Of a stretch of 43,433 bases of DNA, positions 1 to 43,433 are shown one piece after another. The position numbers and the translations under genes are program-made. Below the pieces are notes generated by a model that did not search any database, was not told the origin of the DNA, and worked only from the letters and a program-made list of their open reading frames with translations. Every line of letters begins with the position of its first letter. Within the stretch, counting starts at the first letter, position 1. Source of the stretch: a virus; IMG/VR virus record IMGVR_UViG_3300009497_000010, positions 1 through 43,433 of that record; one strand, 5' to 3'.

Positions 1-2
1 AC

Positions 3-401
3 CCGGCGCACCCGAAGGCGTTCGCCGAGTTCGCTGCGACACGAGTCGAGGCACCTGGCGTCGAGATCACCCTCACCGGCGAAGCCGAGAAGGCGTGGCA
101 CGACCGCGACGACATGAAGAGGGTGATCAAGTCCGCCGAGTCTCAGATCGCCGAGTACGATGCGATCATCGCTAAGGCGCTCCAGGGCGCAGACGCTGGT
201 CTGGTCGATGGCCGCAAGGTCGTCTCATGGAAACAGACCCGGCGGTTCGATCCCGATCTCGTCGACCCCGATCTTCGGGAACGTTACGCCACGCCGACCT
301 TCGACTCGAAGGCGTTCAAGGCGGAACGACCCGACGAATATGAAGCAGCGATGGCCGTCAAATCGACCGGCCTGCACTACCAGCCAAGGAGAACCACATG
401 A
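3..401 (+). CDS. YqaJ-like phage exonuclease, C-terminal part (cut by window edge)
   Basis: The reading frame is open from the left edge, so the gene begins outside the window; only about 132 C-terminal residues are visible. The end has a coiled-coil-like stretch (KSAESQIAEYDAII), then VDGRKVVSWKQ and a short tail with RYATPTFDSKAF, an arrangement I associate with the C-terminus of YqaJ/Cas4-type viral recombinase exonucleases. The catalytic core is not in the window. Its stop overlaps the start of an ERF annealing protein by 4 bases, the usual exonuclease plus annealase pairing. The family call rests on this C-terminus and the neighbour. Confidence 0.6.
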   Translation, partial: PAHPKAFAEFAATRVEAPGVEITLTGEAEKAWHDRDDMKRVIKSAESQIAEYDAIIAKALQGADAGLVDGRKVVSWKQTRRFDPDLVDPDLRERYATPTFDSKAFKAERPDEYEAAMAVKSTGLHYQPRRTT

Positions 402-1039
402 GCAATGAAGAAACGAAACTGAAGTCAGCGGCGGAGGCGGTCGCCGCTGTGATGCGCGACATCCGGGCGGTCGGCAAGGACGACAAGACGTCGGGCGGAG
501 GACCGAGCTACCGGTACAGGGGCATCGACGGGCTGATCAACGGGATCGCTCCGGCGATGCACGAGCACGGCCTGATCCTCGTCCCGCACGTCATGTCGTG
601 CGAGATCGTGCCGATGGCTGGCCGTAACGGCTGGACCGAGACTCGCATGCACATCGAGTACGACGTCGTGGGGCCTGACGGCTCGACTCTGCCTCGACCG
701 GTGCGGACTTTCGCCATCGGCGCTGATAACGGCGACAAGGGACCGGGCAAGGCCATGAGCTACGGATACAAGTCGGCGGTCGCGCAGCTCTTGTGTATCC
801 CGACGATGGATCCGACTATGGACAACGAAGCGACGGCGATCCCGGATGCCGAGCCGGTCATCTCGGCAGGGCAGGTCGCCCAACTCCGTGACATGTTCCT
901 CGGCATCGAAGACGACGACGAGCGGGCCGAAGCGAAGACGAAGTGGATGGCTCAAGTGGGCGACCCGCGAGCCATTCTGGTTCGCAATCTCGGCGTGGCG
1001 ACGATGCTGATCGAGCAGATCATCGAGGAGCTGGGATGA
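398..1039 (+). CDS. erf: ERF-family single-strand annealing recombinase
   Basis: A 213-residue protein. The N-terminal 130 residues carry the ERF pattern: AVAAVMRDIRAVGK, then YRYRGIDGLINGIAPAMHEHGL, a beta-rich middle with TRMHIEYDVVGPDGS, and the GPGKAMSYGYKSAVAQLLCIPT segment typical of the family. ERF proteins anneal complementary single strands during phage recombination and genome circularisation, usually with an exonuclease. The gene overlaps the upstream exonuclease (ATGA) and is followed by an SSB two genes on, forming a recombination module. The C-terminal 70 residues are acidic and less conserved. Confidence 0.9.
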   Translation: MSNEETKLKSAAEAVAAVMRDIRAVGKDDKTSGGGPSYRYRGIDGLINGIAPAMHEHGLILVPHVMSCEIVPMAGRNGWTETRMHIEYDVVGPDGSTLPRPVRTFAIGADNGDKGPGKAMSYGYKSAVAQLLCIPTMDPTMDNEATAIPDAEPVISAGQVAQLRDMFLGIEDDDERAEAKTKWMAQVGDPRAILVRNLGVATMLIEQIIEELG

Positions 1040-1371
1040 CCACAAACGATGAAGTGACTGATGAAGCGATCGAAAGAGTCCGGGTCAACGCCAACCCTGT
1101 ATGGACGAAGACCGTCATGGCCCTGATCGAAGACCTTGCCACGGTCGATATCGAATTCACTACCGACGTACTTTGGGAGTGCATGGAGATCCAACACGAA
1201 GATATAACGACTCACGAACCTAGGGCGATGGGCGGTGTCATGCGGACTGCCAAAGCAGCCGGTTTGTGCCGCCCTACCGGCCGATATATCAAGACGACTC
1301 GACGGGAAGCACACGGGCGACCCGTCGCCGTGTGGCACACAATCAAACAATCACAAAAGACAGGAAACTAG
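1036..1371 (+). CDS. Small winged-helix-like phage protein of unknown function
   Basis: A 111-residue protein starting at the ATG that overlaps the ERF stop (ATGA). It has helical segments and the block THEPRAMGGVMRTAKAAGL, followed by a basic strand (GRYIKTTRREAHGRPVAVW). That looks like a small DNA-binding fold, and similar small proteins sit near recombination or SSB genes in actinobacterial phages. No catalytic motif is visible. A role in replication or recombination is inferred from the position between ERF and SSB. Confidence 0.75.
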   Translation: MTTNDEVTDEAIERVRVNANPVWTKTVMALIEDLATVDIEFTTDVLWECMEIQHEDITTHEPRAMGGVMRTAKAAGLCRPTGRYIKTTRREAHGRPVAVWHTIKQSQKTGN

Positions 1372-1375
1372 AAAC

Positions 1376-1798
1376 ATGTTCGGAAACACAATCACAATCG
1401 TCGGCAACCTCACGCGAGATCCAGAGCTGAAGTTCCTGCCGAACGGCTCGGCGGTCGCAGAGATCGGCGTCGCATGGAACAAGAAGTCGAAGGACCGGAA
1501 CGGCGTCGAGACCGAAGAGGCGAACTACTTCGACGTGACCTGCTGGGACACGCTCGGCGAGAACGTTTCGTCAAGTCTGGGTCGAGGCGATCGGGTGGTC
1601 GTCACCGGCCGACTCAGCTATCGCACCTGGGAATCGAAGGAGGGCGAGAAGCGGTCGAAGGTGGAGATCATCGCCGACGAAGTCAGCCCTTCGCTTCGGT
1701 GGGCTTCGGTCGAGGTCAGCCGGAACGAGCGCACCGGGAATGATGGCGGCTCAAATCCGAAACCTCTGACCGAGGTTCTGGCCGGTGAGCCGTTCTAG
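1376..1798 (+). CDS. ssb: Single-stranded DNA-binding protein
   Basis: A 140-residue OB-fold SSB. The N-terminus NTITIVGNLTRDPELKF, the YFDVTCWDTLGENV segment and GDRVVVTGRLSYRTWESKEG are standard bacterial-type SSB signatures. The ATG at 1376 is chosen because it sits just after an AGGAAA ribosome-binding sequence; the in-frame codons upstream lie inside the previous gene. The C-terminus lacks the usual acidic DDDIPF tip and ends in AGEPF, so contacts with host repair proteins may differ. It probably protects single strands during replication and ERF-mediated recombination. Confidence 0.93.
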   Translation: MFGNTITIVGNLTRDPELKFLPNGSAVAEIGVAWNKKSKDRNGVETEEANYFDVTCWDTLGENVSSSLGRGDRVVVTGRLSYRTWESKEGEKRSKVEIIADEVSPSLRWASVEVSRNERTGNDGGSNPKPLTEVLAGEPF

Positions 1799-1819
1799 AG
1801 CCGACAGGTAGCTTCTAGA

Positions 1820-1869
1820 GCTTCGTTGCTGCCGAGTCCGGGAATTACCCTGCTCGGCGGCTTCGAAGC
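1820..1869 (+). terminator. Hairpin after ssb, possible terminator
   Basis: Downstream of ssb an outer GCTTCG (1820-1825)/CGAAGC (1864-1869) pair encloses an inner GCCGAG (1831-1836)/CTCGGC (1853-1858) pair. There is no clear U tract. Position after the last gene of the recombination block supports termination or attenuation. Confidence 0.45.
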
Positions 1870-1904
1870 CTTAGAAACGATCTGAGAGCCTCTGGTGGGA
1901 AATA

Positions 1905-1940
1905 GTGAAGCCACCGACCTGATACGGGCGGTGGCTTCAC
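1905..1940. terminator. Perfect 12-bp inverted repeat in the ssb-initiator gap
   Basis: GTGAAGCCACCG at 1905-1916 is matched exactly by its reverse complement at 1929-1940, with a 12-nt loop. With the preceding hairpin it makes a tandem structure in the roughly 270-bp gap before the replication genes. It could be a terminator or an operator. After it a TAGGGT box (2002-2007) may start the next transcript, but no good -35 is seen; the rest of the gap shows nothing else recognisable. Confidence 0.5.
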
Positions 1941-2071
1941 TTGGACCCAACCAAAGGACCAGGCGACCGAGGCGAACATGAAGCACCCCGGCGGCATCCG
2001 CTAGGGTAACACTCCGCACCCAACCACGGACATCAGCGAACAACAAACGGTCGCCAGGAGGCGGCACCAAC

Positions 2072-2959
2072 ATGACGAAGATAACTATCGGCACCCGGTC
2101 GGCCGACCCATTCACACGGGTTCCCAACGATACGGCACGCTACGACTTCGGCAAGCTCGGACCTGGCCAGGTGCTCGTGTATCTGCTCAGCCACGACGAG
2201 GGCTGGCAGACCAGTGAAGCTAGGATCGCTAAGGCGCTCGGCGTCGGCACTCGAACGGTGAACTCATCGATGAAGCTGCTCATCGAGCATGGCTTCGTCG
2301 AGCGAAGTCAGACTCGAAGCGAGGGCGGCGACTTCGCTGCGACGACGTACATCGTGCACGACACACCTCAATGCGAACGGGTGTTCGACCGTGATGCCGT
2401 TTCGCGAGGACGCGAAACGCGAGAGCGCGAAACGCGAGAGCGCGAAACAGCACCGCATAAGAAGACTATCCCTAAAGAAGACCAAGGTGAAGAAGACGAA
2501 AGGTCAAACCCCTTTGACGTTTCTGACGAAACGCCGACGGATCTGGTCCTGGCGTCTCCGAGTGTTGCGACGAAGTACACCGAAGCCTTCGATGCGTTCT
2601 GGCGTGACTACCGGATCGGCTCTGCTCGGCCGAGGCACGTCGGCTCGAAGTGGAACGCAGCGAAGCAGTGGTCGAAGCTCTCGGCGGCAGACCGGCGAGC
2701 CGCTCACCAACACGTCGCCATGTACCACTGCGATAACGAGTTCCCGAAACATGCCGAGCGGTACCTCGCTCACCGCGACTTCGACAACTTCGACGGCATG
2801 ACCCTCGCCGAGGTCGAGGCGATCCAGGCTCCGAAGCCGAAGGGCAAGAAGCAGACCAACATCGAGAACAATCTGGCGATGATCGCCAAGGTCCAAGCCG
2901 ACGCCCGACGACGATCCTCCGAACTCGACCAGCCGAGCGTGAATGAACTGAACCGATGA
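2072..2959 (+). CDS. Replication initiator-like protein with N-terminal winged helix
   Basis: A 295-residue protein preceded by a strong AGGAGG site. Residues about 25-95 form a winged-helix/HTH domain (GQVLVYLLSH, EARIAKALGVGTRTVNSSMKLL, then a wing). A charged, repetitive linker follows, rich in RETRERET and acidic residues. The C-terminal part (AFDAFWRDYRIGSARPRHVG, KWNAAKQWSKLSAADRRAA, HAERYLAHRDFDNF) is common in phage replication proteins. The layout, including repeats inside the gene, resembles the lambda O type of initiator. The next gene is a loader-like protein. Function is inferred from domain order and context. Confidence 0.7.
   Translation: MTKITIGTRSADPFTRVPNDTARYDFGKLGPGQVLVYLLSHDEGWQTSEARIAKALGVGTRTVNSSMKLLIEHGFVERSQTRSEGGDFAATTYIVHDTPQCERVFDRDAVSRGRETRERETRERETAPHKKTIPKEDQGEEDERSNPFDVSDETPTDLVLASPSVATKYTEAFDAFWRDYRIGSARPRHVGSKWNAAKQWSKLSAADRRAAHQHVAMYHCDNEFPKHAERYLAHRDFDNFDGMTLAEVEAIQAPKPKGKKQTNIENNLAMIAKVQADARRRSSELDQPSVNELNR
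2411..2450 (+). repeat. 15-bp tandem repeats inside the initiator gene, candidate origin iterons
   Basis: CGCGAAACGCGAGAG occurs at 2411-2425 and 2426-2440, followed by a partial third copy, CGCGAAACAG, to 2450. In the protein the repeats encode the RETRERET linker. Lambda-type phages place origin iterons inside the initiator gene in just this position. A-rich sequence follows (2451-2490, for example ataagaagactatccctaaa), as expected for an unwinding region. The origin role is inference. Confidence 0.55.
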
Positions 2960-3372
2960 ACGACGAGCAGGTCGCACGGCACCTCGCCAAGATGGCGATG
3001 ATCTGGCCGAACGCAGATGTCGACGAAGCTTCGATGTCGATCTGGGTTCGCAACCTCGGCAAGATGCGAGAAGCAGAACGGGCCGACCGGGCGCTCGACC
3101 AGCTCGGCGACTCGACCCCGTTCTGGCCTCACTGGTCCGAGTTCATGAAGGTCTACCGTGAACTGCTCTCGGCCGAGTCGAGGAAGTGGAACTCGGCGAC
3201 CCCGGCTGGCGACAAGCGCTGCGCTCGATGCCGGGACACCGGCTGGCTCGAAGTCGAAGGCCAGAACGGTGCGGTCCATCCGTGCCCGATGTGTCGCGTC
3301 GAGCAGCACGACCGGTGGACTTCCGGCGAGATGACGGGCCGCAGTGATCTCGACGAATGGCGAAGCGCTTGA
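2956..3372 (+). CDS. Helicase-loader-like replication protein with a C-terminal zinc motif
   Basis: A 138-residue protein overlapping the initiator by 4 bases. The helical N-terminus (HLAKMAMIWPNADVDEASMSIW, then HWSEFMKVYRELL) resembles the N-terminal domain of phage helicase loader/inhibitor proteins of the G39P type. The C-terminal half has CARCRDTG and CPMC pairs that could bind one zinc. No ATPase motif is present, so any loading would be ATP-independent. The phage encodes no helicase in this window, so it may recruit the host DnaB. Family assignment is moderate. Confidence 0.6.
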   Translation: MNDEQVARHLAKMAMIWPNADVDEASMSIWVRNLGKMREAERADRALDQLGDSTPFWPHWSEFMKVYRELLSAESRKWNSATPAGDKRCARCRDTGWLEVEGQNGAVHPCPMCRVEQHDRWTSGEMTGRSDLDEWRSA

Positions 3373-3382
3373 ACAATTCTCA

Positions 3383-3435
3383 GATATTTCACGAAGTAAC
3401 GCGCCAACCCGTTAGTAACGCGCTATGGTGTCTTC
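3383..3435 (+). promoter_or_regulatory. Twin-GTAACGCG leaderless promoter, copy 1
   Basis: GTAACGCG at 3396-3403 and again at 3415-3422 (period 19), then TATGGT at 3424-3429, a 6-nt gap and ATG at 3436. There is no ribosome-binding site. The same architecture recurs at six other sites in the window, two of them on the minus strand. An AT-rich tract (cagatatttcac) precedes the repeats. Confidence 0.8.
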
Positions 3436-3738
3436 ATGAGCGAAACCCCGAAAGACCAACTCGAAGCCCTAGTAGCAACCGTAGATGCCGGATATAGCGC
3501 CAGCACACAAACCAACACCGAAGCTTGGAAGCGACTCTCAGAAGACGCCTACTTGGAATATGAGGCCAATGAATGCAACGTCGAAGCTTGGGGGCGACTC
3601 TCCTGCCAGGAGGAAGACGCTTACTTGGACATCATGGAAGGCGGGTACGGCGACATTGAATACGAATCAGACGAGTTTATCGCCATCGTGATTCGCCGGA
3701 TCAAAGAATTGGCCGATGAACTCGGCCTCGCAATCTAA
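3436..3738 (+). CDS. Acidic hypothetical protein with an internal repeat
   Basis: A 100-residue strongly acidic protein with no recognised family. It contains two related segments, EAWKRLSEDAYL (residues 29-40) and EAWGRLSCQEEDAYL (residues 50-64), suggesting an internal duplication. The start follows directly from the leaderless promoter: ATG lies 6 nt after TATGGT. Small acidic phage proteins are sometimes DNA mimics or host inhibitors, but nothing here shows that specifically. Confidence 0.75.
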   Translation: MSETPKDQLEALVATVDAGYSASTQTNTEAWKRLSEDAYLEYEANECNVEAWGRLSCQEEDAYLDIMEGGYGDIEYESDEFIAIVIRRIKELADELGLAI

Positions 3739-3771
3739 TTTCAACCACCCCAACCAACGAAGGACAAGACA

Positions 3772-4083
3772 ATGATCACCACTGGATTCATGCCAGCAGA
3801 ACACAAGTGGAACCGGTCGATCGCACGAGCGAAGGCGGTCGAAGCACTCGCCGAGATTCTCGCCGAGTGCGACATTTGGGATCGAGTGCTCACCCTGCAA
3901 GGACGCAGGTTCGCCCAGGACGAAGGCTTCGAGACCTACGCAGGCCGCGACGAGTTCGGTCCCTGGGTATCCGTGAGCTTCGCCGAGGGACCCGCGCTGA
4001 TGCAGTTCATCCTCGACGAGAACAACGGCGACGGCATCTTCGAGCTGATCGAACACGTCGGCCAGGGTGAGGAGATCCGATGA
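3772..4083 (+). CDS. Hypothetical protein (103 aa)
   Basis: The start is set by the leader CCAACCAACGAAGGACAAGACA just before ATG, which recurs before several genes here. The protein has an amphipathic N-terminal helix (RSIARAKAVEALAEILAECDIWD) and a mixed C-terminus with GPWVSVSFAEGPALMQFIL. No family is recognised. It overlaps the next gene by 4 bases (ATGA), so the two are probably translated together. Confidence 0.75.
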   Translation: MITTGFMPAEHKWNRSIARAKAVEALAEILAECDIWDRVLTLQGRRFAQDEGFETYAGRDEFGPWVSVSFAEGPALMQFILDENNGDGIFELIEHVGQGEEIR

Positions 4084-4349
4084 CCGAGATCCACCCTGCC
4101 CACGAGAAGGCGCGACACCGGCTCGCCTTCGGTCTGGCGTCGAAGCTCGAACAGCTTCGCCCAGACTGGAGTGGCGACCGGCTCGCCGACGCAGTGCGGA
4201 ACGACACCGTCTGGCAGGCGCTGTGGCCGACCGTGCGGCGCATCGAGCCATCGATGGCAACCAGGCTGGCGACGATCGTCGTGCTCCGCCAGGGAGGCAG
4301 CAGCAGCCTGAACGACCGAACCCAACCAACAAGCAAGGACACACCATGA
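4080..4349 (+). CDS. Hypothetical protein (89 aa)
   Basis: Starts in an ATGA overlap with the previous gene and ends 4 bases into the methyltransferase start. It is a helical, Arg-rich protein (ASKLEQLRPDWSGDRLADAV, RIEPSMATRLATIVVLRQ). No known family or motif is recognised. Its C-terminus encodes the CCAACCAACAAGCAAGGA leader of the next gene, so the last residues may be shaped by that signal. Confidence 0.7.
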   Translation: MTEIHPAHEKARHRLAFGLASKLEQLRPDWSGDRLADAVRNDTVWQALWPTVRRIEPSMATRLATIVVLRQGGSSSLNDRTQPTSKDTP

Positions 4350-4957
4350 CAGTTCTCAGTTACGGCGCATGGCGCACGAACGCCGAGCTAATCGCAGACG
4401 TCGCCAAGCTCGGATACCTCGACGGCCGGGTGCTCGACCTCACCTTCGGCGAAGGCAAGTTCTGGACCGACCACCGGCCTCGGGATCTGGAGACCAACGA
4501 CCTCGACGAGGCTAAGGCCGACTGGAGCTTCGACGTGACGAGCACGGTCCCGGAGCACTGGGTCGACGCGTTCGATTCGGTCGTCTTCGATCCTCCGTAT
4601 CGGATGTCGGGTCGGCGAGATGGGCGCACGGCGCTCGTCGACACGAGCTTCGATGACCGCTTCGGTCTCACCGAGTACACCTCGCCGAACGAGGTGCTCG
4701 CTCTCATCAGCTCGGGCATTCAGTTCGCTGCCGGGTGCGTGAAGCCTGGCGGCTCGATCCTCGTGAAGTGCCAGGACCAAGTCTGCTCGGGCCGCAAGGT
4801 CTGGCAGAGCGTGCACGTCCACGAGGTCGCCACGATCCTCGGCCTTCGGGTCGCCGACATGTTTCACCTGATCCAGGGCAACGCCCGACCGCAGCCTTCG
4901 GGTCGACGGCAGGTCCACGCCCGCTCGAACGCTTCGCAGTTGCTGGTGCTGCGATGA
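4346..4957 (+). CDS. Orphan DNA amino-methyltransferase (N6-adenine or N4-cytosine)
   Basis: A 203-residue SAM-dependent methyltransferase. Motif I is LDLTFGEG (residues 30-37), motif IV is DPPY (82-85), and the C-terminus SNASQLLVLR gives the last strand. DPPY marks transfer to an exocyclic amino group of adenine or cytosine. The start at 4346 follows the repeated CAAGGACACACC leader. No restriction endonuclease gene is adjacent, so it is an orphan enzyme, possibly protecting phage DNA from host restriction. The target sequence cannot be told from the protein. Confidence 0.85.
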   Translation: MTVLSYGAWRTNAELIADVAKLGYLDGRVLDLTFGEGKFWTDHRPRDLETNDLDEAKADWSFDVTSTVPEHWVDAFDSVVFDPPYRMSGRRDGRTALVDTSFDDRFGLTEYTSPNEVLALISSGIQFAAGCVKPGGSILVKCQDQVCSGRKVWQSVHVHEVATILGLRVADMFHLIQGNARPQPSGRRQVHARSNASQLLVLR

Positions 4958-5112
4958 CGTTCTGCGGTCCTCCGTCGAAGTACGAACCACCGGCGAAACG
5001 ACCTCGGCTCATCTTCAGGGCGTGCCCGACCTGCGACGGCACAGGCGGTCAGCGGGACAGGGTTTGCGATGAGTGCGTCGGCTTCGGCCGGGTGATCGTT
5101 GGGCGATTGTGA
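4954..5112 (+). CDS. Small DnaJ-type zinc-motif protein (52 aa)
   Basis: Starts at the ATG overlapping the methyltransferase stop. Residues about 24-46 form a compact zinc knuckle, CPTCDGTGGQRDRVCDEC, the CxxCxGxG pattern of the DnaJ central domain. The N-terminus is Pro/Lys/Arg-rich. No other domain fits in 52 residues. Similar pairs occur in the proteins at 6049 and 2956, so this may be a nucleic-acid or protein-binding module reused by the phage. Confidence 0.7.
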   Translation: MTFCGPPSKYEPPAKRPRLIFRACPTCDGTGGQRDRVCDECVGFGRVIVGRL

Positions 5113-5113
5113 A

Positions 5114-5166
5114 GAAATTTCGAGAAGTAACGCGTCAAGCCGTTGGTAACGCGCTAAGGTGACTAC
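5114..5166 (+). promoter_or_regulatory. Twin-GTAACGCG leaderless promoter, copy 2
   Basis: GTAACGCG at 5127-5134 and 5146-5153, TAAGGT at 5155-5160, then gactac and ATG at 5167. The geometry matches copy 1, with an AT-rich tract (agaaatttcgag) upstream. Confidence 0.8.
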
Positions 5167-5568
5167 ATGGAAACAACAACCACAGCAAACATCGAAGCAC
5201 TCACCGCCGAACTCGTCGAAGCACAACGTGCGCAACGTCAAGCAGAAGCAGCGCTCCGCACCGCGAACCAAGCCGAGAAACGACTTCGCCGTCGCCTCGT
5301 CCGGGAACAACGTGAAGCAGGTCTGCTCACCGAAGCTGGTCACTCGACCTCGTGTACTTGGCAGCTCGAAGTTCCTTCAGGCCACCCAGAACCAACGTCC
5401 GAAGCCGACTGCTGGAAATCTGTCACCTGCGGAGCAGCAGTCACAGACGTCGCCGACGGTTGGGAGTGCGAGAACGGTCACCACTACTTCACGTACGGCT
5501 CACCGAGCCAGATGGCCGAAGAACGAGAAGAGGCTCTGATCGAGTCGCTAATGTCTGAACTGTTCTGA
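5167..5568 (+). CDS. Coiled-coil protein with C-terminal cysteines, unknown function
   Basis: A 133-residue protein whose start is fixed by the leaderless promoter. Residues 8-55 are a charged coiled coil (EALTAELVEAQRAQRQAEAA, then AEKRLRRRL). The C-terminal half has four cysteines within a stretch containing CTWQLEV, DCWKSVTCG and WECENGHHYF, possibly a zinc site. No family is recognised. Confidence 0.75.
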   Translation: METTTTANIEALTAELVEAQRAQRQAEAALRTANQAEKRLRRRLVREQREAGLLTEAGHSTSCTWQLEVPSGHPEPTSEADCWKSVTCGAAVTDVADGWECENGHHYFTYGSPSQMAEEREEALIESLMSELF

Positions 5569-5574
5569 TCACCA

Positions 5575-5614
5575 GCGCCGAACGGTTCATCCGGGTTCGA
5601 TTCCTGGCGGCGCA
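5575..5614 (+). other. tRNA-like T-arm plus acceptor-stem remnant
   Basis: CCGGG (5591-5595), loop TTCGATT (5596-5602) and CCTGG (5603-5607) make a canonical T-arm. It is followed by CGGCGC (5608-5613), which pairs with GCGCCG at 5575-5580. Only 10 nt lie between the acceptor 5' strand and the T-arm, so the D and anticodon arms are absent. This is not a working tRNA. It may be a tRNA relic, a tRNA-derived attachment core or a hairpin between two genes. Confidence 0.45.
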
Positions 5615-5642
5615 CGACACCTCAACCAACGAAGGACACACC

Positions 5643-5858
5643 ATGAGCACCCGCACCGCACCCCGATTCAGCAGTCGCCAATTCGAGAACTCTCACCTCC
5701 GCAAGCCGAAGGGCAACGGCCTCTGGCTGTTCAGCTTCAACGGCAACGACGACCCCCGATCATGGTTCGAATTCAACGGATCATTCACCGAGGCGAAGGC
5801 AGCAGCGAAGGCAGCAGCGAAGGCGGCAGGCGCTACGAGCTTCGAGGCGCTCCCATAA
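5643..5858 (+). CDS. Hypothetical protein (71 aa) with Ala-Lys repeat
   Basis: The start follows the CAACCAACGAAGGACACACC leader. It has an aromatic-rich middle (GLWLFSFNGNDD, SWFEFNGSF) and the C-terminal repeat AKAAAKAAAKAAG, encoded by three near-identical 12-bp units at about 5792-5827. This resembles short phage proteins with one small beta domain, but no family is recognised. The helical tail might bind nucleic acid. Confidence 0.7.
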   Translation: MSTRTAPRFSSRQFENSHLRKPKGNGLWLFSFNGNDDPRSWFEFNGSFTEAKAAAKAAAKAAGATSFEALP

Positions 5859-5887
5859 TGACCAACCCAACCAAGAAAGACAACATC

Positions 5888-6052
5888 ATGAAGTTTCAAG
5901 TTCAGTACTTCGCCCAACATCTCAATGGTTGGGTCGACGAGTTCGAATCTAGTTCGTTCCCGACTCGTGAAGCCGCCGAGAAAGCAATGAAAGCTTGTGC
6001 CGAACGGTTCACCGGGAACAAGCATCGCGTGATCGAGATCGGCAAGGCATGA
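5888..6052 (+). CDS. Hypothetical protein (54 aa)
   Basis: ATG at 5888 is preferred over the in-frame ATG at 5858 because it follows the recurring CCAACCAAGAAAGACAACATC leader, whereas 5858 has no leader. The protein has an N-terminal beta strand (MKFQVQYFAQHL) and a helix (TREAAEKAMKACAERF), a small alpha/beta fold. It overlaps the next gene by 4 bases. No family is recognised. Confidence 0.65.
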   Translation: MKFQVQYFAQHLNGWVDEFESSSFPTREAAEKAMKACAERFTGNKHRVIEIGKA

Positions 6053-6381
6053 TCTCCGAATGCTCGGCCTGCGCTCCCGACGGGCACCTCGACCGCAGCG
6101 ACTGCCGATATTGCGACGGCACCGGTTCGACCGGCCGGATCACCATCGACTTGCCGCACGCTTTCTACGACGACCACACCGACCGAGGCTGCGGCTCGAC
6201 CGGCAGGATCATCAAGACACTCTCGAAGACCTACCGAGTCTCTCTCGACCGTGAAGCCTTCGCCGACCTCCGCTCCGACGCCAGGCACTACGGGCTGGAC
6301 TCGGCGTCGGAGTTCTGGCAGGACTACCGAGCACTCGTGCTCTCAGCACGGGCCACCCTGAAGCGACTCGACGCAGCATGA
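6049..6381 (+). CDS. Zinc-motif hypothetical protein (110 aa)
   Basis: The start is the ATG within the ATGA overlap. The N-terminus has CSAC and CRYCDGTGSTGR, a DnaJ-type CxxCxGxG arrangement, with a further Cys in RGCGSTGR. The C-terminal half is helical (FADLRSDARHYGLDSASEFW). No enzyme motif is visible. It shares the zinc pattern with the 52-residue protein at 4954. Confidence 0.7.
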   Translation: MISECSACAPDGHLDRSDCRYCDGTGSTGRITIDLPHAFYDDHTDRGCGSTGRIIKTLSKTYRVSLDREAFADLRSDARHYGLDSASEFWQDYRALVLSARATLKRLDAA

Positions 6382-6551
6382 TCGGCACGTACATCACGCT
6401 CGCAGCGCTCGGCGCATCGAGCCTCGCAGCATTCAAGCTCGCAGACTGGCTCGACACCCTCCGGCCACCGGCCGAACCCGGTCGGCTCACCGACCACCAG
6501 ATCTCGGCGATCCTCGCCGCAGTAACCCCAACCATTAAGGACAAGAAATGA
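6378..6551 (+). CDS. Small putative membrane protein (57 aa)
   Basis: An ATG at 6378 overlaps the previous stop and the frame runs to TGA at 6549-6551, overlapping the next start. The first 22 residues are hydrophobic (YITLAALGASSLAAF), consistent with one membrane segment or a signal anchor. The rest is Pro-rich then helical (QISAILAAV). The last codons encode the CCAACCATTAAGGA leader of the following gene. The tight overlaps on both sides support it as real. Confidence 0.55.
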   Translation: MIGTYITLAALGASSLAAFKLADWLDTLRPPAEPGRLTDHQISAILAAVTPTIKDKK

Positions 6552-7444
6552 AATTTGCATCTACCCAGGGCCAGCAGACGAGGCACACCCGCGACGGTGT
6601 CAAGCTCATCGAAGGCAGGCAGATGATCACCCCCGATCAGGCGGCTCAGCTCCTGGCAGGTGTCCCGACCTATCAGCGCAGCTTCAGCCCGAATCACGCG
6701 AAGAAACTCGCCGTCGATATGAGGGCGGGCCGGTGGCATCACTCGAACGATCAGATCGTCGTCGACACGAACTGTGCGCTAGTGAACGGTCAGCACCGGA
6801 TGTCGGCGACCGTCGCGTCGGGCGCTCCGCAACCGTTCACGATCATGATCGTTGAACCCGAAGAAGCCGAACGCATGTTCGCCGAGATGGACCAGGGCAA
6901 AACCCGGTCAGTCTCGGACTTCCTCAAGAGTCACGGCGTGCACGACTATGCAATGACCGGAGCGATCGCCCGAGGCGGCTTCGCATACGACCGAGGCGCT
7001 CAGGTCTCGACGATGATCCACGGGCGACCAGACCCGACACGGCACGAGCTGATCGAATGGGTCGACGAGAACCCCCAGGTGATCGAAGCCTGCCGCCTCG
7101 TTCGAGAGATGGGCGCAGCAGGACTTCGTCCGAACGGCCGGGTGCACGGCGTGCTCTCCTTCCTCACACTCCGGGACGTGCAAGAGTTCGACGCCTCGGA
7201 GTTCTGGCACGAGGTCGCCACCGGCGACACGTTGTATCACTCCGGTGCTTGGTGGCTTCGGGATCGCATGTTCCGCCAGACCGCAGACAAGGGAACGATG
7301 CCACTCAAGAACCTGAAGCTCGCCGACGCGATTATCTGCTGGAACCTCTGGACCGATCAGGCCACACGGGAGCGCATGTCATGGTGGAAACCAGGCTCAA
7401 CGAAGACCTTCCCGGCCTGCCGATACATCGACACCGAAGCATGA
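6548..7444 (+). CDS. ParB/DGQHR-like domain protein
   Basis: A 298-residue protein. Residues 29-86 contain TYQRSFSPNHAKKLAVDMRA and LVNGQHRMSA, the (D/N)GQHR signature of the ParB/sulfiredoxin-like fold. A helical C-terminus follows (DFLKSHGVHDYAMTGAIARG and a Trp-rich end). ParB-like phage proteins bind DNA or nucleotides and often sit near DNA-modification genes. Here it lies 4 kb from the modification operon, so a direct link is only possible. The start follows a CCAACCATTAAGGACAAGAA leader. Confidence 0.75.
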   Translation: MKFASTQGQQTRHTRDGVKLIEGRQMITPDQAAQLLAGVPTYQRSFSPNHAKKLAVDMRAGRWHHSNDQIVVDTNCALVNGQHRMSATVASGAPQPFTIMIVEPEEAERMFAEMDQGKTRSVSDFLKSHGVHDYAMTGAIARGGFAYDRGAQVSTMIHGRPDPTRHELIEWVDENPQVIEACRLVREMGAAGLRPNGRVHGVLSFLTLRDVQEFDASEFWHEVATGDTLYHSGAWWLRDRMFRQTADKGTMPLKNLKLADAIICWNLWTDQATRERMSWWKPGSTKTFPACRYIDTEA

Positions 7445-7623
7445 AATACCCGAACGGGCCAGGATCGAAATATCCTCGGGCCGAGATCATGAACGCTATG
7501 GTCCTTCTCGTTGAAGCCCATCCGGCGGGACCGGTAACGATCCAGGCGAAGCAGCTCGACGCCATCGTCGAGTTCGCCCAGGACGCAGAGCTTCGACTTC
7601 GAGACTTCGAGGAACTCACATGA
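7441..7623 (+). CDS. Hypothetical protein (60 aa)
   Basis: Starts in an ATGA overlap with the ParB-like gene and ends overlapping the WhiB gene. It is a mostly helical protein (AEIMNAMVLLVEAHPAG, QLDAIVEFAQDAELRLRDF) with no recognised motif. Both overlaps point to a real, co-translated gene. Confidence 0.65.
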   Translation: MKYPNGPGSKYPRAEIMNAMVLLVEAHPAGPVTIQAKQLDAIVEFAQDAELRLRDFEELT

Positions 7624-7862
7624 ATCTGGAATGGCAAGATCGAGCAGCCTGCAAGGGCATGTCGACGGCGTTGTTCTTCCCTGCAAAGGGCGTCAGGGCG
7701 AGGGAGGCTCTAATCGCCTGCCAACGCTGCCCGGTAGCCGAACCCTGCGAAGCTCACGCAAGACGAGAGACGTGGATTCAGGGCATCTGGGGTGGAACCT
7801 CGCACCGTGAACGACGCAAGCCAAACTCGAACGGCAAGCTGAAACGAAACACGGCAGCGTGA
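7620..7862 (+). CDS. WhiB-family iron-sulfur transcriptional regulator
   Basis: An 80-residue WhiB-like protein. The four cluster cysteines are C11 (RAACKG), C34 and C37 (CQRC) and C43 (EPCEAH), followed by the family turn GIWGGTS and a basic C-terminus (RRKPNSNGKLKR). WhiB proteins hold a 4Fe-4S cluster and bind the main sigma factor to change promoter choice. The family is essentially confined to Actinobacteria and their phages, which gives the best host clue in the window. It may act on the repeated phage promoters, but no target is shown. Confidence 0.92.
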   Translation: MNLEWQDRAACKGMSTALFFPAKGVRAREALIACQRCPVAEPCEAHARRETWIQGIWGGTSHRERRKPNSNGKLKRNTAA

Positions 7863-8242
7863 TCACCCCAAGGTTCAAGACATCGAAGCCGCCGAGGCAA
7901 CGGTCGACAGGGACCGCCGAGGCACGAACGGCCACGCGGCGAAATGCGCGTGGCCGTTGCCAGGCCGACGGCCTCCACGTCGACGACTGCCCTGGCAGCG
8001 ACCTCGACGAAGCGTTCGTCGCACACCGGGTAAACCCCGGCAGGCAAGGCGGCACCTACGACCCGGCGAACATGATCTGGGTTTACAACGGCGGCACCGG
8101 CCTCGGCGCTGGCGGATGCCACCAAAACATTCACTCGAACGGCAGGCTCGCCAGGGTGCTGGGTCTACTATCCGAGGGCAGCGACGACCCGTGGCACGGC
8201 ATCGGCATCGACCTCGGACGACAAGAAGGATTTTTGCAATGA
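7859..8242 (+). CDS. HNH-type endonuclease
   Basis: A 127-residue protein starting at a GTG that overlaps the WhiB stop. The core reads AHRVNPGRQGGTYDPANMIWV, then GCHQNIHSN, giving the H...N...H pattern. Upstream, RCQADGLHVDDCPG may supply zinc-binding cysteines. HNH proteins in phages are either homing endonucleases or helpers of packaging and recombination. It is far from the terminase genes, so an accessory role is more likely. Confidence 0.78.
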   Translation: MITPRFKTSKPPRQRSTGTAEARTATRRNARGRCQADGLHVDDCPGSDLDEAFVAHRVNPGRQGGTYDPANMIWVYNGGTGLGAGGCHQNIHSNGRLARVLGLLSEGSDDPWHGIGIDLGRQEGFLQ

Positions 8243-8526
8243 ATCACCACGAGATCGACGAGCTGCGGGGCTGGGTCGATTGCATGGTCAAGGCGTCGGA
8301 TGATCCCGGCGAGATGGCTATCTGGGAAGGCGTCACGAACGAAGCCGTTAACGGCATCGCAGCAGGCGAGACGACATGGCCGGACGAACTCCGCGACATG
8401 GTGTTCGCGTACGTCGAAGCGATGGGCGAACTCCTCGACGAGTCGCCGATCCTGGCCTGGGGACCGGGCGACTCGATCGCCGTCGTGCTCGCCATGATGC
8501 TGATCGAGAACGGTGTCGACGCGTGA
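8239..8526 (+). CDS. Hypothetical acidic protein (95 aa)
   Basis: The start is the ATG overlapping the HNH stop. The protein is acidic and helical (HHEIDELRGWVDCMVKAS, DELRDMVFAYVEAMGELL, SIAVVLAMMLIENGV). No family is recognised. The C-terminal helix is hydrophobic but too short to call a membrane span firmly. It overlaps the next membrane protein gene, so the two may act together. Confidence 0.68.
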   Translation: MNHHEIDELRGWVDCMVKASDDPGEMAIWEGVTNEAVNGIAAGETTWPDELRDMVFAYVEAMGELLDESPILAWGPGDSIAVVLAMMLIENGVDA

Positions 8527-8714
8527 TCTACGTGCTGATTTGGATCTGGACCGTCGGGGCCATCGTCATAGCGACGGCGATGCTCGACCAAACATCGAAC
8601 CGGCCGAGAACCAGGCTCGCGAGGATCGGCGTCGTCTTGTTCTTCCTCGCCTGGCCGATCACCTTCTCCGGTGCCATCCTGGCCGGTGTATTCGGAGCGG
8701 GAAGACTGAAATGA
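8523..8714 (+). CDS. Small two-segment membrane protein (63 aa)
   Basis: Starts at a GTG overlapping the previous stop. Two hydrophobic segments are clear: IYVLIWIWTVGAIVIATAML (residues 2-21) and IGVVLFFLAWPITFSGAILA (about 35-54), separated by a basic loop (NRPRTRLAR). The topology resembles a small holin or superinfection-exclusion protein. No lysin gene is adjacent, so no specific role is assigned. Confidence 0.65.
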   Translation: MIYVLIWIWTVGAIVIATAMLDQTSNRPRTRLARIGVVLFFLAWPITFSGAILAGVFGAGRLK

Positions 8715-8779
8715 AGACACAAACACTGCCTGACCGCTACGGTGTCAGGGCACCTAAACCAATCGGAGCAACACAATGA
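8711..8779 (+). CDS. Very short overlapping ORF (22 aa)
   Basis: An ATG at 8711 overlaps the previous stop and its TGA overlaps the next start, so the frame fits the tightly packed operon. The DNA also contains an inverted repeat (CCTGAC about 8730, GTCAGG about 8745) that could regulate the secreted-protein gene. It could be a leader peptide. Coding status is uncertain. Confidence 0.35.
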   Translation: MKTQTLPDRYGVRAPKPIGATQ

Positions 8780-9276
8780 AATATCGCAATATCCTCGCAG
8801 CGGCAGCAATGCTCGCCTCGGTCGTGTTCATCGGCGGCACTGCCAACGCTCAGGATGTCGTCGTCGTTGACCACACCTGCACCTACAACGAAGCCATCGC
8901 CGGAGTCTGCAACCTCGACCGCACGATCTATATGGTCGACTTGCTGCCAGGCGACGGCATGGCCGACTGGTTCACAACATACGGCGGACTCGACGTCGGC
9001 TGCGTGAACTTCGGCTTCGAACAGACCCTGTGCACCCCGGTGACCTTCACCCGAGGCAACGGCGTGTCGTGCGTGGTCTATCCGACATTCACGCACTGCC
9101 AGGCCGACGCCGAACCCGTGACCCCCGAACAGGTGATCGTGATCGTCCCGGCCGACTCCGAATGCGTCGTCGACACCGACGGCCGGATCGTCTGCGCACC
9201 CAAAGCAACACCGACACCGGATCCCGGACCCGCACCCGATACCATCCCAGCACCTCAGCCAGCGTTCACGGGCTGA
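8776..9276 (+). CDS. Secreted Cys-rich protein with signal peptide
   Basis: A 166-residue protein with a Sec signal peptide: basic start MKYRN, hydrophobic core ILAAAAMLASVVFIGG and a likely cleavage after ANA. The mature part carries about eight Cys (for example HTCTYNEAIAGVC, VGCVNFGFEQTLC), probably disulfide-linked outside the cell. It ends in a Pro/Thr-rich tail (TPTPDPGPAPDTIPAPQ). It may act at the host envelope, such as in exclusion. No known family is recognised. Confidence 0.75.
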   Translation: MKYRNILAAAAMLASVVFIGGTANAQDVVVVDHTCTYNEAIAGVCNLDRTIYMVDLLPGDGMADWFTTYGGLDVGCVNFGFEQTLCTPVTFTRGNGVSCVVYPTFTHCQADAEPVTPEQVIVIVPADSECVVDTDGRIVCAPKATPTPDPGPAPDTIPAPQPAFTG

Positions 9277-9370
9277 CAGGGACTCGTTCCGGCTTCTCTA
9301 CCAAGAGGCTCCAAAGAGTCGGAACTAGTGGCCGGGCAGGTATTCCCTTTGCCTGACCGGCAATCCAACC

Positions 9371-9405
9371 CAGGAACCCGCGGCCACTCATACCGCGGGT
9401 TCCTG
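9371..9405 (+). terminator. Strong hairpin after the secreted-protein gene
   Basis: CAGGAACCCGCGG (9371-9383) and its exact reverse complement (9393-9405) form a 13-bp stem with a 9-nt loop. No U tract follows, as is common in high-GC actinobacterial terminators. It closes the accessory operon ending at 9276. A TAGCAT box shortly after (9426-9431) may begin the next transcript. Confidence 0.75.
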
Positions 9406-9459
9406 CGCGTCTGGGACGCGATCGACTAGCATCAACCCCGACTACGAACGGGGCACGCC

Positions 9460-9993
9460 TTGCACTGGATGAAGTACGCGGCTTGCCGCGGGAAAGACCC
9501 GACGCTCTGGATCGGCGACGACACCACCGGACCAGACCCGGTCGCCGCCAAATACTGCGCGGCGTGCGTCGTCCGAGCGAAGTGCATCGACCTCGCCACC
9601 GGATACACAAACGAACAGGCGATCGGCCTCTGGGGCGGCACCCGCGAGAACATGCGCAAGGAACTCCGACGACGCCAGGCCAGGCATGGATGCGACACCT
9701 ACCGGGCAGGCTGCTCGTGTCACTACTGCGTGAAGGTGACCGAGATCCTGAACCCTGGCCGGTCCCCGATCTCCTCGAACAGTCGCGGCGCACGCCACGG
9801 CTACACGTCGACTCACGGCAAGGGATGCCGATGCCGAGGCTGCTGCCACGCCGCAGCATGGCGCACCCGCAAGAACAAACAACACAAACCAGACGACACG
9901 CCGGTCGTGATCGTGCTCGACGACGAACGCTGCGAACCCCACCAGATCGACCGCTGCCGAGCCTGCGCTCACGTCGAAGCGATGACCGCATGA
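9460..9993 (+). CDS. WhiB-like regulator fused to a Cys-rich C-terminal region
   Basis: A 177-residue protein. The N-terminal 65 residues are WhiB-like, with C9 (AACRG), C33, C36 (CAAC) and C42, then GLWGGTRENMRKELRRR. The C-terminal 100 residues are unusual, with many Cys (CSCHYC, CRCRGCCH, CRAC) that could bind one or two zinc ions. The TTG at 9460 is taken as start because it keeps the W at residue 3 typical of WhiB; ATG at 9469 is the alternative. It lies after a strong terminator and a TAGCAT box. Confidence 0.8.
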   Translation: MHWMKYAACRGKDPTLWIGDDTTGPDPVAAKYCAACVVRAKCIDLATGYTNEQAIGLWGGTRENMRKELRRRQARHGCDTYRAGCSCHYCVKVTEILNPGRSPISSNSRGARHGYTSTHGKGCRCRGCCHAAAWRTRKNKQHKPDDTPVVIVLDDERCEPHQIDRCRACAHVEAMTA

Positions 9994-10460
9994 ACGTCGA
10001 CCTACCGGACGGGCCGAACGCCGCCTTCGTCGACGACGAAGACTGGCACCGCCAGGCCGCGACGATCGCGAAGGTCTGGGCACTCTCGCAATGGTGGATG
10101 GGCGACCTACTCAACGCCGCTCCGTCACCCGACGCCATCAACGACCTGCATTGGTCGTCGCCGCTACTCGAACCCCGAGAGACCGCCGAAGTCCGCGAGA
10201 TCGCCGCCAGCTTCGAACCGCACCGTCGGCGAGATGTCCCGTGGGCCTACCATCGGCGGGTGCAATCGGCGCTGCTACCACCAGACCTGCAAGACTTCCT
10301 GCTCGACACCTGCTCGACGCTCGACCTTCGCTTCATGCACCTGCAAGAGATGATCAGCCGATACCTGAAAGACCAACGCGCTAAACAGATCCGAGCCGAC
10401 CGAGAATCCGGCGACTACGTCGAAGGCGACGGAGTAATCACCTTCCATCAACAGCAATGA
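9990..10460 (+). CDS. Hypothetical protein (156 aa)
   Basis: Overlaps the WhiB-like gene by 4 bases. It is an all-helical protein with several Trp (WALSQWWMGDLL) and a basic C-terminal helix (MISRYLKDQRAKQIRADRES). No domain is recognised. It ends 12 bases before the ParB-like gene of the modification operon and might be its first gene, though its codon use fits the upstream block better. Confidence 0.7.
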   Translation: MNVDLPDGPNAAFVDDEDWHRQAATIAKVWALSQWWMGDLLNAAPSPDAINDLHWSSPLLEPRETAEVREIAASFEPHRRRDVPWAYHRRVQSALLPPDLQDFLLDTCSTLDLRFMHLQEMISRYLKDQRAKQIRADRESGDYVEGDGVITFHQQQ

Positions 10461-10472
10461 CAGGAACCCGAA

Positions 10473-11000
10473 ATGGCAGATAAGAAGATCCACAAGATCG
10501 CACCCGGTCTTGAAACACTGATGACACCGATCGCTGAACTTCACCGGCTACCCAGCAACCCTCGGCTCGGCGACGTTCACGCTGTCGCTAAGTCATACAA
10601 AGAGTTCGGGCAACGCAAGCCTGTCGTGTACCAAACACGCCGAGGGAAAAAAGTTGTAGTGGCAGGCAATCATCAGCTCGAAGCTGTCGCAGGATTAGGG
10701 TGGACACACATTGCCGCGGTGTCTGCCGACGACCTCACAATGAAGCAAGCGCAAGCCTTCGCACTCGCCGACAACAGGATCGGCGAGCTGGGACTCTATG
10801 ACGAGTCTTTGCTCGTCGAGCTGCTTAGTTCTTTGCCTGCCGAGTTGGTCGACGTGACCGGATACTCGGATATCGACATCGAGCGGCTTCTTGGTACCGG
10901 TTACGACTCTGGGAGTGCACCGGAGGGTTTTGACGAGTTCGATGTCGACTCGCTCGATCTTGAACACCAATGCCCTAAGTGTGGGTTCGAGTTCGACTGA
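10473..11000 (+). CDS. ParB-N/sulfiredoxin-like protein, first gene of the modification operon
   Basis: A 175-residue ParB-N domain protein: TPIAELHRLPSNPR, a helix, then VVVAGNHQLEAVAGLGW (signature GNHQ at residues 65-68), and ALADNRIGELGLYDESLL, typical of phage ParB/methyltransferase-associated proteins. It ends in CPKCGFEFD (Cys 167 and 170), half a zinc knuckle. Stand-alone ParB-like genes often precede phage DNA methyltransferases, where they may guide or aid base modification. Its stop overlaps the methyltransferase start (TGATG). The preceding sequence ACAGGAACC is a likely ribosome site. Confidence 0.82.
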   Translation: MADKKIHKIAPGLETLMTPIAELHRLPSNPRLGDVHAVAKSYKEFGQRKPVVYQTRRGKKVVVAGNHQLEAVAGLGWTHIAAVSADDLTMKQAQAFALADNRIGELGLYDESLLVELLSSLPAELVDVTGYSDIDIERLLGTGYDSGSAPEGFDEFDVDSLDLEHQCPKCGFEFD

Positions 11001-12058
11001 TGAAACCGCCCTATCAGATCCCGTCTGTAAGTGATATCAAAGCGGGTGAGAAGACATCTGGCCTCAAGGCCGTGTCGACGTTCTCCGGCGCGGGTGGCGC
11101 TTCGCTCGGATTGGCATGGTCAGGCATCGAAGTGATCTGGGCATCAGAGTTCATCGACGCAGCCGCCGACGTGTACGAGCTAAACAATCCCGGCATTCAA
11201 GTCGACCGCCGAGACATCAGACAAGTGACAGGCAGCGAGATCCTCGACGCTGTCGGTCTCGGCGTCGGTGAACTCGACGTGTTCGAAGGTTCGCCGCCTT
11301 GTGCTTCGTTCTCCATGTCAGGGAAACGCGAAGCAGGATGGGGCAAGGTCAAGTCGTACTCCGAGACCTCCCAGAGGGTCGATGACTTGTTCTTCGAGTT
11401 CGTCCGATTAGTCGACGAGATCCAACCAAAGACCTTCATCGCAGAGAACGTCGATGGCATGACGATGGGAGTCGCTAAGGGTTATCTCAAGGAGATCGTT
11501 CTCAGGCTCCGTGCTATCGGTTACCGGGTCGGAGTCTGGCGGCTCGACTGCTCTAGACTCGGAGTCCCGCAACGAAGAGTGCGCCTAGTCATACATGGCG
11601 TCCGAGACGACCTTCAAGCAGTTCTCGTAGCCCCTAAGCCATTCGACTATGTCTACACCTGGGCCGACGCTACCAAGCAGCCTACGCCCGTTAATGACGA
11701 CCCTCTGCCACCCTGGTCCGCCGACTCGAAACTCGCACGGGTCATGTCGAAAGCTAAACCCGGCGAATCAGGCCAAGCGGTTGTCGGCACCGGCTCTTTC
11801 TTCTCGCACTACAGGCTCGCACCCGGCGAACCGGCACCCACAATCCTACAAACCAACAACTGGGTGCTGCCCCCCTACGAGAACCGACGTATCACGCTTG
11901 GTGAAGTCCGTCGGCTATGCGGATTCCCCGACGACTTCGCCCTCACTGGTAACTTCAGCCAAAGATGGGAACGACTAGGACGCGCAGTCGCGCCTCCGAT
12001 GTACAAAGCCGTCGGCGAGTCGATCATCGAAGCCTTGAAAGGACAACCCAATGGATGA
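11000..12058 (+). CDS. C5-cytosine DNA methyltransferase, predicted carboxymethyltransferase
   Basis: A 352-residue C5-cytosine methyltransferase. Motif I is FSGAGGASLGL; motif IV is GSPPCASFS with nucleophile C101; motif VI is ENV (E149); motif VIII is QRRVR. In motif X the usual LGNAV/LGNSV reads LGRAV, so the conserved Asn is Arg328 (codon at 11981-11983). The engineered M.MpeI N374K change at this residue lets the enzyme use carboxy-SAM and form 5-carboxymethylcytosine. With a CmoA homologue in the same operon, natural carboxymethyl transfer is inferred. ATG at 11000 is chosen because it overlaps the ParB stop; a GTG at 10979 is in frame but less likely. Confidence 0.9.
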   Translation: MKPPYQIPSVSDIKAGEKTSGLKAVSTFSGAGGASLGLAWSGIEVIWASEFIDAAADVYELNNPGIQVDRRDIRQVTGSEILDAVGLGVGELDVFEGSPPCASFSMSGKREAGWGKVKSYSETSQRVDDLFFEFVRLVDEIQPKTFIAENVDGMTMGVAKGYLKEIVLRLRAIGYRVGVWRLDCSRLGVPQRRVRLVIHGVRDDLQAVLVAPKPFDYVYTWADATKQPTPVNDDPLPPWSADSKLARVMSKAKPGESGQAVVGTGSFFSHYRLAPGEPAPTILQTNNWVLPPYENRRITLGEVRRLCGFPDDFALTGNFSQRWERLGRAVAPPMYKAVGESIIEALKGQPNG

Positions 12059-12890
12059 AGTGGCCAAGGAATGGAAGCGCCGACTGATGGCTGTCATCCA
12101 GGAGGGAGAGATGGAGAACATCCCGAACCTGCTTTCGGGCGGGGTCGACTCTGCGACCTTGCTCGCAGCCCAAATGGAGTTGGGAGGGCAACCTCTATGC
12201 GTGACATTCACTATCGGTGGTCGACTCCACGACGATGCCAAGATGGCGATACGGATGGCCGATCGGTACGACCTCGACGCAGAGATAGTCAACTTGGACA
12301 GGTCAAAGACTGCCCTGGTCGCCGACATCCGCAGGATCATGGATATCAGACAGACCGCAAAGAAGGCGTCCATACAGTGCGCCCAACCCATAATGCATAT
12401 CGCCGAGCGGCTTACATCTCTCGGCTTCGATCGTGCGATGATCGGTACTGGTGCAGTTTGTTTGGACGATAAGCGTGTGGCAATTCTCGTGTCACAACAA
12501 GGCGAGGAGGTTGCGCGCGAGTACAGACGGTCGAAGCTCGAAGACCGGTACACAGATTGTGGTACTGGGCACATGCACGGGGTTGCTCGCGATCTTGGCG
12601 TCACGCTCGAAGAGCCTTATTCTGACGAGCCACTACGGGACTATGCGTTGGGTCTGGACTTCTCAGAATTGAACCGCGGACCAGACGGACCGAAGCAGAA
12701 AGGGATCGCAGTTCGAGCGTTCCCCGAGTTCTGGTCGACCCCTGGGTTCTGGCGTCGGAACTCGCCGCTGCAAGTAAACTCAGGCATCAGAGAGTGGCAT
12801 GACCTACTGTTGGTCGACCCCGAGTTCAATACTCGCGGACTGAAATCTGTCGTAGGTGTGTACAACGATATGTTCGCTGGGAAGGTTTGA
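12051..12890 (+). CDS. Asparagine-synthetase-like PP-loop ATP ligase without glutaminase domain
   Basis: A 279-residue protein matching only the C-terminal synthetase half of AsnB. The PP-loop is LLSGGVDSATLL (SGGVDS at residues 29-34). A GTGAVCLDD segment (132-140) aligns with the AsnB SGEGSDE loop. EPYSDEPLRDYAL (188-200) matches the AsnB RVPFLD..L..A block, followed by a Lys (K215). AsnB adenylates a carboxylate and an amine attacks it. There is no N-terminal Cys glutaminase, so the amine must come from elsewhere. In this operon I infer amidation of a carboxymethyl base. It overlaps the methyltransferase by 8 bases. Confidence 0.85.
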   Translation: MDEVAKEWKRRLMAVIQEGEMENIPNLLSGGVDSATLLAAQMELGGQPLCVTFTIGGRLHDDAKMAIRMADRYDLDAEIVNLDRSKTALVADIRRIMDIRQTAKKASIQCAQPIMHIAERLTSLGFDRAMIGTGAVCLDDKRVAILVSQQGEEVAREYRRSKLEDRYTDCGTGHMHGVARDLGVTLEEPYSDEPLRDYALGLDFSELNRGPDGPKQKGIAVRAFPEFWSTPGFWRRNSPLQVNSGIREWHDLLLVDPEFNTRGLKSVVGVYNDMFAGKV

Positions 12891-12891
12891 A

Positions 12892-13863
12892 ATGAAGCTG
12901 ACAGAAGGCCCATACGCTGTTTCTTTGGAACAGGAGTTCGGTTCGTTCCTGACGTCTCACGGTGATGCGTTGCCACTGCAATCGACGGTGGCTTGTTCGT
13001 CAGGAACAACAGCGCTGTTCGGTGCTTTTGTCGGTTGCGGGATCGGCCCGGGTGACGAAGTGGTAGTGCCAGGGTACGGCTTCCAGGCGGCGGCTTTAGC
13101 TGTGTTGATGGTCGGGGCGCAGCCCGTATTCGCTGATGTCGATCCTGTCTGGGGGCTGATCGACCCGGACACTGTCCCGGTCGACGACCCAAAAGCGATA
13201 GTGGCCATCGACCTTGACGGTCGGGTAGCCAACTACGAACGCATCAACGAATTGTTCCCTGATGCTTGGATCGTCGAAGATGCTGCACCGTCTTTGGGTT
13301 CGGCCGGTCTTTGTTCCGAATATGTGGATGTGGCGATCTTCTCCGGGAACGAATCCAAGAAGTGGTCGTGCGGCGAAGGCGGGATGATCTCGACACCCAG
13401 CCGAGATATCGCACATGTGGCGAGGGCCGCCATGAGGTTCGGGGAAACGGACTACAAACCCGCGGGTGGATATCGCACCTCGAACGTGCGAGGTATGAAC
13501 GGGAAGATACCTGAACTGTGCGCAATGACCGGACTCGCTGACCTGCCTTTCGTTCGTGGACGGTCAATAGAGGCGGACAGGTCGCGTAGCATCATCTCTA
13601 TCGAGCTGGGACTGCCTGAAGTCCCGTCTGGCTCGACAGTCGCATGGCACAAGATACGTCTGCCGATAGGGCTACGGGATCGATGGGCGGGACCAACCAC
13701 ACCCACCACGGTCGCTCCATTGGAAGACCATCCGTTGTTCTCTGATTACGTGACGAGACCTCTGGTCGGCGCCCGCCAGTTCCACGAGTCTACTTTCGTG
13801 ATCGGCGACAGAACCCATACTCCTTGGTCGGGCACTCTGCCTGGCTTCTTGAAAGGCAAATAA
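12892..13863 (+). CDS. DegT/DnrJ/EryC1-family PLP aminotransferase
   Basis: A 323-residue fold-type I aminotransferase of the sugar/cyclitol class. ACSSGTTAL (residues 34-42) holds the PLP phosphate, GDEVVVPGYGFQA is the family signature, VEDAA places D130 at the PLP ring nitrogen, and SGNESKKWSCGEGG gives K156 as the likely Schiff-base lysine. Relatives such as StsC and BtrS aminate inososes. It is shorter than the usual 370-400 residues. An amine for the preceding ligase, perhaps on an inositol ring, is inferred. The ATG at 12892 follows a GAAGG site. Confidence 0.88.
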   Translation: MKLTEGPYAVSLEQEFGSFLTSHGDALPLQSTVACSSGTTALFGAFVGCGIGPGDEVVVPGYGFQAAALAVLMVGAQPVFADVDPVWGLIDPDTVPVDDPKAIVAIDLDGRVANYERINELFPDAWIVEDAAPSLGSAGLCSEYVDVAIFSGNESKKWSCGEGGMISTPSRDIAHVARAAMRFGETDYKPAGGYRTSNVRGMNGKIPELCAMTGLADLPFVRGRSIEADRSRSIISIELGLPEVPSGSTVAWHKIRLPIGLRDRWAGPTTPTTVAPLEDHPLFSDYVTRPLVGARQFHESTFVIGDRTHTPWSGTLPGFLKGK

Positions 13864-14924
13864 TGAGCAATGGAAATCGTAAGATCCGAACCGGCTTGGT
13901 TGGGGTAGGAAACTGTGCCGCTGCGTTATTGGAAGGCATCCAGTGGTACGCCGAGAACCCCGGGGAGACGAAGGGCCTGTTGTCCCCGGACATCGACGGA
14001 TACAAGATAGGTGACATCGATGTTGTGATGGCGTTCGATGTCGATGTTCGTAAGGTTGGTTTGACGATCGGAGAGGCAGCAGAGTTCAATGAACGACGAT
14101 TGGCGAAGCCGCTGAACTTCCCAGGGCCAGTGATGCCGTCTCCACGGCTAGACGGGCTTGCGTCGACTTCGATTGTCGAAACCACGGACGACATGACGGC
14201 GTCTGTCGAAGACATCGCACATGAGCTGCGAATGCAGAACCTCGACGTGTTGGTGAATTACCTGCCAGTGGGGTCGACGCTGGCATCGGAACTGTACGCT
14301 CTCGCAGCCGCAGAAGCCGGTGTGGCTTTCCTGAACTGCATACCAGTCGAGATCGCACGCAACGCCACTATCGCCGAACGGTTCGCCCTTCTGAACGTCC
14401 CGTTGATCGGTGATGACATCAAGTCGCAATATGGAGCGACGATCTTGCACAGGTCGCTGGTACGTATTTGCGCCGAGCGTGGCGTCCACTTGGAATCCAC
14501 CTACCAGTTGAACGTCGGAGGCAACGCAGATTTCCGAAACATGCTGGACCAATCGAGACTCACAGACAAGAGGATCTCGAAGACCACTTCGGTGACCGAC
14601 GTGTACCCAGTAGACAAAGTCCATATCGGCCCGTCCGATTATGTCGACCATCTCGATGACACCAAGATCGCTTTCATCAACCTGGACATGGTCGGGTTTG
14701 CCGGGTCGCCGATGTCGGTGGATCTCAAATTGGAGGTCATCGACTCCCCGAACTCTGCTGGCATCGTGGTTGACGGAATCCGTTACCTAGCAGTGGCCAA
14801 GAACCGTGGCATCGGTGGAGTTCTCGACGCGCCGTCTGGGTTCCTGATGAAAGCACCCCAGAACCACACAAACGACGATCTCGGGGCGAAGCGCGCAGCC
14901 GTAGCCTTCTTGTCAGATGAGTGA
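13863..14924 (+). CDS. ino1: myo-Inositol-1-phosphate synthase
   Basis: A 353-residue homologue of actinobacterial Ino1. The NAD-binding start is GLVGVGNCAAALL; GDDIKSQ (183-189), LNVGGNADFRNML (216-228), KVHIGPSD and LKLEVIDSPNSAG (288-300) match the catalytic blocks of the Mycobacterium enzyme, so activity is likely. The reaction turns glucose 6-phosphate into inositol phosphate with internal NAD redox. Actinobacteria use inositol for mycothiol and phosphatidylinositol, but this position between an aminotransferase and a CmoA homologue suggests supply of a cyclitol for DNA modification. Its start overlaps the aminotransferase stop (TAATG). Confidence 0.93.
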   Translation: MSNGNRKIRTGLVGVGNCAAALLEGIQWYAENPGETKGLLSPDIDGYKIGDIDVVMAFDVDVRKVGLTIGEAAEFNERRLAKPLNFPGPVMPSPRLDGLASTSIVETTDDMTASVEDIAHELRMQNLDVLVNYLPVGSTLASELYALAAAEAGVAFLNCIPVEIARNATIAERFALLNVPLIGDDIKSQYGATILHRSLVRICAERGVHLESTYQLNVGGNADFRNMLDQSRLTDKRISKTTSVTDVYPVDKVHIGPSDYVDHLDDTKIAFINLDMVGFAGSPMSVDLKLEVIDSPNSAGIVVDGIRYLAVAKNRGIGGVLDAPSGFLMKAPQNHTNDDLGAKRAAVAFLSDE

Positions 14925-15606
14925 CCAAACGATGCCCGTAGGCAAATGGGAGTTCGACGAGACTGTGACGGCCGTGTTCGACGACATGCTGGCCAGGTCG
15001 ATACCAGAGTTCAAAACAATGCGGGCCGCTGTTTCCGACATCGCCTGCGAGTTCCTACCAAACGGAGGTGTTGTCCTCGACGCCGGATGCTCTAGAGGCG
15101 GCGCACTAGCAGCCGTAATAGCCCGAAGACCAGACTGCACCGCCGTAGGTCTCGAAATATCGGAACCGATGCGACAAAGCGCCGCAGACCGATTCAAACA
15201 CGACTCAAACGTCACCATCCTCCGCTGGGATCTCCGCAACGGCATCCCAGACCAAAGAGTCGACGTCACCCTCGCCGTACTAACCCTGCAATTCACACCC
15301 ATCGAGTACCGCCAACAGATCATCGGCTCAATACGAGAACGAACAAACGGGCCACTCATCCTCGTCGAGAAAGTACTCGGCCGAGGACACCAAATCGACC
15401 AGAAAATGGTTGATCTCTACTACAGAATGAAACGATCACACGGCTACACCCAAGAACAAATCGACACCAAGCGACACTCGCTCGAAGGCCAACTCGTACC
15501 CCTCACCGCAGCAGGGAACGAAACCCTGCTCAAAGACTGCGGATATCAATCAGTCGACTGCTTCTGGCGATGGATGAACTTCGCCGCATGGATCGCCCTG
15601 CCATAA
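14917..15606 (+). CDS. cmoA: CmoA-like carboxy-S-adenosylmethionine synthase
   Basis: A 229-residue protein alignable to E. coli CmoA (247 residues) over its length. The N-terminus [20 protein letters not shown] matches [30 protein letters not shown] is the SAM loop; LTLQFTP matches [25 protein letters not shown] matches NGYSELEISQKRSMLEN, keeping Arg186 at the place of Arg199, which binds the carboxylate; and the Trp/Phe-rich end matches too. CmoA converts SAM plus prephenate to carboxy-SAM for tRNA cmo5U with CmoB. No CmoB is seen here, so I infer that the product feeds the cytosine enzyme. It overlaps ino1 by 8 bases. Confidence 0.9.
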   Translation: [229 protein letters not shown]

Positions 15607-15703
15607 GCACTAACTAACGGACAGGAAGTGACTGAACATCGCAGGCAAGAAACGAAACCCGAAGAGATTCACCGAGCATGAAGTTGCCGAGCAGAAGGCG
15701 GCG

Positions 15704-16171
15704 GTGTTACGCGGGCGGATGGTCGGGGCGACCTTCGCTGCGATAGCTGCTGGCCTGTCGAGGGAAACGAAAGACGGGCAACCGGTCGACGAAGCCACGG
15801 TGCGCCGAAGGTACCAATCGGCCATCGAGGACTACCGTGTGCCGCGCGCGGAGTGGGAGCGGTACAGAGGTGTTCAGTTAGCTGAGATCGAGGCAGCGAA
15901 GGAGAAAGCGCTGTCGGCGATCTTGGGGTGGAACCGGAGCCAGCCGCCTGGTGACCTATCGGGACCAATCGCTTCACTTGTAAGGCTTCAGGAACGTGCC
16001 GACCGTGTGATCGGGTTTCCGCAGGAGGCACCGGCACCGCCACCGGCGAACGCTGGCGCTCTCGATTACGTGCGGAGCATCGTCACGAATCAGGTCGCGC
16101 ATAAGGCCATGCTCGCTTCGATGAAGATGATTGAGACAGAGATCCTCGACGTCGAGATCCTCGACGAATGA
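15704..16171 (+). CDS. Probable terminase small subunit
   Basis: At least 155 residues. An HTH-like segment (GATFAAIAAGLSRE, then DEATVRRRYQSAIEDY), a long helix (LAEIEAAKEKALSAILGW) and an acidic C-terminus fit a small terminase. It overlaps the large subunit by 4 bases. GTG at 15704 is the first standard start, but the in-frame sequence upstream to a CTG at 15632 (preceded by ACAGGAAG) encodes KRFTEHEVAEQKAAVLRGRM, which would complete the first HTH helix. The true start may therefore be that CTG. Confidence 0.7.
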   Translation: MLRGRMVGATFAAIAAGLSRETKDGQPVDEATVRRRYQSAIEDYRVPRAEWERYRGVQLAEIEAAKEKALSAILGWNRSQPPGDLSGPIASLVRLQERADRVIGFPQEAPAPPPANAGALDYVRSIVTNQVAHKAMLASMKMIETEILDVEILDE

Positions 16172-17808
16172 CGGTCACCGACGGCGACCGCACCGAGTCG
16201 GCTTGGATGCTGAACCCGGCGCGGATGAACGAACGACTGAACCCAGACAGTCGCACGAACTATCCACACATCGATCTCATCGCGTCGGAGAACATCGCGT
16301 CGGTCCTCGACCCCGACGTCTTCATCCACGTCACGCAGACCCAGAACCAGATCGGGAAGTCATCGACGGTAGCCGAGGGTGTCGTGACCTGGCTGCTGGA
16401 GCTGTTCCCGACGCTGCCGATCATGATCGGCTCGCACTCGAAGGAGCTAAGTCGCAAGTCGGGGCGGGCGGTGCGAAACAACTTCGCCAACAACCCCGAC
16501 ATTCTGTCGACGAGGGTCTCAGGCGACTCGAAGGCCGCGGATCGGTGGAACACCACCAGGGGCGGCTCGGTGCTCGCCACGTCGGTCGGAGGCGGTGTCG
16601 GCTGGCCTGCCACCGTGTTCGTCGGTGACGACCTGCTGAAGAACTTCATCATGGCGCAGAACCCGGCAAACCGGCAGAAGGCGATCGATTGGCTGATGGG
16701 CGATGTCATCGGCAAGCTCCGCAAGCACATCGTGAGAATGGATGATGGCACCCGCTTCACGATCCATCCGACAGTCTTGCTACCGGCGACCCGCTATCAC
16801 CTCGATGATCCGTCGGGCCGTATGCTCGAACTATTCCCTGACCGGTCGAGGGTGACACACCTGCCGGGTCTGGCCGACCCGGCGATCTCGGATCCTGACC
16901 CGCTCGGCCGTGCACCGGGCCAGGTCGTCTGCCCCGACTTCTACGATCGCGAGGAGATGGAGAACCTTCGCGAAGTGATGGACGACGTCACCTTCGCCAC
17001 GATGGTCCAGGGCACGCCACGCAACCTGACCGGCGGAACCATCAACCGCGACCGCTGGGTCTGGGCGTCGGCCGCTCCGATCAAGGACGACCGGCGACTA
17101 CTCACGTTCACCTCGTGGGATCTCACGTTCACCGACACCGGCTCTTCCTGGGTAGTCGGGCAGCTCTGGACCGCGCTCCAGTCGCCGACCTCGCCGAGAC
17201 TCTTCGACCTGTACCTGCTCGACCAGATCCGGCGGAAAGCAGACTTCGTCGGGCAGCGGTTGATGATCCGAGCGTTCTGCGAAGCGAACCCCGATGCGAC
17301 ACATCACTTGATCGAGAACAAGGCGAATGGCGCTGCGATCATCGCCGACCTGGGCAGCGAGTGGATCGACACGACCTTCGACGATCCGGCACCGGGCGAG
17401 CTGCGACGGAGCAAGGGTGCGACGGTCGGCTTCGACGGCACGAGGCGTTGGCCTGCGATCTCTGGGATCGTGCCGATCACACCGTCGACCTCGAAGCTTG
17501 CCAGGGTGCTCGACATCTCTCGGCTCGTGCACGACGGCCGCGTGTTCCTGCCCGAGTGGTGGGAGCCATCAAGCTCGCCGAGGTTCCCTGGCGACCTGGG
17601 CGACGACCCGATGCACCAGTTCCCGGCCTCACTGATCAACGAAGCCGCCGACGTCCCGTACGGTGCGACGGATGATGAGATCGACACGGCCACGCAGGCG
17701 ATCTCGTGGGCGAGGGATTACCTCGGGCCGCTGCTGGCCGACGGGATCTGGGGTGTGGATAACGGGCCGAGGGTGGCGACGAACACGTCGATGATGGGCA
17801 GGCGTTAA
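16168..17808 (+). CDS. Terminase large subunit
   Basis: A 546-residue packaging ATPase/nuclease. The P-loop is QTQNQIGKSS (58-66), an atypical Walker A that keeps GKS. Walker B is VFVGDDLLKN (D154/D155), followed by the NRQKAIDWLMGDV coupling block. The RNase H-like nuclease shows TSWDLTF (D318) and IENKANGAAII (E383), matching the family's SWD and E-K-A-N-G motifs. It docks to the portal encoded at 22955 and fills the capsid. The stretch between motor and virion genes holds accessory genes, so the packaging and head modules are split by about 5 kb. Confidence 0.93.
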   Translation: MTVTDGDRTESAWMLNPARMNERLNPDSRTNYPHIDLIASENIASVLDPDVFIHVTQTQNQIGKSSTVAEGVVTWLLELFPTLPIMIGSHSKELSRKSGRAVRNNFANNPDILSTRVSGDSKAADRWNTTRGGSVLATSVGGGVGWPATVFVGDDLLKNFIMAQNPANRQKAIDWLMGDVIGKLRKHIVRMDDGTRFTIHPTVLLPATRYHLDDPSGRMLELFPDRSRVTHLPGLADPAISDPDPLGRAPGQVVCPDFYDREEMENLREVMDDVTFATMVQGTPRNLTGGTINRDRWVWASAAPIKDDRRLLTFTSWDLTFTDTGSSWVVGQLWTALQSPTSPRLFDLYLLDQIRRKADFVGQRLMIRAFCEANPDATHHLIENKANGAAIIADLGSEWIDTTFDDPAPGELRRSKGATVGFDGTRRWPAISGIVPITPSTSKLARVLDISRLVHDGRVFLPEWWEPSSSPRFPGDLGDDPMHQFPASLINEAADVPYGATDDEIDTATQAISWARDYLGPLLADGIWGVDNGPRVATNTSMMGRR

Positions 17809-17809
17809 C

Positions 17810-17998
17810 GTGTATCACATGCTGGAAAACATGAAAGATAGGGTCATCCTGAGAAGGCATAAATGGCATGTGACAGGACTTCATGCCAGAGACAAAAACG
17901 GTAAAGACTTTCAGACTGTCCTGTGCAGCCGCTGCTGGTGGTACAAGGATGATGCAGGCAGACCCCGACTGTGCAACACGTCGAGGCGGCGACGATGA
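17810..17998 (+). CDS. Small hypothetical protein (62 aa)
   Basis: Begins 1 base after the terminase stop with GTG; ATG codons at 17819 and 17831 are alternatives. The protein is basic, with a CSRCWW pair and a final Cys. Its DNA is noticeably more A/T-rich than its neighbours (ggaaaacatgaaagataggg). It has no recognised family. The composition suggests a recent insert between terl and the next promoter. Confidence 0.55.
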   Translation: MYHMLENMKDRVILRRHKWHVTGLHARDKNGKDFQTVLCSRCWWYKDDAGRPRLCNTSRRRR

Positions 17999-18000
17999 AA

Positions 18001-18053
18001 GATATTTCACTGGGTAACGCGTCAACCCGTTGGTAACGCGCTAAGGTGTACTC
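18001..18053 (+). promoter_or_regulatory. Twin-GTAACGCG leaderless promoter, copy 3
   Basis: GTAACGCG at 18014-18021 and 18033-18040, TAAGGT at 18042-18047, gap gtactc, ATG at 18054. The upstream tract is gatatttcac. Confidence 0.82.
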
Positions 18054-18383
18054 ATGAACGAAAAAGCAACCCCCGAAATGTACGTAGCGGGAGTCGAAGC
18101 GCTCCGATCTGAAGCTTCAGCGAAACGGAAGGCTGATACGAGTGCAGCGCTACGAGAAACAGGCGAGACCGTCGACGGCCTGCCTGTCCTTGAGGTTGCT
18201 ACAGATTCAGGTTCTCCAGCCGTCCTGCGCTTGACCGAAACGATGTGCGCTTGCGGCGAGTACCTGGGGACACACCAGTTCGTGTACTGGAAGAAGTCAC
18301 ATGGCTACCTGCACGTCGCATGCCTGGACCTAGCTTCATCTGGGTACAAGCCTGGCGAGTCCCAGGGTGGACTGTTCGCATGA
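18054..18383 (+). CDS. Hypothetical protein with CxC/C zinc-like end (109 aa)
   Basis: A leaderless gene. The N-terminal half is helical and charged; the C-terminal half has CACGEYLGTHQFVYWKKSHGY with a later HVACL, a possible zinc-binding beta domain. The first 18 bases (ATGAACGAAAAAGCAACC) are identical to the start of the minus-strand gene ending at 31939, showing that promoter and first codons were copied together. No function is recognised. Confidence 0.75.
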   Translation: MNEKATPEMYVAGVEALRSEASAKRKADTSAALRETGETVDGLPVLEVATDSGSPAVLRLTETMCACGEYLGTHQFVYWKKSHGYLHVACLDLASSGYKPGESQGGLFA

Positions 18384-18418
18384 TCACCAACCAGCCAACC
18401 AACCACGAAGGAACCAAC

Positions 18419-18835
18419 ATGAACATCATCGAAATTGCCGAAGAAACCGGAGCGAAGGAAACGGCAAACACCGCAAAACCACCCGCAGCACTCCAGGCAC
18501 GAGCCGAGCGCATCGCCGCCCAGTTCCGAGGCGCAGGCCACACGGTCGACATCGACCATCAGGACTGCTCCAGCGAATACGGCGCTGCCTGGTTCACCTC
18601 GATCATCTTCGATGACAAGGCGACGCGGCACATACTGAACTCGTCGTCGGGCCACGTCCTGCTCTCCTGCGGCAGATCCGGCCGGACCCGCTTCGACTCG
18701 ATCCTCGTGATGAGCTTCTCCGGCATCCAGAAGTCGAAGAAGCTGGCAGACGCTCAGATCAAGGCGGACGTCTACGCAGGACTTCACCGCAACGAGTGCC
18801 CATACGGTCTGCCATTCCAAGCGGACTTCCGGTGA
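18419..18835 (+). CDS. Hypothetical protein (138 aa)
   Basis: The start follows the CCAACCAACCACGAAGGAACCAAC leader. Residues 25-60 contain QARAERIAAQFRGAGHTVDI, followed by a beta-rich region (WFTSIIFDDKATRHILN, GHVLLSCGRSGRTRF). The C-terminus is helical. It may be a single alpha/beta domain; no family is recognised. It overlaps the next gene by 4 bases. Confidence 0.72.
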   Translation: MNIIEIAEETGAKETANTAKPPAALQARAERIAAQFRGAGHTVDIDHQDCSSEYGAAWFTSIIFDDKATRHILNSSSGHVLLSCGRSGRTRFDSILVMSFSGIQKSKKLADAQIKADVYAGLHRNECPYGLPFQADFR

Positions 18836-19077
18836 GCGCTGACGCCGACCTGCTTGCGGCTCTGCTGCTCGGAGGTGAGATCACCGCCGACGCTGCCGTG
18901 TCGGAGCTGGCGGCACGGCAGGCCGTCAGCTCACCTAGGACGTCGCCTGGCAAGGTTCGGGCTGCTGCCGCCCGAGCGATCTCGTCGAGGTTGCCTCGGA
19001 GCGAGCAGCCCGCCTTCTGGCAGGCGCTGCCGGTCACGCAGCCGAGGCAGGGACCGTATCGGGTGCGGTCGAGGTGA
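18832..19077 (+). CDS. Hypothetical Ala-rich protein (81 aa)
   Basis: Starts at a GTG overlapping the previous stop. It is rich in Ala and Arg, with the helix DLLAALLLGGEITADAAVSEL and a basic C-terminus (RQGPYRVRSR). No family is recognised. An open frame starting at 19074 is not annotated because it runs through the next promoter. Confidence 0.6.
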   Translation: MSADADLLAALLLGGEITADAAVSELAARQAVSSPRTSPGKVRAAAARAISSRLPRSEQPAFWQALPVTQPRQGPYRVRSR

Positions 19078-19120
19078 TCGAGCGTCGACGCCTTTGGGTG
19101 TCGGCGCTCCGGGTCGTATC

Positions 19121-19176
19121 AAAGAAAGTTCACCCGGTAACGCGTCAAGCCGTTGGTAACGCGCTAAGGTGTCTAC
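19121..19176 (+). promoter_or_regulatory. Twin-GTAACGCG leaderless promoter, copy 4
   Basis: GTAACGCG at 19137-19144 and 19156-19163, TAAGGT at 19165-19170, gap gtctac, ATG at 19177. It is preceded by aaagaaagttcac. Confidence 0.82.
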
Positions 19177-19377
19177 ATGAGCAATCACGAAGCAACCATC
19201 AACCAAGCCCTAGCAGCAGCCCAGATCTGGGTGAGCGACCGCAAGGCGGCGGAAGTCCTAGCTCGCCGTAAGGGCGAAGAGATGCTCGCCGACCCGGCCA
19301 ACGCCGATCGGCTCGCCAAGATCCGAGCACGTCGCAACGAGACTCGCGGCCTCGGCCGGGGCGCAAGCCAGCGATAA
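19177..19377 (+). CDS. Small hypothetical protein (66 aa)
   Basis: A leaderless gene. It is a charged helical protein (INQALAAAQIWVSDRKAAEVL, RRKGEEMLADPANADRLAKI) ending in a basic Gly/Arg tail. No family is recognised. Its first residues MSNHEATIN resemble the start of the protein at 21435 (MSNPKATIN), another case where promoter and first codons look copied together. ArdA follows 27 bases downstream. Confidence 0.7.
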   Translation: MSNHEATINQALAAAQIWVSDRKAAEVLARRKGEEMLADPANADRLAKIRARRNETRGLGRGASQR

Positions 19378-19404
19378 CAACCCAACCAACCAGAAGGAAC
19401 CGAC

Positions 19405-19917
19405 ATGAACAACTCACCAGCAATCTACGTAGCAAGTCTCTCGGACTACAACGAAGGCCGACTCCACGGCGAGTGGATCGACGCCACCCTCGACGCCGAA
19501 GACATCCAGGCCGAAATCGCCGACATGCTCGAAGCCTCGACGATCCCCAACGCCGAAGAATGGGCGATCCACGATCATGAGGGATTCCCGGTGAAGCTCG
19601 GCGAGTGGGAATCCATCGAGTGGATCTCAGCGCTCGGCCAGGCCATCGAGGCGCACGGAGCGGACATCGTTGAGGCGGCGGTCAATCACCTGGGCGTTGA
19701 CACGCCAGACGACCTCAGGGCCGCTGTAAACGATTGCGCCGCCCATCAGAGCTGGGACGCTGCGGTCGAGTCGTACGCCGAGTCGTCTGGCCTCTACGAG
19801 CTGGCGGCAGTCCATCGCGGCCTGGTCGTCGACGAGCGAGGCATCCGGGTCATGCTCGAAGCGAACGGCACGTACCACGAGAACCGCGGCGGCAGCGTCG
19901 TGGAGTTCTTCGGATGA
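19405..19917 (+). CDS. ardA: ArdA antirestriction protein
   Basis: A 170-residue ArdA family member: IYVASLSDYNEGRLHGEWID at the N-terminus, then AEIADMLEASTIPNAEEWAI and HDHEGFPVKLGEWESIEW are family signatures. The protein is strongly acidic, as expected for a DNA mimic that blocks type I restriction-modification enzymes. It follows the CCAACCAACCAGAAGGAACCGAC leader and is probably transcribed early from the twin-repeat promoter upstream. With two methyltransferases it adds a further layer against host restriction. Confidence 0.93.
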   Translation: MNNSPAIYVASLSDYNEGRLHGEWIDATLDAEDIQAEIADMLEASTIPNAEEWAIHDHEGFPVKLGEWESIEWISALGQAIEAHGADIVEAAVNHLGVDTPDDLRAAVNDCAAHQSWDAAVESYAESSGLYELAAVHRGLVVDERGIRVMLEANGTYHENRGGSVVEFFG

Positions 19918-20372
19918 GCTACGTAATCGGGGACACCTACGCACCGGCGATAGTCAACGACGACCGATCAGGATTAAACGACGAAGACGAAGAACTGCTC
20001 GAAGCCTTCTTATCTGACTTGCCAACTCGGACGGTACTGATCATGGGCGAGGATCTGGGGTTCACGCGCTGCCAGGTCTCGGGACTCATGAGCGAGTGCC
20101 ACGAGTACGAGGAGCTACTGCCACGGGTACGAGGACATCTCCGTATAATCCGCCCACACGAGATTCGGCTCACCGGATCAACACTCGACCGATTCGCTCG
20201 CAGCTCAGCCAGGGGCACGCTCGTCGAGCTGCAAGCCTGGTGCCTCGACCAGTGGGATCTCGACGGCTACGAATGCTTCATCTACGACCAGCACGGTCGG
20301 GTCGTCGAGACGTTCGGTGACACCGAGATCTCGCCTGGTGATTGCATCGACGTCGACTTGTGGGAGCTATGA
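19914..20372 (+). CDS. Hypothetical acidic protein (152 aa)
   Basis: Starts in an ATGA overlap with ardA. It is acidic, with a helical N-terminus (DEDEELLEAFLSDLPTRTVL), a possible HTH-like stretch (GEDLGFTRCQVSGLMSEC) and a C-terminal beta-rich region (LDGYECFIYDQHGRVVETF). Co-translation with ardA may hint at an anti-defence role, but no family is recognised. Confidence 0.68.
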   Translation: MSYVIGDTYAPAIVNDDRSGLNDEDEELLEAFLSDLPTRTVLIMGEDLGFTRCQVSGLMSECHEYEELLPRVRGHLRIIRPHEIRLTGSTLDRFARSSARGTLVELQAWCLDQWDLDGYECFIYDQHGRVVETFGDTEISPGDCIDVDLWEL

Positions 20373-20611
20373 TCGGGCTGATGGAATCAAAACGGGTCAA
20401 GCGCAACGGGGCAGCGTTAGAGGCGGTCGCCGCCTGGTGTGGCGGCAGGCAATGCAGTCAGGGCGTCATCGTGCCGACCGCGACCGGCGAAGTGCTCGCC
20501 CGGTTCGGCGACGTCATCGCCTTCATCGACGAGGGCTTCGAGGTGATCGCCCAGGGTCTCTCGTCTGACGGGCAGCCGTCCTTCGAGATCTTCGACGTCG
20601 GTCAACGATGA
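20369..20611 (+). CDS. Hypothetical protein (80 aa)
   Basis: Starts in an ATGA overlap; a second Met at 20381 is possible. It is a small beta-rich protein (GVIVPTATGEVLARFGDVIAF, FEVIAQGLSSDGQ) with two Cys (WCGGRQC). It overlaps the HNH gene by 4 bases. No family is recognised. Confidence 0.65.
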   Translation: MIGLMESKRVKRNGAALEAVAAWCGGRQCSQGVIVPTATGEVLARFGDVIAFIDEGFEVIAQGLSSDGQPSFEIFDVGQR

Positions 20612-21093
20612 GCGACAAGCTGCCGACGCTGAAGCAAGCGAAGACGACGGCGCTCCAGCTTCACTCGCTGCTCGTGCGTGAAGCCGGGAACGGCTGCGCG
20701 GCTCGGGGCATCATCCGAGGCGACTGCGGGCCGGTCATGCAATGCGCTCACATCATCCCGAAGCGGAAGAACACGCAGGTCGCCACCGACATCGCCAATG
20801 CCTGGCAGCTCTGCGCAGGGCATCACGTCGAGGTCGACTCGAACCCGGCGCTCTGGCTTCGCCTCGTCGAGCAGACCGTCTCGACTCTGCTCGTACGGCA
20901 GATGATGGCCGAGGTCGAGGAGGCGTGGACGAAGGGCGTGCTCTGGTGCGAGGTCGACGAGGCGTGGCACACCCCGACGAAGTGGTGGCGGTGTGAGGCG
21001 GTGCGGCTCTGGGAGCTGTGCGAGATCCGCGGGATCGAGCCGACCGGCACGACCCAATTCATGAAGCGATACTGCGAAGGACAGGCAGCGTGA
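20608..21093 (+). CDS. HNH endonuclease-like protein
   Basis: A 161-residue protein. After a helical N-terminus, GCAARGIIRGDCG then QCAHIIPKRKN and NAWQLCAGHHVEVD form a zinc-finger HNH core (Cys pairs with AH, N and HH). The second half is Trp-rich and helical. It resembles NinG-type recombination nucleases and other stand-alone HNH proteins of phages. It is not beside the terminase, so a packaging link is not supported by position. Confidence 0.78.
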   Translation: MSDKLPTLKQAKTTALQLHSLLVREAGNGCAARGIIRGDCGPVMQCAHIIPKRKNTQVATDIANAWQLCAGHHVEVDSNPALWLRLVEQTVSTLLVRQMMAEVEEAWTKGVLWCEVDEAWHTPTKWWRCEAVRLWELCEIRGIEPTGTTQFMKRYCEGQAA

Positions 21094-21251
21094 GCAACCC
21101 GAAGGGCAACAACGGATTCGGTCGGGTGCGGTCGCCGGAGAACGATGCGAAGTATAAGCTGCGGCAGGAGGCGGCGTTGAAGCGGCAGGCTGCGGAGGCT
21201 CGCCGTGCGGTGCGACGGGAACGCACACTCGCACGGCGGGCTAGCCGCTAG
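21090..21251 (+). CDS. Small basic protein (53 aa)
   Basis: Starts at a GTG overlapping the HNH stop. It is extremely rich in Arg, Lys and Ala (LRQEAALKRQAAEARRAVRR), suggesting nucleic-acid binding by a single helix. It is the last gene before a promoter gap of about 180 bp. The gap holds a weak hairpin near 21264-21296 and the next twin-repeat promoter. Confidence 0.6.
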   Translation: MSNPKGNNGFGRVRSPENDAKYKLRQEAALKRQAAEARRAVRRERTLARRASR

Positions 21252-21379
21252 GATCATCAGAGCGCGACGACCGCCGAGCTGCATCGGCTGATCGTCATGG
21301 GGGGCGGTTGAGAGACTGCGCGACGCCGGTTTTGTGGTTTGTCCGGTTCATTGTCAGGCCGTCCCCCGATCTCGCCTCA

Positions 21380-21434
21380 AAGAAATTTCACCGAGTAACG
21401 CGTCAAGTCGTTCATGACGCGTTACCCTGTAGTC
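21380..21434 (+). promoter_or_regulatory. Twin-repeat leaderless promoter, divergent copy 5
   Basis: GTAACGCG at 21395-21402; the second site is altered to ATGACGCG (21414-21421) at the same 19-bp period. TACCCT at 21423-21428, gap gtagtc, ATG at 21435. It keeps the AT-rich aaagaaatttcac tract. The changed second site may alter its control. Confidence 0.75.
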
Positions 21435-22280
21435 ATGAGCAACCCCAAAGCAACCATCAACAGCAACGCAGACTTCCAGTTCCTCCGCACCGTCGGCTTC
21501 GAGGTCCGCACCTACACCCCAGCAGCCGGGAGCCTCATCCCCGGCGAGCCGATGCCGAGCGGCACCTGCGACTACTGCGGCACCGGCATCAAGTACGCCG
21601 TCGTCTGCGAAGACACCCGCAACGGCGGGCGCTGCGACATCGGCATGGACTGCGCAGAGAAGATCGGCTTCACACCTGCGGAGATCCGAAACCTTCGACG
21701 CAGCTACGAAGCCTCGACCCCCGAGGCGATCGCTCGCCGCAAGGCAGCACGAGCCGCCGAGAAAGCAGCGAACGAACGCTTCGTCGAGATCGAGCGGGCG
21801 AAGGACGAAGCTCGGCCTCGCATCCCTCGCAACGTCGCAGTGTCGACCGCACTGTTCGACCTCGAAGGCAACCTGATCACGACCAACGTGATCAGCGGGA
21901 AGTTCGGGCCAGCCTGGAAGATCCCCAACGGTGGTGGCTTCGTCTCGGCTTACCCCAAGCGCCTCACGACTATGAGCAAGAAGGGGTATTACGAAGGCAC
22001 CGTGATCAGCGAGCGCATCGTCGGCCGGTCGTCCACCTGGGCACCTACCGACGACCGTTACGAGGAGAACGTCGTCGCCATCATCGACAACGGCACCGAC
22101 GCCACGGCTCACCTCGTCGACAACCGCACCGACAAGGAGCGCCGCGGATACCACGATCAGAGCGACGCAGACAACGTCGTCTGGGTCGATCCGACTCCGG
22201 CACCGTACGCCGACTTCCTCGCTGGCTACCGTGAAGCCTGCGACGCAGCCTGGGCAGAGTTCGACGCTCTGAAGTTCTGA
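21435..22280 (+). CDS. Zinc-motif protein of unknown function (281 aa)
   Basis: The leaderless promoter fixes the start at 21435. Residues about 35-75 contain CDYCGTGIKYAVVCEDTRNG and a later GRCDIGMDCAEKIG, giving two Cys pairs for zinc. A long charged helix follows (EAIARRKAARAAEKAANERF), then a beta-rich region (LFDLEGNLITTNVISGKFG, YYEGTVISERIVG) that resembles small beta-barrel modules. The protein at 30225 has a similar layout of Cys pairs, helix and strands. No function is recognised. Confidence 0.75.
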   Translation: MSNPKATINSNADFQFLRTVGFEVRTYTPAAGSLIPGEPMPSGTCDYCGTGIKYAVVCEDTRNGGRCDIGMDCAEKIGFTPAEIRNLRRSYEASTPEAIARRKAARAAEKAANERFVEIERAKDEARPRIPRNVAVSTALFDLEGNLITTNVISGKFGPAWKIPNGGGFVSAYPKRLTTMSKKGYYEGTVISERIVGRSSTWAPTDDRYEENVVAIIDNGTDATAHLVDNRTDKERRGYHDQSDADNVVWVDPTPAPYADFLAGYREACDAAWAEFDALKF

Positions 22281-22319
22281 TCGACGGCATGGCGGGCGGG
22301 CCGGGTAGGCTCGCTCGTC

Positions 22320-22793
22320 GTGTTTGCATCTCTTGTACTTTCCGCTCTTCTGCTGGCGCAGCCGACTCCGACGGACTTCGGCCCGTGGAACGGGGTGATC
22401 GACTGCGAGTCGGGCGGTGTCGCCAACATCGAGAACCCGAACTCGACGGCCTCGGGCCTGTGGCAGTTCCTCGACACCTCGTGGGACTGGACCGCCGAGC
22501 ACGCTGGCCGGTGGGATCTCGTCGGGACCAGGGCGAAGGATGCGTCGGTCGCTGATCAGTGGGCGATGGCCGAGCACCTGCGCACGATGCCCGGTGGCGG
22601 TATCTCTCACTGGATCTGCGGCTACCGCTACGGCGACGGCACCGGGCCGATCTCGGTAGCATGGGACCCGGCCGACAGGGTGGCACCGCAACGTCGAACC
22701 ACCCTGTCGACGCCGGAGCCGACGCCGGTCTTCGAGGTCTTCGAGGTTCCGACCAGATCCTCGGGTGGAGGCGGCGCTGCCCTCGTGATGTAG
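22320..22793 (+). CDS. Transglycosylase/Rpf-like secreted lysozyme-fold protein
   Basis: A 157-residue protein starting at GTG, with a hydrophobic signal sequence (MFASLVLSALLLAQP). The core WNGVIDCESGG, with the catalytic Glu in CES, and NSTASGLWQFLDTSWDW match the resuscitation-promoting-factor/lytic transglycosylase fold that cuts peptidoglycan. The Pro/Gly-rich C-terminus looks unstructured. A TAGGCT box lies 8 nt before the start, so it may be leaderless. It may aid lysis or cell-wall passage; no holin is adjacent. Confidence 0.78.
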   Translation: MFASLVLSALLLAQPTPTDFGPWNGVIDCESGGVANIENPNSTASGLWQFLDTSWDWTAEHAGRWDLVGTRAKDASVADQWAMAEHLRTMPGGGISHWICGYRYGDGTGPISVAWDPADRVAPQRRTTLSTPEPTPVFEVFEVPTRSSGGGGAALVM

Positions 22794-22864
22794 GGTCGGG
22801 TTCGGGTCGGCTCATTTCCTCGTCGGCTCAGTCGTCCCGTGCAGGGCGGCACCTCCAAAGGACA

Positions 22865-22908
22865 CGACCCCGGTCGGCGCAGCCAATAGGCGCACGCTGC
22901 CGGGGTCG
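22865..22908 (+). terminator. Hairpin before the virion module
   Basis: CGACCCCGG (22865-22873) pairs with CCGGGGTCG (22900-22908), and GCG/CGC can pair inside the loop. It lies between the transglycosylase gene and the portal promoter, which supports a terminator separating the two transcription units. Confidence 0.6.
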
Positions 22909-22911
22909 TCG

Positions 22912-22954
22912 TCGCGTCCCGGCTCGATGCGGTCGCAGGCGTTAGCCTGGCCGT
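22912..22954 (+). promoter_or_regulatory. TCGCGTCCC-type promoter of the portal gene
   Basis: TCGCGTCCC at 22912-22920, 22 nt, TAGCCT at 22943-22948, a 6-nt gap and ATG at 22955. The start is leaderless. The same upstream word recurs before four other virion transcription units. Confidence 0.75.
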
Positions 22955-24709
22955 ATGCCGTCAGACCTCACGCGCCAGTCGATGCCCGAAGACCAGTGGG
23001 CACCGCTCAACTACAAGACCGCTATGGCCTCGATCACGGCGCTCGGCGTTCATGGTCAATGGGTGCCACCGAACGAGCAGAGACGACTCATCGCATATCG
23101 GATATACACCGGGTTCAAGAACAACACGGCCGGGAAGAACATCGACACGCCAGACTACGAGCACCGCCAGTACGGCGACCCGGCGACCCTGAACGATCTC
23201 GTCGTCGACGGTCTGCTCTCCGAGGAACTGGCGTTCATGTGCGAGGGCGCTGGCGAAGAACCTGCCGAACCGGTGCTCGGAGATCGACCCGGCGACGCCG
23301 CCGAGGGATCACCACCGGCAGCGGTGAAGCTGGCGACCCTGAATCAGGAGCAGTGGGATCTCACCGCCGACGAATCGGTCGACGGCTACGAGGCGGCTCT
23401 CACGGCCTGGAGGGCAGGCACGAAGGCGCAGACCTGGCTCGACGGCTGGGTTCGAGCCGAGAACGTCAGAGCGAAGATCTGGGAGGCCGAGCGAGAGTTC
23501 GCCGTGCCGCTCGGCGACGGCGTGATCGTCCTCGGCTGGAACACCAGAACGAACCGGACGTCGGTCACGGTCTACCCTTGCGACTCATACTTCCCGGTCA
23601 TCGAGACCGACGCCCGCGAGTTCCCGACCAAAGTCCATCTCGCCTGGGAAGAACCAGGGCCGAACGGCGACTCGGAGTTCCTGCACCGGGTCACGTACGA
23701 ACTCGGCGACATCGTCGACGATGCTGGCAACGTGCTCACCCGCTCGATGCCCTGGGGCGAAGACACCGATCAGACCTGCTACATCACGAAGAAGCGCTGG
23801 CCGATCGGGGCGGGCGGCGACTGGATGACCCTCGACCCGACGAAAGCGACCACGATCCAGGCGAAGACCGATCTAGGCTTCAACTTCATTCCGGTGATCC
23901 ACATTCCGAACACGCCGTCGACGACGTTTCACTACGGCCGGTCGATGTTCGCTCTCGTGACCCAGCTCTTCGATGACATCGCAGCATTCGACAAAGACAT
24001 GGCCGCGGCGGCGGCTCTGGCTGCGACGCCGATGTTCGCGATCGAGGGCGGCAACCTGCCTGCCGGATACTCGGTGAAGGCCGGTGCGATCTGGCCTCTG
24101 CCGCCAGGCGCGAAGCCTCACAAGATCGACGTGTCTGCGAATTTGAACCCGCTGCTCGACTACGAGCAACGGTTGAACGCCAGGCTCGGCACGAACTCCA
24201 GAGTCGGGCCGACGGTCATGGGCCGGGTCACGGCGACCTCGCAGGCGTCCGGCTACCGCATCAAGCTAGAGATGACGCCGTTCGAGCAGATGATCGACAT
24301 GATGCGACTCGTGCGAGCGTCGAAGTATCAGCTCTTCTTCAAGCTGGCGCAGCGGATCTCGCAGGTCGGCGGAGCACTCGATGCCGGGGCGACGGTCCCG
24401 GTGAACATTCACTTCGGGCCAGCGGTCCCGACCGATGTCCACGCCGAAGCCAACCTCGCAGCGCAGCTACTCTCGGCCGGTGTCGTGTCCAGGCAGACCG
24501 CCGTGAAGATGCTCGTGCAAGCTGGCATCCCGATCGACGACGCCGACGAGGAACTCGCACGGATCGTCGGCGAGGACTTCGACGGTGCCGACGATCTGTC
24601 GTCTGCGGTCGGCGCTTCGGCGGCTGCGGAGTATCTCGGCCTGGCCGGTCCTGCGCTGCCTGGCCTGCCTGGAACGGACCTGCCGAACGTCACGCTCGAC
24701 GGCGGCTGA
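22955..24709 (+). CDS. Portal protein
   Basis: A 584-residue protein with features of siphophage portals: an N-terminal helical region, a central wing (LGWNTRTNRTSVTVYPCDSY), ending in helices with FHYGRSMFALVTQLFDDIAA, then a long acidic C-terminus (EANLAAQLLSAGVVSRQTAV) ending in a Leu/Gly-rich tail. It forms the dodecameric ring on which the terminase docks. It is the first gene of the virion module. The family is called from length, position and pattern rather than one motif. Confidence 0.85.
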   Translation: MPSDLTRQSMPEDQWAPLNYKTAMASITALGVHGQWVPPNEQRRLIAYRIYTGFKNNTAGKNIDTPDYEHRQYGDPATLNDLVVDGLLSEELAFMCEGAGEEPAEPVLGDRPGDAAEGSPPAAVKLATLNQEQWDLTADESVDGYEAALTAWRAGTKAQTWLDGWVRAENVRAKIWEAEREFAVPLGDGVIVLGWNTRTNRTSVTVYPCDSYFPVIETDAREFPTKVHLAWEEPGPNGDSEFLHRVTYELGDIVDDAGNVLTRSMPWGEDTDQTCYITKKRWPIGAGGDWMTLDPTKATTIQAKTDLGFNFIPVIHIPNTPSTTFHYGRSMFALVTQLFDDIAAFDKDMAAAAALAATPMFAIEGGNLPAGYSVKAGAIWPLPPGAKPHKIDVSANLNPLLDYEQRLNARLGTNSRVGPTVMGRVTATSQASGYRIKLEMTPFEQMIDMMRLVRASKYQLFFKLAQRISQVGGALDAGATVPVNIHFGPAVPTDVHAEANLAAQLLSAGVVSRQTAVKMLVQAGIPIDDADEELARIVGEDFDGADDLSSAVGASAAAEYLGLAGPALPGLPGTDLPNVTLDGG

Positions 24710-24714
24710 ACCGG

Positions 24715-24750
24715 TCGCGTCCCAGGGTCCCGTCTTAGGTGCGCCATGAT
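24715..24750 (+). promoter_or_regulatory. TCGCGTCCC-type promoter upstream of the scaffold gene
   Basis: TCGCGTCCC at 24715-24723, 21 nt, then CATGAT at 24745-24750. Unlike the other four sites the gene start is 33 nt downstream and has its own AGGAAAG site, so this transcript would have a short leader. Confidence 0.65.
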
Positions 24751-24782
24751 CAGTGTGTCAACTCTCCCGACAGGAAAGACAC

Positions 24783-25385
24783 ATGATGGAATACACCGCC
24801 GAACAACTTGCAGACATCGAGGCGAAGCGAATCGCCGCGGTCGAGAAGGCCACCGCTGAAGCGACTGTGAAGGCAGCGAAAGAAGCAACGGACGCGACCA
24901 GGGCGGCGATGATCGCCGAGCTTGGCGGAGATCCGAAGGAAGCAGCTCGTGCGCTGAAGGCTTCGCAGAAGGCGGCGACCGAAGCGCAGACCGAGATCGA
25001 GAAGGCGACCGCTGCCAGGGTCGAAGCCGAGGCTCGTGCCTCCGCTGCCGAAGCCGAAGCGAACTCGATGCGCAAGCAGTCGACGATCGTCGACGCCCTG
25101 GTCGAGGCTGGCGTGAACCCTGCCGGGGCGAAGGCTCTGGCTCCGTCGGTGATGGTTCCCGACGGTGCCGATGGCAGCGTGATCGAAGCTGCGATCGAGG
25201 TTCTGAAGGGCAAGCTCGGGCCGTTGTTCGCACCGGCCGACGAGCCTCCCGTCGCAGGTGCACCCGCTGCGGCTCCGATCGTCAACTCCCATCCTGACAT
25301 GCCGAAACCTCCGGCCGGTCAGACCAAGATGTCCGAAGGCGCTGCACTGTTCGCAGCGGCGAACCCTCACCTCGTAAACAACTAG
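24783..25385 (+). CDS. Capsid scaffolding protein
   Basis: A 200-residue, almost entirely helical protein with a long Ala/Glu/Lys coiled coil (ATAEATVKAAKEATDATRAA, ATEAQTEIEKATAARVEAEA), a short linker and an Ala/Pro-rich C-terminus. Between portal and capsid genes this is the standard scaffold position and composition. ATG at 24783 follows the ACAGGAAAGACAC site. It would be used in procapsid assembly and then removed; no protease gene is seen nearby. Confidence 0.82.
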   Translation: MMEYTAEQLADIEAKRIAAVEKATAEATVKAAKEATDATRAAMIAELGGDPKEAARALKASQKAATEAQTEIEKATAARVEAEARASAAEAEANSMRKQSTIVDALVEAGVNPAGAKALAPSVMVPDGADGSVIEAAIEVLKGKLGPLFAPADEPPVAGAPAAAPIVNSHPDMPKPPAGQTKMSEGAALFAAANPHLVNN

Positions 25386-25407
25386 TCAACATTGAAAGGG
25401 GCCAGCG

Positions 25408-25800
25408 ATGGACCTCACGATTACATCCACCAGCACCACCGGCACGATCACCAATATCTTCGCCAGTGAAGTCGGCATGACGAAGCCGTCATACACCGTC
25501 ACCATCGACGCGGCCGACCTCGTCGTCGCCGATGTCGGCGGCGCTTTCCCTGGCTACCTGCCGGTCGGATTCCCGCTCGGCAAGGTGACCGCCACCGGCA
25601 CATATGCTAAGTACGACAACGGCAACGCCGACGGCACCGAGACTCTTGTCGGCGTCCTGGGCGAAGACGTCCCGGTCACCTCGGCGACCTCGATCGTTCA
25701 CGGCTCACGCCTCACGCATTGCGCTTTGATCGAAGCGAACCTGCCGGTCGTCATCGACGCTGCTGGCAAGGCCGAGATGCCAACGATCACCTTCGAGTGA
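25408..25800 (+). CDS. Head decoration protein, lambda gpD-like
   Basis: A 130-residue beta-rich protein just before the capsid gene. It has the gpD-like progression of a strand region, PGYLPVGFPLGKVTATGTYA, then ETLVGVLGEDVPVTSATS and a final strand set. Decoration proteins of this class bind at capsid three-fold sites and strengthen the shell. A ribosome site GAAAGGGG precedes the start. Confidence 0.8.
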   Translation: MDLTITSTSTTGTITNIFASEVGMTKPSYTVTIDAADLVVADVGGAFPGYLPVGFPLGKVTATGTYAKYDNGNADGTETLVGVLGEDVPVTSATSIVHGSRLTHCALIEANLPVVIDAAGKAEMPTITFE

Positions 25801-25860
25801 TCACCCTCATTCATCCATTGTCTCCCGGCCTGGCCGGATAACTGAAAGCGAGTCGCGGCC

Positions 25861-26874
25861 ATGCTGCAAGACCTATATGAAGCCATCGATCCTCAGACGC
25901 TCACCGGGTACGCCCGTGCAGCGCTTGAGGCAGACCAGGGCACGCAGGCGCTCCGCGCTTGGTTGCCTGATCGTCAGGTTCCCGACATCACCTTCGCGGT
26001 GAATCAGGTGACCACTGCGACCGTCACGGTCGCCGAGTACCGCGCACCGAACGTCGAAGGCAAGATCGCCGACTCGCAGTTCGGTTCGACCACCGTCACC
26101 GGGCAGATCCCGGCGATGACAGAGGTCGGGATCATGAAGGAGTTCGACATCATTCGAACCCGTGCGAATCCTGGCGAGCTTCTCCTGGCTCAGGCGACCT
26201 CCGACGTCGGCGATCGCGTGCAAGCGTGCTCTCGTCGAATCAACCTTGCCCGAGGTGAAACCCTCGAAACCGGTCAGGTTGTTCTCGCCGAAGGTGGCCT
26301 CGCTGCCACCATCGATTGGGGTCGCACTGCTGCTCACGACGTGACCGCTGGAACCCTGTGGTCGAACGTCGCTGCTTTGGCGCTGTCGGATCTCTACACG
26401 ATCGTCGACACCTACAATGACACGAACGGCTACATGCCAGGCGCAATCGTCTGCTCGCGTGCAGTCGTGAATGCGTTCCGGCAGACGACCGAGGTGCTGA
26501 GCGCAACTATGTCGCCGCTCGCAGTGTCGACTCCACGGGCTTCGTTCGAGGCAGTTAATACGCTGCTCCAGAACGAGGATCTCCCGCCGTTCGTTATCAA
26601 CGACGAGGCTTACATCACCAGCTCAGGAACTCGCCGTGTAATCGGCGCTGACGTGGCTCTACTGCTGCCTCCTGCTGGCGTGTCGATCGGTAACACCGTT
26701 CACGGTGTATCGGCCGAAGCTCAGGCTCTCGGCCTGTCACCTGCGGAGCAGCCTGGCATCGTCGCCGATAGCTGGCAGACCCGCAACCCTGTGAGCATCG
26801 CCACGATGGCGACCACTTGGAGCGTTCCCGTGCTCGGCAACCCGAACGCCACGTTCCGCTTCGAGTGCCTCTAG
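25861..26874 (+). CDS. Major capsid protein (lambda gpE/HK97-fold)
   Basis: A 337-residue protein in the capsid position following the decoration gene. It shows the family features: an N-terminal arm with AWLPDRQVPDITFAVNQVTT, an EYRAPNVEGKIADSQFG loop, a spine-helix region (GELLLAQATSDVGDRVQACS) and a C-terminal core with PPFVINDEAYITSSGTRRVI. The family is the lambda gpE type rather than classic HK97, which fits the gpD-like partner. The ATG at 25861 lacks a strong ribosome site but opens the conserved region. Confidence 0.88.
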   Translation: MLQDLYEAIDPQTLTGYARAALEADQGTQALRAWLPDRQVPDITFAVNQVTTATVTVAEYRAPNVEGKIADSQFGSTTVTGQIPAMTEVGIMKEFDIIRTRANPGELLLAQATSDVGDRVQACSRRINLARGETLETGQVVLAEGGLAATIDWGRTAAHDVTAGTLWSNVAALALSDLYTIVDTYNDTNGYMPGAIVCSRAVVNAFRQTTEVLSATMSPLAVSTPRASFEAVNTLLQNEDLPPFVINDEAYITSSGTRRVIGADVALLLPPAGVSIGNTVHGVSAEAQALGLSPAEQPGIVADSWQTRNPVSIATMATTWSVPVLGNPNATFRFECL

Positions 26875-26892
26875 ACATCTAGACTGTGATCG

Positions 26893-26924
26893 GTGTCGCC
26901 CGAACCCGTACTTTCGGGCGGCAC
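26893..26924 (+). terminator. Terminator hairpin after the capsid gene
   Basis: CGCCCGAA (26897-26904) pairs with TTCGGGCG (26913-26920), with outer GTG/CAC pairs. It follows the major capsid gene, where partial termination would raise capsid output relative to downstream genes. Confidence 0.7.
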
Positions 26925-26957
26925 CTATCCTCCTCAGTACGGACGAAGTGAGTTCTC

Positions 26958-27272
26958 ATGGCGTGGCTAACGAAGCGAGTTCTGGTGCGGCAACCTGGCG
27001 AGATCGACGGTCGCGCCTACGGTCCCGGCGAGGTGCCCGACGAGATCGCGGCGCTCATCGATAACCCGAACGTGATCGGCTCCGAGCCGGTCCCGGATGA
27101 CAGCGACGAGATCGCTCAGGCTGCGAAGGCAGCGAAGACCGCCGCGGTGGTGGCGAAGAAGAAGGCGGCGCTCACCGATAAGAAGCGCAAGGCGGCAGCG
27201 GCGAAGCAAGCAGACCTGACGGCAGCAGCCGAGCAGGCAGCGATGAAGGCGGCTCAGTCCGCCAAGGAGTAG
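26958..27272 (+). CDS. Hypothetical head-associated protein (104 aa)
   Basis: Begins with a short beta region (VLVRQPGEIDGRAYGPGEV) and continues as a Lys/Ala helix (AAKAAKTAAVVAKKKAALTD). The pattern is common for small proteins just downstream of phage capsid genes. No activity is recognised. It may act in head completion. Confidence 0.7.
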   Translation: MAWLTKRVLVRQPGEIDGRAYGPGEVPDEIAALIDNPNVIGSEPVPDDSDEIAQAAKAAKTAAVVAKKKAALTDKKRKAAAAKQADLTAAAEQAAMKAAQSAKE

Positions 27273-27275
27273 GTC

Positions 27276-27629
27276 ATGGCGATCACTGACGCAGAACTCG
27301 ACGAGGTCCGCGACTGGGTCGGTGACACCGATCCGACCGACGAGCAGATCTCTGATCGCTACGACATCGAGGGCACGGCGGTCAAGACTGCGCTCGTGTT
27401 CCTTCGTCGCCGTCGGGCGAACCTGCTGCAAGACCCGGCGCAGTGGAACGGTCCCGACTATTCAGAGTCGTGGGGCAAGACGCTCGATGCGCTCGCCGAT
27501 CTGATCTCCGACGCCGAGGGCGCGGTCCAGGCCGAGGACTTCGACGGCGCAGAGCTGGCGAACCCTGGGCACCCGGTCGTCGTCCCGGTCGACATCGGTC
27601 GTAGTGATCGGGATCGACTCTTCGGCTAA
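27276..27629 (+). CDS. Probable head-tail connector/adaptor (117 aa)
   Basis: Helical protein with DEVRDWVGDTDPTDEQISDR and VKTALVFLRRRRANLL, an arrangement seen in small gp6-like connectors that sit beneath the portal. It is between capsid and MuF-like genes, and its stop overlaps the next start by 1 base. The family call is by pattern and position. Confidence 0.6.
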   Translation: MAITDAELDEVRDWVGDTDPTDEQISDRYDIEGTAVKTALVFLRRRRANLLQDPAQWNGPDYSESWGKTLDALADLISDAEGAVQAEDFDGAELANPGHPVVVPVDIGRSDRDRLFG

Positions 27630-29932
27630 TGGCCGACGCGTATCCGAATCACACGGTGGCGATGACGGCACCGGACAAGCTGATCGGGTTGTTCGCCGAC
27701 TCCGAGGCGCGGCTGCGGGACGAGTACGCCGAGATCATCGCCGAGCCTCGCGCTCAGTATCGGGCGCGTCGCCTGCGCTCTCTGATCGAGACGGTGTCTC
27801 GTGAGACGGCCGAGCTGAAGAAACAGTCGGGCGTGTTTCTGACCGAGGTGCTGCCGACCGTGTATGCGACCGGGGCGACGTCGACGGCGGTGGCTGCCGG
27901 TGCAGCCGAGTACGTATGGACAGAGATCGGCCGGACGGCGATGCAGGTGCTCGCTCAATCGACGTTCGACAAGGTGCTACTCGCGACCACCTACATGGAA
28001 GAGGACGCGAAACGCTGGGTGCGTGATGCTACGAAGCAGATCACGATCCAGGGATCGCTCGAAGGCGAAAACGCTGCCGGTCTCGCCCGCCGGTTCAAGC
28101 AGCTCGCACCGAAGGCGGTGTCGGCGACCGGGGCACCGATGCCGATCTCGGCGATCACGTACGCCGACGGATCGGTTCGCACGATCGACACCTACGCCGA
28201 GATGCTCTTCCGTACGGACACGGCGAAGGCATACAACCAGGGTGTCATCACCACCGGCGACGAGTTCGGGGTCGTCGCATATGAGTTCTTCGACGGCTCC
28301 GACTGCGGGCTGACTTCGCACGATGACCCTCAGAAGGCGAATGGCATGATCGTGTCGAGAGAGACTGCGCTGCGGCACCCGATCAGCCACCCGAACTGCG
28401 TGCGGTCTGCCGCTGCTCGGCCCGACCTGGGCGTCGACTCGATCGGTGTGCTCGACCCGACGCAACCGACGGCGACCTCGAACCCGACCGATCTCTTCGT
28501 AGCAGACAAGCCGACACCGCAACTCGGCCGGTCTGATCCTCGCACGGCAGCTCAGACCACGTACAAGCGCCCTCCGGTGAAGCCTCCGAAGGCTAAGCCT
28601 GCGGTGAGGGCTAACCCTGGGGTGAAGGCCAAGCCGCCGTCTCAGGCCAAATTAGCGCCATCTGCTGCGAAGCCACCGGCAGCGTCGAAGCCTCCGGCAG
28701 CGAAGAAGCCGCCAGCGAAGAAGCCACCGGTCGACCCGATCGAGCAGGCGAAGCGCGAAGCGGCGAAGATCGAAGAAGCTCGCAAGGCTGCGATCGCTTC
28801 GAAGTTCGCCGAGCGTGCCAGGGTTCAGGATGAACTCGGCGACCTGCTCGCAGCTTGGGAGATCTCGCCAGATGAGTTCCTGAACGCCGACCGCCGCGTC
28901 GACGCTATTCGGTCGGGCCTGCGGTCGGACGCGAAGCAGATCGCGTCGAAGACATACGACGACATGCCGGTGCGCGAACTGTCGATCCCTCCGCCTCTGC
29001 GACGACAGACCGACCTGGCGACCGGCAGATCTCGCATGGTCCGAGATCAGGCCGAGTGGGAGTGGTACGACGCGCTGCCAGACGCCGAGCGGCAGGCGAT
29101 GCGTCGGAAGTGGTTCGCTGAAGATGCCAGGACGAACCCCGACCAGATCGGCAACGCCTGGGACTTCACCGGGAACACGAAGATCACGACCGATGAGGGC
29201 GTCGACCTCTGGCTGACCGAGGTTCGCAAGGTCGACGGTGCGACCGACATCGCCCAGGGCAGGGCGACCCGCTTCGTGAACGCCGACGAGGTGTTCGACG
29301 GCTTCGACTCGCCGACCGTGAACGGCCTGCGAGAGCTGGGTCTGCCGGTGTCGGAGATCATCGGCGAGACCGGTGCGGTCGGCTCGGTGCCGAGGTTGCC
29401 GAAGTTCCCGCCTCCGACGGCGGAGCAGATAGCGGCACGCGAGCGGCAGGTGAAAGATCTGGCCGAGTTCCGCAAGGCCGAGAACCTGGCGCAGCGGAAC
29501 CTGGCAGCGGCGAAGCTGGCGGCAGCGGAGCAGGATCAGCTCGTCGCCCAGGCTGGCGGTATCTTCCAGGCGAAGACCTCGTCGCCTCGACCGTTCCAGA
29601 TGACGCCGGAGGAATACGCCGCGGAGCTGACGTCGATGCGAGCGAATCAGGAAGTCATCGATGCGATCGACGGGTTCCTCGACGGCGACGTGTACGCGCC
29701 AGGATCGCGGCCTGCGCTCTGGCTCGGCCGGTGGGAAGAACTCGTTCCGTTCGATCTCGACATCGACGACCCGGTCGGGTCGTACGAACGGCTTCGACAT
29801 ATCGCGGTGCGGGCGAACATGGTCGACGAGGCTGGCAACCTGATCGAAGAGACGGTCGACGAGGCGCTCGTCGAGGCGGCAGCGAGGGCGGCAGCGGTGA
29901 ACGCTCGGCTCGATCAGCTCGACGACTTCTGA
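27629..29932 (+). CDS. Phage minor head protein (MuF-like) with long C-terminal extension
   Basis: A 767-residue protein. Residues 1-300 form the head-morphogenesis domain: a helical start, an MRXT-like YAEMLFRTDTAKAYNQGVI block and DGSDCGLTSHDD, then HPISHPNCVRS, matching phage minor capsid protein 2/MuF patterns. Residues about 320-390 are a Pro/Lys/Ala linker. The last 370 residues are a separate charged helical region with GNAWDFTGNTKITTDEGV and no known family. MuF proteins can carry effector domains that are ejected or toxic, and this C-terminus may be one. The full gene is one uninterrupted frame. Confidence 0.75.
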   Translation: MADAYPNHTVAMTAPDKLIGLFADSEARLRDEYAEIIAEPRAQYRARRLRSLIETVSRETAELKKQSGVFLTEVLPTVYATGATSTAVAAGAAEYVWTEIGRTAMQVLAQSTFDKVLLATTYMEEDAKRWVRDATKQITIQGSLEGENAAGLARRFKQLAPKAVSATGAPMPISAITYADGSVRTIDTYAEMLFRTDTAKAYNQGVITTGDEFGVVAYEFFDGSDCGLTSHDDPQKANGMIVSRETALRHPISHPNCVRSAAARPDLGVDSIGVLDPTQPTATSNPTDLFVADKPTPQLGRSDPRTAAQTTYKRPPVKPPKAKPAVRANPGVKAKPPSQAKLAPSAAKPPAASKPPAAKKPPAKKPPVDPIEQAKREAAKIEEARKAAIASKFAERARVQDELGDLLAAWEISPDEFLNADRRVDAIRSGLRSDAKQIASKTYDDMPVRELSIPPPLRRQTDLATGRSRMVRDQAEWEWYDALPDAERQAMRRKWFAEDARTNPDQIGNAWDFTGNTKITTDEGVDLWLTEVRKVDGATDIAQGRATRFVNADEVFDGFDSPTVNGLRELGLPVSEIIGETGAVGSVPRLPKFPPPTAEQIAARERQVKDLAEFRKAENLAQRNLAAAKLAAAEQDQLVAQAGGIFQAKTSSPRPFQMTPEEYAAELTSMRANQEVIDAIDGFLDGDVYAPGSRPALWLGRWEELVPFDLDIDDPVGSYERLRHIAVRANMVDEAGNLIEETVDEALVEAAARAAAVNARLDQLDDF

Positions 29933-29937
29933 TCGGA

Positions 29938-29949
29938 TACAATCCGGGT
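29938..29949 (+). promoter_or_regulatory. TACAAT box of a leaderless small gene
   Basis: TACAAT at 29938-29943, a 6-nt gap (ccgggt) and ATG at 29950. No GCGTCCC word precedes it. The box matches a -10 element well. Confidence 0.55.
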
Positions 29950-30138
29950 ATGACACGAGATGAAGCGCTGCGAGCGCGTCGATGGTTTCTCAACGCACCG
30001 ACCTACATCGACGGCGATGACCGGGCAACGCTGCTCATCGAGGACGACGACGAACGCCAGGATCAGATCCTGGCGGCTGCGATCGCATACAACAAGCGTG
30101 CGAAGGCGGAGCGGGCGAGAGTCGCCAAGTCTGGCTGA
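29950..30138 (+). CDS. Hypothetical protein (62 aa)
   Basis: A small charged helical protein (LRARRWFLNAPTYIDG, ERQDQILAAAIAYNKRAK). It follows the MuF gene and faces a convergent minus-strand block. The start is supported by the TACAAT box 6 nt upstream. No family is recognised. Confidence 0.65.
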   Translation: MTRDEALRARRWFLNAPTYIDGDDRATLLIEDDDERQDQILAAAIAYNKRAKAERARVAKSG

Positions 30139-30183
30139 TCGAGCTTAGAGCGGATGCTAGGGGCCTCTGCTGTAAAACGAGAT

Positions 30184-30213
30184 GAGACCCCCGACCCGAG
30201 GGCCGAGGGTCTC
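30184..30213. terminator. Bidirectional terminator between convergent genes
   Basis: GAGACCC (30184-30190) and GGGTCTC (30207-30213) form a GC-rich stem in the gap between the plus-strand gene ending at 30138 and the minus-strand gene ending at 30225. It can act for both directions. Confidence 0.7.
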
Positions 30214-30224
30214 GCTCCCTGCCG

Positions 30225-31040
30225 CTATATGTTGGCAGCGTGGTCGAGGTTGCTCTTGCCCGGAAGGTCTTCGACCTGCTCAGCGACCCAAGCCTTGACG
30301 TCGTTGGTCTTGCCGTGCTGTGACTGACCGCCACCGCCTGGATTGAACCGCATGCGACCGGCTGCGATGACCTTGCCGTCGGCCTTCTGAGTTACCGTGC
30401 AGACCAGCTTGCCCTGGAAGAAGACATCGACTATGAACTTGTCTTTGTCGTCTCGGTATGGCGAGGACTTGAAGTCGCCGACTTCGACGTCTTGGTGAGC
30501 TGCGACCAGCTTGGCGATCGTCGGGTTCAGCTTCACGGTCCCGGCAGCGAGTGCTGCCTGCGCTTCGGTCGCTGCCTCCGCTGCCTTCGCTTCGGCCTGT
30601 GCCTTGCGCTCGGCCTTGAGCTGCTGGGCGATCGCCCGTTCGGCTGCACGCTCCGCTGCGTCGGCCTTCGCTGCCTTCGCTTCGTTGCTGATCCCGTTGG
30701 TCCATTCGACCGGTGCGCTCGGGAAGCAGACCGAGCAGAGGATCTCGCCAAGCTCGGCGACCGCTTCGGCTTCGGTCTTGCCCGACAGCTCGGTGATCCA
30801 CGAGTACTGCGTGGTGATGAAGCAGGTCGAGCAGTTCAGGCTCCGGTGAATGTGGCCGTTGTTGTTGCGTACGAGGAAGAACCGGCTCCAGCCGTCGTAC
30901 TTCGCTGCCTGGCGGTCGGCGTGTTCCTGGGCGATGCGCAGGGCACGCTCGGCGGCGGCGACGACTGCTTGTGCTTCGAGGATCTGGCCGTCGATGTGGG
31001 CTGCGACTGCTGGGCGGGTGGTTGTTGTGTTGTTGTTCAT
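30225..31040 (-). CDS. Zinc-motif and coiled-coil protein, minus-strand island
   Basis: A 271-residue protein. The N-terminal helix is followed by LNCSTCFITTQYSW and ILCSVCFPS, a possible zinc site, then a long Ala/Glu/Lys helix (AKADAAERAAERAIAQQLKA) and a C-terminal beta-rich region with SSPYRDDKDKFIVDVFFQGK. The layout is like the plus-strand protein at 21435, and both use the same leaderless promoter type, so a duplicated gene family is possible. No function is recognised. Confidence 0.75.
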   Translation of the reverse strand: MNNNTTTTRPAVAAHIDGQILEAQAVVAAAERALRIAQEHADRQAAKYDGWSRFFLVRNNNGHIHRSLNCSTCFITTQYSWITELSGKTEAEAVAELGEILCSVCFPSAPVEWTNGISNEAKAAKADAAERAAERAIAQQLKAERKAQAEAKAAEAATEAQAALAAGTVKLNPTIAKLVAAHQDVEVGDFKSSPYRDDKDKFIVDVFFQGKLVCTVTQKADGKVIAAGRMRFNPGGGGQSQHGKTNDVKAWVAEQVEDLPGKSNLDHAANI

Positions 31041-31095
31041 GTAGACACCTTAGCGCGTTACCTCAGCCTTGACGCGTTACCGGGTGAAATATCTG
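31041..31095 (-). promoter_or_regulatory. Twin-GTAACGCG leaderless promoter, copy 6 (minus strand)
   Basis: Read on the minus strand: GTAACGCG at 31080-31073 and 31061-31054, TAAGGT at 31052-31047, gap gtctac, ATG at 31040. It is the same architecture as the plus-strand copies. Confidence 0.82.
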
Positions 31096-31098
31096 AAA

Positions 31099-31476
31099 TT
31101 ATTTGTGCGACATCGTGTCGACCCGCACCCAACCTCGACCGTCAGCCTCGCCGAGACCGGCGACGATCGAGAAGGTGTCGCCGTAGGGCACGACCTCGGT
31201 CGTCACCTCGGCATACTCGACCTGTGCGACGTGCGTGGCGTACGCTGCGAGCCACTTGGCCTTGCCGGTGAGCCGGACCCAGTAGCGGGTTCCGAGGCCA
31301 TGAGTCTCGCACATGCGCCATCCGGCGTCGGTGAGTGCGTTGCTCTCGTCGAGCATCGAGTCCCGAACGAACTCCGGGAGGATCGTCATCCCGAAGTCGT
31401 GAGCCTTGCGGAAGGTGATCTGGCCTTCGGCGAGTTCGGTCCTGCCGGTGATAGCTGCGAGTGGTTCTAGTTTCAT
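31099..31476 (-). CDS. Hypothetical protein (125 aa)
   Basis: The start at 31476 is chosen for its GGAGGAATC ribosome site and overlap with the previous gene's stop; upstream in-frame codons lie in that gene. The protein starts MKLEPLAAITGRTELAEGQI and has a beta-rich C-terminus (YAEVTTEVVPYGDTFSIVAG). No family is recognised. Confidence 0.7.
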   Translation of the reverse strand: MKLEPLAAITGRTELAEGQITFRKAHDFGMTILPEFVRDSMLDESNALTDAGWRMCETHGLGTRYWVRLTGKAKWLAAYATHVAQVEYAEVTTEVVPYGDTFSIVAGLGEADGRGWVRVDTMSHK

Positions 31477-31664
31477 GATTCCTCCATCATTGCTGCTTCG
31501 ACTGCCGCTTCGAATGCGGCGATCTCGGCGAGGCGTGCTTTGGTTGCGGTGATCTTCTTCGAGATGCCAGCGAGTCGACGACTCGCCCGAGGGTTGATGC
31601 AGGCCTGCTGGTATGAGCTGACGAGGTCTGCGAGCTGAGCGGTGAGTGTTGCTTTCTCGCTCAT
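31473..31664 (-). CDS. Small helical protein (63 aa)
   Basis: ATG at 31664 overlaps the preceding gene's stop. It is a helical protein (LTAQLADLVSSYQQACINPR, ISKKITATKARLAEIAAF) with an acidic end. No family is recognised. Its start (MSEKAT) resembles the other promoter-cassette genes. Confidence 0.68.
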   Translation of the reverse strand: MSEKATLTAQLADLVSSYQQACINPRASRRLAGISKKITATKARLAEIAAFEAAVEAAMMEES

Positions 31665-31939
31665 GCTGCGACCTCGACGTAGGCACGGATACATGCACCG
31701 GCGAGGGTGTCGTCGAACATGTCGTGAGCGTGATGATCTGAGATGTACTCGCCGCAGATCATCTTGAACGTGTTGATCTCGGCGTCGATGTCGACGGTGA
31801 GCGTCACGCTCGTTTCCCAGCGGGTGCCGGAGTCGAGAGCGTCGAAGGTGATTACCTTCGAGCCGTTAGCGAGCCGCATCGTGCACTTGTGGATTGCGGT
31901 CCAGCGGTAGGTGGTTTCGGTGGTTGCTTTTTCGTTCAT
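31661..31939 (-). CDS. Hypothetical protein, first gene of the minus-strand island (92 aa)
   Basis: A leaderless gene with TAAGGT 6 nt before ATG at 31939. The protein is beta-rich (YRWTAIHKCTMRLANGSKVI, WETSVTLTVDIDAEI) with two His (SDHHAHD) and two Cys. The first 18 bases are identical to those of the gene at 18054. It starts a three-gene overlap chain (31939 to 31099). No function is recognised. Confidence 0.75.
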   Translation of the reverse strand: MNEKATTETTYRWTAIHKCTMRLANGSKVITFDALDSGTRWETSVTLTVDIDAEINTFKMICGEYISDHHAHDMFDDTLAGACIRAYVEVAA

Positions 31940-31995
31940 GAGTACACCTTAGCGCGTTACCAACGACTTGACGCGTTACCGGGCGAACTTTCTCG
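31940..31995 (-). promoter_or_regulatory. Twin-GTAACGCG leaderless promoter, copy 7 (minus strand)
   Basis: Read on the minus strand: GTAACGCG at 31979-31972 and 31960-31953, TAAGGT at 31951-31946, gap gtactc, ATG at 31939. The AT-rich tract lies upstream, near 31989-32001. Confidence 0.82.
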
Positions 31996-32015
31996 AAATT
32001 ATCACGACGACCGGA

Positions 32016-32051
32016 TCGCGTCCCGACCCGGCGGGCATCACCTGGCAGGCT
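32016..32051 (+). promoter_or_regulatory. TCGCGTCCC-type promoter of the connector block
   Basis: TCGCGTCCC at 32016-32024, 21 nt, CAGGCT at 32046-32051, a 6-nt gap and GTG at 32058. It restarts virion transcription after the minus-strand island. Confidence 0.72.
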
Positions 32052-32057
32052 GAAGCG

Positions 32058-32471
32058 GTGAGTCTCACCACGCGCCTAGCTGCCGCAGCGAACCGGATCG
32101 AAGCCAACCTGCTCGCCGACACCTGCACGATCGAACGACTCACCGAGTCGGGCACCTTCGACCCGATCACCCTGGCAGAAGACCCGCCGACGACCTCGAC
32201 GATCTACTCCGGGCAGTGCCAGTTCAACTCGCCGTCGATGGCTCGCAGCGAGGAACTCGCACGGATCGGCATCCGGCTCGCCGTGTCGACTATGCGGATC
32301 ACCTTGCCGATCGGGGCGACCGGCATTCAAACCGGCGACCGTGTCACCGTCACCGGGGCATCGTTGTTCCCGGAACTCGTCGGCCTGGTCGGGCCGCTCG
32401 TGATCGGGAGTCGCACGTCGATGTCGACGGTGCGTGAAGTCTTCGCCGACCTCGAAGAACGGGAACCCTAA
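32058..32471 (+). CDS. Probable head-tail connector protein (137 aa)
   Basis: The GTG at 32058 is 6 nt after the CAGGCT box, so it is leaderless. N-terminal helix (LTTRLAAAANRIEANLLADT), then a beta-rich region typical of small connector proteins (CQFNSPSMA, AVSTMRITLPIGA, DRVTVTGASLFPELVG). It overlaps the next gene by 1 base. The family is called by pattern and position. Confidence 0.68.
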   Translation: MSLTTRLAAAANRIEANLLADTCTIERLTESGTFDPITLAEDPPTTSTIYSGQCQFNSPSMARSEELARIGIRLAVSTMRITLPIGATGIQTGDRVTVTGASLFPELVGLVGPLVIGSRTSMSTVREVFADLEEREP

Positions 32472-32893
32472 TGCCGATCAACCTCACCCCAGAGGAAGGC
32501 GCAGCGCTGCTACGCAGGGCAGCGAGCGAGGCAGAGGCGAAGGCCAGGCAGATCGTCTTCGAGGGTGCCTCAGAGCTGCAACGGCTGACGATGGCGAACT
32601 CGTCGGGGCGACCTGGTCCGATCGAAAGATCGGGTGACTTCCGCCGATCGTGGACTCTGTCGATGCTCCTTGGTGGGCAGGGAAAGGTCGGAGCGGTCGT
32701 CGGCAACAATTCACCGCAGGCGATGCGACTTGAGTTCGGCTTCGTCGGCACCGACCGCGCTGGCCGCGTGTATCGCACGGCATACCCGTACCCGTCGATC
32801 GGGCCTGCCGCTCAGGTCGTCGGGCCGAAGCTCCGAAAGATGCTCGTCGAAGGCATGGGCAAGCAAGCGCAATTTCTGAAGGGTGGCATCTGA
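32471..32893 (+). CDS. HK97-gp10-like tail-completion protein
   Basis: A 140-residue protein. A helical N-terminus (GAALLRRAASEAEAKARQIV), then GRPGPIERSGDFRRSW and a beta-rich middle with SPQAMRLEFGFVGTDRAGR and PYPSIGPAA match the gp10/gpG-type stopper or completion proteins, whose usual block is Y...E.G...F. It follows the connector and precedes tail genes, the normal place. Confidence 0.75.
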   Translation: MPINLTPEEGAALLRRAASEAEAKARQIVFEGASELQRLTMANSSGRPGPIERSGDFRRSWTLSMLLGGQGKVGAVVGNNSPQAMRLEFGFVGTDRAGRVYRTAYPYPSIGPAAQVVGPKLRKMLVEGMGKQAQFLKGGI

Positions 32894-33417
32894 TGCCGAT
32901 CACCGTCTCGACTCGAAGCCTCGACCTGTTCACTCGCCGCGGTAACACCCGCGTGCTCTGGCGGTCGACGGTACACACGACGCTCGACGTCGCCGACGTC
33001 TCGTGGGGATCGGTCGGAGTCATCGATCTCACGCCGAGACTCGTGGCGGTCGACACTTTCCGCCAGGGCGAGTCGTCTCTGGTGATCCCGAACACGGGGG
33101 CCGAATATCAGCATCAGGTTCTGGAGTCTCGGACCTCGGGACCGATGGACCTCCGGCTGTACGCGTCGAAGGATCTCACCGACGAAGTGCAACTCCTGTT
33201 CACCGAGACCGGGTCGACGATCTCCGGCTGGGTCTACTTCTTACAAGACGTCCCGTACGCCACGGCGACCGACTCCGAAGGTGCCCGGTGCGACTGGGCA
33301 CCCGTGTTCACTCGTGGGGCGATCAAGGACTGGTCGCCCTCGAACGCAGCGGCGACCTACACGGTCAGGCTCTCACCCTCGGCAGCGTTCGTCCGCGACG
33401 CGATTGTCGCGCCGTGA
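32893..33417 (+). CDS. Hypothetical virion protein (174 aa), head-tail region
   Basis: A beta-rich protein (STVHTTLDVADVSWGSVGVI, ESSLVIPNTGAEYQHQVLES) with no helical core. Position between the gp10-like protein and the tail terminator suggests a neck or tail-tip component. No family is recognised. It overlaps the upstream stop by one base and the downstream start by 4 bases. Confidence 0.62.
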   Translation: MPITVSTRSLDLFTRRGNTRVLWRSTVHTTLDVADVSWGSVGVIDLTPRLVAVDTFRQGESSLVIPNTGAEYQHQVLESRTSGPMDLRLYASKDLTDEVQLLFTETGSTISGWVYFLQDVPYATATDSEGARCDWAPVFTRGAIKDWSPSNAAATYTVRLSPSAAFVRDAIVAP

Positions 33418-33839
33418 GCTTCGCAACAGCGACCGCGCTGGCGGTCTCGCATCTCACCTCGGAACTCGCCGCTCACGCTGGCGGTGTCGGCGACGGCGAA
33501 GCACCGGCCGGGACTCCGGCCTACCCGTTTCATATCGTCTACAACATCTCTGAGATCCGAAACGATCCAGGGTTCATCGACGACGACGGCATGTTCGAGA
33601 CGGTCATCCAAGTCACGACGGGGGCGACGACTAGGCAGCTACGAGACCTGGCTGCTGACGCCGTGTCCGAGGCGATGCTCGTGTCGCCAGTGGCGTCTGC
33701 GCTGACCGCTTCGGGGGAAACGCTGACCGTCATCGGCAGAGTCTTCGATGTCAGAGCAAACGACGACATTCAAGAGGGCCGAGTGTTCTCGGTGGCGCAG
33801 CGGTTCCTCTGGCTCTGCGCGGTCGCTCCGACGCCGTGA
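33414..33839 (+). CDS. Probable tail terminator protein (141 aa)
   Basis: Starts at a GTG overlapping the previous stop. It is an alpha/beta protein (LAVSHLTSELAAHAGG, PFHIVYNISEIRNDP, VIQVTTGATTRQLRDLAA) resembling gpU-like proteins that cap the tail tube. It precedes the tail tube genes by one small gene, consistent with that role. Confidence 0.65.
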   Translation: MSFATATALAVSHLTSELAAHAGGVGDGEAPAGTPAYPFHIVYNISEIRNDPGFIDDDGMFETVIQVTTGATTRQLRDLAADAVSEAMLVSPVASALTASGETLTVIGRVFDVRANDDIQEGRVFSVAQRFLWLCAVAPTP

Positions 33840-33844
33840 TCCGA

Positions 33845-33880
33845 TCGCGTCCCAGGGTCGGCCCGCTTCGGTGGCAAGCT
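33845..33880 (+). promoter_or_regulatory. TCGCGTCCC-type promoter before the tail genes
   Basis: TCGCGTCCC at 33845-33853, 21 nt, CAAGCT at 33875-33880, a 6-nt gap and ATG at 33887. The spacing is identical to the 32016 site. Confidence 0.72.
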
Positions 33881-33886
33881 CTGAAG

Positions 33887-34054
33887 ATGCCGCAGAAGAC
33901 GATCACGCTCTATCACCCCGACGGACGCACGAAACAGGCGTTCCCGTTTGCAGAGGTTCTCGAACGCCAGGCGGCGCTCGGGTTCACGGTCGCCGCGGCG
34001 AAGTCGAAACGTAAGAAGGCCGACCCGGCCGAAGACACAACCTCGAAGGATTAG
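33887..34054 (+). CDS. Small basic tail-region protein (55 aa)
   Basis: A leaderless start 6 nt after CAAGCT. It has a short strand region (KTITLYHPDGRTKQAFPFAE), a helix and a basic acid-tipped tail (KSKRKKADPAEDTTSK). Short proteins of this kind often precede tail tube genes. No function is recognised. Confidence 0.65.
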   Translation: MPQKTITLYHPDGRTKQAFPFAEVLERQAALGFTVAAAKSKRKKADPAEDTTSKD

Positions 34055-34057
34055 GTC

Positions 34058-34537
34058 ATGGCAAGAGAGACACTCAAGGGGAACGTCGCCGTTACGTTCC
34101 TGACCACTGCGCAGGAACCAGCGTCGATGACTGCGATCACTGCCGCCGAGATCGGGGTAGGCGCTTCGCTGCTCGGCATCAAGGGCGGCGAAGCGATGTT
34201 CGAGCACTCAGGCTTCGAGCCTTCCGTGTCGACGATCAACGTGCCCGACTACATTTCGACCGAGACCGGCAACATCGTCGGTGAGATCACGTACGGCACC
34301 GGCATGATGCGGTTCTATTGGGATGACGTGACCCGGCCGATCTGGGATCTTCTGCCATCAGGGACCGAGGGCTTCGTCGTCTTCGGGCAGTCCGGCGAGG
34401 CGGTCGGGAACGAGTACATCGTGCACCCGATCTCGGTGGCGCTGCGAGATCACGACATGGACGGCAGCAACGTCGCATCGTCTTACACCGTGACCGTGTC
34501 TAGGGCCGCTCCGACCCGTGGCACGTTCGCCGCTTAA
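34058..34537 (+). CDS. Major tail protein, copy 1
   Basis: A 159-residue tail tube protein. It is nearly colinear with the next gene: both start MARETLKGNVAVTFL, share PSVSTINVPDYISTETGNIV and end in YTVTVSRAAPTRG. Most of the body is the same, with changes concentrated near residues 15-35 and in a loop near 113. Tail tube subunits stack as hexamers around the tape measure. Two paralogues may form mixed rings or serve different parts of the tube. Confidence 0.85.
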   Translation: MARETLKGNVAVTFLTTAQEPASMTAITAAEIGVGASLLGIKGGEAMFEHSGFEPSVSTINVPDYISTETGNIVGEITYGTGMMRFYWDDVTRPIWDLLPSGTEGFVVFGQSGEAVGNEYIVHPISVALRDHDMDGSNVASSYTVTVSRAAPTRGTFAA

Positions 34538-34551
34538 AGAAGGATCAGATC

Positions 34552-35025
34552 ATGGCAAGAGAAACACTCAAGGGGAACGTTGCCGTCACGTTCCTATCTT
34601 CGGCACCCGCTGCACCTGCGGCGATCACTCAGAGCGAGATCACGGCGGGAACCTCGCTGCTCGGCATCAAGGGCGGCGAGGCACTGTTCGAGCACGCTGG
34701 CTTCGAGCCTTCGGTCTCGACGATCAACGTGCCCGATTACATCAGCACCGAGACCGGCAACATCGTCGGCGAAATAACCTACGGCACCGGAACGCTCCGG
34801 TTCTATTGGGACGACGTGACCCGCCCGATCTGGACCGCGTTGCCTGCCGGGACCGAGGGCTATCTGGTCTTCGGGCAGTCGGGCACCGCTGCGACGAACG
34901 AGTACATCATGCACCCGATCACCGTCGCACTCCGAGACCACGACATGGACGGCTCGAACGTCGCCTCGTCGTACACGGTGACCGTGTCCAGGGCGGCACC
35001 GACTCGCGGCATATTCGGCGCATAG
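34552..35025 (+). CDS. Major tail protein, copy 2
   Basis: A 157-residue paralogue of the gene 14 bases upstream, with the same blocks and only scattered substitutions. The N-terminal segment after VTFL differs most (SSAPAAPAAITQSEITAG). Each copy has its own start after GGATCAGATC or GGATTAGGTC. Close similarity indicates a fairly recent tandem duplication. One copy may be the main tube subunit, the other a variant. Confidence 0.85.
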   Translation: MARETLKGNVAVTFLSSAPAAPAAITQSEITAGTSLLGIKGGEALFEHAGFEPSVSTINVPDYISTETGNIVGEITYGTGTLRFYWDDVTRPIWTALPAGTEGYLVFGQSGTAATNEYIMHPITVALRDHDMDGSNVASSYTVTVSRAAPTRGIFGA

Positions 35026-35119
35026 TTCGTTGGTCGTGCCATCATGATGCGATGAAGGCACACTGCCTTCGCACCACCTGTCGGGTTGCATGCTGACCGG
35101 TGGCACGACTGACAACGAA
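35026..35119. other. Large nested hairpin between tail tube and chaperone genes
   Basis: TTCGTTG (35026-35032) pairs with CAACGAA (35113-35119) and TCGTGCCA (35034-35041) with TGGCACGA (35101-35108), enclosing a second hairpin GAAGGCA (35054-35060)/TGCCTTC (35064-35070). It fills most of the 106-bp gap. It could be a terminator or attenuator lowering chaperone expression relative to tube protein. Confidence 0.55.
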
Positions 35120-35131
35120 AGACGACCCGAC

Positions 35132-35698
35132 ATGGCCGATCAAGAATCTGTTCTCTCCGAGCTGCTGAAGCGACCTCGACGCCGCACCTCGATCAAGATG
35201 GCAGCAGACCCGAACCAGGCGGCTCGCCTGGCGGAGCTGCGCGATGAACTCGGCGAGCTGAAGCAGACGATCAGACGCGACGCAGGGTGGACCGACAAGA
35301 TCGCCGAGAAGACCGCCGAGGTGGACGAGTTCGTCGACACGATCGAGGTCTGGGAGTTCATCTTCGAGTCGGTCGGATCTCAGGCGATCGAGCAGCTCGA
35401 AGCGAAGCATCCGCCGACGGCGAAGCAGCAGGCCGAGCACCGGGCCGAGAACGGAAACGACACGCGGCTGACGACGAACCCGGAGACGTTCCCGCAGGTG
35501 CTACTCGCTGCGACGATGACGGGCATCGTGAAGCCTGGCGAGACCGAGATCTCGCCACCGTTGACGTTCGACGAGATCAAGGTTCTGTTCGCCTCTGAAG
35601 CCTGGACGCAGAACGACAAGGTGCGAATGTTCTGGCGTGCACGCGAGGCTGACGCGACTACGACCCAGATGTTGATCGGTGATCTGGGAAACGGTTAA
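35132..35698 (+). CDS. Tail assembly chaperone (gpG-like)
   Basis: A 188-residue protein with a helical, charged N-terminus (LSELLKRPRRRTSIKM), a middle acidic helix and a C-terminal DEIKVLFASEAWTQNDKVRM block, in the chaperone position between tube and tape measure. Its 3' end carries GGGAAAC at 35686-35692 in the right phase for a -1 slip, just before the TAA. So it likely makes both a short form and an extended form. Confidence 0.82.
   Translation: MADQESVLSELLKRPRRRTSIKMAADPNQAARLAELRDELGELKQTIRRDAGWTDKIAEKTAEVDEFVDTIEVWEFIFESVGSQAIEQLEAKHPPTAKQQAEHRAENGNDTRLTTNPETFPQVLLAATMTGIVKPGETEISPPLTFDEIKVLFASEAWTQNDKVRMFWRAREADATTTQMLIGDLGNG
35686..35692 (+). other. Programmed -1 frameshift site GGGAAAC
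   Basis: In the zero frame the codons are CTG GGA AAC GGT TAA. GGGAAAC fits the X XXY YYZ slippery rule, like the GGGAAAG of lambda gpG-T. The -1 frame is open from 35683 to 36024 without a stop, so a slip joins the upstream protein to the downstream frame. Confidence 0.8.
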
Positions 35699-35724
35699 GG
35701 GCCGATCTAGGGTTCAATCTTGAG

Positions 35725-36024
35725 ATGGACTTCTGCCTTCGGGTAGGGCTTCGCCATGATGAATTCCTGGGCTGGCCCGACATCGAGCGGGCGAAGATCC
35801 TGGCGAAGATGGTGCATGACGCAGCGGTGCACGTCTGCGGTACGCGCACGGCCGACTGGTACGACGACGACGGTCGGCTCGTGATCCCTGCGCCGATGGA
35901 GCTGGACCTTCGCGAGTGTGAGGGGTGTCTGATCCTGGCTGAGGCACGCGAGAACATGACGGAGTCGGATCGCAAGCGGTTTCATTTCGGCTGGTCGCGT
36001 CCCGACCCCAACGGCGAGGGCTGA
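35725..36024 (+). CDS. Tail assembly chaperone extension (gpT-like), read by -1 frameshift
   Basis: The frame encodes a 99-residue region from an ATG at 35725, but it is also open back to the GGGAAAC slip site at 35686, giving about 110 residues after the slip. FCLRVGLRHDEFLGWPDIERAKILA and a C...CGT pattern match the second part of siphophage chaperones. The frameshift form of about 297 residues is more likely than a separate start at 35725, for which no clear ribosome site is seen. Confidence 0.78.
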   Translation: MDFCLRVGLRHDEFLGWPDIERAKILAKMVHDAAVHVCGTRTADWYDDDGRLVIPAPMELDLRECEGCLILAEARENMTESDRKRFHFGWSRPDPNGEG

Positions 36025-36030
36025 CACCCT
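35995..36030 (+). promoter_or_regulatory. TCGCGTCCC-type promoter of the tape measure gene
   Basis: TCGCGTCCC at 35995-36003, 21 nt, CACCCT at 36025-36030, a 6-nt gap and GTG at 36037. It overlaps the end of the chaperone gene, so selection on both is likely. Confidence 0.7.
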
Positions 36031-36036
36031 TAGGGC

Positions 36037-39000
36037 GTGGCTGACTACAACCTTTCTTACACCCTGACGGCTGACGTCGGGAACTACTCGAAGAACATGG
36101 GCGTCGCTGCGGGGGACACCGAAGCGCTGACGGCGAAGCAGGGCGAAGCGTCAAAGTCGACGAAGGGCCTCGGCGAGGACGCGGAGAAGACCGGCGCTAA
36201 GGCGAAGAGTATGGGCGAGGCTGCTGGCACCGCTGGCGGGCAAACCAAGGGCCTCGGCACCGAAGCAGGCAAGACCGGCGCGAACGCGAAGGACATGGGC
36301 GGCAAGGTCGAGAAGGCTGGCAAGCAGGCGAAGCAGACCGGCGCTCAGTCGAAGACCGCAGGCGAGTCGCTTCAGGGCATGGGCAAGTCGATGCTTGCGA
36401 TGTCCGCGGCTGCGACGGCGGCGATCGTCGGGACGGCGAAGCTGGGCATGTCCTACGACCGCGAGTTCTCGAAGATCACCGGCCTGGTCGGCATCGCAAA
36501 AGAAGAAGTCATGGCGATGAAGCAGGAGACGCTCGGCCTGGCGGGCCGCACGGCGCAGGCTCCGCAGGATCTGGCGAAGGCGATGTTCACACTTCAGTCG
36601 GCGGGCCTTCGTGGTGCGACTGCGACCGAGGCTCTGGGCGTGTCGGCCGAGCTGGCTGCTGGCGGTATGGGCGAAGCCGGGACGATCGCACAGGCGCTGA
36701 CGAGTGTGCTCGACCAGTACGGCGCGTCGGGTGTCGATGCTGCGAAGGCGGCAGACTTCCTCGCCTCGACCGCTCGTGCTGGCAACTTCGAGTCGTCTCA
36801 GTTGGCTGGTGGCCTTGGCAAGGTATTGCCGATCGCCGCTCAGTTGGGAATCTCGATCGACGACGTCGGCGGTTCGGTCGCTTTGCTGACCAGGGCGAAC
36901 GGTAACGCGAACATCTCGATCACCCAGACAGCCGCGGCGATGAAGGTTCTCGCTGCTCCGTCGGGTGAAGCGGTGAAGATCCTCAAGGACGTCGGCTTGA
37001 CGATGGGCGACGTCCGCGAGGTCGCTGCCGGTCCCGAAGGTTTCGTCGGTGCGCTCCGACTGATGCAAGAAGCAGCGGGCGATACCGAGTCCTTCAACAA
37101 GCTTCTCGGGTCGTCCGAAGCGATCCTGGCTGCGAACGCTATCCTGGCTTCGTCGAACGAGACGATCGCCGGGACGTTCGGTGCGGTCGCCGACGGTGCG
37201 GGCGTTGCCGCCGAGGTGTTCGCTGCCGCAGCCGAGACCGACTCGTTCAAGTACGACGCTGCAATGAACGACCTGAAGATCGCTGCGATCGAGTTCTCGA
37301 CGGTGACCGTTCCGATCCTGACGACGGTCGCCGAGAAAGTTTCGGGCGCAGTGTCTGCGGTGGTCGGTTTCGTTTCTGGAATGCCCGAGCCTCTGAAGAA
37401 GTTCCTGGGCGGGCTGCTCGGCATCACTGCCGCTGCTGGTCCGGTGCTGCTGGCGCTGGGCAAGGTGTCGACGGCGTTCGCCACGATGAAGGCAGGTCAG
37501 CAGATCGGGCCGATGGCGTCAGGGTTCAAGACTCTGGCCGGTGGCATGGCGGCGCTTGGTCCTGCCGGACTCCTCGTCGGTGTGGGTCTCGGAGCGGCGG
37601 CGGTCGCTTTCATGAAGTGGCGCAAGGAAGCGAAGGAGGCGAAGGAACGGGCGACCGAGTACTCGGAAGTCCTGGCCGAAGCTCAGGGCCTGGTAACCGA
37701 CTTCTCGGGGATCCTCGACACGAACACGGATGCGCTCGACGCTCAGAGCGAAGCGTTCGCAAACGTGTCGCCGGAGGGGCAAGCGTGGATCGCTACGATG
37801 GAGGGTCTCGGGCAGCTCGATCTCATCGACTCGCTGGTCGGCTTCGGTGCCACGCTCGAAGACATCATGGCGGTCGGCGACGGCTCTGCCAATGCCGAGC
37901 AGATGGAACGGTTCGTCGAGGCGCTGAAGTCTGCGCATCGGGCCGGGATCGAAATCAACACGCTGGACCTGGGTCGGGCGATGCAGAAGACCGCCGAGGC
38001 TGCGGAAGACGGCGCTGCCGCTGCGAACAAGCTCGCTTTCGAATACTTGAACCTGGGAGTCGAGCAGGGCAAGTGGACCGGTGATCAGGCGACGGCGGCG
38101 ATCGCTGCGGCGAAGGCGACCGGCGCTCTGAACTATCAAGAAGTCGCACTGTCGAACATGGCTAAGCAGTACGAGTACGTGGCGTCTGGTGCCGCCGAGG
38201 TCGATCGTGAGAACGATGCGCTGGCGCTGACTCTGGGCATCACCGCCGACGAAATGGACAACGTGACACTGTCATCGGCAGAGGTCGCCGAGGCGGAGAA
38301 GGCACTAGAAGAAGCGACTATGCGGGCCGAGCGTGCCGGTAACGATCTGATCGACTCGCTGACCGTGCAGACCGAATCGTTCGATGGTGCACGCGAGGCG
38401 GGGTCGAGGTTCAAGTCGATGCTCGATGGGATGTATGGCACGCAGCAGGATCTCGACGCTGCGATCCTGAAGACGATCGGCGAGTTCGCTGATCTGAATG
38501 AAACCTTTCAAGTGTTCAACACCGAATACGACGCGACGAATCAAGAGCAGACCGCTTTCGTGTCTGGCTCACGCGATGCTGCGACGGCGATCCGTGAGCA
38601 GACGCTCGCCATGATTGCGAACGGCGCGTCGCTCGAAGAGGTCAACGCGTTCGAACGAGACCGTGTGGCAGCGCTTCAAGAGACACTCGAACAGTCTGGC
38701 CTGACCGGCGAGGCGATCGACGAACTGATCGCAACCTACGGCTTGGTCGGCGACGAGTTCAAAACGATCTTCATCGCCGAGACCGAGAAGGCAGCAGCCG
38801 ATAGCGCTGCGCTGCTGGCTCTAGTCACTCAGTACGGGTCGACCGAGGTGTCGGCGCTGCTGGATGCCGACAATGCCAACGCTCAGAGGGTCATCGGCAT
38901 CTCGCTTCTCGGGGTCGAAGAGTACGATCGCCTGGTCGCCGAGGCAGAGCTGACGGGCGACTGGTCACCGCTGGCGATAGCAATTGGTGAGGCGACCGCA

Positions 39001-39828
39001 GCGATGGACGCTGAAGCGCTTCAAGAGTGGCTGATCTACATCACGGCTTCGATCTCGAACACGAACTTCGATGAGGTGCTACGGAACGAGTTCAGCAACG
39101 AGACTTATCCGTTCAACGTGTTCGCGATCGCTGACGCCGGGTCGTTCGGGATCGTCGAAACGGCTCTGCAAGAAGTGTCGAAGCCTCGCAAGCCTCCGGT
39201 GAAACCCGAGGTGAACCAAACGTCTTACAACGCTGCGAACTCGTCGATCCTATATCTGACCCGAGAACGTGGCTTATCGATTGACCCGTTCATTCACGCT
39301 TCGGCACAGGCGGATCTTCAGCGGCAGCTCGACGCCTGGGCGCTCGGCATCGGTGTCGTGCCTACCTCGACAGGCGGTTCCAACACGAACACGGGCGGGG
39401 TCTTTGGCGGAACCGGTAGCTCTGGCGGACAAGTCGCCGGGAACAACTGGACGTCGACCGGTGGCGTTCTGAATTGCCCCGAGGGCTACTACGACGCTGG
39501 GGGATATTGCACGACCCTCTATGGCGGCATTCTTCACGATGGCGGCATCGTAACCAATAGTGGGGCGCAGTCGTGGCCGGGCCTCGCTCAAGACGAAGTG
39601 CCAGCGGTACTCCAGACCGGCGAGTTCGTGCTCAGCCGGGCGATGCTTGCCGGACTCGGCGAAGGAAGTGGAGGCACCGGGCCGTCGGTGGCTCTGAACA
39701 TAGAGACCGGTGCGGTCACGATCCAGGGTGCAGGCGACTCTCAGGAAACTGCGATGATGATCGGCAGAGAGCTTGAACGGTTCGAGCAGAAGCTAGTGAA
39801 CACATTCCGAGGGACTACTACACGATGA
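36037..39828 (+). CDS. Tail tape measure protein
   Basis: A 1263-residue protein, the longest in the window, starting at GTG. The N-terminus is a Gly/Lys/Ala repeat region with six or more copies of a KG-GxxAxKTGA-like unit. Residues about 130-400 hold the TP901-type core (YDREFSKITGLVG, TLQSAGLRGATATEALG, LGISIDDVGGSVALLTRANG). A hydrophobic segment follows (PLKKFLGGLLGITAAAGPVL) and then helices. The C-terminus has PGLAQDEVPAVLQTGEFVLSRAML, typical of tape measures. Length sets tail length; at about 1.5 angstrom per residue the tail would be near 190 nm, a rough inference. Confidence 0.93.
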   Translation: MADYNLSYTLTADVGNYSKNMGVAAGDTEALTAKQGEASKSTKGLGEDAEKTGAKAKSMGEAAGTAGGQTKGLGTEAGKTGANAKDMGGKVEKAGKQAKQTGAQSKTAGESLQGMGKSMLAMSAAATAAIVGTAKLGMSYDREFSKITGLVGIAKEEVMAMKQETLGLAGRTAQAPQDLAKAMFTLQSAGLRGATATEALGVSAELAAGGMGEAGTIAQALTSVLDQYGASGVDAAKAADFLASTARAGNFESSQLAGGLGKVLPIAAQLGISIDDVGGSVALLTRANGNANISITQTAAAMKVLAAPSGEAVKILKDVGLTMGDVREVAAGPEGFVGALRLMQEAAGDTESFNKLLGSSEAILAANAILASSNETIAGTFGAVADGAGVAAEVFAAAAETDSFKYDAAMNDLKIAAIEFSTVTVPILTTVAEKVSGAVSAVVGFVSGMPEPLKKFLGGLLGITAAAGPVLLALGKVSTAFATMKAGQQIGPMASGFKTLAGGMAALGPAGLLVGVGLGAAAVAFMKWRKEAKEAKERATEYSEVLAEAQGLVTDFSGILDTNTDALDAQSEAFANVSPEGQAWIATMEGLGQLDLIDSLVGFGATLEDIMAVGDGSANAEQMERFVEALKSAHRAGIEINTLDLGRAMQKTAEAAEDGAAAANKLAFEYLNLGVEQGKWTGDQATAAIAAAKATGALNYQEVALSNMAKQYEYVASGAAEVDRENDALALTLGITADEMDNVTLSSAEVAEAEKALEEATMRAERAGNDLIDSLTVQTESFDGAREAGSRFKSMLDGMYGTQQDLDAAILKTIGEFADLNETFQVFNTEYDATNQEQTAFVSGSRDAATAIREQTLAMIANGASLEEVNAFERDRVAALQETLEQSGLTGEAIDELIATYGLVGDEFKTIFIAETEKAAADSAALLALVTQYGSTEVSALLDADNANAQRVIGISLLGVEEYDRLVAEAELTGDWSPLAIAIGEATAAMDAEALQEWLIYITASISNTNFDEVLRNEFSNETYPFNVFAIADAGSFGIVETALQEVSKPRKPPVKPEVNQTSYNAANSSILYLTRERGLSIDPFIHASAQADLQRQLDAWALGIGVVPTSTGGSNTNTGGVFGGTGSSGGQVAGNNWTSTGGVLNCPEGYYDAGGYCTTLYGGILHDGGIVTNSGAQSWPGLAQDEVPAVLQTGEFVLSRAMLAGLGEGSGGTGPSVALNIETGAVTIQGAGDSQETAMMIGRELERFEQKLVNTFRGTTTR

Positions 39829-41402
39829 CGACTTACACGACCTATCCACTGGTGGTCTCGGCGACCTCGACGAACGTCACCTCGGGCGGAGTTTCAGCGG
39901 TCGGTGTCACCCTCGACGGCCTGGCCTCGGTGCTGATTCCTAAGGCGACGAACACGGCCGGAGGTCTGACCGACGGTGTCGAGTGGTTCGAGGCGTCGGT
40001 GGCTCTGCCTGCCGGTGTCGCATGGTTCTCGCTCGAAGGTTCCTCGGCGACCGACATCACGAACCGATGGCAGTTCGAGTTCATGCGGATCGATGCGACT
40101 GACGGTTCGGTGCACGAGGTCCAGCCTCGAAGGCTAACGCACCGTTACACCGACGGCACGCAGACCGAGTTCTTCCTGCCTCGGATGTCGTTCGACACTC
40201 ACGGCGATTCGATCGACTACACCGAGGACACCTACGGTGGGCCGCTCACGCTGCGGGTGCGGATTAGCGTCGAGAACATTGCGACGGACGCGGCCGATCT
40301 TGGTGGCGGTCCCGATCTCGGGTTCCTGGCTCTGGTCGCTAGAACCGGTGTCCCTCCGACCCGAGATGCGGACTGGCTGCGAACGGGTGCAGAGTGGGAT
40401 CCGGGCATCGACATTCATCCGTTTAGAGATCCGACCGGCATCGACTGGCATCCGGCTCGGGCGTTGCATGTTCAGCTCACCGATCAGACTGCCGGGACGA
40501 CCGAATCTCACATGCACCCGCCAGAGGATGGCGTGCTCCGGTTTCGGGCGAACCGCATCCTTCACCCTGGGTCGACCTATCTGTTCGAGGCGACGGCGCT
40601 GTTCGAGCGGTTCGGGCAGGTGCAGGTTCAGGACATCGACTCGGCCACTCTGGTGATGGGTTCAGCAGCGAACGCTGCGACGTTCACAGTCGTCGCCTCC
40701 GGGACTTACGGAGTTCAGGTGGACTACTCGTCGGCTTCGTCGTCTGTCGAGCGTACGGGCGATTCTGGGGCCACCTGGCAGCAGGTTGTGACCGGCAGCT
40801 TCGACTCCACTGCGATCGTCGGTTACATCGACCGGCCTCCGCTGAACACGACGCTCACGTATCGGGCCTGGCACGGGGCGAAGGTTCTCGACGGCGGTCC
40901 CGGTTACGCGCTGACCGACGGCGAAGCAGCCGTCGCCACGAGCGCATTCGACTCGGGTGCGGTCGCTGCGTTCAAGACATCGGCGACGATCTCGGTGGCG
41001 GCGACGACCTGGGTCATGAATGCTGGCAGCGCAGAGATCGAGATCCCGGCTAGAGAAGTGTCGGTGCGGAAGAAGTCGACCGTCGGTCTGACCTACCGCG
41101 CCGACGGTTCGTCTCAGCTCGTGCCCGGTGAGATTACCGACCCGACCTATACGATCCTGTTCACGCTGACCTCGACCGACGACGAGTCTGCTCTGGCTGC
41201 TGCGCTCGAATCGAATCAGATCCTGCTGCGAGGTCCACACGGCGAACGCGAATGGGTCCAGCCGATCGGTGAGATCTCGTCGAGGCAGGTGCCAGTTCTC
41301 GAAACGGGCCTTGATCGGGGCAGCTTCGGTGCCCTGGCCCAGACCGCTTTCGTCACGCAGATGACCGTACGATTCGTGAAGGATTCCCAGTGGGCCTACT
41401 GA
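39825..41402 (+). CDS. Distal tail protein / minor tail protein (525 aa)
   Basis: Overlaps the tape measure by 4 bases. It is a beta-rich protein with several Ig-like or carbohydrate-module-like stretches (WFSLEGSSATDITNRWQFEF, RVRISVENIATDAADLGGG). The C-terminal third (YTILFTLTSTDDESALAAAL, GPHGEREWVQPIGE) resembles a distal tail protein core. The order tape measure, then distal tail protein is normal. Details of the sugar-binding idea are inferred only from the beta-rich look. Confidence 0.72.
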   Translation: MTTYTTYPLVVSATSTNVTSGGVSAVGVTLDGLASVLIPKATNTAGGLTDGVEWFEASVALPAGVAWFSLEGSSATDITNRWQFEFMRIDATDGSVHEVQPRRLTHRYTDGTQTEFFLPRMSFDTHGDSIDYTEDTYGGPLTLRVRISVENIATDAADLGGGPDLGFLALVARTGVPPTRDADWLRTGAEWDPGIDIHPFRDPTGIDWHPARALHVQLTDQTAGTTESHMHPPEDGVLRFRANRILHPGSTYLFEATALFERFGQVQVQDIDSATLVMGSAANAATFTVVASGTYGVQVDYSSASSSVERTGDSGATWQQVVTGSFDSTAIVGYIDRPPLNTTLTYRAWHGAKVLDGGPGYALTDGEAAVATSAFDSGAVAAFKTSATISVAATTWVMNAGSAEIEIPAREVSVRKKSTVGLTYRADGSSQLVPGEITDPTYTILFTLTSTDDESALAAALESNQILLRGPHGEREWVQPIGEISSRQVPVLETGLDRGSFGALAQTAFVTQMTVRFVKDSQWAY

Positions 41403-42559
41403 CCAGATCGTCGGCCGACCTCGACGACCTCGACGGGCTGACGGTGATAGCTGAACTCGTCGCTAACGATGGGCAGCTACTCGCCGGGACTTGGTGCGCC
41501 TGCCCGAACTCGATGACCCTACGCAAGGCTGGCAGCGTGTCGCTCGGTGTGTTCGGTGGCACCGGGCAGTGGTCCGGCTCGGCGGAGTTCAGGATCGGCG
41601 ACGGCGTGCACGCCGACTGGTTCACGCTGCGAAGCCAGAACCGCGTCCGGTTCTATTTGCTCGGCACCGCCGGAGCCGATCAGGTTCGCATCCCGATCGG
41701 CACGCTGGGTGTCGCAGACTTCAGCGCCACCGAAGAGCAGATCGTTCAGGCGACAATGGTCGGGATCGAATCGCTGCTTTCGAACTCGCGCATCCCGGCA
41801 CTGATCGACCTCTACCCCGAAGCCGACGCTGGCCGGTGGACCGCCGCCGACGCCGCGTACTGGCTCACCTCGCAGGCAGACCAGAACCTGCTGGTGAACG
41901 GCGACTCGACGCCGCGTAAACTGTCGACCCAGGTCGAGCAGCCAGCCTTCGCTCAGAGCTTCGAGCAGGGCTGGACGTGGTGGAGTGCGGTCCTGACCAC
42001 GGTCGCGATGTACGGTGGTCAACCGATGTTCGACCGGTTCGGGCAGTTCACGATTTTGTATCCGCTGAACCGATCCCTGATCGCCTCACGCTTCACCTTC
42101 GACGACTCGACGATGACCGATGTCGAACCGATCGAGGACACGTTCACGCCTCTAGGGGCGGTCGTGTCGACCGACGTGGCGGTCGCAGCCGAGGGCGACT
42201 CTTCAGGGTCTACGTGGATGGCTCGACCCGGCACGGTGTCGCCTGCCTTCGCAGACTCGCGAGATCCTGAACACTCGACATGGACTGCGCCGACCTCGGC
42301 AGAGTTCAACCTGACCGGGGCGATCGAGAGCGAGCTAGACATGGCGCTCGAAGCACTGGCGGATCTCTTCGACCCGCCGGAGTACATCAGGTTCACGACC
42401 TCAAAGGCTCGGCTACTCGACGTCGGCGACGTCGGCTGGATCCGGTCTGACCTTCGAGGCATCGACTCGCTGTTTCGGATCATCGAAGCATCGTGGGATT
42501 ACGAAGCCGGTGGCGTCAACGTGACGACTTCTTTCAAAGCTCAGAGGGTGGCAGAATAA
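41390..42559 (+). CDS. Minor tail protein (389 aa)
   Basis: Starts at GTG inside the previous gene's end. It is a beta-rich protein with DGVHADWFTLRSQNRVRFYLL and a later IRFTTSKARLLDVGDVGWIRSD block, which resembles tail-hub or baseplate-type minor tail proteins of siphophages. It directly precedes the fibre gene. No enzymatic motif is seen. Confidence 0.7.
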   Translation: MGLLTRSSADLDDLDGLTVIAELVANDGQLLAGTWCACPNSMTLRKAGSVSLGVFGGTGQWSGSAEFRIGDGVHADWFTLRSQNRVRFYLLGTAGADQVRIPIGTLGVADFSATEEQIVQATMVGIESLLSNSRIPALIDLYPEADAGRWTAADAAYWLTSQADQNLLVNGDSTPRKLSTQVEQPAFAQSFEQGWTWWSAVLTTVAMYGGQPMFDRFGQFTILYPLNRSLIASRFTFDDSTMTDVEPIEDTFTPLGAVVSTDVAVAAEGDSSGSTWMARPGTVSPAFADSRDPEHSTWTAPTSAEFNLTGAIESELDMALEALADLFDPPEYIRFTTSKARLLDVGDVGWIRSDLRGIDSLFRIIEASWDYEAGGVNVTTSFKAQRVAE

Positions 42560-43433
42560 TGGTTTCATCAGGGTTCATTTTGGCGTCGGTGGTGGCTCAG
42601 CAGTCGAGTGAGAACACGTATCGCCCGAGCTTCAGAACCGGCGTCGTCGTCGCGTACGACTACTTGACGAGGGTCGTCGAGCTGCGGGACGGGCCGCTCC
42701 GCTGCACTCACGCCGAGGACTACACACCTCAGATCGGCGACGTTGTTATCTATGCGCCGCACCGCGGGAACCCTTACGTGCTCGGCCGGATCGGCGGAGG
42801 GTACCACCAGTTGATTAACGCGCCAGGTTCTGATTTATTGGGCGGCGAATTGAACCTGATCGAGGATTCAGCCGACGCAACGATGGTTGCTGGGACTTCA
42901 AACTCGATCACGTCATCCTCCGATAACTCAACCGTCATTGGCGGCACACTGAATACTGTTTCGTCTTCGCCCAGCGCCTCGGTGGTTGCTGGTGAATCCA
43001 ACACTGTTCACGCTTCGCAAGATTCTGTGAGCGTCGGCGGCTTGGACAACACCCTTTACGCAGCACCGGGTTCCACGATCCTGGGTGGAGGCTTGGAGGC
43101 TAGTGGCGCGCTTGTTAACGGAAACACGATGCAGTTCACCCGGTCCTCGACCATTGTCGGGGGATACAACAACGCGATACAAGGCGGGTATCAAGCCGGT
43201 ATCTTCTCAGCGTGGACCTCACTGATTGATTCTTTGAGCTTCGGCGGAACAATACAGTTTTCCACCATTATCGGAGGTTCGCAAAACGTGATGCGTTGCG
43301 CGAATTCTGCGATCTTGGCCGGGCACACAAACGTCATAGGCACAAATATCTGGGGCTGGAATGCGATCGTAGCTGGCGGCGAAAATACGATGGAAGACTC
43401 CAAGTTTTCCGCAATGGTGGGGACCGGAGGTCC
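42559..43433 (+). CDS. Tail fibre/receptor-binding protein with beta-helix repeats (cut by window edge)
   Basis: An open frame begins at the ATG that overlaps the previous stop (TAATG) and runs without a stop to the right edge, 291 codons. The first 80 residues are a hub-attachment region (GVVVAYDYLTRVVELRDGPL, QIGDVVIYAPHRGN). From residue about 85 a repeat of roughly 18-25 residues begins: STVIGGTLNTVSSS, SVVAGESNTVHAS, SVSVGGLDNTL, STIVGGYNNAI, STIIGGSQNVM, AIVAGGENTM. The S-x-V-x-G-G-x-x-N-T pattern resembles YadA-like heads and trimeric beta-helix fibres. Codon use is less GC-biased than in other tail genes. Confidence 0.85.
   Translation, partial: MVSSGFILASVVAQQSSENTYRPSFRTGVVVAYDYLTRVVELRDGPLRCTHAEDYTPQIGDVVIYAPHRGNPYVLGRIGGGYHQLINAPGSDLLGGELNLIEDSADATMVAGTSNSITSSSDNSTVIGGTLNTVSSSPSASVVAGESNTVHASQDSVSVGGLDNTLYAAPGSTILGGGLEASGALVNGNTMQFTRSSTIVGGYNNAIQGGYQAGIFSAWTSLIDSLSFGGTIQFSTIIGGSQNVMRCANSAILAGHTNVIGTNIWGWNAIVAGGENTMEDSKFSAMVGTGG

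Follow-up and report, generated by a model that had tools for sequence, protein, structure and literature searches.

The window is a 43,433-nucleotide stretch of viral DNA comprising IMG/VR record IMGVR_UViG_3300009497_000010. Six ORFs, all on the + strand, occupy positions 10473-15606, and their coordinates are given here from the best start codon chosen for each. The first (10473..11000) encodes a ParBc-type, ParB-like protein whose C-terminus bears CPKCG. It has no Pfam match at 0.01 but matches the PHROG family 'ParB-like partition protein' (PHROG_620, 3.3e-33), in keeping with its label in the initial annotation. It is followed by genes for CmoX, a predicted DNA cytosine C5-carboxymethyltransferase (11000..12058; PF00145, 4e-49), a single-domain CmoY-like ATP-dependent amide ligase (12051..12890; PF00733), a DegT/DnrJ/EryC1/StrS PLP aminotransferase (12892..13863; PF01041), an inositol-3-phosphate synthase homologue of mycobacterial type (MIPS/INO1, 13863..14924; PF01658) and CmoA, a predicted carboxy-SAM synthase (14917..15606). 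The span originally stated was confirmed, and profile searches bore out the gene families named. ParB/CmoX and DegT/MIPS overlap by 1 base, and CmoX/CmoY and MIPS/CmoA by 8 bases. The overlaps of 1-8 bases first described were therefore found except at the CmoY/DegT junction, which is a 1-base gap.

The operon is also present in a second virus contig, IMGVR 3300025886_001605 (the twin), which matches at 99.98% DNA identity across 14.9 kb and has different end points, so an assembly error confined to the window contig does not explain it. No nucleotide matches to named phages were found. A PHROG scan revealed a WhiB-like gene in the window, which suggests an actinobacterial host.

In Synechococcus phage S-B43, a CmoA/CmoX/CmoY chain leading from carboxy-SAM to 5-carboxymethylcytosine and then to an amide with glycine was shown by experiment (Yang et al. 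2025, PMC12783734). The same study showed that E. coli supplies Cx-SAM. The initial annotation had proposed the chain from carboxy-SAM through 5-carboxymethylcytosine to an amide, and the window CmoX matches the diagnostic residues. Its view that the set as a whole was undescribed no longer holds, since CmoA, CmoX, CmoY and the ParB neighbour of the Cmo genes were all reported in December 2025 (PMC12783734).

The best PDB match of CmoX is 8yf3 (SpCmoX, 2e-55), with the key Arg aligned. The nucleophile motif GSPPC also aligns with 8YF3, and its Cys is residue 108 counted from 10979 or 101 from the ATG at 11000. A basic residue at motif X had been implied, and Arg indeed replaces the motif X Asn (residue 335 from 10979, 328 from the ATG at 11000). 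LGRAVAPP aligns with VGRMVPP of 8YF3, so that the Arg corresponds to SpCmoX R350. CmoX is predicted to be a carboxymethyltransferase that uses Cx-SAM rather than SAM. Relatives were gathered from IMG/VR by similarity, giving at least 600 pattern matches, at least 588 of them confirmed, and the best 80 were used. Among these best 80 of at least 588 relatives, Arg and Cys are retained in 80/80. A search for co-occurrence of the families, which had been suggested as a check, identified a CmoA within the fetched stretch in 78/80 of the same best 80. ParB-like relatives were detected by tblastn in 67/80 of these loci, twin counted, and the ParB-like gene is a usual neighbour of CmoX. The CmoA gene encodes a methyltransferase domain for which the best NCBIfam model is TIGR00740 CmoA (4.1e-39). 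Its score of 134.7 bits lies below the cut-off of 193.3, as does that of the experimentally validated SpCmoA, which is lower still (115.6). PDB matches include 1im8 (6.2e-27) and 4gek (5.3e-23).

The DegT protein scored 119.8 bits against PF01041 (cut-off 19.8; 2.1e-34). Lys156 and Asp130, which we take to be the PLP lysine and aspartate, are invariant across 18 aligned sequences, and the protein model matched sugar aminotransferases with fold Z of 30-33. Sequence matches include the 2-deoxy-scyllo-inosose aminotransferases 2c7t and 5w71, with sugar aminotransferases ranking equal or higher, and the fold ranking fails to split inosose from sugar substrates. DegT is a candidate inosose aminotransferase. 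KabA (7kz3, 2.7e-23) and NtdA (4k2b, 4.8e-19), both presumably acting on a sugar phosphate, are also among the sequence matches, and the NtdA row of the fold comparison names kanosamine-6-phosphate. The window DegT is short and its C-terminus is weakly modelled.

The MIPS homologue (PF01658, 2.3e-29) has as its best PDB match 1gr0, M. tuberculosis INO1 (5.1e-84, 286 bits). The second is 6k96, a five-membered-cyclitol-phosphate synthase that we take to be Ari2 (6.4e-60, 207 bits). K200, K253, D307 and K343 (counted from 13824), presumably the catalytic positions, align with 1gr0. The Lys in GDDIKSQ is of INO1 type, whereas 6k96 has Ala there. The nearest NCBIfam model is TIGR03450, the mycothiol INO1 equivalog, at 8.5e-94 and 314.6 bits, below its cut-off of 638. 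MIPS was also found in 18 named phage records, Stenotrophomonas and Caulobacter; neither genus was represented, two unnamed singletons aside, among the organisms counted for CmoA. A plasmid search returned 109 records, the top rows of which, where annotated, were inositol-3-phosphate synthase.

The order CmoX-CmoY-DegT-MIPS-CmoA recurs in a 92 kb IMG/VR contig, 3300028840_004217 (hereafter L050). Best-segment identity to the window is 55% for CmoX, 51% for CmoY, 34% for DegT, 45% for MIPS and 48% for CmoA. The two CmoY proteins are 52% identical, and the L050 DegT and MIPS retain the window's Lys and Asp positions. Unlike the window, L050 has an extra UDG-like gene between MIPS and CmoA (PF03167, 1.8e-4, just under its cut-off). 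The window and L050 phages were grouped in 0/200 bootstrap trees of MIPS, which had long branches, and were not grouped in a quick CmoA tree. In 80 of the 104 MIPS relatives, CmoA occurred on 2/80 contigs, those of the twin and L050. DegT was present on 8/80 and adjoined MIPS only in the same two. From the CmoX side (best 80 of at least 588 relatives), DegT was present in 2/80 contigs and MIPS in 1/80 fetched stretches, as distinct from whole contigs, this being the twin. Short fragments are common among both the CmoX and the MIPS contigs. MIPS, DegT and CmoA otherwise rarely share one contig, and the five-gene arrangement rests on only two independent examples.

CmoY matched PF00733 (1.7e-9) and QueC (1.7e-5), and a phmmer search against the PDB gave no match. 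Its AlphaFold2 model (mean pLDDT 90.9) gave Z of 18.1-23.7 over 245-260 residues in the first 12 fold-comparison rows. These matches were asparagine, beta-lactam and carbapenam synthetases and TsnB9, while the LarE and NAD synthetase rows were far lower. The model has the AsnB/beta-lactam synthetase fold. A PP-loop, SGGVDS, is located at residue 29. The window and L050 CmoY proteins, 279 aa each, consist of the ligase domain alone and lack a glutaminase domain. Their motifs were compared with those of 14 of 23 other single-domain ligases. DGHF is present in 12/14 of the others, H.NLQ in 14/14 and NLQLGDS in 13/14, but none of these is found in the window or L050 CmoY. SpCmoY carries NLQLG and DGYY. 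GTGAVCLDDK and RRNSPLQVNSG.REWHD are common to the window and L050 proteins and occur in 0/14 of the others. Because the alignment register near GTGAV is unsure, the subtype was judged on whole motifs; the glycine-subtype motifs are a proxy taken from the alignment and stand in for the published glycine-site residues. This comparison suggests that the window and L050 ligases form their own CmoY subtype, apart from the glycine-subtype motifs. An SKK motif was dropped as a subtype marker, as it is present in 11/14 of the others and elsewhere in the L050 protein. No bacterial or prophage copies of the subtype were found in the genome contigs searched, and the search found no viral copies beyond the twin and L050. 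A crude motif test identified a glutaminase-fused ligase in 11/40 CmoX loci with a ligase ORF (best 80 of at least 588 relatives).

Like the window, S-B43 has adjacent genes for a carboxy-SAM synthase, an Arg-type C5-carboxymethyltransferase and an AsnB-type ligase. Unlike the window, its CmoY uses glycine and has different motifs, and the 12.8 kb shown carries no annotation of DegT or MIPS. The words 'aminotransferase', 'inositol' and 'DegT' are absent from the main text of PMC12783734. Streptomyces phage TurkishDelight shares the ParB-CmoX-ligase-CmoA gene order (CmoX 44%), but its ligase is glutaminase-fused, DegT and MIPS do not lie between ligase and CmoA, and no DegT match was found anywhere in its record. 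Glutaminase-fused CmoY has been assigned to ammonia, and other CmoY groups may use amines yet to be identified (PMC12783734).

We favour, at somewhat better than even confidence, a hypermodification operon of the CmoA/CmoX/CmoY kind with its own amine genes, in which an inosityl amide of 5-carboxymethylcytosine shields the phage DNA. The operon reading draws on features of the sequence, namely family, key residues, gene order and the second occurrence; which amine is used, and that the modification protects, are inferences. CmoA would convert SAM and prephenate to carboxy-SAM, and CmoX, guided by the motif X Arg, would carboxymethylate phage DNA cytosines at C5. CmoY would then adenylate the 5cxmC carboxylate and couple an amine. 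Starting from glucose 6-phosphate, MIPS would produce inositol phosphate, and an inosose derived from it would be aminated by DegT, so the amine would most likely be an aminocyclitol (inosamine or close kin). The product would be 5-carboxymethylcytosine inosityl amide, with an expected nucleoside m/z of 447.17, and the modified DNA would be protected from host nucleases. The DegT and MIPS genes, like the matching order in L050, agree with an amino-inositol. Plain ammonia appears less likely, as this ligase has no glutaminase domain of the kind found in its ammonia-type relatives.

What is new here is CmoX-CmoY-DegT-MIPS-CmoA in one order, in the window and L050. Among the open-licence PMC papers listed, PMC12783734 alone was relevant, and it describes the core. 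None was found on inositol in phage DNA modification, a broader listing giving general papers and one on a Stenotrophomonas phage genome. Within the reach of that search, then, no publication describes an amino-inositol CmoY. With amine synthesis seemingly encoded beside the ligase, the locus offers a concrete candidate for the amine of one further CmoY group. If so, DNA would carry an amide-linked cyclitol, a bulky polyol whose addition needs no glycosyltransferase, and the ligase could serve to attach polyhydroxy amines at DNA cytosines. More generally, the locus suggests that the genes adjoining the ligase may be read to guess which amine a CmoY uses.

A proposed pathway for hygromycin A likewise uses MIPS and an aminotransferase to reach an aminocyclitol (Hyg18 MIPS, Hyg25, Hyg17 and Hyg8; PMC10949010). 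It has its own phosphatase and dehydrogenase, whereas neither inositol dehydrogenase (PF01408) nor inositol monophosphatase (PF00459) was matched in the twin or L050. Pfam and PHROG scans of the larger ORFs and a motif scan found no such dehydrogenase or phosphatase in window positions ~15837-22415, which are missing from the twin. As the tested families yielded no such enzyme, the phage would have to rely on its host for these steps or use an abbreviated route. Thymidylate synthase was not matched in the window, twin or L050 (9/14 controls positive). TET/JBP (PF12851) was likewise not matched in these three, but the controls were also silent, so this negative shows little.

A shortened route is possible, though we hold it with low confidence. 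MIPS, or a variant releasing inosose-phosphate, would feed DegT directly, and CmoY would couple amino-inositol phosphate, in a phage without its own dehydrogenase or phosphatase. The cytosine would bear inositol, perhaps phosphorylated, with a nucleoside m/z of 447.17, or 527.14 with phosphate. Rather unlikely is amidation of 5cxmC with another amine made by DegT, either a five-ring aminocyclitol (Ari2-like) or an amino sugar phosphate (KabA/NtdA-like). The second-ranking match of MIPS to the five-membered-cyclitol-phosphate synthase 6k96 and the presence of KabA and NtdA among the DegT matches point this way, but M. tuberculosis INO1 outscores 6k96 (286 vs 207 bits) and the GDDIKSQ Lys is INO1-like.

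Since single-domain SpCmoY uses glycine (PMC12783734), the window CmoY might likewise use glycine or another alpha-amino acid, with MIPS and DegT serving a purpose other than supplying its amine. We find this doubtful, as SpCmoY-like ligase motifs are replaced in the window/L050 subtype and both genes are embedded in the cassette of each of two divergent phages, with window junctions of -8 to +1 bases. Use of free ammonia by CmoY, yielding a primary amide, would agree with the glutaminase-fused ligases of relatives (TurkishDelight; 11/40 loci), which are assigned to ammonia (PMC12783734). It is very improbable for the window and L050 ligases, which lack the glutaminase domain and are accompanied by DegT and MIPS. 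The chance is just as slim that MIPS and DegT have an auxiliary metabolic role (host inositol/mycothiol supply, surface sugar) and were placed here by coincidence: MIPS lacks a CmoA match in 78/80 phage contigs, many of them fragments, its nearest NCBIfam model is the mycothiol INO1 and the WhiB-like gene suggests an actinobacterial host, but in two divergent phages, both with the special CmoY subtype, the two genes occupy the same place, flanked by CmoY and CmoA.

In Synechococcus phage S-B43, CmoA produces carboxy-SAM, CmoX, in which Arg350 replaces the motif X Asn, generates 5-carboxymethylcytosine (5cxmC) in GC motifs, and CmoY joins glycine to 5cxmC (Yang et al. 2025, PMC12783734). A survey in that paper yielded 5,615 CmoX candidates, many of which have CmoA, a ligase and ParBc nearby; its authors state that other ligase clusters possibly use amines yet to be identified (PMC12783734). 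The core chemistry that the initial annotation inferred for the window is therefore correct but not novel, since the S-B43 enzymes are already in print. The window's six open reading frames are all present. With corrected starts they are a ParB-like gene (10473-11000), cmoX (11000-12058), cmoY (12051-12890), a DegT aminotransferase gene (12892-13863), an inositol-3-phosphate synthase (MIPS) gene (13863-14924) and cmoA (14917-15606), with successive junctions of -1, -8, +1, -1 and -8 bases. The last five have clear Pfam matches (Asn_synthase domain for CmoY), and the first matches ParB-like proteins in PHROGs instead. G+C content is 57.5% at 10001-15000, the operon region, compared with 61.9% for the whole window.

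Among 45 PDB sequences under 1e-5, the best match to the window CmoX is S-B43 CmoX (8YF3, 2e-55), with which its Cys and Arg align. Both residues are conserved in 80/80 relatives, the best 80 of at least 588 in IMG/VR, and CmoA lies within the fetched stretch at 78 of these loci. The top NCBIfam model for the window CmoA is TIGR00740 at 134.7 bits, below the 193.3 cut-off, as is the validated S-B43 CmoA (115.6 bits).

DegT and MIPS, sited between CmoY and CmoA, are additional to the core system. Among 80 of 104 phage contigs chosen by MIPS similarity, CmoA was found in two, the near-identical twin contig 3300025886_001605 and a divergent phage contig, L050 (3300028840_004217). DegT was found in 8/80, and in the six besides these two it lies at least 13 kb from MIPS. 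Among the best 80 of at least 588 CmoX contigs, DegT was found in the twin and, at a distance of about 26 kb, in one other. The gene order in L050 is CmoX, CmoY, DegT, MIPS, a UDG-like gene (Pfam score below cut-off) and CmoA, with best-segment identities to the window of 55% (CmoX), 51% (CmoY), 34% (DegT), 45% (MIPS) and 48% (CmoA). The window and L050 were grouped in 0/200 MIPS bootstrap trees, in which long branches leave the placement unsure, and likewise were not grouped in a quick CmoA tree. This may reflect separate recruitment or fast change.

The AlphaFold2 model of CmoY (mean pLDDT 90.9) aligns to human asparagine synthetase with Z 23.7 (rmsd 2.8 over 258 residues), to beta-lactam synthetase with Z 22.8 and to carbapenam synthetase with Z 20.5. 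Since these scores exceed those for LarE (12.4) and NAD synthetases (about 11), the model points to an amide ligase of the synthetase group rather than a QueC. The window and L050 ligases are both single-domain. By a crude motif test of 40 CmoX loci with a ligase, 11 ligases are glutaminase-fused, 24 are single-domain, including that of the twin, and 5 are other types or fragments. Of the 23 remaining single-domain ligases, 14 were aligned with those of the window and L050. DGHF (12/14), H.NLQ (14/14) and NLQLGDS (13/14) are absent from the window and L050, which share GTGAVCLDDK and RRNSPLQVNSG.REWHD, found in 0/14 of the others. Validated S-B43 CmoY, with GADGYYG and NLQLG, is closer to the 14. 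Streptomyces phage TurkishDelight has a CmoX 44% identical to that of the window, but its ligase is glutaminase-fused and neither DegT nor MIPS lies between ligase and CmoA. A change of ligase type therefore accompanies two putative amine-making genes, in a sample of two phages. The repeated CmoY-DegT-MIPS-CmoA order with its own ligase subtype is the strongest part of the case, and the predicted chemistry after 5cxmC is the weakest. The CmoA/CmoX/CmoY kind is known; the form bearing DegT and MIPS appears to be new.

What might the amine be? The window MIPS matches M. tuberculosis INO1 (5.1e-84) more strongly than the five-membered-cyclitol synthase 6k96 (6.4e-60), and its GDDIKSQ stretch keeps the INO1 Lys, which is Ala in 6k96. 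The PLP Lys and Asp are both retained in DegT, whose model (mean pLDDT 76.2) is folded like sugar aminotransferases (Z 30-33, with many ties); its sequence matches include the 2-deoxy-scyllo-inosose aminotransferases 2c7t and 5w71 plus NtdA, ranked below a few others. On balance we lean towards an aminocyclitol. In the proposed hygromycin A route, MIPS Hyg18, phosphatase Hyg25, dehydrogenase Hyg17 and aminotransferase Hyg8 lead to neo-inosamine-2 (PMC10949010). Unlike that pathway, which has its own phosphatase and dehydrogenase, the twin and L050 contain no member of PF01408 or PF00459 (controls positive 14/14), nor did scans of the window's other ORFs find a dehydrogenase or phosphatase of those families. 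Given this absence, the two steps would be host-provided or bypassed.

Other CmoX loci vary. CmoX adjoins CmoA with no ligase detected in L105, L109, L148, L164, L175 and L102 (L109 and L102 are short contigs), and in such phages the modification may end at 5cxmC. An oxygenase gene lies directly downstream of the ligase in Erwinia phage Y3 (L008:8942-9580) and Salmonella phage Sen-NF (L017:6757-7404); the Y3 copy, the one tested, is a 2OG-Fe(II) oxygenase by Pfam, and the amide is possibly oxidized further. In Staphylococcus phage vB-SscS-F1 the genes for CmoA, a ligase and a C5-methyltransferase are consecutive (L010:7491-8498). Because this methyltransferase lacks the motif X Arg, with Gly there in the alignment, it may bind carboxy-SAM differently.

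At 35/80 MIPS loci, MIPS is followed within roughly 2 kb by a small gene (e.g. L005:9995-11730). The L005 copy, the one tested, matches the phosphatase half of a polynucleotide kinase family (phrog_415, 1.8e-15); perhaps it is an inositol-phosphate phosphatase, and the phage would thus make free inositol. MIPS lies inside an apparent 7-deazaguanine operon in Stenotrophomonas phage Marzo (L005:9092-14615), and also in Moby (L219), annotated with GTP cyclohydrolase, MIPS, QueC-like, queuine tRNA-ribosyltransferase and QueE-like genes. At least one of the four 7-deazaguanine genes had a tblastn match at 9/80 MIPS loci. Inositol may decorate another modified base in such phages. A divergent C5-methyltransferase homologue occurs in the fetched stretch at 18/80 MIPS loci (e.g. 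L041:14009-15106 and L056:13726-14946); these score weakly on the CmoX profile, and PF00145 was confirmed in both tested.

The window is a tailed phage with terminase, portal, major head and tape measure proteins, and it also encodes ERF, SSB and a transglycosylase-like domain. A WhiB-like gene suggests an actinobacterial host. The twin carries the operon at 99.98% identity across 14.9 kb. The two contigs are offset, since the twin's first base corresponds to window 15836 and its last 4797 bases to window 22416-27212; judged from these ends, the genome is probably circularly permuted and about 51 kb long. Eight ORFs were sampled in PHROGs from the roughly 8 kb of the twin inferred to be missing from the window. 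Six had no PHROGs match, and the others were an endolysin and a RecE-like exonuclease whose gene straddles the junction. Another methyltransferase-like gene lies at window 4067-4957 (phrog_24333, 5.2e-17; no Pfam match). An ArdA anti-restriction protein is encoded at 19405-19917 (PF07275, 2.1e-23), a second counter to restriction alongside the predicted base modification.

Follow-up and report, generated by a model that had tools for sequence, protein, structure and literature searches.

The locus described here raises the question of what a phage would make with a cytosine-C5-methyltransferase homologue that has an arginine in place of the motif X asparagine and that is encoded close to a homologue of CmoA. 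A sequence-only reading had proposed that this residue, Arg328, links the methyltransferase to the CmoA homologue, and the proposal is supported by the contact that the corresponding arginine makes in the structure of a homologue and by a near-perfect association of the arginine with cmoA. The link between the arginine and carboxy-SAM (Cx-SAM) as such is known already, having been published in December 2025 (PMC12783734), and is not new here. The new part, as far as the gene content tells, is a carboxymethylcytosine operon with a built-in amine supply that is probably aminocyclitol-forming.

Operon layout and the phage

The window, that is, the whole stretch of DNA that was analysed, is an IMG/VR virus record of 43,433 bases that comes without a host genome. 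It encodes a terminase (PHROG 38), a portal protein, and major head and tail proteins, together with a WhiB-type regulator (PF02467). The relatives of its terminase and capsid proteins belong mostly to phages of actinobacteria, and thus the host is likely to be actinobacterial. Genes in the order ParB-CmoX-CmoY-DegT-MIPS-CmoA occupy bases 10473-15606 (Table 1), and adjoining genes either share 1 to 8 bases or have a gap of one base between them, an arrangement that would make the region a single translationally coupled operon for cytosine hypermodification. CmoX genes often have a ParBc gene, like the first gene of this operon, as a neighbour (PMC12783734). Besides CmoX, the window encodes another predicted DNA methyltransferase at 4067-4957, which matches PHROG 24333 (5e-17) but no Pfam family.

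Table 1. Features of the putative hypermodification operon (positions in the window)
Feature	Positions	Strand	Evidence
ParB-domain-like protein, operon gene 1	10473..11000	+	PHROG 620 ParB-like, 3e-33
CmoX-type cytosine-C5-carboxymethyltransferase (predicted), C5-MTase fold	11000..12058	+	PF00145 168 bits; 8YF3 best PDB match
Codon CGC, Arg328 at motif X Asn position; predicted Cx-SAM carboxylate contact	11981..11983	+	aligned with R350
CmoY-type ATP-dependent amide ligase (predicted), asparagine-synthetase-like	12051..12890	+	PF00733
DegT/DnrJ/EryC1/StrS aminotransferase, N-terminus shorter than usual	12892..13863	+	PF01041 120 bits
Myo-inositol-1-phosphate-synthase homologue (MIPS)	13863..14924	+	PF01658 102 bits
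CmoA-type carboxy-SAM synthase (predicted)	14917..15606	+	E. coli CmoA 4gek 85 bits; YecO 1im8 98 bits

The arginine at motif X

The arginine codon is read in frame within the C5-methyltransferase open reading frame. The residue number depends on the start codon, being Arg328 with ATG at 11000 and Arg335 with GTG at 10979; the former is the likelier start because it overlaps the ParB stop codon (TGATGA) and gives a homologue-like N-terminus (MKPPYQIP). In a phmmer search against the PDB, the stretch ERLGRAVAPP aligned without gaps to ERVGRMVPPL of SpCmoX (8YF3) and to RQVGNAVPPP of DNMT1, and therefore the arginine stands at the position of the motif X asparagine. An alignment of 12 rows likewise placed it at the position of M.HhaI N304 and SpCmoX R350. 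The equivalence of M.MpeI N374 to the motif X asparagine, on which the sequence-only reading had relied, is stated in PMC12783734, and the position of the arginine did not move in any alignment.

SpCmoX, from Synechococcus phage S-B43, is a proven cytosine-C5-carboxymethyltransferase (PDB 8YF3; Yang et al., Nat Commun 2025, PMC12783734), and among PDB entries it matches the window protein best, in sequence as well as in fold. It was the top phmmer match in the PDB (2e-55, versus 3e-23 for DNMT1), and an AlphaFold model of the window CmoX (12 sequences, pLDDT 83) had 8YF3 as its best fold match (1.1e-29, the next being 3.2e-22). R350 of SpCmoX corresponds to M.HhaI N304 and contacts the carboxymethyl group of Cx-SAM in the crystal structure; the wild-type enzyme accepts Cx-SAM as its sole cofactor, and the R350N variant uses neither cofactor (PMC12783734). 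For this last reason, a return to SAM use in an R328N variant, which had been suggested as a test, is not to be expected.

The other catalytic motifs of the window CmoX are intact (SPPC at 11291-11302, ENV at 11444-11452 and QRRVR at 11570-11584), and the arginine column is kept in homologues with cmoA, in agreement with the earlier view that the change is not a sign of decay. The protein thus combines SPPC and the C5-methyltransferase fold with the motif X arginine and a cmoA gene in its neighbourhood. In PMC12783734, 5,615 CmoX candidates with SPPC and motif X arginine are reported, and the window protein shares these two traits. Therefore, the observation at Arg328 was right, and it is known in kind.

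Association of the arginine with cmoA

Homologues were collected from viral contigs and from bacterial and archaeal genomes with the methyltransferase as the sole query, and one of the survey alignments included an asparagine-bearing row (L012) on purpose. Residues at the motif X column were counted for methyltransferase-seeded loci only, after the removal of duplicates. Among the genomes, cmoA was found nearby in 34 of 38 arginine loci and in none of 39 others (Fisher 9e-18), and among the viral contigs in 72 of 77 arginine loci and in none of 7 others (Fisher 2e-7), although the sequences are mutually related and these P values overstate their independence. The co-occurrence that the sequence-only reading had proposed to look for is thus near-perfect. 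The asparagine class yielded no counter-example in the survey. Wherever a locus contains cmoA, its full homologue has arginine at this column, the sole exception (L006) being a second and partial C5-methyltransferase open reading frame.

Arginine homologues lacking a cmoA neighbour would speak against the link, and it should be noted that in most of the arginine loci where cmoA is missing, the sequence stops a short way from the gene. Three have full flanks: in one (L332) a CmoA-like gene lies about 15 kb away, in another (L394) such a gene is found on a different contig of the same genome, and the third (L342) is a 10-kb fragment. These loci were therefore rejected as counter-evidence. Several CmoX homologue loci each were seen in Verrucomicrobiota MAGs (L346-L349, L360-L364, L367-L373 and L376), with at least 6 in one bin.

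The survey and the intact motifs rule out an origin of the arginine by decay or chance. They also bear on the alternative that the arginine is a neutral variant and the protein an ordinary cytosine methyltransferase dependent on SAM. The C5-methyltransferase fold and the catalytic motifs are intact, as this alternative would have it, but the association with cmoA, the best match to 8YF3, and the published structure and assays, in which the wild-type homologue is specific for Cx-SAM (PMC12783734), make it very improbable. Independently of this locus, the survey provides a simple sequence rule that separates carboxymethyltransferases from methyltransferases.

The CmoA and CmoY homologues

The window CmoA can be aligned over its whole length with YecO (1im8) and with E. 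coli CmoA (4gek), in the latter case with KRHSLE on KRSMLE; the arginine of this conserved KR..LE stretch has a role in carboxylate binding. Its best family is NCBIfam TIGR00740 (CmoA), with a score of 135 bits that lies under the equivalog cut-off of 193.3, as does that of the homologue in a divergent phage contig described below (L131, 167 bits). Since this cut-off was set on bacterial CmoA, the low score weakens the name and not the inferred activity. In passing, cmoA genes of another setting were observed in many viral contigs (L069:5925-7517 and similar loci among L057-L090), which lie beside a ParB gene and a gene for a ParB-domain protein of about 530 amino acids. The C-terminal part of the latter is class I methyltransferase-like, the locus contains no C5-methyltransferase, and CmoA may have in this protein a partner that is not of the C5 type. 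The authors of PMC12783734 report that their search gave no candidates for N6-adenine or N4-cytosine.

CmoY of the window is a relative of the S-B43 CmoY and has the PP-loop SGGVDS at 12135-12152 but not a glutaminase domain. The nearest folds of its model (pLDDT 90) are AsnB (asparagine synthetase) and beta-lactam synthetase, that is, amide-forming ligases. When 45 CmoYs were placed in a tree, those linked to a DegT gene (from the window, L131 and L014) formed one clade with a support of 100/99, to which neither the glycine ligase of S-B43 nor the glutaminase-fused type belongs. These three have lost the AsnB-like ADxxxG that is seen in many others and show GTG[AG]V in its place. Bacterial genomes yielded no prophages with a CmoY of this type. 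For several clusters of CmoY, active sites of an unusual kind have been reported, with amines that are still to be found (PMC12783734).

The sister group of the DegT-linked clade includes the CmoY of L179, a locus with a different amine-related gene, for an AdoMet decarboxylase, between CmoY and CmoA. A SET-domain gene shares this interval with the AdoMet decarboxylase gene (PF02675; L179:8710-9699), and CmoY might there be supplied with decarboxy-SAM or an amine of the polyamine type.

A recurring cassette with DegT and MIPS

The DegT homologue has kept its PLP lysine (K156, 13357-13359) and the other invariant residues. Its closest curated families are sugar-nucleotide aminotransferases, and its relatives in the PDB include 2-deoxy-scyllo-inosose aminotransferase (2c7t). 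The MIPS homologue has kept nearly all conserved polar residues; its closest PDB match is an inositol-3-phosphate synthase (1gr0, 286 bits), and a five-membered cyclitol-phosphate synthase is also matched (6k96, 207 bits).

A search for MIPS relatives led to a divergent phage contig of 92 kb (IMGVR_UViG_3300028840_004217, L131) that repeats the order CmoX-CmoY-DegT-MIPS-CmoA, with protein identities of 50, 52, 38, 47 and 50%, respectively. In a third contig (L014), the order is CmoY-DegT-CmoA and a terminase gene comes next; this contig begins inside CmoY and has no visible MIPS. Such insertions are rare, and of the 135 distinct CmoX/CmoA loci, those with both MIPS and DegT belonged to just two lineages. 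Conversely, among the best 80 viral DegT loci, a strong cmoA match was confined to the lineages of the window, L131 and L014. The MIPS sequences of the two complete cassettes are long-branched and were not recovered as sisters. UDG-superfamily genes (PF03167) were seen in or beside CmoX/CmoA cassettes of three phages (L131:9103-9621, L280:8586-9053 and L317:6516-6974); the match in L131, which precedes CmoA, is weak and below the curated cut-off.

MIPS is not a general partner of cmoA, as most viral MIPS loci are without it. About 20 such loci (L120-L176, e.g. L134:14254-15429 and L158:13025-14242) have a highly diverged C5-methyltransferase-like gene within about 8 kb, in many cases with CPCAGLS for PPC, and these are perhaps another MIPS-linked DNA modification. 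In Stenotrophomonas phage Moby (L093:5995-9687), MIPS adjoins genes for the modification of DNA with 7-deazaguanine, namely QueC, a TGT-like gene and QueE.

In one alternative, 5-carboxymethylcytosine (5cxmC) is made but CmoY adds glycine or a ready host amine, with MIPS and DegT carried along for inositol metabolism or surface sugars. The S-B43 CmoY indeed takes glycine, and MIPS is present in many phages without cmoA, including phage Moby. However, DegT and MIPS are embedded in the coupled operon, flanked by CmoY and CmoA, and two divergent phages share this arrangement; moreover, the CmoYs that go with DegT make up a separate clade in which the motif is changed, and the best 80 viral DegT loci have no strong cmoA match beyond the three lineages; this alternative is therefore regarded as unlikely, albeit one to be taken seriously. 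Somewhat less probable still is a second alternative, in which the amine is formed by DegT on a sugar or sugar nucleotide and MIPS acts indirectly or on the aminated product. It would agree with the closest curated DegT families and with the DegT of L014, which has no visible MIPS at its side, but both complete cassettes contain MIPS as well as DegT, and a nucleotide-sugar amine would presumably be a very large substrate for CmoY.

A putative route to an amide-linked cytosine modification

The following sequence of reactions is preferred over these alternatives. CmoA would form carboxy-SAM from SAM and prephenate, and CmoX, in which Arg328 would hold the extra carboxylate in place of the motif X asparagine and thereby select Cx-SAM, would transfer the carboxymethyl group to cytosine C5 in the phage DNA, giving 5cxmC. 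CmoY would adenylate the carboxylate of 5cxmC and then form an amide bond to an amine. MIPS would convert glucose-6-phosphate to inositol phosphate, and DegT would turn a ketone into an amine, giving an aminocyclitol or a similar amino-ring. The bulky amide might shield the phage DNA from restriction.

The genes for an aminocyclitol route are partly present in the phage: MIPS and a PLP aminotransferase with their active-site residues are encoded. The records of the window, L131 and L014 were searched for a PF01408 dehydrogenase and an inositol monophosphatase (PF00459), and neither turned up, for which reason the idea that the phage itself supplies the missing steps was rejected. Therefore, the phage genes alone do not complete the pathway, and either the host supplies the steps or the route differs; the oxidation, and the phosphatase reaction if needed, would be host-supplied or by-passed. 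The keto intermediate of MIPS is an inosose phosphate, which might offer a short cut. The MIPS sequences showed no residue change that could account for the keto intermediate being set free, and G93S is the sole change in a conserved column that is plainly common to both cassette enzymes.

The chemistry of the window phage, and the identity of the amine most of all, is predicted from genomic evidence, for which gene identities, active-site residues, the association of arginine with cmoA, the repeated order of the genes and the grouping of the CmoYs were established directly. Carboxymethyl transfer can be assumed with high confidence, and amide ligation is also very likely, if a little less so. 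An origin of the amine from MIPS and DegT is probable, and the chances that it is specifically an amino-inositol are about even. The explanation as a whole, a 5cxmC operon with an amide-linked amine, most likely of the aminocyclitol type and derived from MIPS and DegT, appears reasonably probable from the gene content. The match of Arg328 and of the whole protein to SpCmoX, the association with cmoA, the coupled genes, the recurring order, the CmoY clade, the amide-ligase fold, the kept DegT and MIPS residues, the AdoMet decarboxylase of L179 and the analogy to hygromycin A were counted in its favour; counted against it were the missing dehydrogenase and phosphatase, the many substrates of DegT enzymes and their closest curated families, the CmoA score under the equivalog cut-off, the restriction of MIPS plus DegT to two lineages, the long branches of the two cassette MIPS sequences, and the absence of a visible MIPS from L014.

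It is tempting to propose, although the chances are slightly less than even, that an aminocyclitol (an amino-inositol or its phosphate) amide-linked to 5-carboxymethylcytosine is a natural DNA base and, more generally, that phages vary what is attached to their cytosines by placing different genes for amine formation, such as MIPS plus DegT or AdoMet decarboxylase, in the interval from CmoY to CmoA. No papers on inositol or aminocyclitol DNA bases were found in the literature searched, and the words 'inositol' and 'aminotransferase' are absent from the main text of PMC12783734. The cassette names a candidate amine, of the aminocyclitol type and indicated by two genes of the same operon, for one of the unusual CmoY groups of that study. 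If the proposal is true, antibiotic-type aminocyclitol chemistry would be joined to DNA modification, a specific new nucleoside mass would be predicted, and the ligase might attach polyhydroxylated rings to DNA.

Comparison with known systems

The engineered M.MpeI N374K (cited in PMC12783734) resembles the window CmoX in that a basic residue in place of the motif X asparagine permits the use of Cx-SAM; it differs in that its lysine was engineered and its target is CG, whereas the window enzyme has a natural arginine and a CmoA of its own. The bacterial CmoA/CmoB tRNA modification also relies on a CmoA that makes Cx-SAM, but the acceptor enzyme in the window is a DNA C5-methyltransferase homologue and not CmoB. 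For hygromycin A, a route has been proposed in which MIPS, a phosphatase, a dehydrogenase and an aminotransferase convert glucose-6-phosphate to an inosamine (PMC10949010). MIPS and an aminotransferase are common to both systems, but the antibiotic cluster also has the phosphatase and the dehydrogenase, which were not found in the phage, and its product is not put on DNA.

The closest known system is that of phage S-B43, in which CmoA makes Cx-SAM, CmoX forms 5cxmC in a GC context and CmoY ligates glycine (PMC12783734). Both have a CmoX with SPPC and motif X arginine, a phage CmoA and an asparagine-synthetase-like ligase, and the first two reactions would be the same. However, the gene order in S-B43 is CmoA-CmoY-CmoX, its locus is without DegT or MIPS, and its CmoY takes glycine, whereas the window CmoY belongs to another clade, with GTGAV for ADxxxG.

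Follow-up and report, generated by a model that had tools for sequence, protein, structure and literature searches.

The closest described counterpart of the locus analyzed here is found in Synechococcus phage S-B43. As set out in the main text of Yang et al. (PMC12783734), the CmoA of this phage (SpCmoA) is active and makes Cx-SAM, CmoX then forms 5-carboxymethylcytosine (5cxmC) in DNA, and SpCmoY, an AsnB homologue, couples glycine to 5cxmC both in vitro and in vivo; native phage DNA was examined. The same text reports 2,251 ligases, with several clusters that have distinct active-site residues and unidentified amines, and describes CmoY proteins of an ammonia type that are fused to a glutamine amidotransferase (GATase). 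The words “inositol,” “aminotransferase,” and “amidoligase” are absent from the main text of that paper (PMC12783734), which was found in the open-licence literature on 5-carboxymethylcytosine with phage. The main idea of the first-pass annotation of our locus, that an AsnB-like ligase acts on the carboxylate of a DNA base, is in essence already published (December 2025). Relative to the main text of PMC12783734, the new part appears to be the predicted supply of the amine by a DegT-family aminotransferase and a myo-inositol-1-phosphate synthase family protein (MIPS). The first-pass annotation named the aminotransferase as a neighbor of the ligase but brought up neither MIPS nor an origin for the amine.

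RESULTS

A phage operon with a stand-alone AsnB synthetase domain

The window, by which we mean the whole 43.4-kb stretch of DNA analyzed, is a phage contig encoding portal, major head, and tape-measure proteins and a large terminase at 16168. A DNA-level search of positions 10500 to 20500 against known phages returned no match. The cassette is a tight operon on the + strand with the gene order, 5′ to 3′, ParB-like, CmoX, CmoY, DegT, MIPS, and CmoA; the spacings from CmoX through CmoA are −8, +1, −1, and −8 bases, and terminase genes lie downstream of CmoA. The ParB-like protein (10473 to 11000) matches PHROG 620 (3e-33) and has no Pfam match above the cut-off.

The open reading frame (ORF) at 12051 to 12890 is present as annotated in the first pass, beginning with ATG and encoding 279 amino acids with an SGGVDS PP-loop. 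It lies, as had been noted, between a base-modifying enzyme and an aminotransferase: its first 8 bases (12051 to 12058) overlap the C5-cytosine methyltransferase family gene, and the DegT gene starts 1 base past its stop codon. Relatives in other contigs are 44 to 52% identical and adjoin the same partner genes, so this is not a chance ORF. Pfam assigned it to Asn_synthase (38.2 bits; cut-off, 21) and, narrowly, to QueC (24.8 bits; cut-off, 22) and found no glutamine amidotransferase (N-terminal glutaminase) domain within the 279 residues. NCBIfam ranked QueC (TIGR00364; 24.2 bits) above AsnB (18.5 bits), with neither approaching its cut-off (150.3 and 267.1, respectively). This ambiguity was resolved by a profile built from ten relatives and by comparison of an AlphaFold model. 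The profile matched Escherichia coli AsnB (1ct9) at 4.2e-15 over profile positions 9 to 236 and matched QueC (3bl5) at 5e-6 over positions 23 to 82 only. The model (pLDDT, 90.9) matched human ASNS (Z, 23.4), beta-lactam synthetase (22.4), and E. coli AsnB (21.3) over residues 1 to 278; AsnB-type enzymes filled the first 12 rows (Z of at least 17.9), with LarE next at a Z of 13.0. QueC was outside the best 50 structural rows listed, an absence that excludes nothing. With Foldseek, the first 20 rows were AsnB, ASNS, and beta-lactam or carbapenam synthetases, and QueC stood at rank 46. Pfam, profile, and structure model agree with the earlier description of the ORF as the lone PP-loop half of asparagine synthetase with its glutaminase missing. 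A QueC or ThiI identity, the outcome that would have told against that description, was rejected on the profile and structure comparisons, although NCBIfam alone puts QueC first, below the cut-off.

The protein resembles AsnB, human ASNS, and beta-lactam synthetase in its whole-length synthetase fold (Z, 18 to 23), its SGGxDS PP-loop, and its predicted acyl-adenylate chemistry but differs from them in having no N-terminal glutaminase and in its predicted substrate, a DNA base. Its identity to SpCmoY is 25%. The clade that contains it (see below) and the SpCmoY group have 27 fixed positions in common, including SGG.DS, D62, K105, R159, P214, K217, Q241, and S244. At a further 29 alignment positions, each group is fixed (in at least 95% of SpCmoY-group rows) but to different residues, and 13 of these positions fall within 133 to 139 and 227 to 250. 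Since the relatives in the SpCmoY group are 77 to 95% identical to SpCmoY, fixation within that group is weak evidence on its own.

CmoX and CmoA homologues in the operon

The C5-cytosine carboxymethyltransferase homologue (CmoX; 11000 to 12058; PF00145) probably starts at ATG 11000, overlapping the stop codon of the ParB-like gene. It keeps C98, F25, E47, F48, and D69 of SpCmoX as well as R350, which binds the carboxylate of Cx-SAM; numbered from ATG 11000, the catalytic cysteine of the window protein is residue 101 and the carboxylate arginine is residue 328 (98 and 325 when aligned from 11009). The last gene (14917 to 15606) encodes a predicted carboxy-SAM synthase. Its best NCBIfam family was TIGR00740, at 134.7 bits, under the cut-off of 193.3, and for this reason we call it a CmoA homologue. 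Its closest PDB sequences were YecO (1im8; 6e-27) and 4gek, listed as tRNA (cmo5U34)-methyltransferase, and it is 26% identical to SpCmoA. A base carboxylate as the substrate of the ligase, as proposed in the first pass, is supported by the SpCmoY precedent (PMC12783734) and by the presence of these two homologues, including the CmoX arginine, and would extend to the window protein by homology at 25% identity.

To place the cassette among its relatives, we used the best 80 of 469 CmoA relatives from viral contigs, a set that includes the window's own contig (L013). CmoX was present in 57 of these 80 loci, with the diagnostic arginine in all CmoX rows but one (56/57), the exception being a frame-broken ORF. 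A ParB-like match was present in 56 loci. DegT was found in three loci, one of them the window's own contig, and two are independent.

The CmoY clade of the window is paired with DegT

The complete six-gene order ParB-CmoX-CmoY-DegT-MIPS-CmoA recurs in one contig, L081 (IMGVR 3300028840_004217), in which CmoY is 52%, DegT 36 to 37%, MIPS 46%, and CmoA 48% identical to the window proteins. The L081 ORF taken by eye as a terminase does not align with that of the window, and we therefore call this contig distant. Contig L015 carries CmoY-DegT-CmoA, with CmoA directly after DegT, and no MIPS was found in the whole 9-kb contig. In L228, a contig of a Microbacterium metagenome-assembled genome (MAG), the order is ParB-CmoX-CmoY-DegT; the contig ends inside DegT, so its cassette may be cut. 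In a tree of 22 CmoY proteins (one per contig), the window, L081, L015, and L228 grouped together (97/94), with L226 and L227 as neighbors (97/92) and SpCmoY elsewhere.

CmoY and DegT are adjacent in all four members of this clade. DegT was found beside none of the 18 other CmoY rows, six of which are near-copies of each other and several of which come from short contigs. The loci of 29 close SpCmoY relatives showed neither DegT nor MIPS within up to 4 kb on each side; CmoA was present in 27 of these loci and CmoX in 27. The four clade members share ancestry, and their CmoY-DegT pairings are thus not four independent events; the pairing has nevertheless been kept despite divergence to about 45% identity in CmoY and 28 to 37% in DegT. 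Ten loci that duplicate contigs counted under another name (L001, L003, L006, L013, L093, L094, L206, L224, L225, and L229) were left out of these counts, as were CmoY matches of 60 bits or less, namely, L092 (56 bits; with CmoX and CmoA, no DegT) and L138 (32 bits), a contig reached via its DegT, with the weak CmoY match about 5 kb away and no CmoX or CmoA. Among 396 genomes from the same order as the L228 MAG (G001), CmoY was found in one, at the L228 locus itself. Scans with the CmoY-clade alignments, which depended on exact matches to short peptide patterns, recovered the window, L081, L015, L226, L227, and L228 and no further members.

The DegT aminotransferase

Aminocyclitol routes use DegT-family transaminases (StsC/BtrS type) together with a cyclitol-forming synthase. 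The DegT/DnrJ/EryC1/StrS aminotransferase of the window (12892 to 13863, probably starting at ATG 12892) matches PF01041 at 119.8 bits (cut-off, 19.8), and K156, which from the family motif we take to be the pyridoxal phosphate lysine, is invariant in the DegT alignment. Its relatives are longer both at the N terminus and within the C-terminal part, and the window protein sits on a long tree branch. AlphaFold prediction from four sequences gave a pLDDT of 43, and the model was not used. No defined substrate class reached its cut-off in the profile searches, the best NCBIfam family being PseC, an NDP-sugar enzyme, at 81.1 of 423.5 bits. With a four-sequence profile, 8gyh was the first PDB match and 7b0d the second, with NDP-sugar enzymes close behind; 7b0d is a glutamine–scyllo-inositol transaminase by its depositors' naming rather than by tested function, and it ranked low in the single-sequence search. 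When the window protein was searched alone, 4qgr, 7kz3, and 8gyh led, and the 2-deoxy-scyllo-inosose transaminase 2c7t was eighth.

Phylogeny placed the DegT proteins that adjoin CmoY and those that adjoin MIPS in one clade relative to 60 other viral DegT proteins (SH-aLRT, 99). The same clade was recovered in a smaller tree with 17 others (100/98) and without the window row (98). The larger tree was reduced from 103 ORFs to 69 rows by dropping those that scored 60 bits or less, fell outside 250 to 480 amino acids, or were more than 70% identical to a kept row; its sample was drawn by similarity to three of the DegT proteins in question and so favors near relatives rather than representing the whole family.

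MIPS and its pairing with DegT

The MIPS homologue of the window (13863 to 14924) matches PF01658 at 102.1 bits (cut-off, 27); its scores for PF07994 (17.6 of 25) and TIGR03450 (314.8 of 638) are both below the cut-off. Residues K236, K240, K268, D294, and K330, presumably the catalytic positions, line up with Mycobacterium tuberculosis Ino1 (1gr0) and are invariant in the MIPS alignment. The second-ranked PDB match, 6k96, is a synthase of a five-membered cyclitol, which leaves some doubt about the ring that the protein would form.

DegT lies nearby in 7 of 53 MIPS loci of viral contigs: the window, L081, L184, L185, L190, L191, and L212. The last five had no CmoX or CmoY match in the flanking DNA and no CmoA over the whole contigs. 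In each of them DegT directly precedes MIPS (spacing of −4 in L184 and L212 and +10 in L190), and matches to a window-derived ParB-like profile lie near the pair. Pfam ParB_N confirmed the tested ParB-like ORF of L212 only; those of L184, L185, and L190 had no Pfam match. Reading gene by gene, we observed that PP-loop proteins follow DegT-MIPS in L185, L190, and L212; L185 has a confirmed PAPS reductase (PF01507), and L212 has a confirmed GT25 glycosyltransferase. A terminase-like ORF then follows, identified by profile in L212 and by eye alone in L185 and L190.

Among nine records with Cmo loci, the only MIPS found was that of L081, and none was found in the 3.1-Mb Microbacterium MAG that holds L228. 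MIPS also occurs without any Cmo gene in its flanks in phages Moby and Cr30 and in contig L002, indicating that phages use MIPS for other ends as well. Searches of the window and its six MIPS-DegT relatives for PF01408 (inositol dehydrogenase type), PF13561 (SDR), and PF00459 (inositol monophosphatase) found none, with positive controls; PF01408 was likewise not found in L226. The ketone would accordingly have to come from the host, from another enzyme family, or straight from MIPS.

DISCUSSION

Computation establishes how the ligase folds, to which families it and the other gene products belong, that CmoX has the diagnostic arginine, that the gene order recurs, and that one DegT clade is associated with both CmoY and MIPS; the activities that we assign to the cassette proteins are inferred from these results. 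The window ORF very probably encodes a DNA amide ligase of the CmoY type, one of five enzymes in a cassette for hypermodification of phage DNA, with DNA as its predicted substrate by homology to SpCmoY. Like the S-B43 system, the window combines in one operon a CmoA homologue, a CmoX (SPPC motif and the equivalent of Arg350), and a stand-alone AsnB-domain ligase. It differs in that the S-B43 ligase uses glycine, in that neither DegT nor MIPS is present in the 16.8 kb of the S-B43 locus covered, and in that the window CmoY belongs to another clade.

In the mechanism that we propose, CmoA would make carboxy-SAM, and CmoX would use it to carboxymethylate cytosines of the phage DNA at C5. With ATP, CmoY would adenylate the resulting base carboxylate, yielding AMP and PPi, and then transfer it to an amine. 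That amine is likely the product of the adjacent DegT. Whether it is an aminocyclitol, most simply inosamine or its phosphate, we regard as slightly short of an even proposition, having lowered our estimate from even because no MIPS was found in the MAG of L228. DegT would aminate a ketocyclitol for which MIPS is the predicted source, giving inosamine (scyllo or myo type) or its phosphate, and the final base would be 5-(N-inosityl-carbamoylmethyl)cytosine. Inosose could be supplied by host enzymes, or DegT could take the inosose phosphate intermediate from MIPS; the NADH would then stay on MIPS, and this second route is speculative. Known StsC/BtrS-type routes and the phage cassette are alike in having a DegT-family transaminase and a cyclitol-forming synthase. 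They differ in that the three dehydrogenase and phosphatase families sought were not found in the phages and in the predicted attachment of the phage product to DNA.

Other explanations can be set against this mechanism. The amine that CmoY couples to 5cxmC might be a host metabolite such as ammonia or glycine, with DegT and MIPS serving some other phage purpose. SpCmoY does use glycine, in a locus with neither gene (PMC12783734), and the MIPS genes of Moby, Cr30, and L002 have no Cmo genes in their flanks. However, DegT stands right behind CmoY throughout the clade, two contigs distant from each other carry MIPS in the interval from DegT to CmoA, and the DegT-linked clade has other residues at 29 positions that are fixed in the SpCmoY group; we therefore judge a host-derived amine unlikely. 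We give about the same modest weight to the possibility that DegT makes a noncyclitol amine, such as an amino sugar or another 2-oxo-derived amine, and that the inositol from MIPS enters an unrelated step. The L015 contig (DegT, no MIPS), the L228 MAG, and the top rank of NDP-sugar transaminases in NCBIfam, all far under their cut-offs, are consistent with this; against it, members of the DegT clade accompany MIPS both beside Cmo genes and in contigs where none were found, and the depositor-named scyllo-inositol transaminase came second in the profile search, though low in the single-sequence search.

Two further alternatives concern the ligase and its target. A cassette that acts on RNA, or whose product is a free small molecule, would fit with CmoA being a bacterial tRNA modification enzyme, but the carboxymethyl step is assigned to a member of the C5-cytosine DNA methyltransferase family with the CmoX arginine, and the S-B43 precedent includes native phage DNA (PMC12783734), making this very improbable. 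Even less credible is a QueC-like or other tRNA/deazaguanine enzyme: the NCBIfam order and the narrow Pfam pass point that way, but the AsnB match is whole-length in both profile and structure, the QueC likeness is confined to the PP-loop part, and the identified cassette genes are not deazaguanine genes.

We know of no cyclitol-bearing DNA base that has been described. Our search of the open-licence literature found no report joining phage DNA modification with inositol, inosamine, or DegT, which does not prove absence in print. The full proposal, phage DNA bearing an amide-linked aminocyclitol (or its phosphate) with DegT capturing the inosose or inosose phosphate of MIPS and the gene adjacent to CmoY setting the amine, is a tentative one to which we assign somewhat less than an even chance. 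If it is true, the DNA base would carry a cyclitol, 5cxmC would serve as a modular handle, with the neighboring gene determining which amine is attached, and in the five contigs where no Cmo genes were found, MIPS and DegT proteins of this clade would supply another modification module that works independently of Cmo. For one ligase clade among those left open in the main text of PMC12783734, the cassette offers a concrete, testable amine with a predicted mass, and supply by DegT and MIPS would make it a variant of the published CmoY system. The calculated [M+H]+ values are 447.172 for the inosamine adduct (base ion, 331.125) and 527.138 for the inosamine phosphate adduct, against 286.103 for 5cxmdC, 343.125 for the glycine adduct, and 285.119 for the ammonia adduct.

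Other CmoY loci have different neighbors that could plausibly provide an amine, suggesting that the amine put on 5cxmC changes as phages exchange the gene next to CmoY; with one or a few loci of each kind, this is a lead. CmoY with its own GATase domain, as in L049, resembles the window in having an AsnB ligase beside CmoX and CmoA, but that domain makes ammonia the likely amine, and the window CmoY is without it. The glutaminase is fused to CmoY in L049 and, partly covered, in L083, and L072, L084, L089, and L091 are near-identical to these in the CmoY tree. In Erwinia phage pEa_SNUABM_23, an alanine racemase gene and a DUF1611 gene directly precede CmoY, and in L226 a SET-domain gene and an AdoMet decarboxylase gene lie between CmoY and CmoA.

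DegT and MIPS genes without Cmo genes

At five comparison loci (L184, L185, L190, L191 and L212), a second module lies at ~6 to 13 kb of each locus, with the aminotransferase gene degT immediately 5′ of the MIPS gene and ParB-like matches close to the pair. No Cmo genes were found in the DNA examined around it. PP-loop proteins are encoded downstream of the pair at the three loci read (L185, L190 and L212), and a PAPS_reduct domain was confirmed in L185 and GT25 in L212. We suggest that this module possibly represents another aminocyclitol-based phage modification. MIPS is also present in phage Cr30 (L005) and in L002, with neither DegT nor Cmo genes in the flanks examined. In phage Moby (L004, 7201-12615), it lies within an annotated deazaguanine gene group (GTP cyclohydrolase, QueC-like, queuine tRNA-ribosyltransferase and QueE-like), so MIPS there may feed a different DNA modification.

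Variation in Cmo operons and neighboring genes

Staphylococcus phage vB-SscS-F1 (L010) has the operon order CmoA-CmoY-C5-methyltransferase. Its methyltransferase lacks both the SPPC motif and the arginine that binds the Cx-SAM carboxylate, with glycine in that alignment column, reflecting either alignment trouble or a different carboxylate-binding solution.

In L226, genes for a SET-domain protein and an AdoMet decarboxylase (8710-9699; decarboxylase by PF02675, 1e-24), a possible source of a polyamine or decarboxylated-SAM donor, are flanked by CmoA and a CmoY of the neighboring clade. Erwinia phage pEa_SNUABM_23 (L011) carries a CmoA homologue (3992-4762) and, immediately 5′ of its AsnB-like ligase, DUF1611 and alanine racemase genes (6032-8870) that could provide a D-amino-acid donor; its CmoX matches are three pieces inside one large frame ~17 kb away.

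The window encodes a predicted ArdA antirestriction protein (19405-19914; PF07275, 2e-23), putatively a second anti-restriction layer alongside the predicted DNA modification. In L081, the distant contig sharing the window's six-gene order, a weak uracil-DNA-glycosylase-like frame (7468-7986; 22.1 bits, below the cutoff of 24.3) is interposed between MIPS and CmoA.
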